A stretch of 64,000 nucleotides of DNA. Origin: an uncultured Acidobacteriia bacterium. GTDB lineage: Bacteria > Acidobacteriota > Terriglobia > Bryobacterales > Bryobacteraceae. The notes under the pieces were generated by a model. It had not been told where the DNA came from. It worked only from the letters and a program-made list of their open reading frames with translations, and did no database searches. The position numbers were made by a program, and so were the translations under genes. Positions 1-64,000 of the stretch are shown one piece after another. The number at the start of each line of letters is the position of its first letter. Within the stretch, counting starts at the first letter, position 1. Location of the stretch: contig CAINNJ010000051.1 of the NCBI GenBank assembly GCA_903851195.1, positions 1 through 64,000 on the forward strand. Reading direction: 5' to 3'.

Positions 1-2
1 AA

Positions 3-86
3 GCAGAATCCCATGGCCGCTACTTCCTAAGCCATATCCGGAATCACTACCGCTACGAACGGCTGGCCAAGCTTCGGGCAGCCTGA
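3..86 (+). CDS. C-terminal end of a truncated upstream gene
   Basis: An open frame runs in from the left edge and ends at a TGA, giving a 27-residue tail rich in Arg, Tyr and His (GRYFLSHIRNHYRYERLAKL). The composition looks like a basic cytoplasmic C-terminus, as in many glycosyltransferases, but the fragment is too short to assign a family. The other two frames either stop early or read less plausibly. Existence as a gene end is plausible and function is unknown. Confidence 0.35.
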   Translation, partial: AESHGRYFLSHIRNHYRYERLAKLRAA

Positions 87-126
87 TCGGTCCGAAGTGC
101 TGTTCCCCTGACGCTTACGTTCAACC

Positions 127-2592
127 ATGCTCAGGCCGCACCACTTTCTGCTCACACCGCTCCTCATCCTCGCCCCGCTGTTCGCGCAGGCGCCACACCC
201 TGTCCCCGGCGGCTACTCGTTGCCCAACGGCTGGCAGATCACCCCCGTCGGAAAAGCCATCCCGACCGAAGATCTCATCCTGAACCTCACCCAGAGCAAA
301 GACGAACGCATCGTCGTCGCCCAGCACGGCGGCTTCAATCCCCACGGACTCCTTGTCATCGACACCGCCACCCAAACGCCCGTCCAGCGCATCGGCCTCC
401 ACTCCGCCTGGCTCGGCCTCGCCTGGTCGCATGACGGTTCGAAACTCTACGTCTCCGGCGGCAACGCCAGCGGCCCGAAACACACCGCCGATATCGCCCC
501 CGTCTACGTTTTCGATTACGCCAATGGCCGCCTCAGCGAGAAGCCTTCCGCCGAATGGCGCGATTCCATTCCCGCCGATAACGTCTACTGGACCGGCGTC
601 GCCATGCACCCCAAAAAGAACCTGCTCTACGTGGCCAACCGCGGCGCCGACCCCATGCCCGGCAATGTCACCGTCTTCGATACCACTACCGGCAAAATCG
701 TCCAGAAAATCGGCGTCGAAGTCAGCCCCTACGATCTGCAGTTCAACGACGCCGGAACCGTCCTCTACGTCAGCAACTGGAGCAGCGAGTCCGTCTCCAT
801 CATCGATACCGCCACTGGCAAAGTCACCGGCACCATCCGCACCGGCCAGAACCCGAACGACATGGAACTGGGCGCCGATGGCCGCCTCTACGTCTCCAAC
901 GGCAACGAAAACACCGTCACCGTGATCGATACCCACAAACGCCAGGCCATCGAAACCATCAACGTCGGCCCCACCGCCCGCGCCCCGCAGGGTTCCACGC
1001 CCAACGCCCTCGCGCTCGACCGCAAGTCCAACATGCTGTACGTCGCCAACGCGGACAACAACTGCATCGCCGTCGTCAACACGCAGAAGCCCGGCGAAAG
1101 TCAGGTCATGGGCTTCATCCCCTCCGGCTGGTACCCGAGCGCTCTGCTGCTCAACTCGAAAATGGACCTCTTCATCGGCAACAGCAAGGGCCTCGAACCG
1201 CACTCCAACGTCATGGGACCCACCAGCCCGCTGCTGAAAGGCGCGCCCTCCACCGACAGCGTTCGCGACATCCAGCGCGGCACCGTCAACATCGTTTCCC
1301 TGAAGCAACTCCGCGCCGAACTGAAGACCTGGACGAAGCAGGTCTTCGATAACATCCCGTATAAAGACGATTACCTCACCACCGCGCGCGCCCCCAAAGA
1401 GCCGAGCGTCGTCCCCCAACAGGTCGGAGCGGGCTCGCCCATCAAACACGTGATCTACATCATTAAAGAGAACCGAACCTACGACCAGCTTTTCGGCGAC
1501 ATCGCGAAAGGCAACGGCGATGCGCGTCTCGCCATCTTCGGAGAATCCGTCACCCCGAATCACCACGCCCTCGCGAACCAATGGGTGCTGCTCGATAACC
1601 TCTACTGCGATGGCGAGGTCAGCGTCGACGGTCACTCCTGGTCGAACTCGGCCATCGCCACCGACTACAACGAGAAGATGTGGCCGGCCCAGTACGGCGG
1701 TCACAGTAAGACCACGATCGCCAACGCCTATGTGCCCGGCGCCGGCCACCTCTGGGATCTGGCCGCGCGGAAAGGCCTCACTTACAGAAGTTACGGCGAG
1801 TATGCCAGCCGCTCCAGCGACGGCACCACCATGCAGGCCTCTCCCGGTGTCGGCGGCCTGCTCAATCACGTTTCGCCGAAGTTCAAACTGCCCGGCATGC
1901 GCGATACCGATAACGTCAAAGTCTTCTTCGGCGAACTGGACGACTACGAGAAAAACTTCGCCTCCGCCGATCCCAATAAGCGCCTCCCCAACGTCGTCGT
2001 CATGAGCCTTCCCGAGGACCACACGGCCGGCACGCGCCCCGGCGGACTCACTCCCAAAGCCATGGTCGCCAACGCCGATTGGGCGGTCGGACAACTCGTC
2101 GAACGCGTGACCAAGAGCCCCTACTGGCCGGAAACCGCCATCTTCATCATTGAGGACGACGCCCAGAACGGCCCGGACCACGTCGATGCCCGACGCACCG
2201 TCGGCCTCGTCATCAGCCCTTACACCAAGCGTGGTTTCGTTGACTCCACCCTCTACACCACGTCCGCCTTTCTGCGCACCATCGAACTGCTCCTCGGCCT
2301 GCCTCCCATGACCCAGTACGATGCCGCCGCCATGCCGATGTACAACTCGTTCCGCCAGACTGCCGACCTGACGCCCTACAAAGTGGAACAGCCCCGCATC
2401 GACGTGAATGAAAAGAACACCACGCAGTCGTGGGGCGCGCGGGCCTCCATGAAGATGAATCTCGATGAGGTCGATGAAGCGCCCATGTTCGCGCTCAATG
2501 AAATCATCTGGAAAAGTGTGAAAGGCGCCGGCTCTCCCATGCCTCTACCTGTGCACCGGTACTGGTTCCAGAACCTCACGCCAACCCGGTAG
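127..2592 (+). CDS. Secreted YVTN beta-propeller / phosphoesterase fusion protein
   Basis: An 821-residue exported protein. Residues 1-21 form a Sec signal peptide ending FAQA. Residues ~40-400 are YncE/YVTN-type propeller repeats (units such as LYVSNWSSESVSIIDTATGK). From ~440 comes a phosphoesterase domain of the PF04185 type (phospholipase C / acid phosphatase relatives), seen in HVIYIIKENRTYDQLFGD starting at His441, DGEVSVDGHSW (Asp495-His503) and EDDAQNGPDHVD (Glu676-Asp687), which carry the usual metal-ligand Asp, Glu and His positions. Family knowledge suggests hydrolysis of phosphomonoesters or diesters in the periplasm or outside the cell; the substrate is unknown. A second, longer fusion of the same architecture lies on the minus strand near 14-17 kb. 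The start is the first ATG, with the signal peptide immediately after. Confidence 0.93.
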   Translation: MLRPHHFLLTPLLILAPLFAQAPHPVPGGYSLPNGWQITPVGKAIPTEDLILNLTQSKDERIVVAQHGGFNPHGLLVIDTATQTPVQRIGLHSAWLGLAWSHDGSKLYVSGGNASGPKHTADIAPVYVFDYANGRLSEKPSAEWRDSIPADNVYWTGVAMHPKKNLLYVANRGADPMPGNVTVFDTTTGKIVQKIGVEVSPYDLQFNDAGTVLYVSNWSSESVSIIDTATGKVTGTIRTGQNPNDMELGADGRLYVSNGNENTVTVIDTHKRQAIETINVGPTARAPQGSTPNALALDRKSNMLYVANADNNCIAVVNTQKPGESQVMGFIPSGWYPSALLLNSKMDLFIGNSKGLEPHSNVMGPTSPLLKGAPSTDSVRDIQRGTVNIVSLKQLRAELKTWTKQVFDNIPYKDDYLTTARAPKEPSVVPQQVGAGSPIKHVIYIIKENRTYDQLFGDIAKGNGDARLAIFGESVTPNHHALANQWVLLDNLYCDGEVSVDGHSWSNSAIATDYNEKMWPAQYGGHSKTTIANAYVPGAGHLWDLAARKGLTYRSYGEYASRSSDGTTMQASPGVGGLLNHVSPKFKLPGMRDTDNVKVFFGELDDYEKNFASADPNKRLPNVVVMSLPEDHTAGTRPGGLTPKAMVANADWAVGQLVERVTKSPYWPETAIFIIEDDAQNGPDHVDARRTVGLVISPYTKRGFVDSTLYTTSAFLRTIELLLGLPPMTQYDAAAMPMYNSFRQTADLTPYKVEQPRIDVNEKNTTQSWGARASMKMNLDEVDEAPMFALNEIIWKSVKGAGSPMPLPVHRYWFQNLTPTR

Positions 2593-2691
2593 CGAACGAC
2601 ACAAACACCGGCCTTCGCGTCCACATGCGTTCTAATGTAAGTTGCCTTTGGCGGCGTCGGACAAACCGGCGCCGCGGCGGCATTGACTCCC

Positions 2692-2699
2692 GGGGAGGA
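2692..2699 (+). promoter_or_regulatory. Shine-Dalgarno site fixing a GTG start
   Basis: GGGGAGGA lies 7 bases before a GTG at 2707. An upstream in-frame TTG at 2683 would place this site inside the coding region, so the GTG is the better start for the lysine-rich protein. Confidence 0.6.
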
Positions 2700-2706
2700 A
2701 AGTAGG

Positions 2707-3030
2707 GTGAAAGTAAAAAAGGCCCTGAGGCGACTCGATCATGTCGAGAGCCTGCTGGCGGACGTAATGGCTCAGCTCGCCGGCAATTACCACGACGTCA
2801 AAGAACTGCTCGGTTCCGCCAAAGCGGACGTGGCCCGCGCCGTCAAAATGCTCGAAGATCCCGCTCCGGCCACGAAACCGAAGGCGGCCGTAAAAAAGGC
2901 GTCCGAAGCCCCGAAGAAGACGGCGACGAAGAAAAAGGCCGCGGCCCCGAAAAAGACGGCGGCCCCGAAGAAGACAGCAAAGAAGAAGTCGGCCGCCGCG
3001 AAACGAAAGGCCGCCCCGAAGAAGACCTGA
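2707..3030 (+). CDS. Histone H1-like lysine-rich DNA-binding protein
   Basis: A 107-residue protein in two parts. Residues 1-50 are a short helical head (ALRRLDHVESLLADVMAQL) with coiled-coil character. The rest is a low-complexity tail of Lys, Ala and Pro in repeated blocks such as APKKTA and KKKAAAPKKT, resembling eukaryotic histone H1 tails and bacterial H1-like proteins (Hc1, BpH1, HupN-type tails). Such tails bind DNA non-specifically and compact or tune the nucleoid. The role here is inferred from composition only. The tail is encoded by near-repeats that could vary in length by slippage. A SET-domain protein, the family that methylates lysines, is encoded near 49.5 kb. The GTG start is chosen because of its strong ribosome site. 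Confidence 0.72.
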   Translation: MKVKKALRRLDHVESLLADVMAQLAGNYHDVKELLGSAKADVARAVKMLEDPAPATKPKAAVKKASEAPKKTATKKKAAAPKKTAAPKKTAKKKSAAAKRKAAPKKT

Positions 3031-3106
3031 AAACTTCATCGTATTGAAGACCGCCTGACATCGTACTGCAAAGGACCGCGCCGTAACATGGCGGTAACAG
3101 ACACGG

Positions 3107-3646
3107 ATGACGCTTGCTTCCGCACTCCTCTGCCTTGTTCAGCACCCGGTAGAAAGGCTCATCCACCGGTGGAACTGGAAGGCCGCTTTCTTCAGTTCCC
3201 TGATCCGCGGGATCATCTTTCTGCTGGCGAACCTCCGAGCCGGCTGGCGCGCGGCGGTGGGCGCCATGCTCGCTGAGTGGATCTATCGCGCCATCACCTC
3301 GGGCTTCTACGGCGCCATCACCCAGGTGCTCGGTGAAGCGGAACCCGAGTGGCAGGGCGCCCTTGCCGCCATGGTCCTTCTGCCCCTCTCTTCGCATACA
3401 CTTGAATTTCTGATCCACTGGCTGCGCCACACGCCGAATCTGAAGACGAGCCTCATCGCTTCGATGAGCTTCACCGTCGTTTCCACGCTGTTTAACTTCT
3501 ACGCCATGCGCCGCGGCACCATGGTCGTCGGCAAAGGCGCGGCATCGCTCGGTCAGGACATGCGCTCCATGCCGCGCGTGATCGCGGGGTTTCTGGCCTG
3601 GGGCCCGCTCTGGGCCTGGCGGTCGCTGCGGGGCCGCGAGGCTTGA
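3107..3646 (+). CDS. Integral membrane protein of unknown function
   Basis: A 179-residue hydrophobic protein with about four membrane segments (around FFSSLIRGIIFLLANL, ALAAMVLLPLSSHTLEFLI, SLIASMSFTVVSTLFNFYA and VIAGFLAWGPLWAW) and several positively charged loops. I do not recognise the family. Its stop codon overlaps the TTG start of the following glycosyltransferase by four bases (TTGA), so the two are probably translationally coupled, and a role in envelope glycan or lipid-linked sugar metabolism is possible. The start is the ATG directly before the first hydrophobic stretch. Confidence 0.75.
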   Translation: MTLASALLCLVQHPVERLIHRWNWKAAFFSSLIRGIIFLLANLRAGWRAAVGAMLAEWIYRAITSGFYGAITQVLGEAEPEWQGALAAMVLLPLSSHTLEFLIHWLRHTPNLKTSLIASMSFTVVSTLFNFYAMRRGTMVVGKGAASLGQDMRSMPRVIAGFLAWGPLWAWRSLRGREA

Positions 3647-4950
3647 AGACTCTACACTTCACGAACTCCTGGCACACCTCCTCCGGCGGGATCGCGACCT
3701 TCTACAAAGCCCTCTTCACCGCCGCCGAACGCGAGAAGCACCAGATGCGTCTGGTGGTTCCCTCCGACTGTTCCCGCGTGGAAGAACGGGGCGAATTCGG
3801 ACGGATCTACCACATTGAAGCCCCGCGGGCGCCGCTTTATCCCGAATACCGCATGCTTTATCCGACGCGGTTTCTCTTCCCCCGCACCGCCGTCCAGCGC
3901 ATCCTCAACGACGAGCGGCCGGACCTGGTCGAAGTCTCCGAGAAATACGTCACGCCGTATCTCGCGGGCCTGCTGCGCACCAGCCGCCTGCCCGGCGTCA
4001 AACACCGCCCCACCGTCATCGGCCTGAGCCATGAGCGCATGGATGAGAACATGGCCGCCTACATCACCGGTCACCCCTTCGGCCGGCGCTTCTGCACCTG
4101 GTACATGAAGTGGATCTACTTCCCGATGTTCGACCACCACATCACGGTCTCCGAACATACGGCGGGCGAACTGATCGACGCCTCGCGGGGCCACAAAGTC
4201 AGCCGCGGCGTCTGGATTTCCCCGATGGGCGTCGATTGCGAGCGCTTCACGCCCTCCCGCCGAACGCCGGAAAACAGAGAACGGCTGCTGCAACTCGCCC
4301 GTGGCTTCGGCCAGCCGATCCACCCGGACGCCACGGTGCTGCTCTACGCGGGTCGCCTCGCGCCCGAAAAGAACCTGCCCCTGCTGCTCGATACCATGCA
4401 GCGTCTCGATGCCGGCGAGTACCGGCTCTGCATCATCGGGGACGGCATCGAATTCACGCCGCTGCGGGACGCGTGCGCGCAACGCGGAATCGGCAATATC
4501 GTCTTCGCCGGACAGATCGGAGATCGCGACATTCTGGCCGGACATTTCGCGGCCGCAGATGTCTTTATTCACCCGAATCCCCGCGAGCCGTTCGGTATCG
4601 CGCCACTCGAAGCGATGGCTTCCGGCCTCGCTCTGGTGGCGCCGGATTCCGGGGGCGTCACCTCATACGCCAACGAGACCAACGCCTGGCTATCCGCCGC
4701 GGATCCCGAGGCCTTCGCCGCCTCCGTGCGGTCCATCCGCCACGGCAGCGCGGAATTGCTGCGGAGCCGCACCGCCGCGGGCAGACGGACGGCCGAAGCT
4801 CACGGCTGGTGCGGCGTGGCGAGCCGCTATCTTTCGCTCTACCGGGAACTCGACGCGGTCACGCGCGGCAATCTCACGACCTTCACGCACTCCCCCCGCG
4901 CCTATTCCACGAAGGGCAATGCCTTCGGCCGCGAATTGACCGGATTGTAA
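3643..4950 (+). CDS. GT4-family (GT-B fold) glycosyltransferase
   Basis: A 435-residue soluble glycosyltransferase. The N-terminal Rossmann half opens with a glycine-rich acceptor loop (HTSSGGIATFY). The C-terminal half has the nucleotide-sugar site, including YAGRLAPEKNLPLLL and the E-x7-E motif in EPFGIAPLEAMASG (Glu315, Glu323). Family knowledge predicts retaining transfer from a nucleotide-sugar, often GDP-mannose or UDP-sugar; donor and acceptor cannot be told from sequence. It starts at a TTG inside the stop of the membrane-protein gene (TTGA overlap). A Tat-type secreted protein and a PHP protein follow. The C-terminal ~25 residues after the GT-B fold are low-complexity. Confidence 0.9.
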   Translation: MKTLHFTNSWHTSSGGIATFYKALFTAAEREKHQMRLVVPSDCSRVEERGEFGRIYHIEAPRAPLYPEYRMLYPTRFLFPRTAVQRILNDERPDLVEVSEKYVTPYLAGLLRTSRLPGVKHRPTVIGLSHERMDENMAAYITGHPFGRRFCTWYMKWIYFPMFDHHITVSEHTAGELIDASRGHKVSRGVWISPMGVDCERFTPSRRTPENRERLLQLARGFGQPIHPDATVLLYAGRLAPEKNLPLLLDTMQRLDAGEYRLCIIGDGIEFTPLRDACAQRGIGNIVFAGQIGDRDILAGHFAAADVFIHPNPREPFGIAPLEAMASGLALVAPDSGGVTSYANETNAWLSAADPEAFAASVRSIRHGSAELLRSRTAAGRRTAEAHGWCGVASRYLSLYRELDAVTRGNLTTFTHSPRAYSTKGNAFGRELTGL

Positions 4951-5016
4951 GACAAATATCGCAAAATTGTTTTATCCGTTTAGTTGCACTGTAAGACCCG
5001 CCCGATATCGTGAATC

Positions 5017-6078
5017 ATGTTCCAATCGCGGCGGCAATTTCTTGCAATTGCGGGAAATGCATTCATAGCCGGAATCGCCGGGCGCGGGTCGTCGGACGCC
5101 GCATCCCTTCCTCCGGCGGTTCCGCAGTTCGACGTCGATCGCATTCTGCTCTCCTCCGTCCGGCCGGGCGGGACCGTGTTCGCCCGCCATTATGTGGCGT
5201 CGGCGACCGTGACGCTGCTCTCCTTCCCGATCGTTTCCAGAAGCGGCGTGGGTAGCGGCTATACCGTTATCGAACAGTCGGCCGGGGACACGGGCAAAAT
5301 CACTTCCATCCAGTTTGGCGCCGGCTCGTGGCCCGAAAACGCGCGGGGACTGAACCGCCTCGGTTATATCCAGGAATCCATTCTGGAAAGCAGCGCGGGC
5401 CAGGGCGCCGAGTGCGCCTATCTCGCCTTCATGACCTCGTCGAAGGAAAACAATATCGACCAGGCGAAAAAGGCGCTGGAGACGCCGGTCGGCGATGTTC
5501 CCTACAGCGCCGCGCAGGGTTACAGCGGGCACGGGCGCGTCTCCTCGCGGGTGGATCAGCTGAGCTTCCCGTCGCGCTTCACCTGGCGGCACATTACCTC
5601 GCTGGTGGAACAGGCCCGCAAAGGCATGGCGGCAAAGACCGACCCGCAAAAGCAGCTGAGCCTCGTCAAAGGCGACAACTCCTCCCCCGGCACCTTCCTG
5701 TACGTGCTGCGGGGCGCCATGCTCGATCCGGCGAAGACCACCACCAGCCACCTTTTCTTCAACAGTAAGCAGTTCCTGCTGCAGACCGACAAAGAGGCCG
5801 ACGCGGGCGCCGGAGCCGCCTTCGCCGGGAAGAAACTCGCGGCCCGGGCTGACGACGTGATCCGCATGACCTCCACCCTCACCGACCGGCATACCGGTGA
5901 GAAGACCAGGTTCCGGCTCTGGTACGAGAAGGGCCAGGAACACATGCCGCCGCTGCGTTTCGATTATCAGGCGAAATCCTTTCTGCGCCTGACGTTCGAG
6001 GCCGCCGCCGAGACCGATCCCGCCGTGCCGGTTCCGCCCGTGCGGCTTGCATTTACGGACAAAAAGGAGAATTCTTGA
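5017..6078 (+). CDS. Tat-type secreted protein of unknown function
   Basis: A 353-residue protein. The N-terminus SRRQFLAIAGNAFIAGIAG is a twin-arginine-like signal, suggesting export in a folded state. The mature part is mixed alpha/beta with no motif I recognise; its central region contains acyl-ester or carotenoid-like beta stretches but nothing diagnostic. The downstream PHP-domain gene starts at TTG within this stop codon (TTGA overlap), so the pair is probably co-translated. It lies 66 bases after the GT4 gene on the same strand. The start is the first ATG; no strong ribosome site is visible before it. Confidence 0.72.
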   Translation: MFQSRRQFLAIAGNAFIAGIAGRGSSDAASLPPAVPQFDVDRILLSSVRPGGTVFARHYVASATVTLLSFPIVSRSGVGSGYTVIEQSAGDTGKITSIQFGAGSWPENARGLNRLGYIQESILESSAGQGAECAYLAFMTSSKENNIDQAKKALETPVGDVPYSAAQGYSGHGRVSSRVDQLSFPSRFTWRHITSLVEQARKGMAAKTDPQKQLSLVKGDNSSPGTFLYVLRGAMLDPAKTTTSHLFFNSKQFLLQTDKEADAGAGAAFAGKKLAARADDVIRMTSTLTDRHTGEKTRFRLWYEKGQEHMPPLRFDYQAKSFLRLTFEAAAETDPAVPVPPVRLAFTDKKENS

Positions 6079-7235
6079 CAAAACAGATCCAACGGCTGTC
6101 CAACATCCACTTTCATGGACAGGGACAGGCTGCCACCCCGTTTCGTACCGGAGTCTCGCTGCACAGCCACACGCTTCACTCGCGGGAGTCGCTGGACTTC
6201 ATTGGGCGCGCCACGAAGAACACACCGTGGCTGTCCGGGGCCATCCGCAAGCAGGAGGAGAAGTATCGGGCGCTCAAGGGACGCGATGTCGATCTGAAGC
6301 GCGCGTGGTGGACTCCGCCGCTCTCCGCCCGGCAGGCGTGGGATCTGGAAAAGGGACAGATCGAAAGGACCCTCGGACTGGAAGCCCTGGTTTCGCTGAG
6401 CGACCACGACAATATTGAAGCCAGCAAGCAGTTGCAGTTGCTCGACGCGACGCGCGGCTGCCCGGTCTCCACGGAATGGACGATTCCGTTCCGCCAGACG
6501 TTCTTCCACATCGGCATCCACAACATGCCGGCCGACCAGGCGGTTTTCATGATGGCCGAAATGGCCGCGTTCACGGCGAATCCCGTCGAGAGCCGGATCG
6601 CTCCTCTGCTCGAGTGGCTCTCGGGAACGCCGGATACGCTGATCGTCTACAACCACCCCTGCTGGGACGAGAACCACATCGGCGAGGCGTTGCACCGGGA
6701 ATGCGTCAAGGCGTTTCTGGCCTTACACAGACCGTTTCTGCACGCGGCCGAACTCAATGGTCTGCGCCCCTGGGCCGAGAATCAGAAGGCGACGGAACTG
6801 GCGCGTGAATACGACATGCCCGTCATCTCCGGCGGCGACCGGCACGGCCGGGAACCCAACGCCTGCCTGAACCTCACAAACGCCGCGACCTTCGGGGAAT
6901 TCGCGGCCGAGATCCGCGAGGACGGCTGGAGCGATGTGCTCTTCATGCCGCAGTATCGCGATTCGCTGAAGATGCGGATTCTGGAGAACATGGCGGACAT
7001 CCTCGAAGACGATCCGGACCATGCCATGGGCTGGGTGCACTGGAACGACCGCTGCTTTTACCACACCGACGAGGGCGTCGACAAATCCCTGGCGGAACTC
7101 TGGAACGGGAAGTGCCCCGCCGTGGTGCATCGTTTCGTGTCGCTGATGAGCCTGGTGAAACACCGCCGGGTGCGGTCGGCGCTTCGCATCGCGCTCAACG
7201 ACAACCGGGAATTCGCCGGTTTCGATGCCCGGTAG
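6075..7235 (+). CDS. PHP-domain metal-dependent phosphoesterase-like protein
   Basis: A 386-residue protein with PHP-type metal motifs in order: SLHSHTLHS near residue 29, SLSDHDN near 111, YNHPCWDENH near 192 and a late SGGDRHGREPN near 253. These match the His/Asp clusters of the PHP superfamily (PolX, histidinol phosphatase, nucleotide phosphatases), which hydrolyse phosphates at a di- or trinuclear centre. The substrate is unknown. The start is TTG, overlapping the previous stop by four bases, with AAGGAGA at 6064-6070 as a good ribosome site. The gene set (GT4, secreted protein, PHP) suggests a sugar-phosphate or lipid-linked glycan role, which is inference. Confidence 0.8.
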   Translation: MTKQIQRLSNIHFHGQGQAATPFRTGVSLHSHTLHSRESLDFIGRATKNTPWLSGAIRKQEEKYRALKGRDVDLKRAWWTPPLSARQAWDLEKGQIERTLGLEALVSLSDHDNIEASKQLQLLDATRGCPVSTEWTIPFRQTFFHIGIHNMPADQAVFMMAEMAAFTANPVESRIAPLLEWLSGTPDTLIVYNHPCWDENHIGEALHRECVKAFLALHRPFLHAAELNGLRPWAENQKATELAREYDMPVISGGDRHGREPNACLNLTNAATFGEFAAEIREDGWSDVLFMPQYRDSLKMRILENMADILEDDPDHAMGWVHWNDRCFYHTDEGVDKSLAELWNGKCPAVVHRFVSLMSLVKHRRVRSALRIALNDNREFAGFDAR

Positions 7236-7301
7236 CGCATTTTCATCCCTTTGAAACGCTGTTGAAACGCTGTATTGGTACGCTTTGGGATTCCGGACAA
7301 A

Positions 7302-9359
7302 ATGACATCCATATTCATGAACCGGCGGGGCGCCCGCGCCTTTGCCTCGCTTCTGCTGGCTTCCGCGCCCTTCGGCGCTGAAACGGCCCGCGCTTCGTCT
7401 TTTAACCTCACCTCGAACTCCACCGCGGCGCAGACGCTGGGTTCCGCCAGCGGCGACACCGGAGCCATCGCCTCGGGGGTCACGCTCACGGTAAGCGGTT
7501 CGACAGTGGCTGTCACGATCAGCGGGAATAACGCGACGCTGACCAATCTGGGCACGATCAATCAAACCGGCACGGGCCGCGTCATCCGCGATAACACCGG
7601 GGTTTCAAGTCTGGTGGTGAACAACGGAAGTACGACGAACTCCACCGCCCTGATGCAGTCGGCCGATGCCGACGTCATCCAGATGAACAAGACGCCGGCG
7701 AGCGTGACGCTGAACAACTACGGCATCATGAAATCGCTGAATGCGAGCGGGGCGGGATCCCAGGCGGTCGACTTCACGGCGATCACCCAGGGTGTCAATC
7801 TGATCAACAACTATTCGGGCGCGCTGATGCGGGCTTACGAGGCGGACGCGGTGCGGCCGGGAGTGAATGGCACCGTGTACAACGCCGGAACCATGTATTC
7901 CACCACCACCACCGGCAGCAGCAGCGACGGCGTGGACGCGCAGAACAATTCGGGTGTGACGATCACGAACGATACGACGGGCCTGATCGACGGCGCGCGC
8001 CACGGCATTACCGGCGGGGCTTTGAACAGCACCGTCACGTTCACCACGACAGTGACCAACAATGCGGGCGGCATCATCCGCGGCAACAATGGCTCCGGCA
8101 TCAATCTCGACGGGTTTAATGCCATGCAAACGGCGACGATCACGAATGCCGGCACGATCTCCGGCAACGGTGTCACGGGCGATGGCGACGGTATCGACGT
8201 GGACGGACTGGTGAACATCATCAACACCGGCACGATCCAGTCCGTGAATGCGTTTAGCCCCGCGGGAAGCCCGGCAGCGCAAAGCGAGGGCATCACGGTG
8301 GGCGGCGGCACGATCACGAACTCCGGCACGATCAAAGGGCTGGTGGCTACCGGGAACACGAACGCGGTGGGCCGCGGGATCTCGTTGCTGGGTAACGACG
8401 TCACGACCGGCCCTCTGGCCGGGACGCGCGAGGCCATCTACGGCAACGCCACGGTGACGAATCAGAACGGCGGACTGATTTACGGACAGACCGATTCCGG
8501 CATCGCGGTGGACGGCCCCGCCAGCGGTTTCACCGTGACTATCAACAACAACGCGGGCGGGACGATTCGCGGAGGCGGCGCGTCCACGGCGGCCATCCTG
8601 ACCGGCGCGGATAACGACATCATCAACAATTCCGGCACGATCGACGGCTCCAGCAGCGGCGTCGCGATCAACATGGGCGCGGGCAACAATACGCTGAGCA
8701 TCACGGGCGGCTCGGCTTCGGTAAGCGGCTCCATAAACGGCGGCACGGGCGGCACCAACACGCTGAACATCGATCCCGGCGCGGGCAACAATTTTGCGTT
8801 CGATGCCTCGATCATGAACTTCAATGTGGTCGAGATCTACAGCGGCATGGTGACGTTGTCGGGCGTGAGTACCTATACCGGCACAACGAAACTGACCGGC
8901 GGTACGCTGGATCTGAACGGGGCCAACCGGTTGACCGGGACAGGGAATCTAAACCTGAACGGCGGCACGCTGGAGACCGCGAATGCGGGCGGCGCCAACG
9001 GAGAAAGTTTCGGATGCCTGGCCCTGAGCGGCAATTCCGCGATCGACCTGGAATCCTCTTCGATCAGCTTTAACTGCCTCGGAACCGTCGCTGCCGGGAG
9101 GACGCTCACGGTGACGAATTATTCGAGCTCCGTCTCGCCCGATTATGCCTTCCGTTTCTTCGGCAATCTTTCCACCAACGCCGGATTCCAGACGCTGCTT
9201 GGCGAGACGACGGTCAATGGCTACGCGGCGATTTACCACTATGACGGCACTTACACCGATGTGACGGCTTCTCCGGAGCCTTCCGCCTTTGCGCTGCTCA
9301 GTCTGGGCGGACTGCTGGTGTTGCTGACCCGGCGGGCCTCTTCTTCATGCAGAAGCTGA
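7302..9359 (+). CDS. PEP-CTERM-anchored beta-helix (autotransporter-repeat-like) protein
   Basis: A ~685-residue secreted surface protein. A signal peptide (SLLLASAPFGAETARA) is followed by a long run of Asn/Gly/Thr-rich parallel beta-helix rungs (units of the type ITNSGTIKG, VTNQNGGLIYG, INNNAGGTIRGG). A region of autotransporter-associated beta-strand repeats follows (YTGTTKLTGGTLDLNG). The C-terminus SPEPSAFALLSLGGLLVLL-TRR is a PEP-CTERM sorting signal: PEP motif, hydrophobic span, Arg cluster. Known biology: exosortase processes such proteins for export to an exopolysaccharide matrix. No passenger-type outer-membrane barrel is present, so it is not a classical autotransporter. The ATG at 7302 precedes the signal peptide; a second ATG at 7317 is also possible. 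The gene overlaps its downstream neighbour by 13 bases. Confidence 0.82.
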   Translation: MTSIFMNRRGARAFASLLLASAPFGAETARASSFNLTSNSTAAQTLGSASGDTGAIASGVTLTVSGSTVAVTISGNNATLTNLGTINQTGTGRVIRDNTGVSSLVVNNGSTTNSTALMQSADADVIQMNKTPASVTLNNYGIMKSLNASGAGSQAVDFTAITQGVNLINNYSGALMRAYEADAVRPGVNGTVYNAGTMYSTTTTGSSSDGVDAQNNSGVTITNDTTGLIDGARHGITGGALNSTVTFTTTVTNNAGGIIRGNNGSGINLDGFNAMQTATITNAGTISGNGVTGDGDGIDVDGLVNIINTGTIQSVNAFSPAGSPAAQSEGITVGGGTITNSGTIKGLVATGNTNAVGRGISLLGNDVTTGPLAGTREAIYGNATVTNQNGGLIYGQTDSGIAVDGPASGFTVTINNNAGGTIRGGGASTAAILTGADNDIINNSGTIDGSSSGVAINMGAGNNTLSITGGSASVSGSINGGTGGTNTLNIDPGAGNNFAFDASIMNFNVVEIYSGMVTLSGVSTYTGTTKLTGGTLDLNGANRLTGTGNLNLNGGTLETANAGGANGESFGCLALSGNSAIDLESSSISFNCLGTVAAGRTLTVTNYSSSVSPDYAFRFFGNLSTNAGFQTLLGETTVNGYAAIYHYDGTYTDVTASPEPSAFALLSLGGLLVLLTRRASSSCRS

Positions 9360-9724
9360 TTGCCGGATTGCTGGCGGCCATTACCCTTCTGTTCGCCGTG
9401 GTGGTCCTCCAGAATATCCGTTTAACGGGCGCGCCGAAATTCGGCACGCCCTATCAGGCTGTGGTCCTGAATGGCGGTCAGGTTTATTACGGCAAGCTCC
9501 AGAATGCGGCCGGCAACTATCCGGTGCTGCGGGATATTTTTTACGTGGTCCGGAAGGAGAACCCGGAGACCAAGCAGGTATCCAATGTGCTGGTGCGGCG
9601 GGGCAAGGAACTGCATGGCCCGGAGTTCATGGTGCTGAACAGGCAGAGCATTTTGTTTATCGAGCCGGTGAAGGAAGATTCCGAGATCGGCAGATCGATC
9701 GCCGAGCAGACGAAGACACACTAG
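9347..9724 (+). CDS. Small membrane-anchored protein next to the PEP-CTERM gene
   Basis: A 125-residue protein with one N-terminal hydrophobic helix (LIAGLLAAITLLFAVVVLQ) and a soluble mostly beta domain (QAVVLNGGQVYYGKLQNA, RDIFYVV, NVLVRRGKELHGPE). I do not recognise a named family; the form, an anchored domain around a VYYGKL core, is common in short bacterial hypothetical proteins. It overlaps the end of the PEP-CTERM gene by 13 bases, so it is co-transcribed and may be an accessory factor for that surface protein. A perfect hairpin follows the stop. Confidence 0.7.
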   Translation: MQKLIAGLLAAITLLFAVVVLQNIRLTGAPKFGTPYQAVVLNGGQVYYGKLQNAAGNYPVLRDIFYVVRKENPETKQVSNVLVRRGKELHGPEFMVLNRQSILFIEPVKEDSEIGRSIAEQTKTH

Positions 9725-9725
9725 C

Positions 9726-9746
9726 GCGCCGGTTGGTCACCGGCGC
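9726..9746. terminator. Perfect hairpin between convergent genes
   Basis: GCGCCGGT and ACCGGCGC form an 8-bp stem around a 5-base loop directly after the stop of the small membrane-protein gene. No clear T-tract follows on either strand, so it may be an inefficient bidirectional terminator between this operon and the minus-strand glycosyltransferase. Confidence 0.5.
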
Positions 9747-9812
9747 ACCGGATTTCCAGGCCGCCCAGGGATTGCATCCCTTGCTTGCATACCGCCCCAT
9801 TTTCGCGTCCGA

Positions 9813-11018
9813 TCAGACGGTCCGGTAGGCCTCGTAGACATCTTCGAAGATGCGGTCCCACGATCTGGCCAGGGCGCTTTCGCGGCACTGCAGACTCATT
9901 TGATTCCGCAGGTCGGGTTGCGTGGCAAGACGCGCGACAGCCGCGGCGAAATCGGCATCGCTTTCCGTAATCAGGCCGGTGATTCCTTCCGAGACGATGT
10001 AGCGGGGTCCGCCCTGGGAGGTCACCACGGACGGAACGCCGGAAGCCATCGCTTCCTGCACCACGTTGCCGAAGGTGTCGGTTCTGGAGGGAAAGGCGAA
10101 GATATCCATGCCTGCGAACGCGCGGGCAAGCGCTTCACCCTTCAGGACTCCGGCGAATTCCACGTGGCTCAGATGGCGGCTCAGCCAGTCGCGTTCGGCG
10201 CCGTCGCCCACGATGAGGATGCGGAAAGAGGCGACACCCGCGGCCAGCAGCGCCTGTTCGACGTCGCGCAAAACGCGCACGCTTTTCTCCGGAGAGAACC
10301 GGCCGGCATAGCCGATGGTGAGGGGATGAGGCGCGGGATCGCGCTTCGCGGGCGAGAAGAGTTCGGTATCGACGCCGCGCGACATCAGGAACGACGGCTT
10401 GCCCGTCCGTGCGTGAAGGAGGTTCACCAGTTCCGGATTGGGGGCCAGCGTCAGTGCCGCGAGCTTATAGAACTCCACGCAGATGCGAAGCGAACTCTGT
10501 TCCGCCGCCGAGGCCAATCCCCCGAGCAGACCGGATGGCAGAAGCGAGAAGGTCTTGCCCATGCGGCGGGCGGCATATTCGTGCAGATTGGTGTGCCACG
10601 ACGCGACCAGAGGAAGACCGGCGTGGCGGGCCGCGAGGACGCCCAGGATGCCGATATGGCTGGGTCCCGTGACATGGACGAGATCCGCCCTGAACTCGTG
10701 GAGACGGAGCTTCACGGCAGCCAGGTGACGAAGGAACAGGGGATCGAAAGTCAGGTCGGTTTCGAGCGGGACACCGGCCCGGCTGGTTCTCAGTTCCATG
10801 ACCTGCAGATTGCCGTTGCCGGCAAAGCTGTCGGCGGGCCCGGCGTGCACGTTGAGAAACGGAAGATTGCGGCGCTTTGCGAACGCCTCAAAATGACGGC
10901 TGGTGTGGGCCACGCCGTTCACTTCATAGAAAGAGTCGGGGAAAAAAGCCACCCGCGGAGCCGAATTCAGATTGCCCTCCGAATTGCACAAATTGAGATG
11001 TTCTGCGGACCCATTCAT
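9813..11018 (-). CDS. GT4-family glycosyltransferase (mannosyltransferase-like)
   Basis: A 401-residue GT-B enzyme. The N-terminal half has the acceptor loop FPDSFYEVNGVAHTS and VTGPSHIGILG. The donor half has YAGRFSPEKSVRVL, VGDGAERDWL and FPSRTDTFGNVVQEAMASG, where an Asp occupies the first position of the E-x7-E pattern (D-x7-E). This version is common in GDP-mannose-dependent alpha-mannosyltransferases (MgtA/PimB-like), so mannosyl transfer to a lipid acceptor is a reasonable but unproven call. The gene is transcribed alone, converging on the PEP-CTERM operon. The start ATG gives a short polar leader before the first beta-strand (RVAFFPDSFY). Confidence 0.88.
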   Translation of the reverse strand: MNGSAEHLNLCNSEGNLNSAPRVAFFPDSFYEVNGVAHTSRHFEAFAKRRNLPFLNVHAGPADSFAGNGNLQVMELRTSRAGVPLETDLTFDPLFLRHLAAVKLRLHEFRADLVHVTGPSHIGILGVLAARHAGLPLVASWHTNLHEYAARRMGKTFSLLPSGLLGGLASAAEQSSLRICVEFYKLAALTLAPNPELVNLLHARTGKPSFLMSRGVDTELFSPAKRDPAPHPLTIGYAGRFSPEKSVRVLRDVEQALLAAGVASFRILIVGDGAERDWLSRHLSHVEFAGVLKGEALARAFAGMDIFAFPSRTDTFGNVVQEAMASGVPSVVTSQGGPRYIVSEGITGLITESDADFAAAVARLATQPDLRNQMSLQCRESALARSWDRIFEDVYEAYRTV

Positions 11019-11083
11019 TCTGACAGTAATCCATATGGATTTGTCAGCAATGTGAATCCCATAACAGGTCCGTTAAGACCGCG

Positions 11084-13999
11084 TCAGAACGCCAGTCTGA
11101 TCGCGAACTGGAACTGTCGGGGCGTCCCGCTGCCGGTGGGTCCCTGGTTGACGGGTGACGGGATCTGACCGAAATTGAGAGGGCTGGCCAGATTCGCCAG
11201 CGGCTGGCCGAGTTGAGCGCGGTTCAGCAGGTTGTAGACTTCAGCGCGGAACTGCACGCGGAGCCGCTCGCCGGCCGCCCAGCTCTTCTGCAGCGCGGAA
11301 TCGAGCTGCCAGAGCCTCGGACCCCTCGCCAGATTGCGGCCCGCGTTGCCCCAAGCTCCCGACGGCGGGACCTGAAAGGCGGCCGGGTTGATCCAATGCG
11401 CGGCGGACTGGCCTCCGGGGGGCGTCAGAGAGACGCCGGGGACGAGGGTCGGACGTTCCGAGCCGGAGACGGCGTTGAGATCGGGAAGCTGCGAGCCGGA
11501 GCGGTCCACGGTCACGTTGACCGGCAACGCGGAACGGAAGGAGGCGATGCCGCTGAGGTCCCAGTCGCCCAGCAGCCAGCCTCGCAGGGGCAGACGGTAA
11601 ACGACGTTCCCGTTAATAATATGACGGATATCGAAATCGCTGCTCGCCTTTTCGCAGGCGCGGCAGGAGACGTTCTGTGGCGTGTCGGACTCGCCCCCGC
11701 CGATGCCATCGTCATTGATGGAGTGCGACCACATGTAGTTCGCGGAGAGCAGCCAGCCGTGCCGGAAGGAGCGGCGGGCGCTCAACTGCAGGGCGTGGAA
11801 GGTGCTGTTGCTGTCGTTCTTGCGGAATTCTATGGTTCCGAACTGCGGGTAGGGCCGGGTTCCGGTGAGTGGATTCACCACATTCTGATATGTGGTGGTG
11901 AGGAGATTCGTGCCCTTGTTTCCGGCGTAAGAAGCCGTGCCCACGAGGCCGCCGAAGAGGGTTCTCTGAACGGAGGCCGTCCACGCCGCGACATAGGCGT
12001 CCTTACGATTGCGGTCCATGTCGCGTGGCGTTACGATGCCCGTGGTGGCCGAGAGAAACGGCGTGAGCGGATAGGCCAGACCCGGCGAGCCGGAGACGGT
12101 AAACGAGTAACGCTGCACGTCATTGGCATAGGGCAGGTTCTGATCGTCCTCCTGGCCATCGGTGTGATAGAGTCCGGCGCCCAGACGCAGCACCGTCTCG
12201 CCGCGCGACCAGGCGACGGCCAGCCGGGGATCGAGATCGTTATAGCGGGGGTGGGTGAACTCGCTCCCCTTCGGGCAGTAGCCGCCGCAGGTCGCCAGAT
12301 CGAACGGAATGGCGCGGTTATCCGCTTCATGAAAAACGTTGAAGAACGAGTACCGAAGGCCGAGGGTAACGGTGAGCGAAGAACTGAGCCGGATCTGATC
12401 CTGCACGTAACCGTAGACCTGCGTCTTGCGGCCGTGCTTGAGTGGCAGCAGGCCGGTGTAAGAAGCGCTGTCGAGAGAGTTACGCAGGAAGGTATCGAGC
12501 GAGGTGTAAGTCAGCGTGCCGTTCTGCGAGTTGCCCTGATAGAGACGAATCGCCCGAAGCTCCCCGCCCCATTTGAGGGTGTGGCGGCCGCGAATCCAGG
12601 TGGTGTTGTTGAGCCAGGAGAACGTGCTGCCGATCGCGTCCGAGGTGGCTGCGGCATTCAGCGGGCTGAGGCCGGATACCTTGACGGAAAACGGCGTGCT
12701 GCTGGAGGTGGCGACGTGATACTGATCCTGATTGAAGCCCATCCTGGCTTCGGTCAGCAGGGTGGGTGAAAAGATTCGTGTCACCGCGGCGACGCCGTTT
12801 TTCAGTTTGGTGTCGGTTTCCTGTTTCGCGGTGAGCGCGCCGGTGGGAACCGTGTAGTCCGCCTCGTCGGCGTTGTAGCGCAGAAAGGCCGTGGTGTTCT
12901 GCGAGAAGCGGTGATCGAGACGGAAACCGCCGGAGTCTTCGTTATCGATCTGGTTGGCGCCGGCGATGTAATTCCAGACGTTGGGATTCGAGGTGGGCGA
13001 GGTGCCGACAGGCCAGCTTTGGAGGATTTGCGCCAGCGCGGGAGACTGGGCGGCGACGGCGGCGGAGAACGATGGCGAAGGCGTCAGGCCGACCTGCGTC
13101 TGGCCGAGGCGTTGCCGCAAGCCTTCATAGTTGAGGAAGAAGAACGTCCTGTTGCGCAGCACCGGGCCGCTCAGGTCGCCCCCGAACTGGTTCAGCAGAA
13201 AGGCCGGGGAGTTCAGGGCGTTGAAGGGACGGGCATCCACGGCATTGTTGCGCAGATACCCGAAGGCATCGGCATGGAACGCGTTCGTGCCGGAGGCCGA
13301 GACGACCGCGATCTGGCCGCCCGCGGTAGTGCCGCTGTCCGCGTTGAAGCTTTGCGACTGCACCTGAAATTCGGCAATGGAATCGAGCGGAATGGCGAGG
13401 CGAACGTACTGCTTTTGCGCCTGATTCAGGATGCCCGAGGCATCCACGCCATCGAAGGTGAAGTTGTTGTCGTCGAGGCCGTGGCCGGCGAAACGGATGG
13501 AACGCTGGTCGCTGGGTCCGGTGTCCATGGCTCCCGGCGCGAAAGCGGTGAGGTGGGACCAGTTGCGTCCGTTGAGGGGAAGCTCCTGGAGTTGGGCGCG
13601 CTCGAGGGCCGCCCCGAGAGCGGCGCCGGATTTGTCGAGTTGCGCGAGGGGTTCATCGACGTTGGTTACCTGGCCGGAGGCCGTGACAAGCAGGCGCGCG
13701 TCGAGAGTGCGTGTCTGCCCGGCGACCTGCTCCACACGGGCAAAACGAAGTTCGCCGAAGCCGGGCGCGCTGAAGAGGACCGAGTACGCGCCGGACGGAA
13801 GGCCATCGATTACGTAGATCCCCTGCGGGCCGGAGCGCGTGTTGCGCTCCAGCCCCGTGGAGAGTTGAACGACCCTGACGAGCGCGTTGGGAACTCTCGC
13901 GCTCTGCTGGTCTGTTACCGAACCGGCAAGTACCGATTGATCGATCTGCGCCGGCAGTGACAGCGAGAAGAAGACGAGTGCCGCCAGGGCCAATTTCAT
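11084..13999 (-). CDS. Oar-like TonB-dependent outer-membrane receptor
   Basis: A 971-residue outer-membrane protein. A signal peptide (~18 residues) is followed by a carboxypeptidase-regulatory-like beta-sandwich (~20-105, LAGSVTDQQSARVPNALVRV), a plug region (~110-235, with LQELPLNGRNWSHL and RFAGHGLDDNNFTFDG), and a long barrel ending in QFAIRLAF with the C-terminal Phe used by the BAM machinery. This architecture is strongly expanded in Acidobacteriota and resembles Myxococcus Oar. Such receptors import or bind large ligands using TonB energy; the ligand is unknown. It lies two bases after the stop of the secreted phosphoesterase gene, so the pair probably forms a nutrient-scavenging operon. 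Confidence 0.92.
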   Translation of the reverse strand: MKLALAALVFFSLSLPAQIDQSVLAGSVTDQQSARVPNALVRVVQLSTGLERNTRSGPQGIYVIDGLPSGAYSVLFSAPGFGELRFARVEQVAGQTRTLDARLLVTASGQVTNVDEPLAQLDKSGAALGAALERAQLQELPLNGRNWSHLTAFAPGAMDTGPSDQRSIRFAGHGLDDNNFTFDGVDASGILNQAQKQYVRLAIPLDSIAEFQVQSQSFNADSGTTAGGQIAVVSASGTNAFHADAFGYLRNNAVDARPFNALNSPAFLLNQFGGDLSGPVLRNRTFFFLNYEGLRQRLGQTQVGLTPSPSFSAAVAAQSPALAQILQSWPVGTSPTSNPNVWNYIAGANQIDNEDSGGFRLDHRFSQNTTAFLRYNADEADYTVPTGALTAKQETDTKLKNGVAAVTRIFSPTLLTEARMGFNQDQYHVATSSSTPFSVKVSGLSPLNAAATSDAIGSTFSWLNNTTWIRGRHTLKWGGELRAIRLYQGNSQNGTLTYTSLDTFLRNSLDSASYTGLLPLKHGRKTQVYGYVQDQIRLSSSLTVTLGLRYSFFNVFHEADNRAIPFDLATCGGYCPKGSEFTHPRYNDLDPRLAVAWSRGETVLRLGAGLYHTDGQEDDQNLPYANDVQRYSFTVSGSPGLAYPLTPFLSATTGIVTPRDMDRNRKDAYVAAWTASVQRTLFGGLVGTASYAGNKGTNLLTTTYQNVVNPLTGTRPYPQFGTIEFRKNDSNSTFHALQLSARRSFRHGWLLSANYMWSHSINDDGIGGGESDTPQNVSCRACEKASSDFDIRHIINGNVVYRLPLRGWLLGDWDLSGIASFRSALPVNVTVDRSGSQLPDLNAVSGSERPTLVPGVSLTPPGGQSAAHWINPAAFQVPPSGAWGNAGRNLARGPRLWQLDSALQKSWAAGERLRVQFRAEVYNLLNRAQLGQPLANLASPLNFGQIPSPVNQGPTGSGTPRQFQFAIRLAF

Positions 14000-14001
14000 G
14001 G

Positions 14002-17000
14002 TTAGTCGTCCAGATCCTTATGGTGCGGAGCGTTGACCAGCTTCTCCGCAGCCGTCAGGATGCCGGCCTGCTGCTTGCGATAGGACGGGCTGAGACGGCC
14101 AAACCGGCCGGTCGCCTTGTAGAGATCGTCGGCCTGTTTGGAGAGGCGGGCGAGGATGCCGAAGCGGAAGCTGTCTTTGTCCGGTCCGGAGTTGTCGAGG
14201 AGGTTGGCGAAGCGCCAGACGCGGCGTCCGGCCGGGCTCGACCGGTACTGCGGTTTGGTGACCTTGAAGCTCTGCGCGGTGATGCCGTTGTAAGTGGGCT
14301 GGAACATGTCGCGCATGTCGGTGGCGAAGAGATCGCCCAGGTTGGCCGGCGGCAGGCCGAGCAACAGCTCTTCGGTCTTGACGATAGAAGCCGTGCTGTA
14401 GTGCTTCAGCGACGAGTAGGCCGGTTTGGCGTACGGGCTGATGACGATCGCGACCGAGCGGTGCGGGTGGATGTGGTCGAGCGAAGACTGCGCGTCGTCG
14501 TAGGTCATGAAGATCGCGCTGCCGACCCCGGTGGTGGGGTTGTAGTAGACAGGGCTGTTCATGATGTGGCTGACCACCATGCCGAGGGCGGTGTCGCCGT
14601 CGGCAACCTGTTGAATCGGAGAACTTCCTACGGTGTTCGCGTTCGGGGCCTGCACGCCGCCAGTGTGGTCGTTGGGCTGGTAGATGTAGACGAACTGGGG
14701 CAGCGTGTTGGAGGCCACCATGCCGTCGAAATCGGCGATGAATTCCTGGGCACGGCGCTGGTCGGAGATGTTGAAGTTGTAACCCGGGTAGTAGGGGTCG
14801 ATGCGGGGCTCACCGTTCCGGTTGTTGCCGCCGACGATGGCGAGGCTCGGCAGGGTCATGAAGTAAGCCTGGCCGAAACCCTGCGTTTCCGAGGTCACGT
14901 CGCCGGCATTCTTCAGAGGCGAGGTGACGCTGAAGTTGTCGGCATTGAGCACCGGGTAGCCGAGGAAGCCGCTGGCCGGGTCGTCAATGGTGGTCGGCGT
15001 ATTGGTGCCGGTGTCCGTGCCGGAGATGCGGATCTGAACGCCGTATTCCTTGAAGCTGACGCCGTTGCGCGCCGCGTTGTTAAAGATATAGCCGGCTTCC
15101 GGATAATCTTCCGGTTCGAAGTTCTTGTTGACGAGCAGGCCGCGGCCGGATTTCACGAGGAGCGTCTTCTCGGTGTAGTCGGTGGCGGTGCCGGACATGG
15201 CGTACTGGTGGCCGGCGTCGCTTTCTTCGGAATCGGCGAACATGTTGACCGCCGTGGCGAACTGCGAGGCGAGGGTCTGGGTGTTCAGCGTAACGCCCGT
15301 GTACTGGCCGTTGGTGTAGCCGGTGCCGGTTTTGTCGTTGAAGTTCGTGCTGGCATAGTTGCCGAAGCGCGCGCCCAGGTTGCCGAGCACGGAGTCGAAC
15401 GTCTTGTTCTCATGCAGGATGAAGAACACGTGGTTGATCTTCGCGGACGGTGTGGTTCCGCCGGCCGGCACGACGCTGGTGTCCGCCGGAGCATTGATGG
15501 CGAAGTTGTTGGCGAGAACCGTGGTGTTGTCGGGCGTGGAGAGGGTAATCTTCTGCAGGGTGCCGAAGATGTAGTTGCTGTCGTAGGCGGTGGAGATCGA
15601 TTCCACGCCGGTGGGCGGGGCAGCGGTTTTGGTGTTGGCGATGGTGGCGGGATTCACGTCTTCGCCGACGCCCTTGGCGTTGGTCACGTAGAGCGTGGTG
15701 TTATCCGGGCTGACGGCCAGACCGGTGGGATACCAGCCGGTGGGAATGCGGCCCAGCAGTTTCGGCGCGGTGGGCGTGGAGACGTCGAGGACGGCTACCG
15801 AGTTCAGGCCGGCTTCGGCGACATACAGGCGCGTGTTGTCTTGCGAAACGGCAAGGGCGTTGGGATAGGAGCCGTGAATTTTCGGCCGGACAGTCTGCAG
15901 CATGGAGAGAGGCGAGAGATCGAAATCCGGCAGTTTGCGGTTGTCGTTCAGGATGACGAGGCCGAGGGAGTCGCTGTTCGACTTGGCGACGTAAACGACT
16001 TCGACACCGTTTTTCGCGACGATGGCCATGGCGGAGGGATGCGTGTCACCGACCTGATACATGTCGTCGAGGTGGGCGCCTTCGTAGATGCTGGTGGTGG
16101 CCGCGAGGGCGGCGCCGTTGCCAGCGGGCGCGAGGAAGAGGGACAGGGAAGAGGTCTGCGGATTGTTGCCCGTGGTGCTGGTCTGCGGCACGAAGAAGCC
16201 CTGCGGCTGGTTATTGGGCGTGGTACCGAGGGAGAGCAGTTTGCCGTCGGCTCCATAAGTGGGCGCGGTGAACTTATATTCCGTGACGCCCCAGTTGGAA
16301 ACCGCGATCTTGCTGCCGGTGGGGCTGACAACGACCGTATAGGGGAAGTAACCGGCGGGGAGTTGTTTCACCACCGTTTTCGTGTTGGTATCGATCACCG
16401 CGACGCTGTTATCGCCGTTGCAGGCAACATAAAGGAACTTGCCGTCGGGGCTGAGCGCGGAACCTGCCGGGAAGGTGGTCTGCGCGCCGGTGGTGCGGCT
16501 GAAGTTCGTGGGAATGGGCGGTTTGTTGCCGCTGGCGTCCGCCGTGTTCATGGCGGGGTCCGGCGTGTAGTTGCTCACGTAGCCGGCGTTGGCGGGGAGG
16601 ATGGGGGCAATGCGGACTTTCGGCGTGGTGGGGTCGGCCGAGATCACGCCGCTGGCCGTGATGGAGAATACCTTCACGTCATTGTCGGGACCGCCGGAAG
16701 CCCAGAGCGTGTAGGGGCCGGTTCCGCTCACCTGGAGGCCGATGAAGTAGGCGCCCGTGTTGATCTGCGAGACCACCGTCATGGTGGCGGTGTTGACGAC
16801 CGAGACCGAGTAGCCGCCGAGATTCGGAGAGCCGGGCACCAGCGAAGCGAGGCCGCCTTCGCGTTCGTCATCATTCGACGTGATGGCGTATTTGCCGTCG
16901 AGGGTCAGGGCGAGACCAAGCGGGTTCATGCCGACCTGCAGGCTGGATCCCGCGGGTGTCACCTTGCGGCCGTTCGGCAGGACGCCGGCGTAGTAAGAGC

Positions 17001-17190
17001 CGAACTTGTTGGGACCGGCGAAGAGTTCCGCTCCGGCGTAGACGCCGGTTTCGGAAGTACCATATACCGGCGCGGTGATGCTGCCCCAGTTGGAGATATC
17101 GACCTGAGCCTGCTGGGCGAACGCCACGTTGACGCTGAGAAGACAGGTCAGTGCCGTTCGCTGAAAATTCTTTCGGGGATTCGGGGTCAT
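14002..17190 (-). CDS. Large secreted YVTN beta-propeller / phosphoesterase fusion
   Basis: A 1062-residue exported protein. The N-terminal signal is TALTCLLSVNVAFAQQ. The propeller region spans ~60-570 with many YVTN-type units (FLYVACNGDNSVAVIDTNT, LYVAEAGLNSVAVLDVST). From His587 there is a PF04185-type phosphoesterase domain (HVFFILHENKTFDSVLGN, DSEESDAGHQYAMSGTATDY, MTYDDAQSSLDHIHPHRSV), with the metal-ligand Asp, His and Glu pattern kept. It is longer than its paralogue at the left end of the window. The tightly linked TonB receptor suggests that products released by the phosphoesterase, such as phosphate or an organophosphate, are taken up by that receptor; this is inference from synteny. 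Confidence 0.93.
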   Translation of the reverse strand: MTPNPRKNFQRTALTCLLSVNVAFAQQAQVDISNWGSITAPVYGTSETGVYAGAELFAGPNKFGSYYAGVLPNGRKVTPAGSSLQVGMNPLGLALTLDGKYAITSNDDEREGGLASLVPGSPNLGGYSVSVVNTATMTVVSQINTGAYFIGLQVSGTGPYTLWASGGPDNDVKVFSITASGVISADPTTPKVRIAPILPANAGYVSNYTPDPAMNTADASGNKPPIPTNFSRTTGAQTTFPAGSALSPDGKFLYVACNGDNSVAVIDTNTKTVVKQLPAGYFPYTVVVSPTGSKIAVSNWGVTEYKFTAPTYGADGKLLSLGTTPNNQPQGFFVPQTSTTGNNPQTSSLSLFLAPAGNGAALAATTSIYEGAHLDDMYQVGDTHPSAMAIVAKNGVEVVYVAKSNSDSLGLVILNDNRKLPDFDLSPLSMLQTVRPKIHGSYPNALAVSQDNTRLYVAEAGLNSVAVLDVSTPTAPKLLGRIPTGWYPTGLAVSPDNTTLYVTNAKGVGEDVNPATIANTKTAAPPTGVESISTAYDSNYIFGTLQKITLSTPDNTTVLANNFAINAPADTSVVPAGGTTPSAKINHVFFILHENKTFDSVLGNLGARFGNYASTNFNDKTGTGYTNGQYTGVTLNTQTLASQFATAVNMFADSEESDAGHQYAMSGTATDYTEKTLLVKSGRGLLVNKNFEPEDYPEAGYIFNNAARNGVSFKEYGVQIRISGTDTGTNTPTTIDDPASGFLGYPVLNADNFSVTSPLKNAGDVTSETQGFGQAYFMTLPSLAIVGGNNRNGEPRIDPYYPGYNFNISDQRRAQEFIADFDGMVASNTLPQFVYIYQPNDHTGGVQAPNANTVGSSPIQQVADGDTALGMVVSHIMNSPVYYNPTTGVGSAIFMTYDDAQSSLDHIHPHRSVAIVISPYAKPAYSSLKHYSTASIVKTEELLLGLPPANLGDLFATDMRDMFQPTYNGITAQSFKVTKPQYRSSPAGRRVWRFANLLDNSGPDKDSFRFGILARLSKQADDLYKATGRFGRLSPSYRKQQAGILTAAEKLVNAPHHKDLDD

Positions 17191-17316
17191 AAAGGTGAGT
17201 CTCTAGTGACTGTATTTCCCGAAGATGACGGGAGGATGAGAGGCGGGTGTCGATTTGATGGCAGCCTTCGGCATGGCTTCGCCGAGGGGGGCAATATGGC
17301 ACCGGACAGCACCTGT

Positions 17317-17335
17317 CACCGGATTGATTCCGGTG
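17317..17335 (-). terminator. Hairpin after the receiver-like gene
   Basis: CACCGGA and TCCGGTG form a 7-bp perfect stem with a 5-base loop in the ~180-base gap between the receiver-like gene and the phosphoesterase gene. There is no T-run, so termination is only a possibility; it could also be a leader structure for the phosphoesterase transcript. Confidence 0.35.
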
Positions 17336-17368
17336 TTAAAGGCGTCTGTAACACGCGGCGGGAAGGCT

Positions 17369-17923
17369 TCAGTGCGCCGCGAGCCGCGCCAGGGTTGACA
17401 CGGCCGGCGCGTTGTCGGGCATGCCCCGCGCCAGCGGCTTTTTCCGCGGCTGGGATTGTGCCTCGATTCGGGATTCGGCCTCCAGCACGAATCCCAGACT
17501 CTGGCGCAGTTCGCCTTCGTTGAGGGGCATCGCGAGGGCGTGAAATGCGCCGGCCCGGCTCGCTTCTGGCCAGTCCGGCAAATCGGCAAATCCATGGCAG
17601 AGAATGAGGCGCAGATGCGGGGCCATCTGTTTCATCTCCCGCACCAGAGAAAGCCAGGACATCGCCCGTCCGAGAGCGCGGCGGGTACACAGGAGCGCGA
17701 CAGTTCCCGGCAGGCTCGTGAACCGATCCAGGCCGGAACAGGCTTCACTGGCGAGAACGACCCAGTCGAATTCACGGGCAATCGCCCGGACGGCGGCGAG
17801 ATCCGACGGATCCAGTCCCAGCGCGACCACGAATTTTCCGGTCATTGCCGGAGAAGTCAGCACCTCGCCTGCCACACTGATTCGGGCTTGCTGAACCGGG
17901 CCTGCCGCGCGGAGGAATTGCAC
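17369..17923 (-). CDS. Receiver-like (CheY-fold) protein lacking the standard phosphorylation site
   Basis: About 184 residues from a GTG start; an internal ATG at 17845 (MTGKFVVALGLDPSD) is an equally good start. From there the alternating beta/alpha pattern (FVVALGL, WVVLASEAC, TVALLCTRR, RLILCHG, FHALAMPLNEGEL) resembles a response-regulator receiver fold. The phospho-acceptor Asp at the end of the third strand and the conserved Lys are not evident, so it may be a pseudo-receiver. The C-terminal ~30 residues are basic and disordered. No partner kinase is nearby. Function is unknown. Confidence 0.55.
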   Translation of the reverse strand: MQFLRAAGPVQQARISVAGEVLTSPAMTGKFVVALGLDPSDLAAVRAIAREFDWVVLASEACSGLDRFTSLPGTVALLCTRRALGRAMSWLSLVREMKQMAPHLRLILCHGFADLPDWPEASRAGAFHALAMPLNEGELRQSLGFVLEAESRIEAQSQPRKKPLARGMPDNAPAVSTLARLAAH

Positions 17924-18091
17924 GAAACGCCGGATTCTAAAGGTAGCGCGCCAGGCTCAAAGTTCGGTCGCGGGCGGGTTCTCTGCGTGAAAGGGCGCAC
18001 TTCCGCCTCCTGCGCCACAGCGACCAACTACGCCGATAGAAACCGGTACCACACGTCACCGGACGCACCGAAATGGTTCAAGATAAAAAAA

Positions 18092-18106
18092 TTTTGTGCC
18101 ACAAAA
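18092..18106 (+). promoter_or_regulatory. 15-bp palindrome, probable operator or activator site
   Basis: TTTTGTG and CACAAAA form a perfect inverted repeat around a single central base, in an AT-rich island within otherwise GC-rich DNA. It sits just upstream of the candidate promoter of the GT2 gene, in the intergenic region shared with the divergent receiver-like gene. Size and symmetry fit a dimeric helix-turn-helix regulator. Confidence 0.5.
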
Positions 18107-18113
18107 CACAAAT

Positions 18114-18140
18114 TTCGTTCCGGAATGGTACTCTTATAAA
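18114..18140 (+). promoter_or_regulatory. Candidate promoter of the GT2 glycosyltransferase
   Basis: TTCGTT (18114-18119) and TATAAA (18135-18140) are separated by 15 bases, short of the ideal 17. The expected transcript start would lie only a few bases before the GTG start codon and no ribosome site is visible, so translation could be leaderless. Confidence 0.4.
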
Positions 18141-18151
18141 CAAGTCATCAA

Positions 18152-19501
18152 GTGCCTAATCCAGCTTGCCAGAGCCGGTCCGGAATCTCCATTGACGTCG
18201 TAATTCCGGCTTACAACGCCACTAATTATCTCCACTTCTGCCTCAAAGCGCTTTTGGGCGCAGCGGAAACTCCGAACCGGATCATTGTCGTGGACGACGG
18301 TTCCACGGACGACACCCGTGAAATTGCGGCCTCTTATCCGGTAGTTGTGATCCGCACCGATGGTCGCAGGGGTCCGGCATTCGCGCGAAATCTGGGCGCG
18401 TCGGAAGCGACCGGCGATGTCGTTTTGTTTGTCGATGCCGATGTGTGCGTCCGTCACGACACGCTGGCGCGGCTGTATGCCTGCTTCGATGCGGACCCGG
18501 AACTCGATGCCGTTATCGGCGCGTATGACACGGAACCGCAATCGCCCGACTTTCTTTCTCAGTACCGAAATCTGATGCACTCGTTCGTGCACCAGAGCGC
18601 AACGGGCCGGGCCTGTACGTTCTGGAGCGGATGCGGCGCGATCCGCCGCGAACTCTTCCTGGAACACAGCGGCTTCGATGAAAGGTTCGGGCGCCCGGCA
18701 ATCGAAGATATTGAACTCGGTTACCGCTTGCACCGCGCCGGCCGAAAGCTGATGCTGGACGGGGCGATTCAGGTGACGCACCTGAAGCGGTGGACGTTCT
18801 GGAATCTGGTGAAGACCGACATCATGGACCGCGGCAGTCCCTGGACGGAACTGATTCTGCGGGACCGGTTCATGCCGAACGATCTGAACCTGCAGCTCAG
18901 CCAGCGGGTCAGCGTGGCCCTGGTGTTCCTGCTGGTGGCGTTTTCCACGGTGGCGGCGGCCTACGCGGGCGGCTACTTCCTGCTGCCGCTGTTTTTCATT
19001 CTGTTCATTCTGCTGGCCCGCTGGTGGGGAGAAATGGCCGCGCCGGAGCGGCCGGCATCGTCGTCGGCGACTCTCTTCGCCGGCGTGGGAATCATTTCGG
19101 TTCTGGCCTGGCGGCACCACATGTTCGGCCTGATTCCGCCGCTGCTGCTCAGTCCGGCGCTGTTGCTGATTCAGCACCGGTATGCCACGCGTGGCTCGAA
19201 ACCGCCGATCCTGCGCTGGACCGCGCTGCTCTACTCGGCGGCCTCGATAGTGATCGCGATCGCCTATTTCCCGGCGCACATGATTATCTACCCGACGTTT
19301 TTCCTGGTGGCGATCCTGGCGTGGTTAAACAGCGCATTTTACATTTTTCTCGCGGAAAAGCGCGGCATTCCGTTCCTGCTGGCCGCCATCCCGTTTCACC
19401 TGCTTTATCACTTCTACAACGGCGTGTCTTTCGCGATCGGGCTGACCCGGCATACGTGGTCGGGCGTGATGAATACCGAACGCGAAACCGAGTTTCGCTG
19501 A
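18152..19501 (+). CDS. GT2-family membrane glycosyltransferase
   Basis: A 449-residue enzyme with an N-terminal GT-A domain: IDVVIPAYNATNYL, VVDDGSTDDT (Asp48-Asp49) and the metal-binding DAD (Asp95-Ala-Asp97). SGCGAIRRELF and AIEDIELGYRLHRAG then cover the acceptor and catalytic-base region (EDIELGYR). From ~residue 250 there are about five or six membrane helices. This layout is typical of processive or polyprenyl-phosphate glycosyltransferases making polysaccharides at the inner membrane. Donor and acceptor are unknown. It is followed 34 bases later by a secreted cyclophilin. The GTG start lacks a ribosome site. Confidence 0.88.
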   Translation: MPNPACQSRSGISIDVVIPAYNATNYLHFCLKALLGAAETPNRIIVVDDGSTDDTREIAASYPVVVIRTDGRRGPAFARNLGASEATGDVVLFVDADVCVRHDTLARLYACFDADPELDAVIGAYDTEPQSPDFLSQYRNLMHSFVHQSATGRACTFWSGCGAIRRELFLEHSGFDERFGRPAIEDIELGYRLHRAGRKLMLDGAIQVTHLKRWTFWNLVKTDIMDRGSPWTELILRDRFMPNDLNLQLSQRVSVALVFLLVAFSTVAAAYAGGYFLLPLFFILFILLARWWGEMAAPERPASSSATLFAGVGIISVLAWRHHMFGLIPPLLLSPALLLIQHRYATRGSKPPILRWTALLYSAASIVIAIAYFPAHMIIYPTFFLVAILAWLNSAFYIFLAEKRGIPFLLAAIPFHLLYHFYNGVSFAIGLTRHTWSGVMNTERETEFR

Positions 19502-19535
19502 CTCTTCGTTCAGGATCGGGGTTTAGAATCGGGCT

Positions 19536-20156
19536 GTGCGCCGCCGCTCCTCAATCCCCATCGCGATCCTGCTGGCTTATTTCGCAGCCGTGCCGGCCTG
19601 TTGTGGCCAGGACGCGGATGTCGAACTGCCTGAAACACCCGGTCTTTACGCGGTCATCGACACCTCCATGGGGCGAATGGTGGCGCTGCTTTACGACGAT
19701 CTCGCGCCCGCGACCGTAAAGAACTTCGTCGAGCTGGCAAAGGGAACAAAGCCCACGCGGGACAAAAAGGGCAAAGTGGTCCGGACGCCCTATTACAACG
19801 GCCTCACGTTTCACCGGATCGTCAAAGGCTTCATGATCCAGACCGGGGACGTGAAAGGCACGGGCGCGGGCGATTGCGGCGTGCCGAATATTCGGGACGA
19901 AATCAGCCGGAAGCTGACGTTCGATAATCCCGGAACTCTTGGCATGGCGAACACCGGCAAACCCGATTCCGGCGCGTGCCAGTTTTTCATCACCGTGGGG
20001 CGCGCGAGTTATCTCGACGGGAAGCACACAATTTTCGGACAGGTGGTGCTGGGTCAGGAAGTCGCCGTGGCGATTTCCGAGGTCCCGACCGGAGCGGAGA
20101 ATCGCCCGAAGACGCCGGTGATCGTGAAAAGTATCGCGATCCGGTCGAGGCCCTGA
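19536..20156 (+). CDS. Secreted cyclophilin-type peptidyl-prolyl isomerase
   Basis: A 206-residue protein with a signal peptide (IAILLAYFAAVPACCG) and a full cyclophilin domain: FHRIVKGFMIQTGDVKG holds the catalytic Arg and the Gln, and LGMANTGKPDSGACQFFIT and LDGKHTIFGQVV hold the Ala-Asn, Gln-Phe-Phe and His positions of the active site. It would accelerate proline isomerisation during folding of exported proteins in the periplasm. The GTG start is used. The stop lies five bases from the convergent OmpA-domain gene, so the two transcripts end face to face. Confidence 0.92.
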   Translation: MRRRSSIPIAILLAYFAAVPACCGQDADVELPETPGLYAVIDTSMGRMVALLYDDLAPATVKNFVELAKGTKPTRDKKGKVVRTPYYNGLTFHRIVKGFMIQTGDVKGTGAGDCGVPNIRDEISRKLTFDNPGTLGMANTGKPDSGACQFFITVGRASYLDGKHTIFGQVVLGQEVAVAISEVPTGAENRPKTPVIVKSIAIRSRP

Positions 20157-20161
20157 AGGTT

Positions 20162-21715
20162 TCAGCGGACGAGGAGTTCGTAATGCGGCCGGGGCACGTC
20201 GACCGGCAGCACGCCCGGATTCTGCCCGTACTGGCTGGGGCGCGGCCAGTTGCCGAACTGGATTCCGAAGACCACGCGCTGGCCGCTCGAGATGTTCTGG
20301 AACGTGGGATTCTGGTCGCCCTGCACGTAGAGCGCGATGGAATCGGTGAGGGCAAAGCCCACTTTCAGGAATGACGAGGGCGAGCGGGACGAGGCCGGAT
20401 TGTAGCGCCTCTTGAACGCCGCGGCGCTTTCGACGAAGACGCGGCTGCCGATGGCGCCGATGGAGTGAAAACCGAGCTGGTCCTCATAGCGAAGCAGCGC
20501 CTGGGTGGGTTGCACTCCCGGCAGGTAGGAGGTTCCGACGTTCGCGTATTCCCGGAAGCCCTTCGCGCCGAAGACGCCGAAGGAGCCGCCGCGGAAGACA
20601 TAATCCAGAGTGAGAATGCCGCTGCCCAGCAGAGCGCTGCCCTGATAACTGTTGAGCGTGACGTAGTCGAACTGCGCGAAGGCGCCCATCTGGACCCGGC
20701 CGAAGCGGTTCACCAGGCCGATGTCGAAGATGCCGTCGGTGATGCCATCGGGGCGGGCGGAGCGCTTGCGGGCATGGGTCCAGTCGCCATCCACCTGCAG
20801 GGCGTGCGTGCCGGGCTGATCGGGCGTCTTGCCGTTGGCGAAGGGGATCAGCGCGCGGCCATAGAGGTCGGCACTCAGCACGCCCGTGCGCCCGCCGCCA
20901 AAGGTGGGACCGGCCGCGACGCCGACCAGGCCGTACTTCTGGTTGCGCAGGGCAGCTTCGCGAAGCGCGTCGTCGGCGGCCTTCTGCGCTTCGGCGCGGG
21001 CAATTTCCGTGGTCTGTTCCGCCGTCAGCGGGGAGGGCCTTTTTACGAGATCCTGGGTATCGGTATGGATGGCGCCGGTATCCTGTTTAATCTGCGTGGT
21101 GTCCTGCGCGACCTGGGCGGTGTCCTGTTTGATTCCGGCGGTGTCCGCTTTCAGCGCGCGGACCTGGGATTCCAGATCCTGCAGTTGCGTGAGGATGTTG
21201 TCGAGTTTACTAAGTTGCGTGCGCGCGTATTTCTCGAAGTCATTGACGGCCGCGGTCAGGCTGCCGTCGCCGATGTTACTGCCGTCCGGAGCGGTTACTG
21301 TGATCAGCACGCGGCGGTTCATGAAGCGGGAGTTCGGGTCGCGGCCGGGGGCTTCCGGATTGCGTTTGCCGTCGCCCCGGACCTGGATCTGACCGGCGGT
21401 CGCGCCATAGTGCTGCAGGAAGCGCGACACAGCTTCGGCGCGTTTCAGAGAGAGCGCGTCATTGACGCGGGGGCCGCCGATCTGGTCGCTGTTACCGACC
21501 AGGGAGACCTTGTAATCGGCGTGTTGTTTCAGCAGTTCGGCGAGCCGCAGCATGCCGGGGAAGCCATCCACAAGGACCGCCTGATTGAATTCGAAATTGA
21601 TCTCTTCCCAGTCGGTCGCTTTGGCCCGGGTGTCGGCGCTCTGGGCGAACAGCGCGGAGAGGAACAGAGCGTGGGCCGCGGATGTTGCGGCCATCAGATG
21701 AAGCAGTCTCTTCAT
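20162..21715 (-). CDS. OmpA-domain protein with C-terminal beta-barrel
   Basis: A 517-residue exported protein, last gene of the caspase operon. After a signal peptide (~25 residues) comes an OmpA/MotB-type peptidoglycan-binding domain (~36-142, with SLVGNSDQIGG, LSLKRAEAVSRFLQ and RFMNRRVLITV). A coiled-coil linker of heptad-like repeats follows (~170-250, units IKQDTAQVAQDTTQIKQDT), then a ~250-residue region of amphipathic strands (LVGVAAGPTFGG, MGAFAQFDYVTL, LTLDYVFRGGSFGVF) that looks like an outer-membrane barrel. The order is the reverse of classical OmpA, where the barrel comes first. It could bridge cell wall and outer membrane. Twelve bases separate it from the caspase gene, with GGGAGA before the start. 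Confidence 0.8.
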   Translation of the reverse strand: MKRLLHLMAATSAAHALFLSALFAQSADTRAKATDWEEINFEFNQAVLVDGFPGMLRLAELLKQHADYKVSLVGNSDQIGGPRVNDALSLKRAEAVSRFLQHYGATAGQIQVRGDGKRNPEAPGRDPNSRFMNRRVLITVTAPDGSNIGDGSLTAAVNDFEKYARTQLSKLDNILTQLQDLESQVRALKADTAGIKQDTAQVAQDTTQIKQDTGAIHTDTQDLVKRPSPLTAEQTTEIARAEAQKAADDALREAALRNQKYGLVGVAAGPTFGGGRTGVLSADLYGRALIPFANGKTPDQPGTHALQVDGDWTHARKRSARPDGITDGIFDIGLVNRFGRVQMGAFAQFDYVTLNSYQGSALLGSGILTLDYVFRGGSFGVFGAKGFREYANVGTSYLPGVQPTQALLRYEDQLGFHSIGAIGSRVFVESAAAFKRRYNPASSRSPSSFLKVGFALTDSIALYVQGDQNPTFQNISSGQRVVFGIQFGNWPRPSQYGQNPGVLPVDVPRPHYELLVR

Positions 21716-21727
21716 TTCGGTCTCCCG

Positions 21728-23722
21728 TCATTTCCTGTTTTTCGAACTGATGAGCAACATGCGCAGGGTTTCGTTCCAGTCGGCCAGCCGCGTGGCATCG
21801 GGGGCTCCCGCAGCGGGGTTGTTACTGGCGCCGTTGTGGATAGCGGCGGAATCGTCCGGCGCCAGCCCGCGGCTTTGTCCCGCGGCCTCGGCGAGCAGGT
21901 CGCTCAGGGGATCGCTGACTATTTCGCGGATGGTGCCCTGGGTGAGCGGCGCAAGGCCAATCGGTTTGGTGCTGCCGAAGACCTTGATAAAGTCGTTCAC
22001 CGATGAGCGGCCTTTCGGCACGAACGCGGTGAAGGTCCGGGTCAGAGTCAATCCAGGGCGCAGAACCTCACTGGCTCCATCGACAGTTGGATAGATCTGC
22101 GAGATGCTGCCGTCGGTGGAAAAGTCCAGCATCGCGATATAGAGTTCGTGGTCGGACTGGTTGGTGACCTCCAGAGTCACCTTGTCGCCTTCGGAAACGG
22201 TCGCGTCCGCCTTGCCGATGGACTGGAAAGGATCCCGGCTGGCCGCGCCCTGTCCCACTTTCACCTTCAACCGGATCTGCGGCCCCTGAACGGCGGGCCT
22301 GACGGACAGGCCGTTGAACCATTTCGCCCACGACTGCATTTCGCGGGTCAGATGTTCCACGGCATCCGCGTCACTCACACCTACGGGGTTGGAGGTGGTG
22401 CGGCCGTCGGCGGTCAGGATGAGGACTCTGCCGTCCCTCTCTTCGAGCTGGAGGTTACAGCGGGCCGGGCTGTCGACAAGTTCCATTTGCGGCAGGGCAG
22501 CGAGCGCCTTACTCAGGGCCTGCAGGGTGTTCGAGGTTTCCTTTCCGTGCAGGTACAGACGCAGCCGGCTTTTGCCGTACCGATGGACGCGTTCCACCGC
22601 GCGCGAGTCCTGTAAAACCGGCCCCCCGGACACGAGCTTAGCTTCCGAGGTGAAGTCGGTCACGGAGGTGACCTGCACGAGGCCGATCGGCTTATCCGCG
22701 CCGGCGAAATTCTTCGCGCCGGGACGAAAGATATCGAACGTGGAACCGGCGGTCATGCCGGAGACGGCGCCCTGCCCGAGCGTTACCCGTACTTTGTCGA
22801 GCGGCGAGGCGAGAACGTAGCTCTTCGAGGTGGTCACGGTAACGCCGAAGATCTGCTGATCGGCCTGGGCGCCTTCGAGCTGCGGATGCTGCATGGGGTA
22901 GTTGGCGTTCACGTTGGAAGTCACCACGTCCATGACGTCGCGCCAGGTATCCTGCGGCTTCGCGATGCGGAGTTGCTGGGTGAGGAAGCAGGTGAGCGCG
23001 CCATGCTCCTGACCGTGACAGACGTGTTCGAAGGCGACTTCTTTGGAGGTTGCGGCGGCGATGAGCGCGAAGGGCGGCACGGGCTCATCGGCGACGTCAT
23101 GCAGCCCGCGTTCCCCGGTGGCGTAGGCGGGCAGGGGCGGCGGGGTGCGCTCGTCCGGAGCGACGACACGGGCCCGGCCAGGCCGAAGCTCCCGGATCAG
23201 AGTTCCGGAGTGACAACTGTCCAGCACGAAGGTGATGTTGCGGGTCTTGGCGGATAACTGCCGCAGCAGCGCATGTAACTCAGTACCGGAGATATCGAAG
23301 ACTTTTCCCTGGGGATCGCGGGAATCATACGGGACGATCGTCTCGTCCGTGCCGCTGATTTTCTTGCCGGTCACGTCTTTCATCTGCGAGCCGTGACCGC
23401 TGTAATCCATCACGACAATGTCGTCTTTCTGCGCCTTCGCGATGAGGTGATTCTGCATGGCGGAGATGATGGCCGCGTGGGTGGCCTGCTCGTTCTTAAG
23501 GACCAGGATATTGGCCGGCTGAAAGTCGAACTTACCAATCAGCACCGCTTTCATATCCTCGATGTCGTTCACGCTTCCGGCGAGCGGCGAGACCACATTC
23601 GGATACTTATACTTATCGATTCCGATCAGCAGAGCGTACTTATTCGGTTCCGCGCGGCCCTGGCCCGCACAGAACACCGACACGCCCAAAGCGGAGAGAA
23701 TAACGGCCGTGTTGATCCTCAT
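21728..23722 (-). CDS. Exported caspase-family protease with C-terminal DUF4384-like domain
   Basis: A 664-residue protein. A signal peptide (1-~24) is followed by a caspase/metacaspase p20-like domain (KYALLIGIDKY, then the dyad His110 in VVMDYSGHGSQ and Cys170 in ITFVLDSCHSGT). It also has DETIVPYD, the loop typical of metacaspases, which supports specificity for basic rather than Asp P1 residues. After ~residue 290 there is a region of beta domains ending in a DUF4384-like segment (VTLEVTNQSDHELYIAMLDF, ISQIYPTV, RTFTAFVPKGRSS). The protease is predicted to act in the periplasm because of the signal peptide. It lies in an operon with an NlpC/P60-like hydrolase, an OmpA-type protein and, nine genes upstream, a second caspase. 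AGGAGA precedes the start. Confidence 0.88.
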   Translation of the reverse strand: MRINTAVILSALGVSVFCAGQGRAEPNKYALLIGIDKYKYPNVVSPLAGSVNDIEDMKAVLIGKFDFQPANILVLKNEQATHAAIISAMQNHLIAKAQKDDIVVMDYSGHGSQMKDVTGKKISGTDETIVPYDSRDPQGKVFDISGTELHALLRQLSAKTRNITFVLDSCHSGTLIRELRPGRARVVAPDERTPPPLPAYATGERGLHDVADEPVPPFALIAAATSKEVAFEHVCHGQEHGALTCFLTQQLRIAKPQDTWRDVMDVVTSNVNANYPMQHPQLEGAQADQQIFGVTVTTSKSYVLASPLDKVRVTLGQGAVSGMTAGSTFDIFRPGAKNFAGADKPIGLVQVTSVTDFTSEAKLVSGGPVLQDSRAVERVHRYGKSRLRLYLHGKETSNTLQALSKALAALPQMELVDSPARCNLQLEERDGRVLILTADGRTTSNPVGVSDADAVEHLTREMQSWAKWFNGLSVRPAVQGPQIRLKVKVGQGAASRDPFQSIGKADATVSEGDKVTLEVTNQSDHELYIAMLDFSTDGSISQIYPTVDGASEVLRPGLTLTRTFTAFVPKGRSSVNDFIKVFGSTKPIGLAPLTQGTIREIVSDPLSDLLAEAAGQSRGLAPDDSAAIHNGASNNPAAGAPDATRLADWNETLRMLLISSKNRK

Positions 23723-23735
23723 CGATCTTCTCCTC

Positions 23736-24371
23736 TCATTCGCGAATGGCCTTATAGACGAGCGGATAGTAATTCAGAAACCGCGACCACGGGCATTTAT
23801 GAAAGATGACTCGGGAGGCGCTGCCCGAGGCCTCATAGATATTCGGCGTGCCATCCGGGTTATAGCCCGCGAAGAGCACGACGTGATCGCCGGGCTTGAC
23901 CAGCGCATCGCCCGGCTGCATGTCGGTGAACCAGTTGTAGCGGGGACGGCCGGCGATATCACGTAAGTTCCGTGTGCTGTAGGCATGGGACTTCAGGCCC
24001 CAGCAGAGCGCGACGAAGCCGGAGCAGTCCACGCCCGCGGTGCAACTGGAAATCCCGTGGCGGCTGTGCGCGCCGGCGGCAAAACCGCTGGTCAGCTTTT
24101 TGTCGAAGGTCTCCGGAGTATCCGCGTCGCCCCAGCCATAGGGAAGTCCGGTAATGACCTGGTTATCTTTCCAGTTGGAATCATAGTTCTTGATACAGGG
24201 CGCTTTCAGGTTGACGGCGTGGGCGGTCCACTTATGCTCGGTGAGACGTTTCGCGGTGGCGATCATCTCGGCGCGGGAGACTTCGGGCAGTTTCGAAAGG
24301 TCGGCGCCGGCCAGGCCGAATACGACGGTCCCGATGACGAAGATTTGACGATACAGGTGCATGACGTTCAA
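23736..24371 (-). CDS. Exported NlpC/P60-like cysteine hydrolase
   Basis: A 211-residue protein with an N-terminal signal peptide and an NlpC/P60-type papain fold: nucleophile Cys116 in GVDCSGFVALCWG, His163 in KPGDHVVLFAGY, and a likely third polar residue in NIYEASGS. Known members cut gamma-D-Glu-diamino-acid bonds in peptidoglycan stem peptides. Cell-wall cleavage is therefore likely but not proven; amidase or transferase activity is possible in the wider family. The TTG at 24371 overlaps the previous stop as TTGA; an ATG at 24362 is a reasonable alternative start. It lies directly upstream of the caspase gene, separated by 13 bases. Confidence 0.83.
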   Translation of the reverse strand: MNVMHLYRQIFVIGTVVFGLAGADLSKLPEVSRAEMIATAKRLTEHKWTAHAVNLKAPCIKNYDSNWKDNQVITGLPYGWGDADTPETFDKKLTSGFAAGAHSRHGISSCTAGVDCSGFVALCWGLKSHAYSTRNLRDIAGRPRYNWFTDMQPGDALVKPGDHVVLFAGYNPDGTPNIYEASGSASRVIFHKCPWSRFLNYYPLVYKAIRE

Positions 24372-25228
24372 TCCAGATTCCAGCGATTGATTTTGATTTC
24401 CGATTTGGCGGGTTCCAGCTGGTACAGAACGCCGCGCCGGACCTTCAACTCGTCGACCGGAGCGAAGTCGTAGTTGAGCGGAATATCGGTGACTTCCGCC
24501 TGCACTTTGCCATCGGCGCCGTATTTTCTGACCTGTTTCTGAACGGCGATGGTGTCGCCGCCGGGGGTCACTTCGAGCGCTACATAAACGCCCCCGTTGG
24601 GCGCGGCGCCCAGCGCGTCGACAGAGATCAGGCGGAGGGTTCCGCTTTCAAACGCGATCTGCAGCGGGCCTCCGGAAGGCCGGCCTTCCACAACGCCGAG
24701 GGTAGGGCTGGAGAGACGGGCAATGAGCGGCTGCGTCTCCGGGATGGAGGTTTCGACACCCTGTTCGTGCCCCTGCGAATCGTAGAAGCGGTCGGGGGAG
24801 GAGTCGGAGGGCCGAAGGCGGAAGATGCCGTTGGCCGACAAAGCGATGCTCTCGACGGGAAAGCCGACGGGCCATTCGCCGCGGAAGCCGCCCGTCGCGT
24901 CGAAGACGGCCACGCGCCTGCGTACGGGGTCGGAGACAAGGATGCGACCGTCCGTGGTGAGTTCAAAACCGGTAGGCCCCTGTGGCAATTCGTCGGGACC
25001 TCCGGCGATGACGGCAAGAGCCTCGCGCTTGTCGGCGAGGGCGGATTCCGGAAAGCCGTTTTCGAGCAGCAGGACGGGGATGCGGATGGTGCTGGTAAGC
25101 GCGACGGCGCGGGTTGTCCCGGACGCGGAGTCCGTCTTTTTGGCGCCGCTCTGTCCGCCGGAACAGGCGAGGAGGAACAGCGCACAGGCGGAAACAGCGA
25201 AGACAGTCCACAGAAGCTTACCGGACAT
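24368..25228 (-). CDS. Lipoprotein with beta-propeller-like repeats
   Basis: A 286-residue protein with a lipobox FLLAC (Cys22), so probably an outer-membrane or inner-membrane lipoprotein. The mature part carries NHL/propeller-like strands (GFELTTDGRILVSDPVRRRV, AVFDATGGFRGEW, SIALSANGIFRLRP). I do not recognise a named family. It overlaps its upstream neighbour by 11 bases and its downstream neighbour by four, so it is a core member of the caspase operon and may serve as a scaffold or ligand-binding part in the envelope. Confidence 0.75.
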   Translation of the reverse strand: MSGKLLWTVFAVSACALFLLACSGGQSGAKKTDSASGTTRAVALTSTIRIPVLLLENGFPESALADKREALAVIAGGPDELPQGPTGFELTTDGRILVSDPVRRRVAVFDATGGFRGEWPVGFPVESIALSANGIFRLRPSDSSPDRFYDSQGHEQGVETSIPETQPLIARLSSPTLGVVEGRPSGGPLQIAFESGTLRLISVDALGAAPNGGVYVALEVTPGGDTIAVQKQVRKYGADGKVQAEVTDIPLNYDFAPVDELKVRRGVLYQLEPAKSEIKINRWNLD

Positions 25229-26159
25229 GTTCCACCGCCCCGGCGGGAACCCAGGTATCCCAGCCGCTCAGATCCGCGGGAAGCGTCGCGCGTTCGCCTG
25301 GAGCGATGTCGCGGCCGGTGAGGGACCGCTTGATCGTGAGCCGCGCGACGATGACCGGCTGACCGATAATCAGCCTGTACTGGCCGGTCTTGTCCCGTTT
25401 CACCTGCACCTGCATGGAAGAGGTCCCACCCGTGACCCGATTGACCAGGGGTGAGAGTCTGACGCCGAACTCACTGTTCACGCTGTCGCGCGTATCCACA
25501 TTGACTTCGAGAGAATCCACCACGGCATCCGCGACAACAATGGCGAGCCGGTTCTCCGACATCGCCTTCCGCACGGGGGACGTTTCGGGCAGGCTCTCCA
25601 GGTAAGTGAGCAGAGTCTGTTTTTTTAGAATTCGTCTGGATACGTTGCCCATCCGGATGCCGATGCGCGCGTTCTTCGTGGCGGCAAGCTGCGCGCCGAG
25701 GCCAAGCACGTTGAGAATTTCCGGCAGGAAGACTTCGCCGGCCAGGATGCGGCTTTCTTCGTCCGACAGGGTAATGGGGCCTCCCGTGCCGACATCGGCG
25801 AAGCCTCCCGCCGTGAGCCGCGCACTGGCATCGGCGGGAGCGCGCTTGCCTTCGAGGCCGAGACAGGTGTAAGTGGCGCACCACTGGTTCTTATCGCTCG
25901 GTTTCGATCGCGGGCTGTCGAGTAAGTACATGGTTGCGATACCGAAGTTATTGGTCGGATAAGAGACCCACTCATACTCCCGGAAATCGCCGCCGAGGCT
26001 GCGCCGGATGGCCGCCTGCATGATCTTTGCGTAGTCGCGCGGTTCGGCTTCGCAGGTTCCCGGCACTCCGATGGACGTGACGGCGAGGCAGAAAGTCATT
26101 CCGGCGTTCACGACGCGACGACTGGGGGAGTTGGTCGGCCTGTCCATTATCACGGGCAT
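25218..26159 (-). CDS. Exported protein of unknown function in the caspase operon
   Basis: A 313-residue protein with a signal-like N-terminus (MTFCLAVTSIGVPGTCEA). It is mixed alpha/beta; a Cys pair (WCATYTCLGLEG) may form a disulphide. The C-terminal ~120 residues look like a beta-sandwich (SLEVNVDTRDSVNSEFGVRL, MQVQVKRDKTGQYRLIIG). No family recognised. The ATG at 26159 overlaps the upstream stop by 10 bases; a second ATG at 26147, two bases after that stop, is equally likely. Neither has a strong ribosome site. Confidence 0.65.
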   Translation of the reverse strand: MPVIMDRPTNSPSRRVVNAGMTFCLAVTSIGVPGTCEAEPRDYAKIMQAAIRRSLGGDFREYEWVSYPTNNFGIATMYLLDSPRSKPSDKNQWCATYTCLGLEGKRAPADASARLTAGGFADVGTGGPITLSDEESRILAGEVFLPEILNVLGLGAQLAATKNARIGIRMGNVSRRILKKQTLLTYLESLPETSPVRKAMSENRLAIVVADAVVDSLEVNVDTRDSVNSEFGVRLSPLVNRVTGGTSSMQVQVKRDKTGQYRLIIGQPVIVARLTIKRSLTGRDIAPGERATLPADLSGWDTWVPAGAVEHVR

Positions 26160-28666
26160 TTTTGAGCTGCCGGAAACGCGGCAGATGCCCCCTGGGTGTT
26201 TTCGAGAATCACCGACAGATTGCCGATATCGTTGACATCGCCCGATACCTGCAGCACCTGCAGGTAAGAAAAAGCCACGAAATTCGTGTTGTAGTAAGGG
26301 CCGAACAACGTGTTCGCATTGTTCAGGTCGAGTTCATTGGCGCCGAGCCGACCGCCCGTGAAGAGGAAGCGCGCCCGGGTTATTTCCCGGGTGTTGGAGA
26401 AGCCGTTGACCTGAACGGTGAAAGCACCGAGACCGACGCCGCCGGATGCCTGCGGGACCAGACACGCGCTTTGTATGACGGGCGGCGCGGGCGCAATCCG
26501 GGTAGTCAGCGTGGGAGGCACGGCAGGCGTTACATCGACGCCGTTCATGCGCACGTTGCTCACGGTAACGGTCAGCGTGCCCGCCGTAAGTCCCGTCTGC
26601 AGTGCCACCTGCGTGGAGGTCTGCGGGGGCGTAATGGTGAACTGGGTCGCGGAAAGCCGGAACACGGGGTCGACCGTGTTGCGATTGGCCGCCACGCTTG
26701 GGTCAAGCGCGAATTGTGGATTCAGAGTGCCGGTCACGGTCGCGGGCGGCGCCTGCGAGAGAGCCACGGTAACGACGTCCTGCTGGTCCAGCTGGATGAT
26801 CGGAGTGGGCACGATGTTGATGACGGGGACCGGCGGCGGCAGCACATTCAGAGTGAAACTGGCGGTGCCGGTTACGGCCACGGCATCCCGCACGGTGACC
26901 TGCACCTGCAGCGGTCCCGTGGCGGGCAGGGTGCCGCTGATGATTCCGTTGGTGTCGATGGTCAGGCCGGCAGCGGAGGCGGTCAGGGACCACGTGAGCG
27001 GCAGCGTGCCGCCGGTGTGGGTGAGGGCGACGGCCGGATACGGTTTTCCGCCGATGCCATCCGGAAGGGACGTGGTGGTGATGGCGGGGCGGGGATTGAT
27101 GGTGAGAGGCAGCGCGGCGGTGCGGACACCGACCGGATTCTCCACCGCCACGCTGACGCGCCCGGGCGTCACGAGGCTCGCGGGGATCACGGCGTTCACG
27201 AGGTTCGAGGTTACCGACAGCGTGGTTGTCACCGCAGTCCCGTTCCAGATCAGCTGGGAAGACGCCGCACACGCCGGCGCGGACGGAATAAACGGGCCGC
27301 CCGCGATGTTCAGAGTGAGAGGCGCTGTCTCCGTGGTTTCTGTGGGGCTGAGCGAGTTCAGAGTTGGTGTGGGAAGAATGTTCAGGTTGACGACATTCGA
27401 GGTAACCGTAAGTCGCGGGTTCAGGACGGCACTGGCGGATGCAGCTTGGGCAGAAGCGGATCGGGGTGACGTTGGGGAGAAGGGGCGAGGGGCGGCGATC
27501 GACAGGGTGGACGAGGCATCGCTGACGCTCACATAGAGGGAGTCGATATTCATCAGATAATTGGCCGTGGCAGTTTGCCGCGGCGTACCGGAATCGGTAA
27601 CGGTAAGCGCTACCGGAATATTCGTGCCCGGTGTGGTGGGAACGCCGGTGATAAGACCCGAAGGACTCATGGTGAGTCCGGCGGGCAGATTGGTAGCGAC
27701 CCAGGAATAAGGCAGAACCCCGCCTGTTGCCGTGGCCTGTACCGGTGTGTAAGTAAAGTCGACGGCGCCCGCGGGCAACCTTGCCGTCGTGACGGTAAGC
27801 GCCGGGTTGATGGTGATGGAGAGGTCGGCTGAGGCGGTCTGTTGCGGCACGGTGGAATCCTGCACGGTGATGGTGGCGGTGGTGACACCGGCAGTGGTTG
27901 GCGTGCCGCTGATGACGCCGGAAGCGGGGTTGATGGTCAGCCCCTGAGGCAGCGTCGAAAGACGCCCTGACTTGAAAAAGGCCAGATCGGACCAGGTGTA
28001 CGGAGTGGTTCCGCCTGTTGCTGTCACGGTGGCGGTATAGGGCACGCCCTGGATGCCGGCGGGCAGGGGCGATGCCGTGGTGATCATCAGCGAGGAGTTG
28101 ATGACGATCGCGAAGAAACCGGTAGCCGCCTGCGGCGGATTGTCGGCGTCCCGCACGGTTATCGCCGCGAAGCTGGTGCCTGGGGTGAGCGGAGTTCCGG
28201 TAATGGTGCCGGTGTTCGGATCGATGGCGAGTCCCGGCGGCAGACCGGTGGCCGACCAGGCGAGCGGGGTTGTTCCACCCGTTGCGCTCACCGTCGCGTT
28301 ATAGGGCACGCCGATGACGCCGGAGCGCAGGGCGGTGGTGGTAATCGACAGGTTGGCGCGGACATCTACAGCGGTTAAGTCGATAACACCAGGCGTGCCC
28401 AGACCGCTTCCTACCAGGGTCACCGACATCTGCGTGGGACTCACGAACCGATAACTCGCCGGAACATTGAGGAACGCGGGGTGGTGCGACTGAATCTGCG
28501 TGGTCGGCGTGAAGCCGACTCCGGTGAGCGTGACATTGACGGTTGCCGGATAGGACACCGAAGCGGATAAGTTACCCGGGCAAACGCCGGTAATCTGGAG
28601 GGGCGTCTGCGGCATGGCGAGCCGCGAGAGCGCGACGAGAAGAGCGCCGGCAGCAAGGACTCTCAT
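26150..28666 (-). CDS. Secreted Ig-repeat (He_PIG/TIG-type) protein
   Basis: An 838-residue secreted protein. The signal peptide starts at an ATG (VLAAGALLVALSRLAMPQ) that overlaps the upstream stop as ATGA; a longer frame upstream reads as basic low-complexity sequence and was rejected. The mature chain begins with an IPT/TIG-like domain, followed by four putative Ig (He_PIG) repeats with the hallmark GVPYNATVSATGGTTPLAW and GLPPGLAIDPNTGTITGTP pattern, separated by two further IPT-like units. The last ~110 residues are less repetitive. Such chains act as extended adhesin or scaffold rods. It is co-transcribed with the caspases. Confidence 0.82.
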   Translation of the reverse strand: MRVLAAGALLVALSRLAMPQTPLQITGVCPGNLSASVSYPATVNVTLTGVGFTPTTQIQSHHPAFLNVPASYRFVSPTQMSVTLVGSGLGTPGVIDLTAVDVRANLSITTTALRSGVIGVPYNATVSATGGTTPLAWSATGLPPGLAIDPNTGTITGTPLTPGTSFAAITVRDADNPPQAATGFFAIVINSSLMITTASPLPAGIQGVPYTATVTATGGTTPYTWSDLAFFKSGRLSTLPQGLTINPASGVISGTPTTAGVTTATITVQDSTVPQQTASADLSITINPALTVTTARLPAGAVDFTYTPVQATATGGVLPYSWVATNLPAGLTMSPSGLITGVPTTPGTNIPVALTVTDSGTPRQTATANYLMNIDSLYVSVSDASSTLSIAAPRPFSPTSPRSASAQAASASAVLNPRLTVTSNVVNLNILPTPTLNSLSPTETTETAPLTLNIAGGPFIPSAPACAASSQLIWNGTAVTTTLSVTSNLVNAVIPASLVTPGRVSVAVENPVGVRTAALPLTINPRPAITTTSLPDGIGGKPYPAVALTHTGGTLPLTWSLTASAAGLTIDTNGIISGTLPATGPLQVQVTVRDAVAVTGTASFTLNVLPPPVPVINIVPTPIIQLDQQDVVTVALSQAPPATVTGTLNPQFALDPSVAANRNTVDPVFRLSATQFTITPPQTSTQVALQTGLTAGTLTVTVSNVRMNGVDVTPAVPPTLTTRIAPAPPVIQSACLVPQASGGVGLGAFTVQVNGFSNTREITRARFLFTGGRLGANELDLNNANTLFGPYYNTNFVAFSYLQVLQVSGDVNDIGNLSVILENTQGASAAFPAAQKCP

Positions 28667-29925
28667 CGGACGAAGTCTCCTTTTCGTGACACCGTTTCCG
28701 GTTCGGGGTCCGCGGGGATAAAGACCAGGCGCGGCGTTGCGGCGTCGCCGTCGAAAACCCAGAGGGGCGCGTCGGGGAGATTGTTCAGCCGGAATCTGGC
28801 CTGCCCGGACATGCGCGCCATCACGTCGGGTTTGCAGGCGCATTTGGCGACCGTGTTGAACATGCCGCCGGTCAGATCGAGTTCCATGACATCGCCTTCG
28901 ACAGAGGCCGCGTAGATCTTTTTGTTCGCGCCGGAGATGCCCAGCGCGGCGATTTGAGGCGTGCCCGCGCCGGGGCCGGCGAGCAGCGTGAGTTCGAGAG
29001 CGGTGGCGCCGGTGTGGGCGCGGAAGATGCCGGTGGAATCGGCAATCAGGGCGTCGTGACTTCCTTCGGGGAAGGCGATTGCGGTGATGTTGGCCAGGTT
29101 GCCGAGTGGGGTGAAGGCGCCGGAGGAATCGGCATAGAAGCCCTGGGAAGCTCGGGAGCCGCCGGGCGCGGCGCCGCCAGTCGGTGGAACCACCCGTTCA
29201 GCCGTGCCTGGCGGCTGAGACCCGAGCGGGTCCTCAAAAGCGCAGGGGCCGCCAGACGCGGCGCCAAATGAGCCAAAAACACCCGCACAGCCGCTATCGG
29301 CGGCCAGGTCCTGCGCGTGTTCATTAGAAGCTCGGGAGCCGCCGGGCGCGGCGCGCGGATTGGCGGCCGTTTTCTGCCGCACGAACAGGGCGACAGCCGC
29401 GCCATCGTCGGACACGGCAAGAGTCTGTATGGAAGATTCGAGGGGCTTCGCGCCGGTCCCCGCCAGCGAGAGGGAGCGAAGGACGCGAGGCTGGTCGGGA
29501 AGACCGCCCAACACCAGCAGCATCCGGTCACGCGGATAAGCCAGCACGGCCGCGGCGCCTGACGGGCTGAGGGCGAGCATGGCGGGGCGCGGCGGGGCGC
29601 CCGCCACGGTCGAGGTCACGCGGCCCGTGGCGCTGGCGAGAAGAGCGACGCTGCCGTCATTACCGTCCACGGCCAGCGTGTAACCGCGCTGCGACGATAC
29701 GGCCGCGAGTTGCAGCGGTCTTCCCGCGTCGAGGGCGGGGCCGACCACGGCCGCGCCCAGGGATCCGAGGATCGGCCGGAGCGCGCGCTGATTCGCGTCA
29801 TAGGCGGTGTCGAACACGGGCGCCTGCGGCGTTTGCGCCATGATTGTTTGAACCAACATGGTTGTGGGAACAAACATCGCGCCGGCGCTGACGGCCAGGA
29901 GTAACGAGAAAATTCTTGTTCGCAT
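28663..29925 (-). CDS. Exported propeller-like protein carrying a repeat-element insertion
   Basis: A 420-residue protein with a signal peptide (SLLLAVSAGAMFVPTTML) and short propeller-like strands (YTLAVDGNDGSVALLASATG, MLALSPSGAAAVLAYPRDRM, IAALGISGANKKIYAASVEG). Between ~residues 190 and 260 it contains a Gly/Pro/Ser-rich stretch in which APGGSRAS occurs twice, sixty residues apart. At DNA level this is a 27-base direct repeat 180 bases apart, which looks like an in-frame insertion that split an older propeller blade. Function unknown. It overlaps the Ig-repeat gene by four bases and follows the 190-residue Ig-like protein by 21 bases. Confidence 0.68.
   Translation of the reverse strand: MRTRIFSLLLAVSAGAMFVPTTMLVQTIMAQTPQAPVFDTAYDANQRALRPILGSLGAAVVGPALDAGRPLQLAAVSSQRGYTLAVDGNDGSVALLASATGRVTSTVAGAPPRPAMLALSPSGAAAVLAYPRDRMLLVLGGLPDQPRVLRSLSLAGTGAKPLESSIQTLAVSDDGAAVALFVRQKTAANPRAAPGGSRASNEHAQDLAADSGCAGVFGSFGAASGGPCAFEDPLGSQPPGTAERVVPPTGGAAPGGSRASQGFYADSSGAFTPLGNLANITAIAFPEGSHDALIADSTGIFRAHTGATALELTLLAGPGAGTPQIAALGISGANKKIYAASVEGDVMELDLTGGMFNTVAKCACKPDVMARMSGQARFRLNNLPDAPLWVFDGDAATPRLVFIPADPEPETVSRKGDFVR
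29147..29353. repeat. In-frame repeat element bounded by 27-base direct repeats
   Basis: Copies at 29147-29173 and 29327-29353 are identical over 27 bases (beginning GAAGCTCGGGAGCCGCCGGG) and exactly 180 bases apart. The DNA between them has palindromic parts: GCCGCCAG at 29173-29180 pairs with CTGGCGGC at 29208-29215, and TGAGACCC at 29216-29223 pairs with GGGTCCTCA at 29228-29236 with one bulge. It carries no gene of its own and stays open in the host frame. It resembles a short palindromic mobile repeat rather than a transposon. Confidence 0.65.
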
Positions 29926-29946
29926 GATGCCAATCGCCCTTTCCGT

Positions 29947-30516
29947 TTACGGCCGGGGAGTCACGGTGCCGGCCCCCAGCGATACGGTGGTTCGCCGGTC
30001 ATTCTTCGTCACGCCATACGCCACCGCCCCGGCGACCGCGAGGACGCTACCGATAAGGAGAGCGCGGTGCGGAACGGAGAGCACCGAACGCGTGACGTTG
30101 GTCTGGTGGATGCGCGCGGTGGCCCGCATGCCCATGTAGGAGGCGGTGACGGTCACCTCGAACGGGCCGCTCTGCGTGCCGCGATGATAAAGACGGGCGC
30201 GCGCCACGCCGTTCTCGTCCGTCATCGCGGTAACGGCCGACAGGCCGCCGGCGAAGGTGCCATAGCCCGGGGGAATTTCAAAGAAGACCGTGGCGTTGCG
30301 GACCCGATTGCCATTCCGATCCTGCACTCCCACGATGAATTCGTCGTTCCTGGGGTAATCGGAAACAACCTGATACCCCTCGCCCCCTTGCACCACGATT
30401 TCGATGGTGGACGCCTGGGCGCTGCCCGGAGTCTGCAGACATTGCAGGGTCAGCAGCCAGGCGAGCAGCGCCGAACACACGGGACGCGCTCGCGATATCA
30501 GCTTCAGGAAAGCCAT
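29947..30516 (-). CDS. Exported Ig-like single-domain protein with C-terminal membrane segment
   Basis: About 190 residues from the ATG at 30516, chosen because AGAAAGG lies 11 bases upstream and a signal peptide follows (VCSALLAWLLTLQCLQTPGSA). Residues ~45-125 form an invasin-like Ig domain (EFIVGVQDRNGNRVRNATVF, GVARARLYHRG, FEVTVTASYMG). A hydrophobic helix near the C-terminus (ALLIGSVLAVAGAVAYGV) could anchor it in the inner membrane. Second gene of the caspase operon, 93 bases after the WD40-caspase gene. A small inverted repeat CTTAG-TGG-CTAAG (30557-30569) lies in that gap. Confidence 0.7.
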   Translation of the reverse strand: MAFLKLISRARPVCSALLAWLLTLQCLQTPGSAQASTIEIVVQGGEGYQVVSDYPRNDEFIVGVQDRNGNRVRNATVFFEIPPGYGTFAGGLSAVTAMTDENGVARARLYHRGTQSGPFEVTVTASYMGMRATARIHQTNVTRSVLSVPHRALLIGSVLAVAGAVAYGVTKNDRRTTVSLGAGTVTPRP

Positions 30517-30609
30517 TCCGGTTTCACCTTTCTCCCTCGATAACGGCCGCACAGTTCTTAGTGGCTAAGCCGTCGCGAGCATTTCGTGTAAGTTCATCGG
30601 TTCTGTTAC

Positions 30610-33555
30610 CTATCGGACAACCGCAAAGAGCGGAAACGGGAGAGTATCTTTCGGCTCGCTGAAGTTTTCCGCATGTTGCTTTTCTCCGGTCAGTTCAGCG
30701 ACACGGCGGGTCACCCATCTGCCCAGTTCGTCGGAAGTAATCACGCCGTCTTTCGCGGCCTTGCCGCCGATTCCTTCAATCAGCGCCTTGGTGAACGCGC
30801 CATGCTGCCATGCGGGATCTTCAATGGAAGACTCGGTTCCTTTGGAAGCCGTGAAGTAAGTGATACCGGTCATCTCATCCCTGGTGTTCTTGATTACTTC
30901 CGTGAAATCCGGCACCAGGCTGCGGACGCCGCGGGCGCCCGAAACCGCCCCGGCGTGGCAGGTGTCGACCATCAGGACCGAACGTCCCGCGCCGGCCCGC
31001 AGAGGCGTCAGAAGCTGCGACCATGTAACTCCGTCATCCGCGCTGTCAATCGACTTGCAGTCGTAGCTGCAGAAAAAGTAACTCCGGCTGTCGCCCAGTT
31101 CCAGGCCGCCGTGGCCCGCCAGAAAAAGAATGCGCGTGTCGTTCTGAGTCCCGCTGGTGCCGAGCCAGCGCAGCGCCGCCAGGATCTCTTTCCGTTTAGC
31201 GCGCTCATTTGGCAGCAGCCGGGTCTGCACCTCGCGGAAGAATTTGCCGTTCGCCTGCTGGCGGACCAGCCGCTCCAGTTCTTCGGCATCCTTATCCGCG
31301 TAATGAAGCTGCAGGGCGGAATCGGAGTAAGTGGAGATGCCGATCGAGAGAAAATAGAGATCGCCGGCCGGCGGCGGCTCGCCCATATCCGAAGTCAGTT
31401 GCAGGACAACGGTGTCGGACGTCGCTTTCCCGTTGCCCGCATCGACTGTCAGCACCTGCGTCTTTTTTGTAAGCGGAATTTTGACGTCGAAATCCTGCCG
31501 CATCAACCCGGGCGTGTATTCCCGGAAAGGATGCCCGTCGAGTGAAATCCGGACCAGCGAGACGGGCAGGGAGCCGGTGGAAATCACCGTGCCTTTCACG
31601 GAGACCGAAGTGTCGTGGATTACGGCGTTGTTAGTCGGAAACGCGACGTAAATCTCGGGGGGGCGCGCGGCGGCCACGTCGGCGGGTTTGGCGACTTCCT
31701 GCAGGGAGGCGCCTCCGCCCTTGTGACTGTTGGCGGCACGCAGGGCGGTGGTGATATCCGCGGTCTTCAGATTCTCTTCGAGGACATCGGGCCGGTAAAA
31801 GGTTTTCTGGAAGCGGGACACGCTGTAGTATTTGGCCAGTTCTTTATTACCGCCATTGACCTGCCAGCCCACATACTTATCGCCGTTCAGACTCGATGCG
31901 TAATAGCCCTGCGGTGTCCACGCAACCCACTCCTGGTTATCTCCAAGGAAGAAACAAAGCAGGCTCCTGCCGGACGCCAGATCCCAGACGCGCACCGTCT
32001 GGTCGTCGGAACCGCTGACCAGATTGCGGCCGTCGGGCGAGACGGAGACGGCCCAGACATTTCCGGTGTGCCCGATCAGATCCATCACCTTGCGTCCGTT
32101 GTCAGCGGAATAAACCGCGGCGACGCCACCCAGAGCGCCACTAACGACGTAACGGCCATCCGGAGTCAGCGTGTAACTCAGGTGCCGGAAACCGGTGGTT
32201 CGGTCAAGAGCGATCTCGGTGACCTTGCCGCCGGGCTTCAGAATGCGCAGGACGGCGCCGCCGCGATCGGTCGACAGTTCCAGACCGGGCATCCGAACGA
32301 TTGCCGGAAAGGCGTCGAACTGCGTAAGACCCATGTTCAGACCGACGTGATAAAAGTCTTTGTCGGTTTTCAGGCGGATTTGATATTTGAGCGGACCGCG
32401 GTTGTTGGGCACCGATTGCGCGGAGCGTTCCGTGCCGAAGGCGACCGCCCTTCCGTCGCGCGAGAAGACCGCGCTCCAGACGGCGGATCCGGCGCCCGAC
32501 AGTTTGCGGAGCATGGCGCCGGTCGCGACATCCCAGAGGTAAATTTCGTTCGAATCTCCGCCGGATGTCGCGGCTGTCCTGCCATCGGGAGAGATGGCGT
32601 TGGCGGTGATCGGCGCGCTGTGCCGGTCGAAGCTGACCAGCGGCGCTCCCGAGGGGAATGCGAGGACCTTCGCGACAGGACCCTGATTGCGCAGGGACGT
32701 CACTAACAGGCCGCTTCCATCGGGAAGAAACGACAGGTTGGAAGGATAAGTGGCGGGGGATTCGGCGCCGGGGAAGGAAGTTACCGGCGAGGTAGTGCCC
32801 GCATCCCAAACCCTGACCAGAGCGTTGTCATCCACGGCGGCAAGGTAACGGCTGTCCGGCGAGAACTTCACGGAGACAACGGCGACCGCGGAGGCCGGCA
32901 AATCCCGCGCGACCCGTTTTTGCTGCACGTTCCAGAGGTGAGTCACGCCGTCCGCGCCGCCCCAGGCGAGCCATTTCCCGTCTTTCGAGTAAGTGATGCT
33001 GTTGACCTGGATTTTCCCGCCGATGTTACTCACGATTCGTCCGGAACCGACATCCCAGATACGAACGCCGCCATCGGCGCTTCCGGAAGCGAGGAAACGG
33101 TTGTCGGCCGAGAAGGCGAGGCACAGCGTCACGTTCACGGAACCGAGCAGCACGGCGGAGATTTCACCCGACGGAAGAGAATGGAGCCGGATAGCTCCGG
33201 TATCGCCGGGCATCCAGCCGCCCGTGGCCATCATGCGACCATCCGGGGAAACAGCCAGAGCGATGATCTTTCCCTGCTGTCCCGGCGCGATCTCGCCGCG
33301 GATTGTCTGTTCCACGCGTCCCGTCCGCGTGTCCCAGATCCGGATCACCTTATCCTCGCCCCCGCTGATGAGAAGTCCGCCGTCGTTTAAGAAAGCAAGG
33401 CGGGTAATTCGCGCGGTATGTCCGCCGTTGTCGATCACGAGTAACGGATCGTCGCCGAAACAGGGGACCGCAAGAAACAGCAGCCACGGCCCGGCCAAAA
33501 GCGCGGCTTTCAGGACGTTGTTACATCGAAATGGCATATAACTTACAAATGACAT
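30610..33555 (-). CDS. Exported WD40-repeat caspase-family protease
   Basis: A 981-residue protein, first gene of the caspase operon. The signal peptide (ALLAGPWLLFLAVPCFG) directs it out of the cytoplasm; an ATG at 33537 is an alternative start. Residues ~40-540 hold WD40 repeats (units such as GEDKVIRIWDTRTGRVEQTI and SGSDDQTVRVWDLASGRSLL). A bridging region contains VAWTPQGYYASSLNGDKYVG and an Ig-like segment (~645-725). Residues ~735-960 are a caspase p20-like domain with the dyad His815 in ILFLAGHGG and Cys866 in LMVDTCHAGA. WD40-caspase fusions are known in multicellular or complex bacteria and are usually thought of as sensors joined to a death or regulatory protease. The trigger and substrates are unknown. 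Confidence 0.9.
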   Translation of the reverse strand: MSFVSYMPFRCNNVLKAALLAGPWLLFLAVPCFGDDPLLVIDNGGHTARITRLAFLNDGGLLISGGEDKVIRIWDTRTGRVEQTIRGEIAPGQQGKIIALAVSPDGRMMATGGWMPGDTGAIRLHSLPSGEISAVLLGSVNVTLCLAFSADNRFLASGSADGGVRIWDVGSGRIVSNIGGKIQVNSITYSKDGKWLAWGGADGVTHLWNVQQKRVARDLPASAVAVVSVKFSPDSRYLAAVDDNALVRVWDAGTTSPVTSFPGAESPATYPSNLSFLPDGSGLLVTSLRNQGPVAKVLAFPSGAPLVSFDRHSAPITANAISPDGRTAATSGGDSNEIYLWDVATGAMLRKLSGAGSAVWSAVFSRDGRAVAFGTERSAQSVPNNRGPLKYQIRLKTDKDFYHVGLNMGLTQFDAFPAIVRMPGLELSTDRGGAVLRILKPGGKVTEIALDRTTGFRHLSYTLTPDGRYVVSGALGGVAAVYSADNGRKVMDLIGHTGNVWAVSVSPDGRNLVSGSDDQTVRVWDLASGRSLLCFFLGDNQEWVAWTPQGYYASSLNGDKYVGWQVNGGNKELAKYYSVSRFQKTFYRPDVLEENLKTADITTALRAANSHKGGGASLQEVAKPADVAAARPPEIYVAFPTNNAVIHDTSVSVKGTVISTGSLPVSLVRISLDGHPFREYTPGLMRQDFDVKIPLTKKTQVLTVDAGNGKATSDTVVLQLTSDMGEPPPAGDLYFLSIGISTYSDSALQLHYADKDAEELERLVRQQANGKFFREVQTRLLPNERAKRKEILAALRWLGTSGTQNDTRILFLAGHGGLELGDSRSYFFCSYDCKSIDSADDGVTWSQLLTPLRAGAGRSVLMVDTCHAGAVSGARGVRSLVPDFTEVIKNTRDEMTGITYFTASKGTESSIEDPAWQHGAFTKALIEGIGGKAAKDGVITSDELGRWVTRRVAELTGEKQHAENFSEPKDTLPFPLFAVVR

Positions 33556-33586
33556 CGGCGTATCTTACCGGGTTTATTGTGGATCG

Positions 33587-33615
33587 ACTATATAGCACGA
33601 TGCCGTAATTAGCAA
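33587..33615 (-). promoter_or_regulatory. Candidate promoter of the caspase operon
   Basis: On the minus strand TTGCTA (33615-33610) and TATAGT (33592-33587) are spaced by 17 bases, a good sigma-70-like pair, about 30 bases before the ATG of the WD40-caspase gene. The -35 is part of CTTGCTAA, an octamer that also covers the -35 of the divergent CIS promoter. Confidence 0.6.
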
Positions 33616-33641
33616 GAGTTTTTCAGAGTCAGCGAACCCCG

Positions 33642-33827
33642 TTACAGAATTTTCGCGAGAGTAAGCACAGCCAGGATCATCAGGAGCAGGCCGATGACGA
33701 TCTCGGAAACCTTAATTTCCGTTTTCGATGCGGGACGCACGATCTGCACGATGCCGAATTCGAAGATCCCGTCGAGCACCACGACCAGACCGAAGAGCAG
33801 GCCGAAAATTGCCAGTCCGTTTCTCAT
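33642..33827 (-). CDS. Small two-helix membrane protein
   Basis: A 61-residue protein made of two hydrophobic helices (LAIFGLLFGLVVVLDGIFEF and VIGLLLMILAVLTLAKIL) joined by a charged hairpin (RPASKTEIKVSE). GGGAG lies 10 bases before its ATG. It lies between the two divergent operons on the same strand as the caspases but upstream of their promoter, so it is probably transcribed separately or by read-through. Function unknown; small paired-helix proteins often regulate larger membrane complexes. Confidence 0.6.
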   Translation of the reverse strand: MRNGLAIFGLLFGLVVVLDGIFEFGIVQIVRPASKTEIKVSEIVIGLLLMILAVLTLAKIL

Positions 33828-33996
33828 TTTGTTATTCTCCCGGAGTTACCGGAATAATTTCCGGCCTCCACGAAGAAATGACTTTCGGCTTCAAAACGTT
33901 ACAGTTTCCGGACGCCGCGTGAGGAGCTGCGAATGTAAGTCGAAGCGGCTATGTGAACGAGAATACAATTCGTCTTTCTAAGTGAATCCGCCCGGC

Positions 33997-34024
33997 TTGC
34001 TAAGTTTTCTAACCGTGGTATAAA
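33997..34024 (+). promoter_or_regulatory. Candidate promoter of the CIS operon, possibly leaderless
   Basis: TTGCTA (33997-34002) and TATAAA (34019-34024) are 16 bases apart. The ATG of the first CIS gene follows the -10 by only nine bases and no ribosome site is present, so the transcript may begin at or just before the start codon. The -35 lies in CTTGCTAA, shared with the caspase promoter. Confidence 0.58.
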
Positions 34025-34033
34025 AACGTTTGC

Positions 34034-34738
34034 ATGATTCCGAAAATCGATCAGCGACTGCGGGACTGGGCGGCGCGGATCATTCCCGGAATGCCCGTAT
34101 CCCTGAGTTTTCCGGTTACTCCGCCGACCGGCAACGGCATCGCGATCTGTCTGTGTGACCTTTCCGGCGATCCGCCGCCGCGCGGCCCGAAGCGGCCTCC
34201 GCTGCAGATCCTGCTGCGGTATCTGGTGACGGCATGGGCCGAGGATGTGACGCAGGCTCATGAGTGTATCTTCCGGCTGATGTTCTCCGCGCTGGAAAAC
34301 GCGGAGTTCGACGTGGAGCGGGAAGCGGTCCCGTTGGCGCTCTGGCAGGCGCACGGCATCGCGCCGCGGCCGGCGTTCTTGTTGCGCGTGCCCTTGCGGC
34401 AGGAACAACCCGAGCCCGAAACCAGGATAGTGACGAAGCCTCTTGTTGTATCGCACTCGGGCATGCGGATTGTGGAAGGCACGGTGGTTGGACCCGGCGA
34501 TGTTCCGCTGATGGACGCGCTGGTGGAAGCGCCGTTGTTCAACCTGGTCACAAGGACCGATTCCAGGGGCCGGTTTCGCTTCCCTGCCCTGCCCGCGCAA
34601 CAGGCCGCGCATGCCCTTCGCGTGACGGTCAAAGGGCGTGAATTGCACGTCAACACCGAAAACAGCGCCGCCGGCGAAACCGGCGGTCTGCTGATTCGCT
34701 TTCATGCGGAGGATCGCAACTTATGCCCACTTACCTGA
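34034..34738 (+). CDS. DUF4255 / Pvc16-like CIS terminator protein with extra C-terminal domain
   Basis: A 234-residue protein. Residues 1-~125 match the DUF4255 (Pvc16_N) pattern of tail-terminator proteins that cap the sheath-tube of extracellular CIS (LQILLRYLVTAWAEDVTQAH, AFLLRVPL). Residues ~140-225 add a carboxypeptidase-regulatory-like beta-sandwich (MRIVEGTVVGPGDVPLMDAL, LVTRTDSRGRFRFP), a domain usually found on secreted proteins. This could project from the distal cap. It is the first gene of the operon, overlapping the sheath gene by 16 bases. In Photorhabdus- and Serratia-type clusters the terminator gene is last, so this order differs. Confidence 0.85.
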   Translation: MIPKIDQRLRDWAARIIPGMPVSLSFPVTPPTGNGIAICLCDLSGDPPPRGPKRPPLQILLRYLVTAWAEDVTQAHECIFRLMFSALENAEFDVEREAVPLALWQAHGIAPRPAFLLRVPLRQEQPEPETRIVTKPLVVSHSGMRIVEGTVVGPGDVPLMDALVEAPLFNLVTRTDSRGRFRFPALPAQQAAHALRVTVKGRELHVNTENSAAGETGGLLIRFHAEDRNLCPLT

Positions 34739-35913
34739 GTCCGGGCGTTTATGTCGAAGAAGTCTCCACCGGCGCGCGACCGATTGAATCGGTGCCCACC
34801 AGCATCGCGGCATTTGTCGGCCAGGCGCCGGACCCCGAAGCGCGGGTGAATCAGGCGTGGGCCGTGAATAACTGGTCGCAGTTCAAGCGCGAGTATGTTC
34901 GCGACAGTCCGCGCAGCACGCACTTATCCCAGGCGGTGTTCGGTTTCTTTGAGAACGGCGGACACCGGTGTTACATCGTTAATACCGGGGCCGAGGGAGC
35001 GATCGTCGGCGATAACAAGGGGCGCAAGGGTCTCGACTTACTCGAGACCGTGGACGAGGTCGCCATTGTCGCCGCGCCTGGCATGACCGACCCGGAATCG
35101 TATGAAGCGCTGCTTTCTCATTGCGAGAAACTGGGTGATCGCTTCGCGATTTGTGACTCTCCGGAGAATGTCCCCGACGTGGAGGCGATGACGAAAGTCG
35201 CCACCGCGCCGATACCCGGGCAACCCGCCGCGCCCGCCGGCGAGACCCGCGGTCTGCGGCCGCGCGTGTCCAACTACGGCGCGTGTTACTATCCCTGGAT
35301 CACGGTGCGGGACGCGCTGACGGGCGCGCTGATCAATACCTGCCCTTCGGGTTACATGGCGGGTATCTACGCGCGTTCCGATGCCACGCGGGGCGTCGCC
35401 AAAGCCCCCGCGAACGAGGTGGTCCGGGGGGCGCTCAACGCGCTGCCGATTACGCGCGAAGAACAGGCGCTGCTCAACAGCAACGGCGTGAACTGTATCC
35501 GTTTCTTCAACCGGCAGGGCATTCTGGTCTGGGGCGCGCGAACGCTGGCGGATGCGGGCGAGTGGCGCTACGTGAGTGTCCGGCGGCTCTTCAATCAGGT
35601 GGAGGAGTCGATTGCGAACAGCACGCGCTGGGTGGTGTTCGAGCCGAACGACCGCACGCTCTGGAAATCGATTCGCCGCGATATTACTGCATTTTTGACT
35701 TTATTCTGGCGGGACGGCGCGCTGATGGGGCGCTCTCCGGCGGAGGCCTTCTTCGTGAAATGCGATGAAGAGACCAACACGCCGGAGGTGATTGACGCGG
35801 GCATGGTGGTGGCGGTGATCGGCCTGGCGCCCGTGAAGCCCGCTGAATTTGTGATTTTCCGGATCGGCCAGGGTCTGGGCAAGACGGAAGTTCAATCGGG
35901 AGGTGGCGCCTGA
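34723..35913 (+). CDS. Contractile tail sheath protein
   Basis: A 396-residue phage-tail-sheath family protein. The N-terminus YLSPGVYVEEVSTGARPIE and the insert IAAFVGQAP are typical. The C-terminal domain contains the sheath handshake region (FFVKCDEETNTPEVIDAGM, IGLAPVKPAEFVIFRIGQG). It would polymerise around the tube and contract to drive it through a target membrane. It is the only sheath paralogue here, whereas many extracellular CIS have two or three. GGAGG lies 10 bases before the ATG. The stop shares one base with the tube gene start (TGATG). Confidence 0.95.
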   Translation: MPTYLSPGVYVEEVSTGARPIESVPTSIAAFVGQAPDPEARVNQAWAVNNWSQFKREYVRDSPRSTHLSQAVFGFFENGGHRCYIVNTGAEGAIVGDNKGRKGLDLLETVDEVAIVAAPGMTDPESYEALLSHCEKLGDRFAICDSPENVPDVEAMTKVATAPIPGQPAAPAGETRGLRPRVSNYGACYYPWITVRDALTGALINTCPSGYMAGIYARSDATRGVAKAPANEVVRGALNALPITREEQALLNSNGVNCIRFFNRQGILVWGARTLADAGEWRYVSVRRLFNQVEESIANSTRWVVFEPNDRTLWKSIRRDITAFLTLFWRDGALMGRSPAEAFFVKCDEETNTPEVIDAGMVVAVIGLAPVKPAEFVIFRIGQGLGKTEVQSGGGA

Positions 35914-36395
35914 TGCCTGAAGCCGCGGAGAGCGCGCCGGAAGCTCCGGAATCGGGAGCCCAGCCGGGCGTATTTAACGATCCCTATCGGGTTTATAACT
36001 TTAAGCTCCTGATTCAGGGAGTCGCGGAAGCGCATTTCACCGCCTGCAGCAATATCGCTATTCGCATCCATTCGATTCCGTATCGCGAGGGCGGTCTGCA
36101 GCAGGTGGTCCACCAGATTCCCGGCCGCGTGGAATACGCGGACGTCGAGTTGCGGTACGGCCTGACTTCGTCCTCCGAACTGTGGCGCTGGTTCATGTGC
36201 GCGGTGGAGGGCAAGGTGGAACGGAAGCACGTTTCCATCGCGATGCTGAATTCGGAGGGCACCCAGGAAATGATGCGCTGGGACCTGGTGAATGCGTGGC
36301 CGCGGGAGTGGCGTGGCGCGCACCTCGATGCCATGGGGAAAGACGTGGCGGTCGAGACGCTGGTGTTGTGTTTCGAAACGCTGAATCGAGGCTGA
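35913..36395 (+). CDS. Tail tube protein (T4 gp19 / Hcp-like family)
   Basis: A 160-residue phage-tail-tube family protein (DPYRVYNFKLLIQGVAEAHF, GRVEYADVELRYGL, WRWFMCAVEGKVERKHVSI, NAWPREWRGAHLDAMGKDVA). Such proteins stack into the rigid inner tube that is propelled out of the sheath. The first ~20 residues are acidic, Pro/Ala-rich and probably disordered. Only one tube paralogue is present, where Pvc-type systems have two, so the same subunit may form both the tube and its first ring. It is coupled to the sheath gene by a one-base overlap. Confidence 0.93.
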   Translation: MPEAAESAPEAPESGAQPGVFNDPYRVYNFKLLIQGVAEAHFTACSNIAIRIHSIPYREGGLQQVVHQIPGRVEYADVELRYGLTSSSELWRWFMCAVEGKVERKHVSIAMLNSEGTQEMMRWDLVNAWPREWRGAHLDAMGKDVAVETLVLCFETLNRG

Positions 36396-36399
36396 TCCG

Positions 36400-37413
36400 T
36401 TGCCGGTCAGGTCCATCACCCGGGAGCTGTTCGCCGCGGTTGCTCGCGGGGTTGCCCGAACGCTGCGGGGCTGGGCGGAAGCTTTGGCGCCCCTGCAGCC
36501 GGCAAGGCCGCAGGGAGGGCCGCCGAGTGAAGCGCCGCGACACGCGCCGGTTCCCGTTCCCGCGCCACCACCGAGGATCGTGATGCTGCCGCCCGACGCG
36601 CCAAATTCCCTCCCCGCGGCGGCGCCGACGGCTCCACCTCCACCACACTGGCAGGCGCGCGCCGACATGAGCCCGCCGGCGCACTGGGTGGAACTGGTTC
36701 GGCAGCGTGCCCCGCAACTGCTGGACAGTCCGCAGTATACAAGCGGTCTGGTGCCGCCGAAGCCGCAGGTCAGCAGGTGGCAGGGGGACGCGGGGCAGCG
36801 CACGCCGGAACCGCTCCCGTCGTTCCCGCCCGCGGCGAGTCAAGCAGGACCACCCGCGCGTCCAGCCCCCGTGGTGGTCCGAACAATCAGCGAGAGTCCG
36901 GCGGGCACCTTCCGTCCCTCGGCGTCGCGTGGGAACGCCCGACGCTCACCGCACTTCCGAGTGCGGATCACGCGGCCTGACGCGGGTGGAGTTTCGTTTC
37001 CTGAAGTTCGTCCCGCGAATCCCGGGAATGCCTCGTGGCCAGACCGAGACGCCAGTGCGACCGTGCCGACGACATCGCCTGCCGTGCAATCCCCGGCCGC
37101 TCAGCCCGCATCACGCCGCGTCGTCTGGCACGATCGCAAAGGCGTTGCTTCGGAACCAGTGGGCTACCGGGAATCGATGCCGTCGCCATCGCCTGCAACG
37201 GATTGGCCTGTGCCGGCCGAACCGGTCCGGGCCGCGCTTCCGGAAAGATCCCCGGCCGAAGCTCCACGCACGGCTGCACTGCAGTGGAGTCCCGCCGCCG
37301 AAAACGTCTGGCCGGAGTTGCCCCCTGCAACAGAAACAGCCCCCGACACGCGCCGGCTTCTGGCCGCGTTGCGCCATGAGTCGGAACTGATCCGCGAACA
37401 GCAAGGGCTCTGA
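36400..37413 (+). CDS. Proline-rich disordered protein of the CIS operon
   Basis: A 337-residue protein from a TTG four bases after the tube stop. The first ~25 residues are a basic helix (SITRELFAAVARGVARTLRG). The middle is almost entirely low-complexity Pro/Ala/Ser/Arg. The last ~35 residues are a compact helical tail (TRRLLAALRHESELIREQQ) preceded by WPELP. There is no family I recognise. Its slot, between the tube and the LysM adaptor, is occupied in other CIS by a small protein (Pvc6) or by assembly factors. An extended disordered chain bounded by helices could act as a length ruler, cargo carrier or lumen filler; this is speculative. It ends in a one-base overlap with the next gene. 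Confidence 0.7.
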   Translation: MPVRSITRELFAAVARGVARTLRGWAEALAPLQPARPQGGPPSEAPRHAPVPVPAPPPRIVMLPPDAPNSLPAAAPTAPPPPHWQARADMSPPAHWVELVRQRAPQLLDSPQYTSGLVPPKPQVSRWQGDAGQRTPEPLPSFPPAASQAGPPARPAPVVVRTISESPAGTFRPSASRGNARRSPHFRVRITRPDAGGVSFPEVRPANPGNASWPDRDASATVPTTSPAVQSPAAQPASRRVVWHDRKGVASEPVGYRESMPSPSPATDWPVPAEPVRAALPERSPAEAPRTAALQWSPAAENVWPELPPATETAPDTRRLLAALRHESELIREQQGL

Positions 37414-38180
37414 TGGAACGGGCAGCGTTTCTCCTCGAAGACACCGGTGAGCGCATCAGTTGCATGCTGAATCCCGACAGCGTGACCATGCGACGTGTTG
37501 CGGGAATCCGGACCCGCGAGTCCGCGAGCGGCCCGCTCACCGCGTCGGGTCTTGCGGACGACCCGCTGCTCTTTACCGGCGGCGGCAGCACGGAACTGAG
37601 CATGGATCTGCTGTTCGACATCTCGCTGGCCGGCACCTCGCTCGAAACCGACGACGTGCGGGAGTTGACCAAAGCGCTCTGGTCGCTGGCGGAGAATGCC
37701 ACGGGCGATGACGAGATTTACGGCAGCCCGCGCACGGTGCGGTTCGTGTGGGGCAAATACTGGAACATCCCGGGCGTCGTCGCGTCGGTGGCCGAGCGGC
37801 TGGAGTTCTTCACGGAGAGCGGTGCGCCGCGCCGTTCCTGGCTGCGGCTTCGGATGCTGCGAATGCCCGAATCGCTGCCTGGCGACACTGCCGCGGCGCC
37901 CGTCGTCGAGATGCCGCTGTTCACGGACCTGACCGATCTCGACATTCCGCCCGAAGCCATGATCGTCCACGAAACCTCCGGCAGCGCGCCCGATAGTTCC
38001 GGCGAGGACCCGGACGGTTTCCCCGGCGAGCGGCCGGACGAGCTTTCGCATCGCTATCTGGGCGATGCGTCCGCGTGGCGCTGGGTGGTGGCGCCGAGCG
38101 GTATCGACGATCCGCTGCATGTTCCGCCGGGCACCACGCTGCGCATCCCGCCGCCGGGCGCGATTCGGGAGACCGCATGA
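37413..38180 (+). CDS. CIS tube-baseplate adaptor with LysM-like C-terminus (Pvc7-like)
   Basis: A 255-residue protein. The N-terminal ~160 residues have the CIS-adaptor fold signature (FLLEDTGERISCMLNPDSV, GGGSTELSMDLLFDISLAGT, VRFVWGKYWNIPGVVASV). The end (SHRYLGDASAWRWVVAPSG, LHVPPGTTLRIPPP) is a LysM-like motif as found in Afp7/Pvc7 and phage baseplate hub adaptors. It joins the tube to the spike complex. The stop overlaps the start of the spike gene as ATGA. Confidence 0.88.
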   Translation: MERAAFLLEDTGERISCMLNPDSVTMRRVAGIRTRESASGPLTASGLADDPLLFTGGGSTELSMDLLFDISLAGTSLETDDVRELTKALWSLAENATGDDEIYGSPRTVRFVWGKYWNIPGVVASVAERLEFFTESGAPRRSWLRLRMLRMPESLPGDTAAAPVVEMPLFTDLTDLDIPPEAMIVHETSGSAPDSSGEDPDGFPGERPDELSHRYLGDASAWRWVVAPSGIDDPLHVPPGTTLRIPPPGAIRETA

Positions 38181-39691
38181 ATCCCCTCTCGGCATTGCCG
38201 CCGCTTCGCTTGACCGTGAACGCGAGTTCGGTTTCAACCGTAACCATGCAGGCGCTGCTGGAGGTGCAGGTGCGCCAGGCTCTTTCCGCGCCGTCGCTCT
38301 GTGAACTCGTGTTCGCGGGGCCGGCCGCGAAACTGCGTTCGGATCAGCTGCTGCCCGGCTCTTCGCTGACTCTGGATACGGGCGAAGGCGAGCCGCTCTT
38401 TACGGGACAGATCACCGCCCTCGATTACATCTACGCGCCGGATTCCGGGCAGCAACTGCGCGTGCGTGCCTACGATGCGTTGCACAGTCTTCGTAAGCGG
38501 CAGCCGGTTCGCGTGCATGTGGAAGTGACGCTGGCGGACCTCGCGCGCGAACTGACCGCGGATCTTGGCGTGGAAGTGCGGCAAGAGCAGGCGTCGCCAC
38601 TCTGGAAGCGGGTGTTCCAGCATCGGCAGTCCGATCTGGAACTGCTGGTGGATCTGGCCGGACGTTGCGGCCAGTATCTGGCGCTGCGCGGGGAGACGCT
38701 GCATCTGCTGACGCTGGAGGGCAGCGGCGATGCCGTGAGTCTGAAGCTCGGGGACTCCTTGTTCGAAGCCCGCGTGGAGGTCTCCGGGGAGCCGGCCTGC
38801 AGTTCCGTGATGGCGTCCGGCTGGAGCGCTACGCGGCTGGAAGGCTTCCGCGGTCTGGCGCTCGATCCGCGTCTGGGGCGCGACCCGCGGGGCGCGGTGC
38901 CGCCGCAGGATCTGGGCTCCGATGGCGCGCGCACGCTGACCGACGAAGGCGCGCAGGATAACGACCACGCGCTCGGGCTCGCGCAGGCGGAACTGGATCT
39001 GCGCTGCGCGCGGGAAGTCTCGCTGTGGGGTATCGCGGAAGGCAACTCGCTGCTTCGTCCCGGCGTTCCCGTCGAGGTCGCAGGGCTCGACGCCCAACTG
39101 CCGGACCGCTATGTGCTTGCGTCCGTGCTCCACACCATCGACCGCCGCAAAGGCTATGTCTCGGAGTTCTCCACGCTGCCGCCGGCGCCGCGCGTTCGGG
39201 CCAAGGCGGCGATGGCATCCCCCGGCGTGGTGTCGCGCGTGGACGATCCCGAGGGCCTTGGCCGCGTGAAAGTGAAACTCACCAGCTACGAAAATCTGGA
39301 GACCGACTGGATGGGCGTGCTGAGTCCGGGAGCCGGCGGCAAGAAGGGCTTCATCATGATTCCGGATGTGAACGACCAGGTGCTGGTGCTGTTCGCTCAT
39401 GAGGATCCCGGGCAGGGCGTGGTGCTGGGCGGGATGTTCGGCGTGAATGCGCCGCCGGACGCAGGCGTGGAAGGCGGGGCGGTCCGGCGGTTCACGCTGC
39501 TGACGCCGGGCGGGCAGCGCATTCGTCTCGACGACGGCCGCAACGCCATCCATATCGAGGACAGCACGGGGAGCTATATGGAGTTCTCGCCGGAGCAGGT
39601 GCGGCTGCACTGCAAGGTCGGCATGACGCTGGAAGCGCCTGGGCTTCCGATTGTGATCCAGGGCAAATCGATCGATTTCAAAGAGGCCTGA
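38177..39691 (+). CDS. VgrG-like spike protein (Pvc8-like)
   Basis: A 504-residue spike protein from an ATG overlapping the previous stop as ATGA; a longer frame begins at 38075 inside the adaptor gene and was rejected. Residues 1-~345 form the phage-late-control/gp27-like body (YIYAPDSGQQLRVRAYDALH, WKRVFQHRQSDLELLVDLAG). Residues ~365-445 are an OB-type gp5 domain (ASPGVVSRVDDPEGLGRVKV, KKGFIMIPDVNDQVLVLFAH, PGQGVVLGGMFG). The C-terminal stretch is a short beta-prism (IRLDDGRNAIHIEDSTGSYM). It forms the trimeric central spike that pierces the target membrane, with a PAAR-like cap encoded next. Confidence 0.92.
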   Translation: MNPLSALPPLRLTVNASSVSTVTMQALLEVQVRQALSAPSLCELVFAGPAAKLRSDQLLPGSSLTLDTGEGEPLFTGQITALDYIYAPDSGQQLRVRAYDALHSLRKRQPVRVHVEVTLADLARELTADLGVEVRQEQASPLWKRVFQHRQSDLELLVDLAGRCGQYLALRGETLHLLTLEGSGDAVSLKLGDSLFEARVEVSGEPACSSVMASGWSATRLEGFRGLALDPRLGRDPRGAVPPQDLGSDGARTLTDEGAQDNDHALGLAQAELDLRCAREVSLWGIAEGNSLLRPGVPVEVAGLDAQLPDRYVLASVLHTIDRRKGYVSEFSTLPPAPRVRAKAAMASPGVVSRVDDPEGLGRVKVKLTSYENLETDWMGVLSPGAGGKKGFIMIPDVNDQVLVLFAHEDPGQGVVLGGMFGVNAPPDAGVEGGAVRRFTLLTPGGQRIRLDDGRNAIHIEDSTGSYMEFSPEQVRLHCKVGMTLEAPGLPIVIQGKSIDFKEA

Positions 39692-40032
39692 TGCTGCTGC
39701 TCACCAATGACGCGGCCCTCGTCTGCATGCATGTCATGGGCAAGGTGGAGAACAAGCCGAGCCAGTCTTTCGTGACCATCGCGGGAGTGCGCGTGCTGGT
39801 GGAAAACGATCCGGAAGGCAGAACCATCGGCGGCTGCCCGAATGTCGGCGCCGTCATCAAGCCCTGCACCACGACGCTGAAGGTTTCCGATGGCTACTCG
39901 GGTCTGGTGCGGATCGGAGGACGGCGGGCCTGCCTCGATACGGTGACGGGCCTCACGGACGGAACACCGCCGGGAGTGGTGAAGTACCGCGTGGCGTCGC
40001 CCGGCCAGAAATTCGTGCGGGGGAGCCGGTGA
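39691..40032 (+). CDS. PAAR-like spike tip protein
   Basis: A 113-residue protein rich in Cys and Gly (GGCPNVGAVIKPCTT, GRRACLDTVTGLTDG), fitting the PAAR-like/DUF4280 proteins that cap CIS spikes with a metal-stabilised beta cone. Exact metal ligands cannot be set from sequence alone, because the classical three-His pattern is not plain. It starts within the spike stop (TGATG) and its own stop overlaps the gp25 start as GTGA, so it is part of the same translational chain. Confidence 0.82.
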   Translation: MLLLTNDAALVCMHVMGKVENKPSQSFVTIAGVRVLVENDPEGRTIGGCPNVGAVIKPCTTTLKVSDGYSGLVRIGGRRACLDTVTGLTDGTPPGVVKYRVASPGQKFVRGSR

Positions 40033-40472
40033 GCGTCGCGCAGTATCGCGCCTGGCGTTTCGTGCATCCGGATCTGGATGCGCCGGACGAATTCGCCGGT
40101 CTCCAAATCGGCCATACGGGCGCCATCGACATGGTGGAGGAGAACGCGTCGGTCCGCCAGGCGATTCTGATTCTTCTCACCACCGCGCCTGGGGAACGCG
40201 TGATGCTTCCCGAGTACGGCTGCGATCTGCAGAAACTGATGTTCTCGCCGAACGATGAGACCACGGCGGGAATGGCGATTCATTTCGTGCGTCAGGCACT
40301 GCTGCGCTGGGAGCCGCGGATTCAGATTATGCGGCTGGATGCGGCCGCGAATCCGGGCGAGCCCGCGCGCCTCGAAATTCTGCTGGAATACCGCGTGCGG
40401 AGAACGCGCAAGACAGATGAACTCGGCCTGTCCGTAAATCTTTCCGGCGATCTGACGGGGGACCTGCAATAG
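40029..40472 (+). CDS. gp25/GPW-family baseplate wedge protein (Pvc9-like)
   Basis: A 147-residue protein with the gp25-like lysozyme-fold wedge pattern (VEENASVRQAILILLTTAPG, ERVMLPEYGCDLQKLMFSP, IHFVRQALLRWEPRIQI). The family's conserved EPR-type motif is present. gp25 proteins form the core bundle of the baseplate and nucleate sheath assembly. It starts at GTG overlapping the previous stop, and the next gene's ATG follows its stop immediately. Confidence 0.92.
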   Translation: MSVAQYRAWRFVHPDLDAPDEFAGLQIGHTGAIDMVEENASVRQAILILLTTAPGERVMLPEYGCDLQKLMFSPNDETTAGMAIHFVRQALLRWEPRIQIMRLDAAANPGEPARLEILLEYRVRRTRKTDELGLSVNLSGDLTGDLQ

Positions 40473-43058
40473 ATGCCGATTGTGTCTCCCAATCTGGACG
40501 ACCGCACTTTCCGGCAACTGATGGAGGAGGTGCGCAACCGCGCGGCGGCCGTGTGTCCGACGTGGACCGACATGTCGCCAGGCGACCCCGGCACGGTGCT
40601 GCTGGAACTGTTTGCTTACCTGACGGAGATCATGCTGTACCGTCTCAATCGCATACCGGTGAAAGCCTATGCCGAGTTCCTGCGTTTAATCGGCGTCACC
40701 ATGTTTCCGCCCTCGGCCGCGACGGTCAATCTGGTTTTTCGCCGCACCAGCGCCGGTGGCGCGCGCATCGAGATTCCGCGAAATACGCGGGTGAGCGTGG
40801 GCCGACCGTCGTCGGGCACTGCGGCGCCGGTCTTCTATACGTCGCGCGCCGTTACCCTGGAGGCCGGGCAGCAGCAGGTGGAGGTTCTGGCGCAGAACAG
40901 CGAACCGGTGGAAGGGGAACTGGCGGGCAAGGGCACGGGGCTGCCGGGGCTGTGGGTCACGGCGGCGCGTCCGCCGATTGTTGCGCCGGCGACGGATGAA
41001 CCGGGGCTGGTGGTGGGCGTGGAAGAGGCGGGCGCGGAACTCGACGACCGCGCGCCGGCGGTTTCCTTCGGCGGCAAAGCGTACCGGATCTGGAACGAAG
41101 TGGAGCACTTCACGAATCTGACGGGCGACCGCCGCGTGTACACGGTGGACCGGGTCAGCGGCACCATCACGTTCGCGTCCGCCATTTTCGGCGAGAGCCC
41201 GTCGGGCGGTCTGGCGGCCACGGCGGAACTGCTGGCCGAAGTGCCCGCGAAGGACCGGGAGATCCGGCTTTGGTATCGCACGCAGGGCGGGCCTTCGGGC
41301 AACGTGGCGGCGAATACGCTGACGGTGCTGAAGACGCCTGTCGCGGGAGTGGAAGTAAATAACCCGGCGCCCGCTACGGGCGGGCGGCCCGCGGAGACGC
41401 TGGAAAACGCACTGGCGCGCGGGCCGCTGAACCTGCACGCGCCGCAACGCGCGGTGACGGCGTCGGACTACGAAGGAGTTGCCCTGCGCAGTTCCGGCGC
41501 GATCGCGCGGGCGCGCGCCTTCACCACGGCGGCTCTGTGGGTGCATGCCGCGCCGGGCACCGTGGAGGTGCTGCTGGTGCCGTATATTCCCGAGAACGTG
41601 CGTCCGGACGACCGCATCTCCGCCGCGACGCTGCAGGAGTATGCGACGGAGACCGCGCGCAGCCAGGTGCAGTCCGCGCTCGATGCGCGCCTGCCGCTGG
41701 CCACGGCGTGCCGGGTCGGGTGGGCGCGCATGAAGTCGGTCAAGGTGACGGGGCGGGTGGTGGCGCGGCGTGAGGAAGATCTGCCGTCGCTCCGCGGGCG
41801 CGTGTTGCGGCGGCTCTATCAGACCATCAGTCCGCTGCCGAGCGCGGTGCATCCGACGGGCTGGCGGTTCGGCCAGGCGCTGCGGGCGTTTCATGTGTAC
41901 GACATCGTCATGCCGGAAGCCGGGGTCAGCTATCTGGATCACGTGACGCTGCAGGTGGAGGATGTGCCGGAGAAGGATGTCACCTCGCTCGCGGCGGATC
42001 TCTTTCAGCCATCCACCTGGTATGCGGGCAGCGGTTCCACTCTTTACAGAACGCTCGACGACGGGGATGGCTGGGAGCCGGCAAAGAAGTTCGGGGATGA
42101 GAGCGTCCGGTGCGTGCGTGTCCACCGGCGCATTCCTGGCCTGGTGGCGGTTTCCACGAAGTTGACTTCCGGCGCTTCCCGCATTTATATTTCGCGCGAC
42201 TGCGGCGAGAGTTGGGCGGTGGCGGCGGAGACCTCTTTCGAAGTGGAAGCGCTGGCGTGGACGATTCGCGACGGCGCACCGCTGCTCTTCCTCGCCACCG
42301 TGGTTGGCTTGTATCAACTTTCGCTCGACGCGGACGCGGTGCCGCTGCAGATTCTGCTCGATTCCGGCCCCGCCGATCGCGGTCTTTACGCCGTGGCGGC
42401 ACTCACGGATGTGCGCGGACAGGTCACGGTGGCGGTGGCGGCGCAGCGCACGGGCGGCGTGTTTATCTCGACGCAGGGCGGCAAGTCCGGCACGTTTCAG
42501 GACGTTGGTCTGCATGGGGAAGATGTGCGCGTGCTGGCCGTGCAGTACGACGGTCCGCGCTCGTTTCTCTGGGCCGGTGTTTCGGTCAGCGGCGCGGAGA
42601 CGGGCACGGGCTGCTACCGCGCGGAGCTGATGGAATCGAGGCTTTCGCCCGAAGGCTGGAAGCCGTTCGCGAAAGGCTGGAAAGGCGGCAGTTGCCGCGC
42701 GATCGCCTTCCAGGAACAACGGGTGCTCGCGGCATCCTTTCAGGCCGGCGTGTTGTGGCTGGATTCGGGTAAAGCCGATCCTTCGTGGGAAGCCCCGGAG
42801 ATTAACTGCCGCCTGCCGCAACGCGAACTGGGCCGTGTGTTTCAGAGGGTGGACGCGCTGGCGACGGATCCCGCGGGGAAAAGGCTCATGGCCGGAGGAC
42901 CGGTGGGAGTCTACCGCAGCGGCGACGGCGGCGTTTTTTACAATTGCTGCTCCTGTTCGGAATTTACTTCCAAAGTTACTTTGCCGGATACGTGGCTCTT
43001 CTGTTCCGGCGAGCACGAGATCGAAGTGGTGGGGGAAGATGAGACGAAACGAGATTGA
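40473..43058 (+). CDS. Baseplate J-like protein fused to a C-terminal beta-propeller
   Basis: An 861-residue protein. Residues 1-~500 are a baseplate-J/Pvc11-type wedge (TWTDMSPGDPGTVLLELFAYL, LYRLNRIPVKAYAEFLRLIG, GRPAETLENALARGPLNLHA, YVYD-like HVYDIVMPEAGVSYLD). From ~residue 505 to 830 a different fold follows, with BNR/sialidase or YCF48-type repeats (YAGSGSTLYRTLDDGDGWEP, RIYISRDCGESWAVA, GGVFISTQGGKSGTFQDVGL, GVYRSGDGGVFYN). The Asp-box-like S/T-x-D-x-G-x-x-W units form a propeller. The end has a Cys cluster (CCSCSEF). J-like proteins normally have no propeller, so this may be a built-in receptor- or glycan-binding module. Translation overlaps the next gene by 20 bases. Confidence 0.88.
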   Translation: MPIVSPNLDDRTFRQLMEEVRNRAAAVCPTWTDMSPGDPGTVLLELFAYLTEIMLYRLNRIPVKAYAEFLRLIGVTMFPPSAATVNLVFRRTSAGGARIEIPRNTRVSVGRPSSGTAAPVFYTSRAVTLEAGQQQVEVLAQNSEPVEGELAGKGTGLPGLWVTAARPPIVAPATDEPGLVVGVEEAGAELDDRAPAVSFGGKAYRIWNEVEHFTNLTGDRRVYTVDRVSGTITFASAIFGESPSGGLAATAELLAEVPAKDREIRLWYRTQGGPSGNVAANTLTVLKTPVAGVEVNNPAPATGGRPAETLENALARGPLNLHAPQRAVTASDYEGVALRSSGAIARARAFTTAALWVHAAPGTVEVLLVPYIPENVRPDDRISAATLQEYATETARSQVQSALDARLPLATACRVGWARMKSVKVTGRVVARREEDLPSLRGRVLRRLYQTISPLPSAVHPTGWRFGQALRAFHVYDIVMPEAGVSYLDHVTLQVEDVPEKDVTSLAADLFQPSTWYAGSGSTLYRTLDDGDGWEPAKKFGDESVRCVRVHRRIPGLVAVSTKLTSGASRIYISRDCGESWAVAAETSFEVEALAWTIRDGAPLLFLATVVGLYQLSLDADAVPLQILLDSGPADRGLYAVAALTDVRGQVTVAVAAQRTGGVFISTQGGKSGTFQDVGLHGEDVRVLAVQYDGPRSFLWAGVSVSGAETGTGCYRAELMESRLSPEGWKPFAKGWKGGSCRAIAFQEQRVLAASFQAGVLWLDSGKADPSWEAPEINCRLPQRELGRVFQRVDALATDPAGKRLMAGGPVGVYRSGDGGVFYNCCSCSEFTSKVTLPDTWLFCSGEHEIEVVGEDETKRD

Positions 43059-43632
43059 ACGGCTGCTCCCCTCCGTGTTTCGCCGCACCGTTGGCGATAA
43101 GACGCCGCTGGCCGCGCTGCTGGAAGTTATGGAGCACTTACACCGGCCGTCCGAGCAGGTGCTGACGCGGCTCGATTCCTTTTTCGATCCCCGGCGCGCG
43201 CCGGACGCGTTCGTGCCGTTTCTTGCCAGCTGGGTGGATCTGGAACGGATCTTCGAACAACCCGCTCATATTCTGGCCCGAAGCGCACAAAGCGCAGGGG
43301 GCGGGCAGACGACCGGGTCCGCCGCGTCGCCATTGAGCACCGGGATGGGCAGACTGCGGGAACTGACGGCGTCCGCGGCGTATCTGGCCAGCTGGCGCGG
43401 GACGAAATACGGGCTGCTGCGGTACCTGGAGATTGCCACCGGACACACGGAGTTCGAAATCGATGAAAACGTCGCGGACGCCGAGGGGCTGAAAAGACCG
43501 TTTCACATGAGGATCCGCGCCCCTGAAACGCTGCTCGCCCACCGCGCACTACTGATCAGGATCATCGAGGAAGAAAAGCCCGCTTACGTGACTTACTCAC
43601 TGGACTTCCTGCCGGGCACGGCGAAGTTATAA
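43039..43632 (+). CDS. Tail protein I-like baseplate wedge (Pvc12/gpI-like)
   Basis: A 198-residue protein from an ATG inside the previous gene, with GGGGGA before it; a longer frame starting at 42835 was rejected because it runs inside the J-like gene. It has the helical tail-protein-I pattern (LLPSVFRRTVGDKTPLAALLEVM, VPFLASWVDLERIF, ASWRGTKYGLLRYLEIATGH) and ends in a small beta domain (AYVTYSLDFLPGTAKL). P2 gpI-type proteins join the J wedge at the baseplate rim and often hold fibres. It is far shorter than Pvc12, and no tail-fibre gene follows. Last gene of the packed CIS operon. Confidence 0.82.
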   Translation: MRRNEIERLLPSVFRRTVGDKTPLAALLEVMEHLHRPSEQVLTRLDSFFDPRRAPDAFVPFLASWVDLERIFEQPAHILARSAQSAGGGQTTGSAASPLSTGMGRLRELTASAAYLASWRGTKYGLLRYLEIATGHTEFEIDENVADAEGLKRPFHMRIRAPETLLAHRALLIRIIEEEKPAYVTYSLDFLPGTAKL

Positions 43633-43747
43633 AAAATATTATAGAATCAACACTCGGTCAGGCTGTCGTTACTGATATCGAAACTTATATCGAAGTAACC
43701 GGATCGGATGTAAACCACCGGATGGAAACCAAGGAGACCCGACTCAA

Positions 43748-44899
43748 ATGCCAAGCGCATTCGCGATTACTCCCGCGGCAAGCACCCTGCGACTCGACGC
43801 GCAGGGACGCGGGGAACTCAGTTTTACGGTAACCAACACCAGCGGCCGCCCGCTGCGCGGCAGGGCGAAAGTGCAGGCGCAGGATCCTTCTCAGCAGTCC
43901 TGGTTCCGGCTCGAAGGGGAACCCGAGCGGAACTTCGCGGCCGATAAGAGCACGGATCAGTTCGTCGTCAAAGTCAATGCCCCGCCGAACACACCTCCGG
44001 GGAAGGCCGTGATGCATCTGGACATGTCCTCCGTGGAAAATCCGGACGAGGTTTTCACCATCGGCCCGATGGTTTCCTGCGAACTGATCAGGCAGGACGT
44101 GGTGAAAAAGAAAATTCCCTGGTGGGTTTACGCGGTCGGCGCGGGCGTAGTTGTACTTTTAATTGCCGTGCTGCTGCTGACGCGGACCGCGAAAGTGCCG
44201 AATGTGGTGAATATGTCGTTCGCCGATGCGCAGAAAGAACTGGAAGCGGCGGGTATGAAGCTGGGGCAGACGAATCAGAAGTCGACGGGTAAGCCTGCCG
44301 GCACCGTGCTCGCGCAGACGCCGGCCGCCGGAGAAGCGATGCCCGACCACAAGATTATTAATCTGGACGTGGAGCAGGAACCGCCGCACGACGTCGCCGT
44401 GCCTGCCATAGTAGGCCTTTCTCTGACCGATGCGCAGGACAAACTGACCAAGGCCAGTCTCAAGCCGGGTAAGTTCACCTATGACCTGAATTCGCCGGGT
44501 AAGCCGAATTTCGTTCTCGATCAGAATCCCCGAAAAGATATTCGGGTGCCGTTCGACACCGAAGTCGATCTGGTGGTCAAGGGAGATTCCGTTCCGGTTC
44601 CGGCGCTGGTGGGTAATTCCCTTCAGAATGCGGTGATCCAGCTGCAGAATATGGATCTGCAGATGGCGCTGTCGGAACAGGTGATCGATGCAAGAATCAA
44701 AGCGCCGGGCACGATTGTCGCCCAGAATCCGGCGCCGCAGATCATGGTTGCCAGAAAGTCGACCATCGCGATGACGGTCGCCAAAGCGCCCAATGTGGTG
44801 ATCAGTTACAACCCGGTCTTTTATGAAAGACTGAATGCGCAGTCGAAAATGAGCCTGCAGTCGATTTCCAGCGGCCGGGCGCTGGCGCCGCAGAAATAG
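43748..44899 (+). CDS. Membrane protein with Ig-like head and three PASTA domains
   Basis: A 383-residue single-pass protein. Residues 1-~118 look like an Ig-like or cohesin-type beta-sandwich (TLRLDAQGRGELSFTVTNTSG, VVKVNAPPNTPPGKAVMHL). Residues 124-145 are a membrane helix. Then three PASTA repeats follow: ~148-209 (KVPNVVNMSFADAQKELEA), ~217-278 (AVPAIVGLSLTDAQDKL) and ~283-345 (VPALVGNSLQNAV). PASTA domains bind peptidoglycan or muropeptides, typically in Ser/Thr kinases; no kinase is present here. With no signal peptide, the head would lie in the cytoplasm and the PASTA part in the periplasm. It follows the CIS genes by 115 bases, with AAGGAGA before the start; a docking or wall-anchoring role is inferred from position. 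Confidence 0.82.
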   Translation: MPSAFAITPAASTLRLDAQGRGELSFTVTNTSGRPLRGRAKVQAQDPSQQSWFRLEGEPERNFAADKSTDQFVVKVNAPPNTPPGKAVMHLDMSSVENPDEVFTIGPMVSCELIRQDVVKKKIPWWVYAVGAGVVVLLIAVLLLTRTAKVPNVVNMSFADAQKELEAAGMKLGQTNQKSTGKPAGTVLAQTPAAGEAMPDHKIINLDVEQEPPHDVAVPAIVGLSLTDAQDKLTKASLKPGKFTYDLNSPGKPNFVLDQNPRKDIRVPFDTEVDLVVKGDSVPVPALVGNSLQNAVIQLQNMDLQMALSEQVIDARIKAPGTIVAQNPAPQIMVARKSTIAMTVAKAPNVVISYNPVFYERLNAQSKMSLQSISSGRALAPQK

Positions 44900-44906
44900 C
44901 AGGGCC

Positions 44907-45389
44907 ATGAAGATCGCCGTCGCCGTATTAATTCTTCTGGTTGCCCTGTTTGTCGTTTCCATATGGATGGGTTCGAAGAAGGAAGACTCCGGAAGTTCCG
45001 CGGCGGCGCCGCAACCCTCCTGGGTACAGAGTCTGCAGACCACGTTCGGCGGCCATGAAACGTTCGTGGCCGCCGGCGAGGTGAGCGCGCCGTGTTTCAG
45101 CGGCGCCGCCTTTCAGCTTCCTTCGGCGCGGCCCTGTTCCGGCGAAATCGCGGCGGCAAAGCCTTCCATCCGGACCCTCCATCTGGCCCTGGCCGGACCG
45201 GACCCCTCGAAACCGGGTCTTCTGCGTCCGGCCACCATCACCATCAACTCCAAAGACGGCTCGCTGGCGCCGATGAAAGTGCAACTTACTTTGAAGAATC
45301 CGGACACGAAGTCGATCAAAGTTCTGAGTCAGGGCGCCACGTTCTCGATTCAGTGCGATGCGGCTCCGTGCCGGGTCGCGTTGCTTTAA
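44907..45389 (+). CDS. Single-pass membrane protein downstream of the CIS
   Basis: A 160-residue protein with one N-terminal helix (IAVAVLILLVALFVVSIWMG) and a periplasmic domain with four Cys (APCFSGAAF, RPCSGEI, IQCDAAPCRV) that may form two disulphides. No family recognised. It starts seven bases after the PASTA gene stop, so the two are co-expressed. It converges with a minus-strand membrane-protein gene eight bases away, where a weak hairpin (CCGTC-AGAC-GACGG, 45395-45408) overlaps the facing stop codon. Confidence 0.68.
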   Translation: MKIAVAVLILLVALFVVSIWMGSKKEDSGSSAAAPQPSWVQSLQTTFGGHETFVAAGEVSAPCFSGAAFQLPSARPCSGEIAAAKPSIRTLHLALAGPDPSKPGLLRPATITINSKDGSLAPMKVQLTLKNPDTKSIKVLSQGATFSIQCDAAPCRVALL

Positions 45390-45397
45390 GAGAACCG

Positions 45398-46174
45398 TCA
45401 GACGACGGCTTTCACGATGGCGGGTATCGAACCAATCAGCAGGAACACGGCCCAGATGAGAGCCAGCACCAGGACGATAATCGCGGCCACCGCGTCGGTA
45501 ATGCTGACCAGGATAACCGGCACCAGACCGTGCAGAAAACCGATGACGATATTGGCAATCAGCGAGGTCACGATGATGAGCACGAAGCCTTTGTTCTGTA
45601 GAAACCGCTGCTGCGCCAGAACAAGGACGACGGCGAAGGCGACCTTCAGAAACATCAGCAGACTGAGCGCCGCCGCCGCGCCGCCCCGGTTGAAAAAGCC
45701 CCAGACCACCAGATAAGCCAGCGTGCCGAACGGAACCGCCGTGAACAGCGCAATCATGATCATCAGCTTGACGAAAGCCGCGATCGCCAGACCAATACCG
45801 GCCAAAATGATCAGGATCGACACGATCAGCGTGACCACGCCCTGCACTCGGCCCGTCAAGCGCTCGGGAAGCAACAACGGCAGGCCCATCAGGATCACCG
45901 TAAAAACCAGCAGGCCGTCGAGCAGGGCCATATCGCCGATTGCCATGCCGGGCGGCTTACTGACGGAGTGGCTGTCGTTCACCAGCTGGGTCGCCATATT
46001 CGCGCGCTCACTTGCGCTGTATCCGGTCAGTTGTGCCTGGATGGACGTATTCAGTGAAGCGTCGTCCGGTTTGGGCGCGGGTATCACGGACGAGGAGCCC
46101 ACTTCCACCAGCACGGCAATAACAATCAGGATGACGGCAATGATAAACAGCGGCGTTCGCAGGCTATCGAGCAT
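45398..46174 (-). CDS. Polytopic membrane protein of unknown function
   Basis: A 258-residue protein with an N-terminal helix, an extracytoplasmic loop (~28-75) and about five more membrane helices (GLLVFTVILMGLPLLL, VTLIVSILIILAGIGLAIAA, AAALSLLMFLKVAFAVVLVL, FVLIIVTSLIANIVIGFL, AAIIVLVLALIWAVFLLIG). No transporter or enzyme motif is visible. It converges with the CIS-linked membrane protein and diverges from rlpA with only 23 bases between the starts, so its promoter must overlap the rlpA start region. Confidence 0.78.
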   Translation of the reverse strand: MLDSLRTPLFIIAVILIVIAVLVEVGSSSVIPAPKPDDASLNTSIQAQLTGYSASERANMATQLVNDSHSVSKPPGMAIGDMALLDGLLVFTVILMGLPLLLPERLTGRVQGVVTLIVSILIILAGIGLAIAAFVKLMIMIALFTAVPFGTLAYLVVWGFFNRGGAAAALSLLMFLKVAFAVVLVLAQQRFLQNKGFVLIIVTSLIANIVIGFLHGLVPVILVSITDAVAAIIVLVLALIWAVFLLIGSIPAIVKAVV

Positions 46175-46187
46175 AACTGGCTCAGTG

Positions 46188-46194
46188 AAGGAGG
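46188..46194 (+). promoter_or_regulatory. Strong but unusually close ribosome site of rlpA
   Basis: AAGGAGG, extending to AAGGAGGT, matches the anti-Shine-Dalgarno closely but ends only three bases before the ATG at 46198. A TTG at 46201 (codon 2) would sit at a more usual distance. Either the ATG is used with tight spacing or the true start is TTG. Confidence 0.5.
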
Positions 46195-46197
46195 TCT

Positions 46198-46857
46198 ATG
46201 TTGTCGCAAACTGATTATACGCGCAGACGGACTGCCGGAGCACTTACTTTTTTGAGCCTGGCGGCACTTACTTTGTACGGTTGCGGTAAGAAGGCAGCCG
46301 CTCCCGAGCGTCCTTCCGAATCGGGCATCGCGAGCTGGTACGGGCACCCGTATCACGGCCGTAAGACGGCCAGCGGCGAGACTTACGACATGGAGGGCAA
46401 AACCGCCGCGCACCGCACGCTCGCGTTCGGCACGGTGGTGCAGGTGACGAACACGGAGAACTCCCGCCAGGTGGAAGTCCGCATCAACGATCGCGGACCG
46501 TTCGTGGCGGGCCGCATTATCGATCTGTCGCATGGGGCGGCACAAAGCCTCGGGATCACCGGCACGGGCAAGGTCCGCCTGGAGGTGGTCAGTGCGCCGC
46601 CAACACGCGGTCTGGACTCCTTCGCTGTCCAGACCGGTGCTTATACGGATCGCGCCGAGGCAGACCGCGCCCGCGCCGCTCTGGCGGCGTTCGGCGAGAC
46701 GCGCGTCGTACAGCGCGAAGGGGACCAGACCTGGCGGGTCCTTGCCGGCATGGAACAGAGCGAAGACGCCGCGAATCGTCTTGCGGACCGGATCCGCGCC
46801 GCGCCCGGCGTTACTGCCGCGGACGTGTTCGTCGTCCGACTCGACCCGGAAAACTGA
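46198..46857 (+). CDS. rlpA: RlpA-family lytic transglycosylase lipoprotein
   Basis: A 219-residue protein. The signal peptide has a lipobox-like end TLYGC (Cys29), so it is probably a lipoprotein. Residues ~43-125 form the double-psi beta-barrel (GIASWYGHPYHGRKTASGE, TLAFGTVVQVTNTENSRQVE, VRINDRGPFVAGRIIDLSHG), including the catalytic Asp region (NDRGPF). Residues ~138-217 form a SPOR domain (DSFAVQTGAYTDRAEADRAR). RlpA cuts denuded glycan strands in septal peptidoglycan and the SPOR part targets it to the division site. See the separate entry on its ribosome site. Confidence 0.93.
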   Translation: MLSQTDYTRRRTAGALTFLSLAALTLYGCGKKAAAPERPSESGIASWYGHPYHGRKTASGETYDMEGKTAAHRTLAFGTVVQVTNTENSRQVEVRINDRGPFVAGRIIDLSHGAAQSLGITGTGKVRLEVVSAPPTRGLDSFAVQTGAYTDRAEADRARAALAAFGETRVVQREGDQTWRVLAGMEQSEDAANRLADRIRAAPGVTAADVFVVRLDPEN

Positions 46858-46900
46858 ACCCGATCATGTATTGTTTACGTGAACGGATTTTTGAACAACT

Positions 46901-48934
46901 ATGAAGACGATGCGATTGGCAGCCGCCCTCCTGGTGGCGACCGGCATTCCCGCGCTCGCCCAGTCCAAAGCGAACACGACGCCCGATCTTTCGAAAGAGT
47001 GGCCGACCTACGGGCACGATTCGGGCGGCATGCGCTTCTCGCCCGTGGCGCAGATCAATACCACGAACGTCGATAAACTCAAAGTCGCGTGGGTCTATCA
47101 TATGCGGCCGGCCAACATGCCCGCCGCGCAGCCGGCGCCACCGGCAGGCCGCGGCGCGGGCGGGGCGGTGGGCGACACGCCGGACTTCCCCGGTGGCGGG
47201 CGGGGACGCGGACGCGGCGGCAACGGCATGCGCCCCAGCAGCGTGACGCCCCTGGTGATCAACGGCATCATGTACCTCTCCACGCCGTACCAGCGCGTGG
47301 TCGCCATCGACCCGGCCACGGGCAAAGAGATCTGGGCGTACCAGCTTCCTTTCGGCACTCCCGCAACCCGCGGCGTCGAATACTGGGGCGGCGACGGCAA
47401 GACTCCGCCGCAGATCGTCTTCGGCTCCAGCGACGGCAAACTCTACTCGCTGGACGCCGCTACCGGCAAGCCGGCCGAGGGTTTCGGCGACAACGGCATC
47501 GTGAATATGAACACGCCGGAAATCATGCGCGGACTGCCGGGCCGCAACGCGCTGACGGCACCGCCCATCGTCTATAAAAACTTCGTGATCGCGGGCGGCA
47601 CCACGCAGGAAAATCCTCCGCTGGGTCCGGCCGGCGACGTGCGCGCGTGGGATATGCGCACCGGCAAGGTGGCGTGGACGTTCCACTCGATTCCCGGTCC
47701 GGGCGAGAAGTTTCACGACACGTGGGCGGGCGACAGCTGGAAGAACCGCTCCGGCGTGAACGTGTGGGGCGCCATTACGGTGGATGCGCAGCGCGGCATC
47801 GTCTACATGCCGTTCGGCGCGCCTTCGGTGGATCAGTACGGCGGCGACCGCGCGGGCGATAACCTGTTCAGCACCAGCCTGGTGGCGGCGGACGCCAATA
47901 CGGGCAAGTACCTCTGGCATTTCCAGATTGTGCATCACGATATCTGGGACGCCGATCTGACCGGCGCTCCGGCGCTGATCGACGTAAAGCAGGGCGGCCG
48001 CACCATCCCCGCCGTGGCCGCGATTAACAAAGTGGGCCTGCTTTTCCTTCTGGACCGCGTGACCGGCAAGCCGCTGTTCGGCGTGGAAGAACGCGCCGTG
48101 CCGCAAAGCGAAGTGCCGCTCGAACGCACCTCGAAGACGCAGCCGTTCCCCGTGAAGCCGCCGCCACTGTCCCGCATGACGATGAGCATGGCGGACCTGG
48201 CCACCGTGACTCCCGAACTGGAAGCCGCGTGCAAGGAATTGGTCAAGGGAATGCAGATGGGCGGCCCGTATCTGCCGGTCAGCTACAACCGGCTCCGGGT
48301 GCAGTTCCCGGGCAATCATGGCGGCGTGAACTGGGGCGGCACGTCGTTCAGCCCGCAACTGGGTTACCTGTTCGTGAACACCAATGAACTGGGACAGATC
48401 TCCGGGGTGAAAGATCACGATCCCAAGGCCGGTCCGGCCATCGGCGCGGGTTCGGGCAACCGCGTGGATCCGGGCGGTGTGTACGAGGGCATTCCGGGCG
48501 GCGGCCGGTTCAGCGTGCGCAACGGCGATTCGCCGCAGCAACTGCCCTGTCAGCAGCCGCCATGGGGACAATTGTCGGCGGTCAACGTGAATACCGGAGA
48601 GTTCGTCTGGCGGGTGCCGCTCGGAGTCACCGACAGCCTGCCCGCGGATAAGCAGAAGACCGGACGCCCCGGCAACGGCGGCACCATCGCCACGGCCGGC
48701 GGACTGGTGTTCGTCGGCGCCACCGACGACGGCCGGTTCCGCGCTTTCGACGCCAAAAACGGCAAAGAGCTGTGGACCTACAAACTCAACGGGGCCGCGG
48801 AAGCCACTCCCATGACCTATGAGGCGAAGGACGGGAAGCAGTACGTGGTGATCACGGCTACCGGCGGCGGATTCTTCAACAATCCGGTGACGGACGACGC
48901 CGTGATGGCTTTCGCTCTCGACGGTTCCAAATAA
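46901..48934 (+). CDS. PQQ-dependent dehydrogenase-like secreted quinoprotein
   Basis: A 677-residue exported protein (signal LAAALLVATGIPALAQ) with an eight-bladed quinoprotein propeller: EWPTYGHDSGGMRFSPVAQI, PYQRVVAIDPATGKEIWAYQ, FQIVHHDIWDADLTGAPALI, AVNVNTGEFVWRVPLG, FRAFDAKNGKELWTYKLNG. It matches membrane glucose-dehydrogenase/pyrroloquinoline-quinone enzymes that oxidise sugars or alcohols in the periplasm. The DIWDAD segment belongs to the active-site face. An Arg/Gly-rich insertion ([12 protein letters not shown]) sits at ~100-112. There is no C-terminal haem motif (CxxCH), so electrons would pass to an external acceptor; a cytochrome c'-like protein is encoded just beyond a shared terminator. 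The substrate is unknown. Confidence 0.9.
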   Translation: MKTMRLAAALLVATGIPALAQSKANTTPDLSKEWPTYGHDSGGMRFSPVAQINTTNVDKLKVAWVYHMRPANMPAAQPAPPAGRGAGGAVGDTPDFPGGGRGRGRGGNGMRPSSVTPLVINGIMYLSTPYQRVVAIDPATGKEIWAYQLPFGTPATRGVEYWGGDGKTPPQIVFGSSDGKLYSLDAATGKPAEGFGDNGIVNMNTPEIMRGLPGRNALTAPPIVYKNFVIAGGTTQENPPLGPAGDVRAWDMRTGKVAWTFHSIPGPGEKFHDTWAGDSWKNRSGVNVWGAITVDAQRGIVYMPFGAPSVDQYGGDRAGDNLFSTSLVAADANTGKYLWHFQIVHHDIWDADLTGAPALIDVKQGGRTIPAVAAINKVGLLFLLDRVTGKPLFGVEERAVPQSEVPLERTSKTQPFPVKPPPLSRMTMSMADLATVTPELEAACKELVKGMQMGGPYLPVSYNRLRVQFPGNHGGVNWGGTSFSPQLGYLFVNTNELGQISGVKDHDPKAGPAIGAGSGNRVDPGGVYEGIPGGGRFSVRNGDSPQQLPCQQPPWGQLSAVNVNTGEFVWRVPLGVTDSLPADKQKTGRPGNGGTIATAGGLVFVGATDDGRFRAFDAKNGKELWTYKLNGAAEATPMTYEAKDGKQYVVITATGGGFFNNPVTDDAVMAFALDGSK

Positions 48935-48946
48935 ACGTCAGGACGT

Positions 48947-49006
48947 AAAAAAGCCTCTTGTCTGGTCGGCCGCTCCGGAGAGCGGCGCCTGGACAAGAGG
49001 CTTTTT
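48947..49006. terminator. Strong bidirectional intrinsic terminator
   Basis: AAAAAGCCTCTTGTC and GACAAGAGGCTTTTT form a 15-bp stem (10 GC-mixed pairs plus five A/T pairs at the base). Inside lies a second stem, GCCGCTC and GAGCGGC with a CGGA tetraloop. The A and T tracts at the outer ends make it work on both strands for the convergent quinoprotein and cytochrome genes. Confidence 0.93.
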
Positions 49007-49031
49007 CAGTTCCCGGCGCGGGGCGCCGTGA

Positions 49032-49418
49032 CTACATGCCTTTGAATTTGCTGCCGTCGCGATAAACCATGTGGCATCCGCCACAGGTCGGGCGGACTTT
49101 GGCCAGGGCGGCCTTCTGGTCATCGATGCTGGTCGCCGAAGCGGCGGCTTTCAGCGCTTCGCTCGCGCTCATGGAGAACTTCACGGCGTCGTCTTTGCCC
49201 TTGGCTTTCCAGAAAGCGGTCATCTGGTCGAACGCAGCGGCTGCGTCTTTCGCTTTGGCGGCAACCGCGGCGACGTCGCCGCCGGCAACTGCGCCGTTCG
49301 CCGCGCCGTTGGCGCCCGCGGCGGCCTTCATCATGGCCTGGTAGTCAGAAAGGTCGTCGGCGAGCATCCCGAACGCCCCGAAAGCGAGAATCGAAATAAG
49401 AAGTGTAGCTTTACGCAT
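49032..49418 (-). CDS. Cytochrome c'-type (class II) periplasmic cytochrome
   Basis: A 128-residue exported protein (signal TLLISILAFGAFGMLA) made of helices with the haem-binding CGGCH near the C-terminus (PTCGGCHMVYRDGS). The C-terminal haem site in a four-helix bundle is the class II layout. Cytochromes c' bind NO or CO, or carry electrons; here it could take electrons from the facing quinoprotein, which is inference. An ATG at 49430 would add four residues (MLYT). A longer open frame reaching 50033 crosses the SET gene on the other strand and was rejected. Confidence 0.85.
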   Translation of the reverse strand: MRKATLLISILAFGAFGMLADDLSDYQAMMKAAAGANGAANGAVAGGDVAAVAAKAKDAAAAFDQMTAFWKAKGKDDAVKFSMSASEALKAAASATSIDDQKAALAKVRPTCGGCHMVYRDGSKFKGM

Positions 49419-49532
49419 GGTGTACAGCATATCGCGTTCATGGTGTCCGGGGTATAACAACGGCGGATTATGAACATCAAATAATTTCCGGCCTCTTCTC
49501 ACGAACCGGGGTGAGCCGTTACAATTGCGACA

Positions 49533-50006
49533 ATGGCAAGGCGCAAGGCTCCCCAGGCACCCGCAACTCCCGCTCCGCAGGTCAATGAAAAATATGCCTG
49601 TTTCAAGCTCGAAATCAAACCCTCCAAAATCCACCGGTGGGGTCTTTACGCGGGAGAAGACATCCCGGTCCGCAGAAAAGTAATTGAGTATACCGGCGAG
49701 CGAATCAGCCGCCGGGAAACCAAGCGGCGTGCCGATGAGACGCCGCATCTGATTTATCTGTTCACGCTCGATTCCTACTGGACGCTCGACGGGTCCGTGG
49801 GCGGCAGCGGCGCGGAATACATCAACCACTGCTGCGATCCGAACATCGTCACGGTCATCCGGAGCGGCCATATTCTCTACATGTCCCGGCGGCCTATTAA
49901 GAAGGGCGAGGAACTGACGGTGGACTACCATTTCGCCAAAGACATCGATAAAGTGCCGTGCAAGTGCGGCGCGGCGAATTGCCGGGGCACCATCAACCTC
50001 GTCTAA
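49533..50006 (+). CDS. SET-domain lysine methyltransferase-like protein
   Basis: A 157-residue compact SET protein. Residues ~20-135 are the SET core (KIHRWGLYAGEDIPVRRKVI, SAM/pseudoknot motif EYINHCCDPN with Asn98-His99, and GEELTVDYHF with the catalytic Tyr132). The post-SET region has Cys143, Cys145 and Cys150, which together with Cys100 form the usual zinc site (VPCKCGAANCRG). The domain is the eukaryotic type and methylates lysine in histones; bacterial copies exist (chlamydial and Bacillus types) that can act on histone-like proteins. A plausible local target is the Lys-rich protein near 2.7 kb. Its stop overlaps the convergent enolase-like stop by three bases. No strong ribosome site. 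Confidence 0.88.
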   Translation: MARRKAPQAPATPAPQVNEKYACFKLEIKPSKIHRWGLYAGEDIPVRRKVIEYTGERISRRETKRRADETPHLIYLFTLDSYWTLDGSVGGSGAEYINHCCDPNIVTVIRSGHILYMSRRPIKKGEELTVDYHFAKDIDKVPCKCGAANCRGTINLV

Positions 50007-51256
50007 GGATTCGGCGGGGCCGGCAGTTCCCACTTTTCGATTTCGAGCAGGCGGTTGTACTTGGCCAGGCGCTCGGAACGGGTGACCGACCCGATCTTGA
50101 TCTGTCCCGCGCCGGAGGCTACCGCCAGATCGGCAAGGAAGGAGTCCTCCGTCTCGCCGGAGCGGGCCGAGATGACGGCTCCGTAGCCGGCCTGGCGGGC
50201 CTGGTCGATCACCTCGAAGGTTTCGGTCAGCGTGCCGATCTGGTTCATCTTCACCAGCACGGCGTTGGCGACGCCTTCCTCGATCCCGCGGTCAAGCCGC
50301 AGCGGATTCGTGACGAAAAGATCGTCCCCCACCAGACGCACGCGCTTTCCCAGACGGGCGGTCATCGCCTGCCAGCCGGCCCAGTCGTCCTCGGCCAGAG
50401 GATCTTCGATAGAGGTAACCCCGTAGCGCTCGATCCAGGCTTCCAGCAGGTCCGCCATCCCAGCCGCGTTCCGGCTGCCGCCTTCCAGCCGGTACTGCCC
50501 GGCGTGGAAGAAGTGCGTGGAGGCGACGTCGAGGGCGATATCCATCTCCACGCCCGCCTTGCCGATCGCCTCGCGCAGCAGGGCCGCCGCCTGTTCGTTC
50601 GTGGCCAGGCGAGGTCCCCAGCCGCCCTCGTCGGCGACGCCCGTCAGCAGGTGGCCCCGTTCCGCCAGCAACTGGCCGGTCATCCGGTGCACGCGTACGA
50701 TCGCTTCCAGAGCGGACGCGAGATCCGGATAGCCGCGCGGGATCACCAGGAAGTCCTGAAACTCCAGTTGCCGGCCCTGGCCGCCCGCGTCCGCATGCAG
50801 ACCGCCCGAGATGATGTTGACCATGGGAACCGGCAGGCGCGCGTTCCTGTCGCCCGCGAGATGCTTCCAGAGGGGGATGCCGAGGGCTTGGGCCGCGACC
50901 CTCGCCACGGCGCAGGAAACAGCCAGAATCGCGTTGGCGCCCAGCCGCGCTTTGTTCTCGCTGCCGTCGATGGCGAGCAGGCGCGCGTCGACGGAGTTCT
51001 GATCCATGGCGTCCATGCCCTCGATGGACGGCCCGAGTACCTGCTCCACGTTGCGAACCGCCTGCAGGACTCCCCTGCCCCCGTGGCGATGCGGGTCGAG
51101 GTCCCGCAGTTCGACGGCCTCATGGGTGCCGGTGGACGCGCCGGAGGGCGCCTGGGCGGAAGCGCGGATGCCGTTATCGAGCCAGACCTCGGCCTGCACG
51201 GTCGGGTTGCCGCGGGAATCCAGAATCTCAAGGGCGCGAACGCGGGTGATTTTCAT
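50003..51256 (-). CDS. Enolase-family protein with altered active site
   Basis: A 417-residue enolase-fold protein, about the family length. Kept positions (yeast numbering in brackets) are His154 (159), Glu210 in DEGG (211), metal ligands Asp243, Glu284 and Asp311, Lys336 in KMNQIGT (345), Arg365, Ser366 and Lys387 (396). Two changes stand out: SARSGETED replaces SHRSGETED, so active-site His373 is Ala364, and LEFQDFL puts Asp168 where Glu168 is expected. Both residues contact substrate or water in true enolase, so 2-phosphoglycerate dehydration is probably weak or replaced by another reaction. The start overlaps the kinase gene stop as ATGA; an upstream frame start at 51424 was rejected. 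Confidence 0.85.
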   Translation of the reverse strand: MKITRVRALEILDSRGNPTVQAEVWLDNGIRASAQAPSGASTGTHEAVELRDLDPHRHGGRGVLQAVRNVEQVLGPSIEGMDAMDQNSVDARLLAIDGSENKARLGANAILAVSCAVARVAAQALGIPLWKHLAGDRNARLPVPMVNIISGGLHADAGGQGRQLEFQDFLVIPRGYPDLASALEAIVRVHRMTGQLLAERGHLLTGVADEGGWGPRLATNEQAAALLREAIGKAGVEMDIALDVASTHFFHAGQYRLEGGSRNAAGMADLLEAWIERYGVTSIEDPLAEDDWAGWQAMTARLGKRVRLVGDDLFVTNPLRLDRGIEEGVANAVLVKMNQIGTLTETFEVIDQARQAGYGAVISARSGETEDSFLADLAVASGAGQIKIGSVTRSERLAKYNRLLEIEKWELPAPPNP

Positions 51257-52251
51257 CGGGTAAAAGCTTCCTCCACGCTGCCGGCCGGATGCCGGATCAG
51301 ATCGATGCCGCGCTGCCAGGCCTGCGCGCGGTGTTCTTCCAGAAGATACTCGGCCGGCGACTTTCCCGCCACGCGCGCCAGCAGCAGAGCCGGCAGGTGT
51401 TCCAGCGCGGCGGCTTCCACCCATCCGGCGGCGGGAGGAAGTTCCGCACGCAGGGCCGCCGTGAAATGCAGGGCCAGACCGGTCAGGGCCTCGCGGCGCG
51501 CCGGCATCACCAGACTCTTCAGCAGAAGGTGATTCAGCAGGAAGGCCACGTCATAGGAGGGGTCGCCGAAGTGGATCACCTCCCAGTCGATGGCCCAAAG
51601 CGGGTTATCCGTTGCGCCAGGCGCAAGCAGCAGATTCTTGGGACTCCAGTCCCCGTGGACCAGGCTGACGCGGCGTTCGGCCGAGCGGGCGATGAGCGCG
51701 GTGATGTAGCCGGCGATTTCGGGATGCCGGGACGCGGTGAACCGGTAGTAGGGGTCGATACGGAGCTGATCGAAGACGGTCTGGTCGCCGAAGAGGCGGG
51801 CGGCTTCCGGATCGTTCCAGCTCGCCGCGATGATGGAGCCGAGCAGCGTTCCGGCAGCGCGGGCGTGGGCGGGGTCGAAAACGTGCCGGAACAGCAGCGC
51901 CTTCCACATGTCGCACTCCGCAGGCGCGGCTTCCATCGCGATGGCGAAATCGCCGCGGTCCTCCGCCAGCAGGCGCGGAACCCGCCCGCCGCGCGTTTTC
52001 CCGGCCAGCCAGCGCATGGCGTCCGCCTCCCGGAAAATGCGTTCGCGATCCGAGAGCCACTCCTGGGCGACCCGCAGCCGGCCGAGCGACTGCTTCAGGA
52101 CCACCCGGCTGCCCGGCGTCTCCGCCAGGATTACCGTATTGGAAACGCCGCCGCCCAGTTCGGTCAGCTTGGCGTGCGGGCCGCCGAAGCCATCGCCCAG
52201 GCCATGCCGGCGGAGCCATTCGGGAGCATTTTCAGTTGTGAGGACAGGCAC
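51253..52251 (-). CDS. APH-type small-molecule kinase
   Basis: A 332-residue aminoglycoside-phosphotransferase/choline-kinase-fold protein. The P-loop-like GGGVSNTVILAET and VVLKQS (ATP Lys) are followed by the Brenner motif HGDWSPKNLL (catalytic Asp) and the metal-binding IDWEVIHFGDPSYDVAFLL. Relatives phosphorylate small metabolites such as methylthioribose or choline, or antibiotics; the substrate is not known. It is translationally coupled to the enolase-like gene, so the two may act in sequence: phosphorylation of a hydroxy-acid, then loss of water or phosphate. That is a hypothesis. Confidence 0.82.
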   Translation of the reverse strand: MPVLTTENAPEWLRRHGLGDGFGGPHAKLTELGGGVSNTVILAETPGSRVVLKQSLGRLRVAQEWLSDRERIFREADAMRWLAGKTRGGRVPRLLAEDRGDFAIAMEAAPAECDMWKALLFRHVFDPAHARAAGTLLGSIIAASWNDPEAARLFGDQTVFDQLRIDPYYRFTASRHPEIAGYITALIARSAERRVSLVHGDWSPKNLLLAPGATDNPLWAIDWEVIHFGDPSYDVAFLLNHLLLKSLVMPARREALTGLALHFTAALRAELPPAAGWVEAAALEHLPALLLARVAGKSPAEYLLEEHRAQAWQRGIDLIRHPAGSVEEAFTR

Positions 52252-52370
52252 TCAGCAAACATCCTATCGTCTGGATTGTGGTGCATCCGTAAATTCTCAG
52301 AGAAATACCGCGCGTCGGCGCACTAAAGATTCCAGAGCACTAAGCCGATGGATACGCGAGGTCTTACTAG

Positions 52371-53033
52371 ATGACAAATCAATCCGCCGGGAAACCGGTT
52401 CTGATCTGTGACACGCAGCCCGTGGCCATGGAGGGAATTCGCTGGCTGCTCGACAACAGCGGCGACCTGCGCTGCGCCGGAACCGTGACCACGCTGGAGG
52501 CAGCGTCCGAACTCGCCGTGAGTCTGTCGCCCGCCGCAATCATCGTCGACAAAGGTTTCGGCAACCATACTCTGATGGACTGGCTGCACCAGACGAGCAG
52601 CCTGCCGGGCATTTCGGGCGCTCCGATCGCTCCGGTGCTTTGGGGAGCCGGCATTACGGAAGCCGAAGCGCTTCGTTTCCTGCAGGCCGGCGCGCGCGGC
52701 ATTATCCGGCGCACCTCGCCCGCCGAAACCATGCTGGCCTGCCTGCGCGCGGTGACCAGCGGTTCCACGTGGATGGAAGAGGGAATTTTCGGCAGCACGG
52801 ACAAACTGATGCAGCCCCGCCGTTCGCAACTGACGCCGCGCGAGCACCAGATTGCGGAACTGGTGGAGCGCGGACTGCGCAACCGGGACATTGGCCGCCA
52901 ACTGGGGATCCAGACCGGCACGGTCAAGATCCATCTGAAACACATTTTCGAGAAGACCGGCGTGCGGGGACGGTATGGACTGGCGCTGACGGGCCTGCGG
53001 GAAAAAGGAACGCTGTCTTTACCGTCGAACTGA
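52371..53033 (+). CDS. LuxR/NarL-type response regulator with degenerate receiver
   Basis: A 220-residue protein. The receiver domain (~9-125) has Asp14 and the phospho-acceptor position Asp60 (AIIVDKG) but lacks the second acidic pocket Asp, the conserved switch Thr/Ser (PVLWGAG) and the Lys (IIRRTSP has Arg), so phosphorylation may be weak or absent. Residues ~150-215 are a LuxR helix-turn-helix (LTPREHQIAELVERGLRNRD, TVKIHLKHIFEKTG). It is divergent from the kinase/enolase pair and could regulate it. GAGG lies nine bases before the ATG. No histidine kinase nearby. Confidence 0.88.
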   Translation: MTNQSAGKPVLICDTQPVAMEGIRWLLDNSGDLRCAGTVTTLEAASELAVSLSPAAIIVDKGFGNHTLMDWLHQTSSLPGISGAPIAPVLWGAGITEAEALRFLQAGARGIIRRTSPAETMLACLRAVTSGSTWMEEGIFGSTDKLMQPRRSQLTPREHQIAELVERGLRNRDIGRQLGIQTGTVKIHLKHIFEKTGVRGRYGLALTGLREKGTLSLPSN

Positions 53034-53069
53034 GGCGCCATCAAACTGAAGCCGGTGGGCGGAAAGGGG

Positions 53070-53543
53070 CTATTTCGGCTGCGCGATCTCGCCCGTAACG
53101 GCCCCCGCCACCCGGATGTAGTCCTCCGGCTTCAGAACCATCTGCGTCCCCCGGACGCCCGCCGATACCGCGATGATGTCGAACAGGATTGCCGTCTCGT
53201 CCAGATAGACGGGATAGTCCTTCTTGCAGGCCAGCGCGGTAACGCCGCCGCGGATGTAGCCCGTTAGCGGCTGCACCTCTTTGAGCGCGGCCAGTTCCAT
53301 TTTCCGGTTGCCGGAGAGTCGCGCCAAAGACTTGAGATCGAGTTCCGCGTTGCCGGGGATCACGGCCAGACAGACACCGTTACGATCTCCGCGGACCACG
53401 AGCGTCTTGAACACCTGTTCAGCGGGCAAGCCGACCTTCGCCGCTACACTTTCGGCGGAGAGGTCATCGGGATCCACCTCGTAATCGCGCAGTTCGAACG
53501 GGATCCCGGCCTGCTCCACAATGCGGACGGCGTTTGTCTTCAT
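53070..53543 (-). CDS. ybaK: Cys-tRNA(Pro)/YbaK-family deacylase
   Basis: A 157-residue YbaK/EbsC-type trans-editing protein (VAAKVGLPAEQVFKTLVVRG, VIPGNAELDLKSLARL, TGYIRGGVTALACKKDYPVY, YLDETAILFD). The Lys in FKTLVV is the conserved catalytic-region residue. It hydrolyses Cys mis-attached to tRNA(Pro) in the cytoplasm. Three near-copies of a 13-base unit each carrying ATGAAG surround its start, so alternative starts exist at 53556 and 53569, but they are out of frame with this one. Confidence 0.9.
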   Translation of the reverse strand: MKTNAVRIVEQAGIPFELRDYEVDPDDLSAESVAAKVGLPAEQVFKTLVVRGDRNGVCLAVIPGNAELDLKSLARLSGNRKMELAALKEVQPLTGYIRGGVTALACKKDYPVYLDETAILFDIIAVSAGVRGTQMVLKPEDYIRVAGAVTGEIAQPK

Positions 53544-53571
53544 GGCCTGCCTTCATGGCCTGTCTTCATGA
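53535..53571 (-). repeat. Tandem 13-base repeat containing start codons
   Basis: Read on the minus strand the unit ATGAAGACAGGCC is followed by ATGAAGGCAGGCC and then ATGAAGACAAACG, the last being the ybaK start. The 13-base period keeps the upstream ATGs out of frame, so slippage would change spacing and start context. Confidence 0.7.
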
Positions 53572-53597
53572 CGGGTATTGAGCCCGTTTAGGAAAGC

Positions 53598-55085
53598 CTA
53601 GTGAGTCTCGGGCTTCGGCAGGGCCACTTTGTTGGTGGTCGCCGGATCTCCCATTTCGACGGTGCGCAGCTGATCGGCCGTCGGCAGCGTGGAAGCGTCC
53701 CAGCCCCCGCCCAGGGCGAGGATCAGATTGACGGCGGAGGTCATGCGGCGCTGCAGCAGCGTCACGGCGATGCGCTCGTCGGAGAGCGCGATGTTCTGCG
53801 TCGTGATGACGTTCAGATAGGAGTCGGTGCCGGCTTTGTAGCGCTCGGTCTCCAGAGTCAGAGCCTGCTCGGCGGCGGCAACGGCCTTGGCCTCTTCTTC
53901 GGCTTCCTTCGACAGCACCCGGAGCGCCGAAAGATTGTCCTCCACCTGCTGGAAGGCGGTCAGCACCGTCTGGCGATACGCGGCGACGGAGGCGTCATAA
54001 GCCGCCACAACCTGCTCCACGCGCCCGTCGCGGCGGCCGAAATCGAAAAGCGTCTGGGATACCTGCGGACCCGTGGACCACACCCGGCTCGCCCATTTGA
54101 ACAGGTTCTGCAGGTTCGGGGTCGAGAGGCCCGCCGTCGCGGAGAGGGTGAGCGTGGGATAGAACGCGGTCTGCGCGATACCGATATTGGCGTTGGCCGC
54201 CGCGATGAGGCGCTCCTGCGCGGCGATGTCCGGGCGCCGCTCCAGCAGTTGCGACGGGATGGCGACCGGGATGGGCGGCGGCAGCGTGACGATCTTGCCG
54301 CGCGGGATCGAGAGTTCCGAAGGAGCGACGCCGATCAGCACGGCAATCGCATGCTCCAGCTGGTTCCGCGCCACATCGAGATCGGTCGCCTGTGCCTGGG
54401 TGGTGTAAAGCTGCGTTTGCGCCAGGGTGACATCCGCGCGGGAGGCCACACCGCCATTGAAGCGGTTCATGGTCAGAGTCAGATAGCGGTCGTAGCCGGC
54501 GATCGTGTCGTTCAGCAGCGTGAGCTGCATATCGTTGGCGAGCAGCGTGAAATAATCGGCGGCCAGAGTGGCCTGGAGGCTGAGCCGCAGATTCTCCAGA
54601 TCGGCCGCCTGGACCTGCGTATTCGCGACCGAATTCTCGACGGCGAGCCGCACGCGGCCCCACAGATCCGGCTCCCAGGTCGCGCTGAACGGAATCTGGA
54701 AATTTGCCGAAGTCCCCGACGCCCGGTCCTGCTGGGTAATGCTCGGTCCCGATCCGATACTCGGATAGTAGTTGGCATGATTCTGCAGAATCAGCGCGCG
54801 GGACTGCCGGAACGCGGCTTCGAACTGCTTAACGTTGAAGTTGTTGAGATTGATCTTCTCCTCAAGCTGATTCAGCTGCGGATCGTTGAAGATCTCCCAC
54901 CACTTGCCCTTCAGCATGGCATCGCCGGGCGTCGCGGTCTTCCACTCGTCGTTCCCCACCAGTTCCTTGAAGGCAGGGGGGGCCGGGACCACCGGAGCTA
55001 CATACTTGGGACCGATGGAGCAGCCGGAAAACAGCGCCGCGCCCACCATCACGGGAACGATCAGAACAGTCTGGCGAAAGGTCAT
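53598..55085 (-). CDS. NodT-type RND outer-membrane factor lipoprotein
   Basis: A 495-residue TolC-family outer-membrane channel. The ATG at 55085 gives a lipobox LFSGC (Cys22); an earlier GTG at 55115 would overlap the permease gene and place the signal internally. Sequence features are the NodT pattern (WWEIFNDPQLNQLEEKI, FEAAFRQSRALILQNHANYY, WEPDLWGRVRLAVE, RRPDIAAQERLIAAANANIG) and paired coiled-coil helices. It forms the exit duct for the two-permease pump encoded just upstream. Last gene of the operon, four bases after the second permease. Confidence 0.92.
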   Translation of the reverse strand: MTFRQTVLIVPVMVGAALFSGCSIGPKYVAPVVPAPPAFKELVGNDEWKTATPGDAMLKGKWWEIFNDPQLNQLEEKINLNNFNVKQFEAAFRQSRALILQNHANYYPSIGSGPSITQQDRASGTSANFQIPFSATWEPDLWGRVRLAVENSVANTQVQAADLENLRLSLQATLAADYFTLLANDMQLTLLNDTIAGYDRYLTLTMNRFNGGVASRADVTLAQTQLYTTQAQATDLDVARNQLEHAIAVLIGVAPSELSIPRGKIVTLPPPIPVAIPSQLLERRPDIAAQERLIAAANANIGIAQTAFYPTLTLSATAGLSTPNLQNLFKWASRVWSTGPQVSQTLFDFGRRDGRVEQVVAAYDASVAAYRQTVLTAFQQVEDNLSALRVLSKEAEEEAKAVAAAEQALTLETERYKAGTDSYLNVITTQNIALSDERIAVTLLQRRMTSAVNLILALGGGWDASTLPTADQLRTVEMGDPATTNKVALPKPETH

Positions 55086-55089
55086 GTAG

Positions 55090-58000
55090 TTAGTCAGCAC
55101 CTTCAGCCACGCCACCCGGAATCAGAATGCCGGGGCGGTGGCTGGAGCGTTTAATCCGAGCGGATTTCCGGGTGAAGCGCGCCCGGAGGCGGTCGAGAGA
55201 CAGATAGATCACGGGGGTGGTAAACAGCGTCAGCATCTGGCTGACGATCAGACCTCCCACGATCGCGATACCCAGGGGACGGCGCAGTTCCGACCCCGTG
55301 CCGTAGCCCATCGCGAGCGGCAGACCGCCCAGCAGAGCGCAGCACGTGGTCATCATGATCGGGCGGAAACGCAGCAGGCAGGCCTGGTAGATGGCATCCC
55401 GCGAATTCATCCCCTGATTGCGTTCCGCGGCTAGCGCGAAATCGATCATCATGATGGCGTTTTTCTTCACGATCCCGATCAGCAGAATAATCGCGATCAG
55501 GGCGATAATCGTCAACTCCGTCCGGAACAGCACGAGCGCGATTAGCGCGCCGACGCCCGCCGAAGGAAGCGTCGAAATGATGGTGAGCGGGTGCACCAGG
55601 CTTTCATACAAAATGCCGAGCACGATGTACACGGCCAGCAAAGCGGTCAGAATCAGCATCGGCTGGCTGGAAAGCGAGTCCTGATACGCCTGCGCGGTAC
55701 CGGCGAACTTGCCCGTGATACTGGCCGGCAAACCCATATCCAGTTCGGCCTTGTGGATCGCCAGAACTGCGTCGCTCAGAGAAACGCCGTCGGCAAGGTT
55801 GAACGAGACGGTGGTTGCGGGGAACTGCCCCTGGTGCGGCAGCGAAAGCGGCGTGATGCCCTCGGACCATTTGGCGAAGGAGGAAACCGGAACCTCGATA
55901 CCGCGGGGCGTCTGCACGTAAACCTTGTCCAGCACTTCCGGGCTCGACCACCACTTCTGCTCAAGCGCCAGCACCACGTGATACTGGTTGATCGACTTGT
56001 ACATCGTCGAGACCTGGCGTTGTCCGAAAGAGCTGTAGAGCGCGGTATCGACCGCCTGCGCGGTCAGGCCGAGACGGGAAGCCGTATCGCGATCGATCCG
56101 CACGTTCTCGGACAGGCCGGAGTTCTGCTGATCGGAACTGACGTCGGTGACTTCCGGCAGCCGCATCAGCCGCTGCAGAACCTTCGGGCCCCAGTCGGCC
56201 AGCAGCGAAAGATCCTGCGTTTGCAGGGTGTACTGATACTGCGCGTTCGATTGCCGCCCGCCCACGCGAATATCCTGCGCCGACTGCATAAACAGTGTCG
56301 CGCCGGGCATGCCGGCCGTCTTGCGGCGGAGCCTGGAAATGATCTCATCGGCCGTCGCGGTGCGAACGCCCAGAGGTTTCAGCTGGCAGAAGATCTGCGC
56401 GGAGTTGCCGCCGCCGCGCCCGAAGCCGCCGCCACCGCCCGCCGACGCATCCACCGATTCGACATCGGGATCGTTGCGGACCTGCTGCTCAAAATACCGA
56501 ACCTTTTCCGAAAGGGCCGCGAAGGAAATATGCTGCTGGCCCTGCACCTGGCCCATCAGACGCCCGGTGTCCTGCTGGGGGAAGAAGCCTTTGGGCACCT
56601 TGATGTACAGGTAGACATTGACCCCGATGGTCATGGCCATCACCAGCATCGTCAGCGAGGGGTGATTCAGAACCACCTGGAGCGCCGAGGCATAAGTGGA
56701 AATGATCCACTGGAAGAAGTTTTCGCTCCAGCGATACAGCCGGCCATGGTCGTGCTTCACGCGCAGCAGCCGTGAGCACATCATCGGCGTCAGGGTCAGC
56801 GAAACCACCATCGAAATCGTGATCGCGGTAGCCAACACCACCGCGAACTCGCGGAACAGGCGGCCGACAATGCCGCCCATCATCAGAATCGGGATAAACA
56901 CCGCAATCAGCGACACGCTCATGGAGAGCACAGTGAAACCGATTTCCTGCGCTCCCCGGAGCGCCGCTTCCATCGGCGGCACGCCCATTTCGATATAACG
57001 GGTGATGTTCTCGATCACCACGATGGCATCGTCCACGACGAAGCCGGTCGCGATGGTCAGAGCCATCAGCGACAGGTTGTCGAGCGTATATCCCAGCAAA
57101 TACATGACGCCGAAGGTGCTGATCAGGGACACCGGCACCGAAACGCTGGGAATGAAAGTCGCCCAGCCGTTACGGAGGAAAACGAACACGACCACGATCA
57201 CCAGACTGATGGAGATGACCATGGCCGTCTCCGCATCCTTAATTGAGGCGCGGATGGTGCCCGTGCGGTCGTTATCCACGGTCAGTTTGATGGTCGGCGG
57301 CAGAGACGCCTGGAACTGCGGAAGCACGGCCCGCACGCGGTCGGCGGTTGCGATGATGTTGGCGCCGGGCTGCCGGGTCACCATGATCAGCACGGCCGGT
57401 TTTCCGTTCGCCATGCCAAGGTTGCGGACGTCTTCCACGGAATCGATCACGCGGCCCAGATCGCTCAGCCGGATGGGCGCGCCGTTGCGGTAGACCACCA
57501 CCAGATTCCGGTAATCCTTCGCTTCCAGCAGCTGATCCGTCGTCTGCAGCGGCAGCGTCATCGACTCGGTCGAGATGGAACCCTTGGGCTTGTTGGCATT
57601 CGCGCTGGCCAGAAAGCCGGCGATCTGATCCATGCCGTAGTTGTAACGGGAAACGGGCTGCGGATTCAGTTCCACGCGGACCGCCGGCAGCGAACTGCCG
57701 ACCACGTTCACCTGGCCGACGCCCGACACCTGCGCGAGTTTCTGCGCCAGGACCGAAGAAGCCATGTCGTAAAGCACGGGAGTCGGCACGACTTCCGACT
57801 GCAGGGACATGATCAGAATCGGCTGGTCCGAGGGGTTGGCCTTGCGGTAACGCGGATTGGTGGGCAGGTTGGCGGGCAGGTAACCGGCGGCCGCGTTGAT
57901 GGCGGCCTGCACGTCGCGCGCGGCGGCGTTGATATCGCGGTTGAGGTCGAACTGCATCACCACGGTAGCCGAACCGAGCGAACTGTTCGACGTCATTTCC

Positions 58001-58233
58001 GTGACGCCCGCGATGCGGGTGAACTGCTTTTCAAGCGGGGTGGCGACCGACGCCGCCATCACTTCCGGGCTGCCGCCAGGCAGCGACGCGCTGACAAAGA
58101 TGGTCGGAAAATCGACCTGCGGAATCGGCGAAACCGGCAGCTGCGTATAAGCGATGGCGCCGGCCAGCGTCATCGCGAAGGTCAGCAGCGTGGTAGCAAC
58201 CGGCCGGTTAATGAACGGCGTGGAAACGCTCAT
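55090..58233 (-). CDS. RND efflux permease (second MdtC/MuxC-like subunit)
   Basis: A 1047-residue inner-membrane RND transporter. The N-terminus is [22 protein letters not shown]4 contains the proton-relay Asp pair ([13 protein letters not shown]). The periplasmic porter and docking regions show the usual repeats, with a Gly-rich loop ([15 protein letters not shown]) at ~585-600. The C-terminal half repeats the topology ([20 protein letters not shown]). Together with the upstream paralogue it forms a hetero-trimeric pump in MdtBC/MuxBC systems, exporting bile-salt-like, phenolic or antibiotic compounds in other bacteria. The start overlaps the previous stop as ATGA. Confidence 0.94.
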
Positions 58234-61200
58234 CGGTGACTCTCCTCCCCGTACGCAAGACCCGGGGCGGGAACGGGTTCCGTGCCCCGGTTGCGGCTCA
58301 GCCAGGTGGCGATCCGGCCGAACCAGAGGTAAATCACGGGAGTGGTGAAGAGCGTGAGCACCTGACTCACCAGCAGGCCGCCGATGATCGTGATGCCCAG
58401 CGGTTTGCGCAGCTCCGAACCCACACCCGAACCAAACGCGAGCGGCACCGCGCCCAGCAGCGCGGCCATGGTGGTCATCATGATCGGGCGGAAGCGCAGC
58501 AGACAGGCCTGGTAGATGGCCTCTTCCGGCGGTTTGCCTTCCACGCGCTCGGCTTCCAGCGCGAAATCGATCATCATGATGGCGTTCTTCTTTACAATGC
58601 CGATCAGCAGAATGATGCCGATCAGCGCGATGACGTCCAGTTCCTGTTTCAGCAGAATCAGAGCCAGAATCGCGCCGACGCCGGCCGAAGGCAGGGTGGA
58701 AAGAATCGTGACCGGATGAATATAGCTCTCGTAAAGCACGCCCAGGACGATGTAGACGGTCACAATGGCGGCGAGAATCAGGATCGGCTCGCTGGCGAGC
58801 GATTTTTCAAAGGCGGAGGCCGTGCCCTGGAACGTCGGTTCGATACTCGCCGGCACGCCAATTTCTTTGACGCCCGCGCGGATGTGGTCCACGGCGTCGC
58901 CCAGTGAGGCGCCCGGCGCCAGATTGAAAGAAATCGTCACCACCGGAAACTGGCCCTGGTGATTGATGGTGATGGGAATCGGCACGGTGCTGACACGCGT
59001 GAACGTGCCGAGCGGCGCCTGCGGCTGGGAAGCCGCGCCCGTCAGAGCCGTGTTCGTGCCGGCCAGCGCCACGGTGGACGCCAGATTCTGCGACGCCGAG
59101 CCGATCTGAATGCGGAGATCCTTCAGCGCGTCCGCGCCTTTTGCGAAGTTCGGCGCGGCTTCAAGGACGACGTGATACTGGTTCGCCTGCGTGAAGATGG
59201 TGGAGACCTGGCGCTGCCCGAACGCGTCATACAGCGTGTCGTCGATCATCTGCGGCGTGATGCCGAGACGGCCGGCGGTGTCGCGGTCGATTTCGACTTT
59301 CAGGCCGAGCCCGTTATTCTGCTGGTCGCTGGCCACGTCCCGCAACTCCGGAATCTTCTGCAGGCGCGCGAGAACCTTGGGAATCCACTCGTCGAGAATC
59401 TCTTTCTGCGGCGCATCGAGCGCGTACTGATACTGCGTGCGGCTGATGCGGTCTTCGACCGTCAGATCCTGCACCGGCTGCATATACAAACGGATGCCCT
59501 GGACCTCGTCCACTTTCGGCTGCAGGCGGCGGATGATCTGCACCGCCGATCCGTCGCGTTGTTCCAGAGGCTTCAGCGTGATCTGAATGCGTCCGCTGTT
59601 GATGGTTGTATTCGTGCCGTCCACGCCGATAAAAGAAGTGACGTTCTCAACGGCCGGGTCGCCCAGAATCGCGTTCACCAGTTCCTGCTGATGCTGTCCC
59701 ATGGCCGCGAAGGAGATGGTTTCGGGAGCCTGCGAGATGCCGAGAATCACGCCCGTGTCCTGCACCGGGAAGAAGCCCTTGGGCACGATCATGTACAGAT
59801 AGAAAGTCAGGCCCAGTGTCGCGACGGCAACCAGCAGGGTCAGAGGCTGGTGCCGCAGCACCACGCGCACCGCTTTGCCGTACTGCTCGATGGTCTTCAC
59901 GAATACCCATTCCGAACCGCGATAGAACCAGCCCTGCTCGCTCTCGGGGCGATGCTTCAGGATGCGGGCAGCCATCATCGGCGTCAGCGTCAGCGAAACG
60001 AAGGCGGAAAGAATAATCGTGACTGCCAGTGTGACCGCGAATTCGCGGAAGAGCCGGCCCACGATGTCCGCCATGAACAGCAGCGGGATGAGCACGGCAA
60101 TCAGCGATACGGTCAGCGAAACGATGGTGAAGCCGATTTCGCCCGAACCCTTCAGCGCGGCTTCCATGGGGCTGTCGCCCATTTCGAGATATCGGGAAAT
60201 GTTCTCGATCATCACGATCGCGTCGTCGACCACGAAGCCGGTCGAAATCGTCAGCGCCATGAGCGAAAGATTGTCGAGACTGTAGCCCAGCAGGTACATC
60301 ACGGCGAAGGTCCCGACCAGCGACAGAGGCACGGCGATGCCCGGAATAATCGTGGCGGACAGGCTTCGCAGGAACAGAAAGATGACCATCACGACCAGCG
60401 CAATGGTCAGCACCAGTTCGAATTCCACGTCTTCGACCGAAGCTCGGATGGTGGTGGTTCGGTCCGTGATGATCTGCAGCTTCACGGTCTCCGGCAGCGA
60501 GGCCTGGATCTGGGGCAGCAGCTTCTGAATCGTATCGACAACCCCGATAATGTTCGTTCCGGGCTGCCGCTGGATATTCAGAATGATGGCCGGGTTGCGG
60601 TTAACCCACGCCGCCTGCCGAACGTTCTCCGCGCCGTCGATCACGGTCGCGACATCGCGCAGCCGGACGGGCGCGCCGTTCCGGTAGGCGATCACGATCG
60701 GGCCGTAGTCGGCGCCCGACTGCAACTGGTCATTATTATTAATAGTCCAGGACTGCTCCGGCCCGTCGAAGTTGCCTTTCGCGGCGTTGACGTTGGCGCT
60801 GGCGAGAGCGGTTCGAAGCGTTTCCATGCTCAGGCCATACGAGGCGAGGGCTGTCGGATTCGCCTGCACGCGCACGGCTGGCCGCTGTCCGCCGCTGATG
60901 CTGACCAGACCCACGCCCTGAAGCTGCGAAATTCGCTGCGCCATGCGGGTCTCGGCCAGTTCCTCGATCTTCGGCAGAGGCATGACGGTCGAGGTAATGG
61001 CGATCGTCAGAATCGGCGCGTCGGCGGGATTGGTCTTACTGTAAATCGGCGGCGTCGGCAGGTCGCGGGGCAGAAAGCTGCCCGCCGCGTTGATGGCCGC
61101 CTGCACTTCCTGTTCGGCGATGTCGATATTCAGTTCGAGAGCGAACTGCAGGGTTACCAGAGAACTGCCGAACGAACTGATCGACGTCATCTGCTGCAGA

Positions 61201-61427
61201 CCCGGCACCTGGCCGAACTGCTTTTCGAGCGGCGCGGTGACCGACGACGTCATCACCTCCGGACTCGCGCCCGGGTAGAACGTCTGGATCTGAATTGTCG
61301 GGTAGTCCACCTGCGGCAGCGCGGAAACCGGCAACTGCCGGAACGCCACCACTCCCACCAGCACCAGGCCCGCCATCATCAGCGATGTGGCGACCGGCCT
61401 CAGGATGAAGATGCGGGATGGACTCAC
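58230..61427 (-). CDS. RND efflux permease (first MdtB/MuxB-like subunit)
   Basis: A 1065-residue RND transporter paralogous to the next gene. It starts [20 protein letters not shown], carries the TM4 Asp pair in [13 protein letters not shown], and has a typical C-terminal repeat half ([20 protein letters not shown]). Overlaps of four bases on both sides link it to the adaptor and the second permease, giving the order adaptor-permease-permease-outer-membrane factor as in mdtABC and muxABC-opmB. A Gly/Ala/Thr-rich loop lies at ~800-830. No regulator gene is adjacent. Confidence 0.94.
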
Positions 61428-62836
61428 TGGGCCTGACCTCCGCCGCGCCGTCCTCCGCCCTCAGCGTTGCCCCCTCCGCCGTTACCGCCCGGGCCGCCAG
61501 CGCCGCCGTTGCCTCTGCCACGACCGCCCCGGCCGCCACGACCGCGGCCGCCGCCGGATCCGTCGTCACCGGGAACCCGAATGCGCACCTGGCTGCCGTT
61601 CTGCAGCCGGTCCGTTCCGTCCACCACCACGGGTGCGCCCTCTTCGAGGCCGCCCGCAATCGACGTGGTTTCGTTATCGAGCACAATGCCGATCTGCACC
61701 GGCGTGATTTTGACCTTGGAATCGTCGCCCACCACGAACACGAACGTGCCCTGCTGGCCGTGCTGAATGGCCACGGAGGGGACCACGATCTGATTCGCCT
61801 TCGTGTCGACCAAAAGCCGCATATTCACGAACTGATTCGGGAAAAGCGAACTGTCTTTATTTTCGAAGACCGCTTTGAGCTTCGACGTGCCGGTGGTCTG
61901 GTCGATCTGGTTGTCCACCGTAACCAGGTAGCCGTTGGCGATCTTCGCCGAATTGTCCCGGTTCCAGGCTTCCACCGGCAGCCGGACGCCGCGGTTGATC
62001 TTGGCCATCACCGGCGGCAGGCTGTCTTCCGGAATCGTAAAGAGAACGGAGATGGGCTGCAGCTGTGTAATCACCAGCATGCCGCCGTTGTCGGAGGCGT
62101 GCACGATATTGCCCGGATCGACCAGACGAAGGCCAATGCGGCCGCTGATCGGCGCCGTGATGTGCGCGTAGGTAATCTGCAGTTTGGCGTTGTTGATGGC
62201 CGCGGTATCCTGCTTCACGGTGCCTTCCAGCTGGCCGACCGTGGCCATCTGCGTGTCCATTTGCTGTTTTGGAATGGCGTCCTGCGCGAGCAGCGTCTTA
62301 TACCGTTCGTAGTCCACTTTGGCGTTGGCCAGCAGAGCGGAATCGCGAGCCAGAGTTCCTTCCGCCTGCTCCAGCGCCACCCGGTAAGGCCGGGGATCGA
62401 TCTCCGCCAGCACCTGACCTTCTTTCACGAAATCGCCTTCTTTAAAGTCGACGGACATGAGCTGTCCGTCCACGCGGGATTTCACGGTCACGGTGTAAAA
62501 CGCCGAAACATTACCCAGGCCGGAAAGATAAACCGGAACGCTGCTGCGTTTCGCCTTGGCAACCATGACCGGCGTCGGCCCGAAAGCCCCGCCACGGCCA
62601 CGTCCGCGGCCCCCTCCGCCCCCGCTGTTGGGGTTGACCGGGATCAGGCCGGGCTGACTGGCGCGCCAGACCGCAAAGGCGGCAACGCCGGCGACGGCAA
62701 GCAGCAGGATGACCCAGACAAAACCGCGCTTTTTCGGCTTCTGCGGCTCTCTGTCGGGGGGCGCCCCGGGGCTCGCCGGAACTTCATGCGTCAGTGGAGC
62801 GCTCTTCAAATCGGTGGTGGATGTATTCGTCGTCAT
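61424..62836 (-). CDS. RND periplasmic adaptor with Arg/Gly-rich tail
   Basis: A 470-residue membrane-fusion protein. A cytoplasmic N-tail is followed by one membrane helix ([19 protein letters not shown]). Residues ~95-360 are the adaptor core ([76 protein letters not shown]). The C-terminal ~50 residues are almost only Gly, Arg and Asn ([15 protein letters not shown]), and a shorter RG-rich patch follows the helix. It bridges the two permeases to the NodT factor. First gene of the operon, with a palindromic site 24 bases upstream of the start. Confidence 0.93.
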
Positions 62837-62859
62837 TCGAACCGCGTTCGATCGTCTAA

Positions 62860-62877
62860 TGTAAGTGACTGCTTACA
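62860..62877 (-). promoter_or_regulatory. Inverted repeat before the RND operon, probable repressor site
   Basis: TGTAAG and CTTACA form a perfect 6-bp inverted repeat with a six-base spacer, 24 bases upstream of the adaptor start. TetR-family efflux repressors commonly bind sites of this kind. No regulator gene is next to it in the window. Confidence 0.55.
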
Positions 62878-63370
62878 GCCGCATCAGGTAACAGCCCCAG
62901 CCGCCGAGGACGATTTTATCCGCTCACGCGGTTCATCTGGTCCTCACACCAACCCGCATTCCTGGCGGGAACCCATCACTGCCGGATCGGGCAACGACGT
63001 ATCGCAGACTTACCTGGTCAACTCTCCGGTCGGCAGTGGCGATCGGAGGGCCTGTATCCGGCTTTTTAAATGATTGTACTGCGGGCTGGCCGTTTGTGCC
63101 GCCCCATCCAGGGTGAGGGAAGCGGATCGGCGCAAAAGGCGGCGGTGGCCCCTGTTCGTACGGGCTCTGCGGCAGTTCATTTGCCGGTCCGCGGGTTGCC
63201 CGCCCGCCGGAGCACGTCGCCAGGCTTTGCAAATTGCTTTGTAAATTGAGGTAAAAGTCGTTCCGGAGGGACCCTGCGCGTGCGGTTTCAGCCCGTTTCA
63301 TGAAGGGGCGATCCGTTCAACGGCTCAAAAACTCGTATCGACGGCGGCACTCGGATTCCCTGTCACGAGA
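62878..63370. other. Long intergenic region without a convincing gene
   Basis: About 490 bases between the RND operon promoter region and the hydrolase terminator. A minus-strand open frame of 122 codons (63301-62933) exists, but it is Pro/Gly/Arg-rich, has no ribosome site and no recognisable domain, so I treat it as chance. Near 63229-63249 a short AT-rich pair (TTGCAAATTG and TTTGTAAATTG) may be a promoter or binding site. Confidence 0.5.
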
Positions 63371-63386
63371 AAAGGCTTTAGCCTTT
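63370..63386 (-). terminator. Short intrinsic terminator of the hydrolase gene
   Basis: On the minus strand AAAGGC-TAAA-GCCTTT forms a 6-bp stem followed by T-rich sequence, shortly after the hydrolase stop. Two copies of TAATGCTCCGCCAG about 20 bases apart span the stop itself. Confidence 0.5.
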
Positions 63387-63408
63387 AATTTAATGCTCCG
63401 CCAGTAAT

Positions 63409-64000
63409 CTAATGCTCCGCCAGCCAGTCCAGCACACGCCTTTCGAATTCTTTCCCCGCGACAGCCCACGCATCGGCATGCCGCCCGCCCGGAACGATCC
63501 AAAGAGTCGCGACCGCCGGATTCGCGGCGGCGAGCAGCCTGGAATTTTCGGGCGAGGTCTCGTCGTCCTTTTCGCCGTGAATCAGGAACACCGGCGTCTT
63601 TGTCCGCCGCACGGCCTCGATCGCGGAAGATTCCGCAAGCGCGACGCCATACCTCAAACGCGCCCAGAAAAGGCCCGACTGCACCACCGGCCATGCCAGG
63701 CCCCGAAACCCCTCGGGCATCTGCCGGCGCAGTCGCTCATTCTCGATTGCCGGGAAGTCCGTATAGGCGCCCTCCGCGACCACTCCGCGGAAACGCGCCT
63801 CGCGGTTCAGACTTTCGAGCAGAACCGAGGCGCCGAGCGAGGCTCCAAAACCGTAAATACGGGAAACGCCCGGTTGCGCCAGCATCCAGTCCGCCCAGGC
63901 GTGAATGTCCCCTTCTTCCGCCCTCCCGTAGGTCGTGAAACCGGTGCTTTTTCCGTGGCCCCGGAGGTCGGGTTCCAGTACCGCATAGCCGTCTTTCAGA
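63409..64000 (-). CDS. Alpha/beta hydrolase (5'-truncated at the window edge)
   Basis: The last ~196 residues of an alpha/beta hydrolase; the frame stays open to the right edge (LKDGYAVLEPDLRGHGKSTG is the strand-4 / oxyanion region). The nucleophile elbow is GFGASLGAS (Ser), the acid Asp lies in HGEKDDETSPEN, and the His in PGGRHADAW. The order and spacing fit a serine hydrolase with a prolyl-peptidase/BD-FAE-like lid. Substrate unknown; the N-terminus, including any signal peptide, is missing. Confidence 0.88.
   Translation of the reverse strand, partial: LKDGYAVLEPDLRGHGKSTGFTTYGRAEEGDIHAWADWMLAQPGVSRIYGFGASLGASVLLESLNREARFRGVVAEGAYTDFPAIENERLRRQMPEGFRGLAWPVVQSGLFWARLRYGVALAESSAIEAVRRTKTPVFLIHGEKDDETSPENSRLLAAANPAVATLWIVPGGRHADAWAVAGKEFERRVLDWLAEH

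What the first reader, a model, noticed from the sequence alone, without database searches (positions are those of the whole stretch)
34034..43632. Compact contractile injection system without visible ATPase, tape measure or fibre gene
Ten overlapping or abutting genes encode terminator (DUF4255), sheath, tube, Pro-rich protein, LysM adaptor, VgrG-like spike, PAAR-like tip, gp25, J-like and tail-protein-I-like wedge. Extracellular CIS such as PVC, Afp and MAC also carry a AAA+ ATPase (Pvc15), a tape-measure protein and usually fibres and several sheath or tube paralogues. None lies between the flanking operons visible here, the terminator gene is first instead of last, and only one sheath and one tube gene exist. 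This may be a reduced or new CIS subtype, possibly acidobacterial.
Basis: partly seen in the sequence, partly recalled or inferred. Interest (0 to 1): 0.85.

Follow-up and report, generated by a model that had tools for sequence, protein, structure and literature searches.

The report
ATPase-less injection machine with membrane module
The window holds a compact bacterial harpoon-like injection machine of a lineage found in several phyla; it lacks the ATPase that many of its cousins carry and nearly always comes with genes for membrane proteins that may anchor it to the producing cell's own envelope, which makes it a candidate for a second, type VI-like weapon in bacteria.

Summary
The ten CIS genes are real. 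The own genome has no CIS ATPase (best hit 101.7 bits, AAA core only); nor have 21 of the 27 other genomes with this sheath lineage. By locus: 0 of 24 lineage loci, 31 of 50 other CIS loci. The sister myxococcal loci also show none, so the loss may be older. "Terminator first" and "no tape measure or fibre" are not distinctive. This is a lineage, not a one-off: 27 sheaths form one side of a branch (support 100), across several phyla and on plasmids. Two features were overlooked. Baseplate-J carries a C-terminal seven-bladed propeller (23 of 23 lineage loci with J, 0 of 32 others). Three genes follow (43748-46174): Ig-like/TM/PASTA protein, small anchored protein, polytopic g13. g13 occurs in 28 of 28 lineage genomes and 0 of 16 others, and in 44 of 47 propeller-positive versus 0 of 153 negative genomes of one family. 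Best reading: a CIS docked on its own membrane and wall, type VI-like. Anchoring and firing direction are inferred, not shown.

The parts
34034..34738 (+). g1, cap/terminator-like: divergent Pvc16_N (DUF4255) plus C-terminal CarboxypepD_reg-like domain
34723..35913 (+). g2, sheath, short form of 396 aa, only copy found in the genome
35913..36395 (+). g3, tube (gp19 family, TIGR02241)
36400..37413 (+). g4, Pro-rich (19%), probably disordered (by composition); relatives vary from 171 to 605 aa and most share a C-terminal RLDxEQxG-like motif (read by eye); TTG start uncertain; no room for it in G368
37413..38180 (+). g5, CIS_tube family, LysM-type tube-hub adaptor by position
38177..39691 (+). 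g6, VgrG-like spike hub (start corrected from 38075)
39691..40032 (+). g7, PAAR-like tip
40029..40472 (+). g8, gp25 sheath initiator
40473..43058 (+). g9, baseplate-J (Cis11/TIGR02243) core, about 40473-41984, with fused C-terminal seven-bladed beta-propeller, about 41985-43055
43039..43632 (+). g10, Tail_P2_I/TIGR02242 wedge (start corrected from 42835)
43748..44899 (+). g11, Ig-like N-terminal part (~115 aa; by eye from the alignment), KKKIPWW, one TM by hydropathy, three PASTA repeats: candidate wall/membrane anchor
44907..45389 (+). g12, N-terminal TM by hydropathy plus small domain with near-invariant cysteines
45398..46174 (-). g13, polytopic membrane protein, no Pfam hit, no PDB fold match; present in 28 of 28 lineage genomes searched

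Best explanation
A contractile injection system of a separate lineage that is assembled in the cytoplasm and docks on the producing cell's own cytoplasmic membrane, as type VI secretion systems do, rather than being released. Shown by sequence: one sheath, one tube, hub, spike and wedge genes; no CIS ATPase in the own genome; a J (Cis11) protein with a fused seven-bladed propeller (predicted structure); and a linked module g11 (Ig-like part, one TM, PASTA domains), g12 (anchored small domain) and g13 (polytopic). Inferred: the baseplate, through the J propeller, binds the cytosolic face of a g11/g12/g13 complex; PASTA repeats hold that complex to peptidoglycan; contraction drives tube, VgrG and PAAR tip outward through the envelope into a touching cell. 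Without a Pvc15-type loader, cargo would ride on the spike or tip, or be loaded during assembly, rather than be threaded in by an ATPase.
For: g13 in 28 of 28 lineage genomes and 0 of 16 other sheath-bearing genomes (10 of the 28 fed the model, 18 did not; G420 is weak, E 7.9e-9). 2 of 396 phylum genomes, the two with the lineage sheath, while 42 other sheath-bearing genomes lack it. 44 of 47 propeller-positive and 0 of 153 propeller-negative genomes in one family (recount 114; 5 of the 44 fed the model). In the same genus present in G644, which has J, gene 10, g11, g12 and g13 in the same order, and absent in the 9 propeller-negative genomes tested of 17. g11 and g12 profiles each hit 20 of 24 lineage loci over 6 kb, three of the four misses being cut by contig ends. 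PASTA in 10 of 15 g11. In G368 a PAAR gene sits beside g13, apart from the main cluster. J propeller 23 of 23 versus 0 of 32. Precedents: haloarchaeal CIS bound to the cytoplasmic membrane, correlated with a six-TM protein, Cis11 fitted at the membrane contact (PMC11566945, passages); CisA needed for function and firing in S. coelicolor (PMC12237407, passages); PVCs assemble without Pvc15 but lack payload (PMC11495950, passages).
Against: No localisation, expression or interaction data; anchoring rests on linkage, topology by hydropathy, and analogy. One full lineage cluster (G544) has two g11 but no g13 in its genome, a second cluster in G403 has no g13 beside it, and L064 has no recognisable g11/g12 and only a weak g13. 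g12 is not found in G368's main cluster (weak, E 0.006, beside g13) and in only 1 of 3 plasmid loci. The place of g13 varies: upstream of the cap in L043, L067 and Paracoccus. No toxin-immunity pair was looked for. PMC12998442 (passage) warns that mode of action is unreliable from sequence alone. CisA shows that a membrane protein beside a CIS can serve self-killing.
Confidence: 0.5

Rival explanations
1. Cytoplasmic, self-killing CIS as in Streptomyces: particles fire at the producer's own membrane under stress, g11-g13 acting as receptor and trigger as CisA does.
For: Closest solved sheath and J are those of Streptomyces CIS; CisA is also a bitopic protein encoded just after the baseplate genes; caspase-superfamily proteases (C14 or CHAT) lie near 8 of 24 named lineage loci plus the window, G368 and G544, and near 0 of 50 other CIS loci over 6 kb.
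Against: g11 has PASTA outside, not the substrate-binding-like domain described for CisA (no direct sequence comparison was made). The protease link is absent from most lineage loci, 6 of the 8 are close relatives (L032-L038), and the search was seeded only with lineage proteins.
Confidence: 0.28
2. Released extracellular CIS whose J propeller replaces the tail fibre as target-binding part.
For: Propeller profile resembles glycan-handling GH74/BNR proteins; beta-propeller lectin domains occur in fibres of other eCIS (PMC12923769, passages).
Against: Does not explain the close linkage to membrane genes. Among the neighbours scanned no holin or endolysin model was hit, though an RlpA-like lytic transglycosylase lies at 46198-46857 (not a dedicated search).
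Confidence: 0.14
3. Phage tail, R-type tailocin or decaying prophage remnant.
For: Shared tail ancestry.
Against: Genes open and syntenic across phyla; phage records match J over 39% of its length at most, within the core, 4 of 50,697 records; the 20 neighbour ORFs scanned gave no phage-head or other phage models.
Confidence: 0.03
4. Ordinary type II eCIS that uses an ATPase encoded elsewhere.
For: 6 of 28 lineage genomes and 13 of 47 propeller-positive genomes of one family do encode a CIS ATPase.
Against: Own genome and 21 others of the 28 have none; in the family set no ATPase lies within 300 kb of the propeller gene on the same contig, though most of the 13 are on different contigs, so their distance is unknown; in G368 the ATPases sit beside its other sheath loci. 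G396 has one on the same contig about 50 kb away.
Confidence: 0.03

Closest known systems
Streptomyces cytoplasmic CIS (eCIS type IId; S. coelicolor, PDB 8bky, 9gtp)
   Same: Nearest solved sheath and J; cap, tube, VgrG, gp25, J, wedge; no tape measure or fibre; a bitopic membrane protein near the baseplate genes
   Different: Streptomyces-type loci carry an AAA+ ATPase upstream of the sheath in most cases seen, a longer sheath, and J without propeller; CisA is described without PASTA; no g13 in the two checked Streptomyces-type actinomycete controls and eight further controls
Haloarchaeal T6SS (clade IIa CIS, Halogeometricum borinquense)
   Same: No plug or tape measure; linked polytopic membrane protein; membrane-bound firing (PMC11566945, passages)
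   Different: 14 structural genes in two subclusters with an ATPase in the published scheme and two cis11 genes; no J propeller or PASTA protein mentioned in the passages read
Canonical bacterial T6SS i-iii
   Same: Possible mode of action: cytosolic sheath docked on an envelope complex (recalled)
   Different: Here a single-chain phage-like sheath with gp25/J/P2-I wedges and no TssJLM or ClpV among the neighbours; the own genome has a separate TssF elsewhere
PVC / Afp / AlgoCIS / tCIS
   Same: Core tail genes; PDB sequence hits to Pvc2, Afp2 and others
   Different: Several sheath and tube paralogues (one search lists Pvc2-4, Afp2-4), ATPase, tape measure or fibres (recalled, and as given in the finding)

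Membership tests
eCIS type II / IId | Core set cap, sheath, tube, adaptor, VgrG spike, gp25, J, wedge | tested here: met
   (cap and tip at family level only)
eCIS type II / IId | AAA+ ATPase (Cis15/Pvc15) in or near the cluster | tested here: not met
   none in the own genome; 0 of 24 lineage loci, 31 of 50 other loci. The 10 positive genomes were chosen because their loci carry it, and 8 supplied rows to the profile
eCIS type II / IId | Sheath falls inside the ATPase-bearing clade | tested here: not met
   27 lineage rows split off with support 100; next to them (support 91) is a myxococcal group whose fetched loci also show no ATPase; curated dbeCIS/eCIStem references were not in the tree
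eCIS | Particles released and active outside the cell | not testable with these tools
   needs microscopy
Bacterial T6SS i-iii | TssB/TssC two-part sheath, TssJLM, ClpV in the locus | tested here: not met
   single-chain sheath; no such model hit among the 20 neighbour ORFs scanned
T6SS-like mode of action | Docking on own cytoplasmic membrane | not testable with these tools
   linked membrane module found but docking not shown
Haloarchaeal T6SS | Homologue of the six-TM anchor Hbor_38620 | not tested
   its sequence was not fetched; the g13 model had no PDB match
R-tailocin / phage | J matches phage tails over its length; phage genes nearby | tested here: not met

The most novel reading that the evidence does not exclude
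A second, independent origin of a type VI-like, cell-anchored secretion machine in bacteria: an ATPase-free CIS that docks through a propeller-bearing J protein on a peptidoglycan-gripping membrane complex (g11-g13), spread by horizontal transfer, plasmids included, to single-membrane and double-membrane bacteria alike, giving the former a contact weapon of a kind not known in them.
Probability: 0.38. Interest if true: 0.88.

Novelty: new variant of a known kind. Interest (0 to 1): 0.72.

Why it matters
[quoted passage not shown] passage). This lineage, whose J propeller is in 47 of 200 sampled genomes of one actinobacterial family (two of them orphan J genes), is a concrete and testable candidate. 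It also asks how a CIS is loaded and recycled without an ATPase, and names membrane genes whose removal would decide the mode of action.

Tried and rejected
Pvc16_N family search in the own genome found nothing and no control rang, so it says nothing. The g13 fold search gave no match at E <= 0.001 (model pLDDT 75.8). PDB profile search for g7 gave none. PADLOC hits for g11 are to PD-T4-6 and cover its TM/PASTA part. Reading g4 as a tape measure was dropped: length varies widely and G368 has only ~180 bp between tube and LysM-type gene. 'Terminator first' as a special trait was dropped: of 8 other loci looked at, 3 upstream ORFs that looked right were scanned and all 3 are Pvc16_N (L103, L068, L055); the other 5 were not resolved.

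Against the ATPase point: of 50 non-lineage loci over 6 kb, 19 show no ATPase: 11 of the myxococcal sister group (L055, L056, L058-L060, L062, L063, L065, L066, L069, L073), whose genomes were not searched for it, and 8 type II loci (L071, L083, L085, L086, L094, L095, L106, L110), of which L085, L106 and L110 had 10 kb upstream. Genome-wide ATPase presence is not correlated with the propeller in the family set (13 of 47 versus 63 of 153, Fisher p 0.12); the claim rests on the locus and on genomes that have only this system. The P-loop motif hit in L044 lies at the locus edge and is not hit by the ATPase profile.

Tree rows dropped: L067 and L020 (under 300 aa; L067's sheath is split into pieces), L001, L111, L112 as duplicates. 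Lineage genomes include loci cut by contig ends (L034, L046-L048, L050), where only part of the cluster is seen. The genome tool scores only some first-look candidates in each genome.

Papers: ten searches listed no paper that I recognised as describing this lineage or a J propeller/PASTA module in CIS; papers were seen as listings, and eight of them as abstract, passages or named sections. Supplements and subscription papers (the dbeCIS paper included) could not be read, so single members may already be in published lists.

Full report
Observation. The ten genes exist as described, with two corrected starts: VgrG 38177 and gene 10 43039. Cap and PAAR assignments are weak for the single proteins but hold at family level. 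The genome (7.72 Mb, 67 contigs, 99.66% complete) has one sheath gene.

ATPase. A profile from nine ATPases of type II loci (A1) was run on 38 genomes. The 10 positive controls, chosen because their loci carry the gene and 8 of them suppliers of profile rows, gave at least 800 bits. Of 28 genomes with this sheath lineage, 6 gave 400 bits or more (G368, G396, G399, G403, G414, G419) and 22 did not; the window's genome gave 101.7 bits over the AAA core only. In G368 the two ATPases lie 5-6 kb from its other two sheath loci. In G396 one lies on the contig of the cluster, about 50 kb off. By locus, 0 of 24 lineage loci over 6 kb and 31 of 50 other CIS loci carry it. Of the 19 without, 11 belong to the myxococcal sister group and 8 are type II loci, several cut upstream. 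So absence is a trait of the lineage but perhaps not its own invention. In 200 genomes of the family of G397 (Micromonosporaceae by the labels), 76 have the ATPase; 13 of the 47 propeller-positive genomes do, none within 300 kb on the same contig, most on other contigs.

What is not special. S. coelicolor and S. venezuelae clusters lack a tape measure and a conventional fibre (PMC10066040, passage); the haloarchaeal cluster lacks plug and tape measure (PMC11566945, passage). Two ATPase-bearing loci and one myxococcal locus have a Pvc16_N gene just before the sheath.

A lineage. The sheath scan of named genomes (best 80 of 590) and the phylum scan (44 of 396 genomes with a sheath) gave 110 loci. 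A tree of 108 sheaths puts 27 compact rows on one side of a branch with SH-aLRT 100 (quick method; some long rows, L064 among them). Members: the window, G368 in the same phylum, Ardenticatenaceae, Caldilineaceae, Catellatospora, Allorhizocola, Rhizocola, Micromonospora, Verrucosispora, Microlunatus, Actinopolymorpha, Arthrobacter, a Desulfobacteraceae MAG, a gammaproteobacterial MAG, Caballeronia and Jannaschia; Ktedonobacter (L067) has the cluster but was too split for the tree. Five plasmid records cover at least 80% of J; the three fetched (Deinococcus AJ005, R. sulfidophilum, Paracoccus MC1862) show the same core order, and a 'PASTA domain-containing protein' is annotated after the wedge gene in each. 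g13, g11 and the propeller are hit in all three, g12 in one, the ATPase in none; in Paracoccus g13 lies upstream of the cap.

J propeller. Residues ~505-861 of J match BNR/GH74/sortilin propellers. The AlphaFold2 model (pLDDT 84.3, pTM 0.63) matches S. coelicolor CIS baseplate in its core (9gtp, E 1.5e-26) and propellers at the C-terminus (GH74 E 2.6e-12; ribosome-bound seven-bladed WD40 proteins, target-normalised TM ~0.7; their names recalled). The propeller profile hits 23 of 23 lineage loci with J (14 of them in the model) and 0 of 32 other loci whose J core is hit.

Membrane module. Three genes follow gene 10. g11: Ig-like N-part, a basic KKKIPWW stretch, one TM by hydropathy, then PASTA in 10 of 15 relatives, Kelch in one. 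g12: N-terminal TM and a small domain with near-invariant cysteines. g13: polytopic, 258 aa. g11 and g12 each hit 20 of 24 lineage loci over 6 kb (misses L034, L047, L050, cut short, and L064); among 50 other loci g11 gives only 24 and 22 bits in two and g12 none. g13 co-occurrence: 2 of 396 in the phylum; 28 of 28 versus 0 of 16; 44 of 47 versus 0 of 153; in the genus present in G644 and absent in the 9 tested of 17 propeller-negative genomes. The three exceptions: G478 and G596 are J-propeller genes without a recognisable sheath in 19 kb; G544 is a full cluster with two g11 and no g13. G644, same genus, repeats the order J, gene 10, g11, g12, g13 (reverse strand) at 73% identity in J.

Mechanism. 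Three observations point to the cell's own envelope: a near-constant membrane partner, a usually wall-binding outer domain, and an added domain on the very baseplate protein that was fitted against the membrane in the haloarchaeal system. That PVC particles assemble without Pvc15 but carry no payload makes an ATPase-free machine plausible and predicts another way of carrying cargo. Whether it fires outward at neighbours or at its owner is undecided; nearby caspase-superfamily proteases keep the self-killing rival alive.

Limits. Hydropathy only for topology; the host phylum's name is not told by the tools (Acidobacteriota is inference); no curated eCIS reference tree; the profile tests include sequences used to build the profiles (numbers given above).

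Noticed in passing
window 30610-33555 (-) and 21728-23722 (-); L043 6058-8862; L032, L033, L035-L038, L053, L112, L146: Caspase-superfamily proteases near lineage loci: C14 (with WD40 in the window) or CHAT (with TPR in L032); the CHAT gene lies just upstream of the cap in several. 8 of 24 named lineage loci and 0 of 50 other CIS loci over 6 kb; the search was seeded with lineage proteins and 6 of the 8 are close relatives. Effector, trigger or chance is unknown.
   Followed up: partly
L032, L033, L035-L038, L053: A subtilase (Peptidase_S8) gene recurs beside the CHAT gene.
   Followed up: no
G000:C64:362126-363988: The own genome also encodes a canonical T6SS TssF (572 bits), so it may carry two different contractile systems.
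   Followed up: no
window 36400-37413 and relatives: Variable-length, often Pro-rich protein between tube and adaptor genes with a shared C-terminal motif in most; role unknown.
   Followed up: partly
window 46198-46857: RlpA-like lytic transglycosylase with SPOR domain right after g13.
   Followed up: no
L147, L148: J-propeller genes without a recognisable sheath in the 19 kb fetched, in two genomes of the G397 family.
   Followed up: no
L055-L066, L069, L073: Myxococcal sister loci show no CIS ATPase and no g13 (6 genomes tested for g13), so they may be a further ATPase-less type.
   Followed up: no
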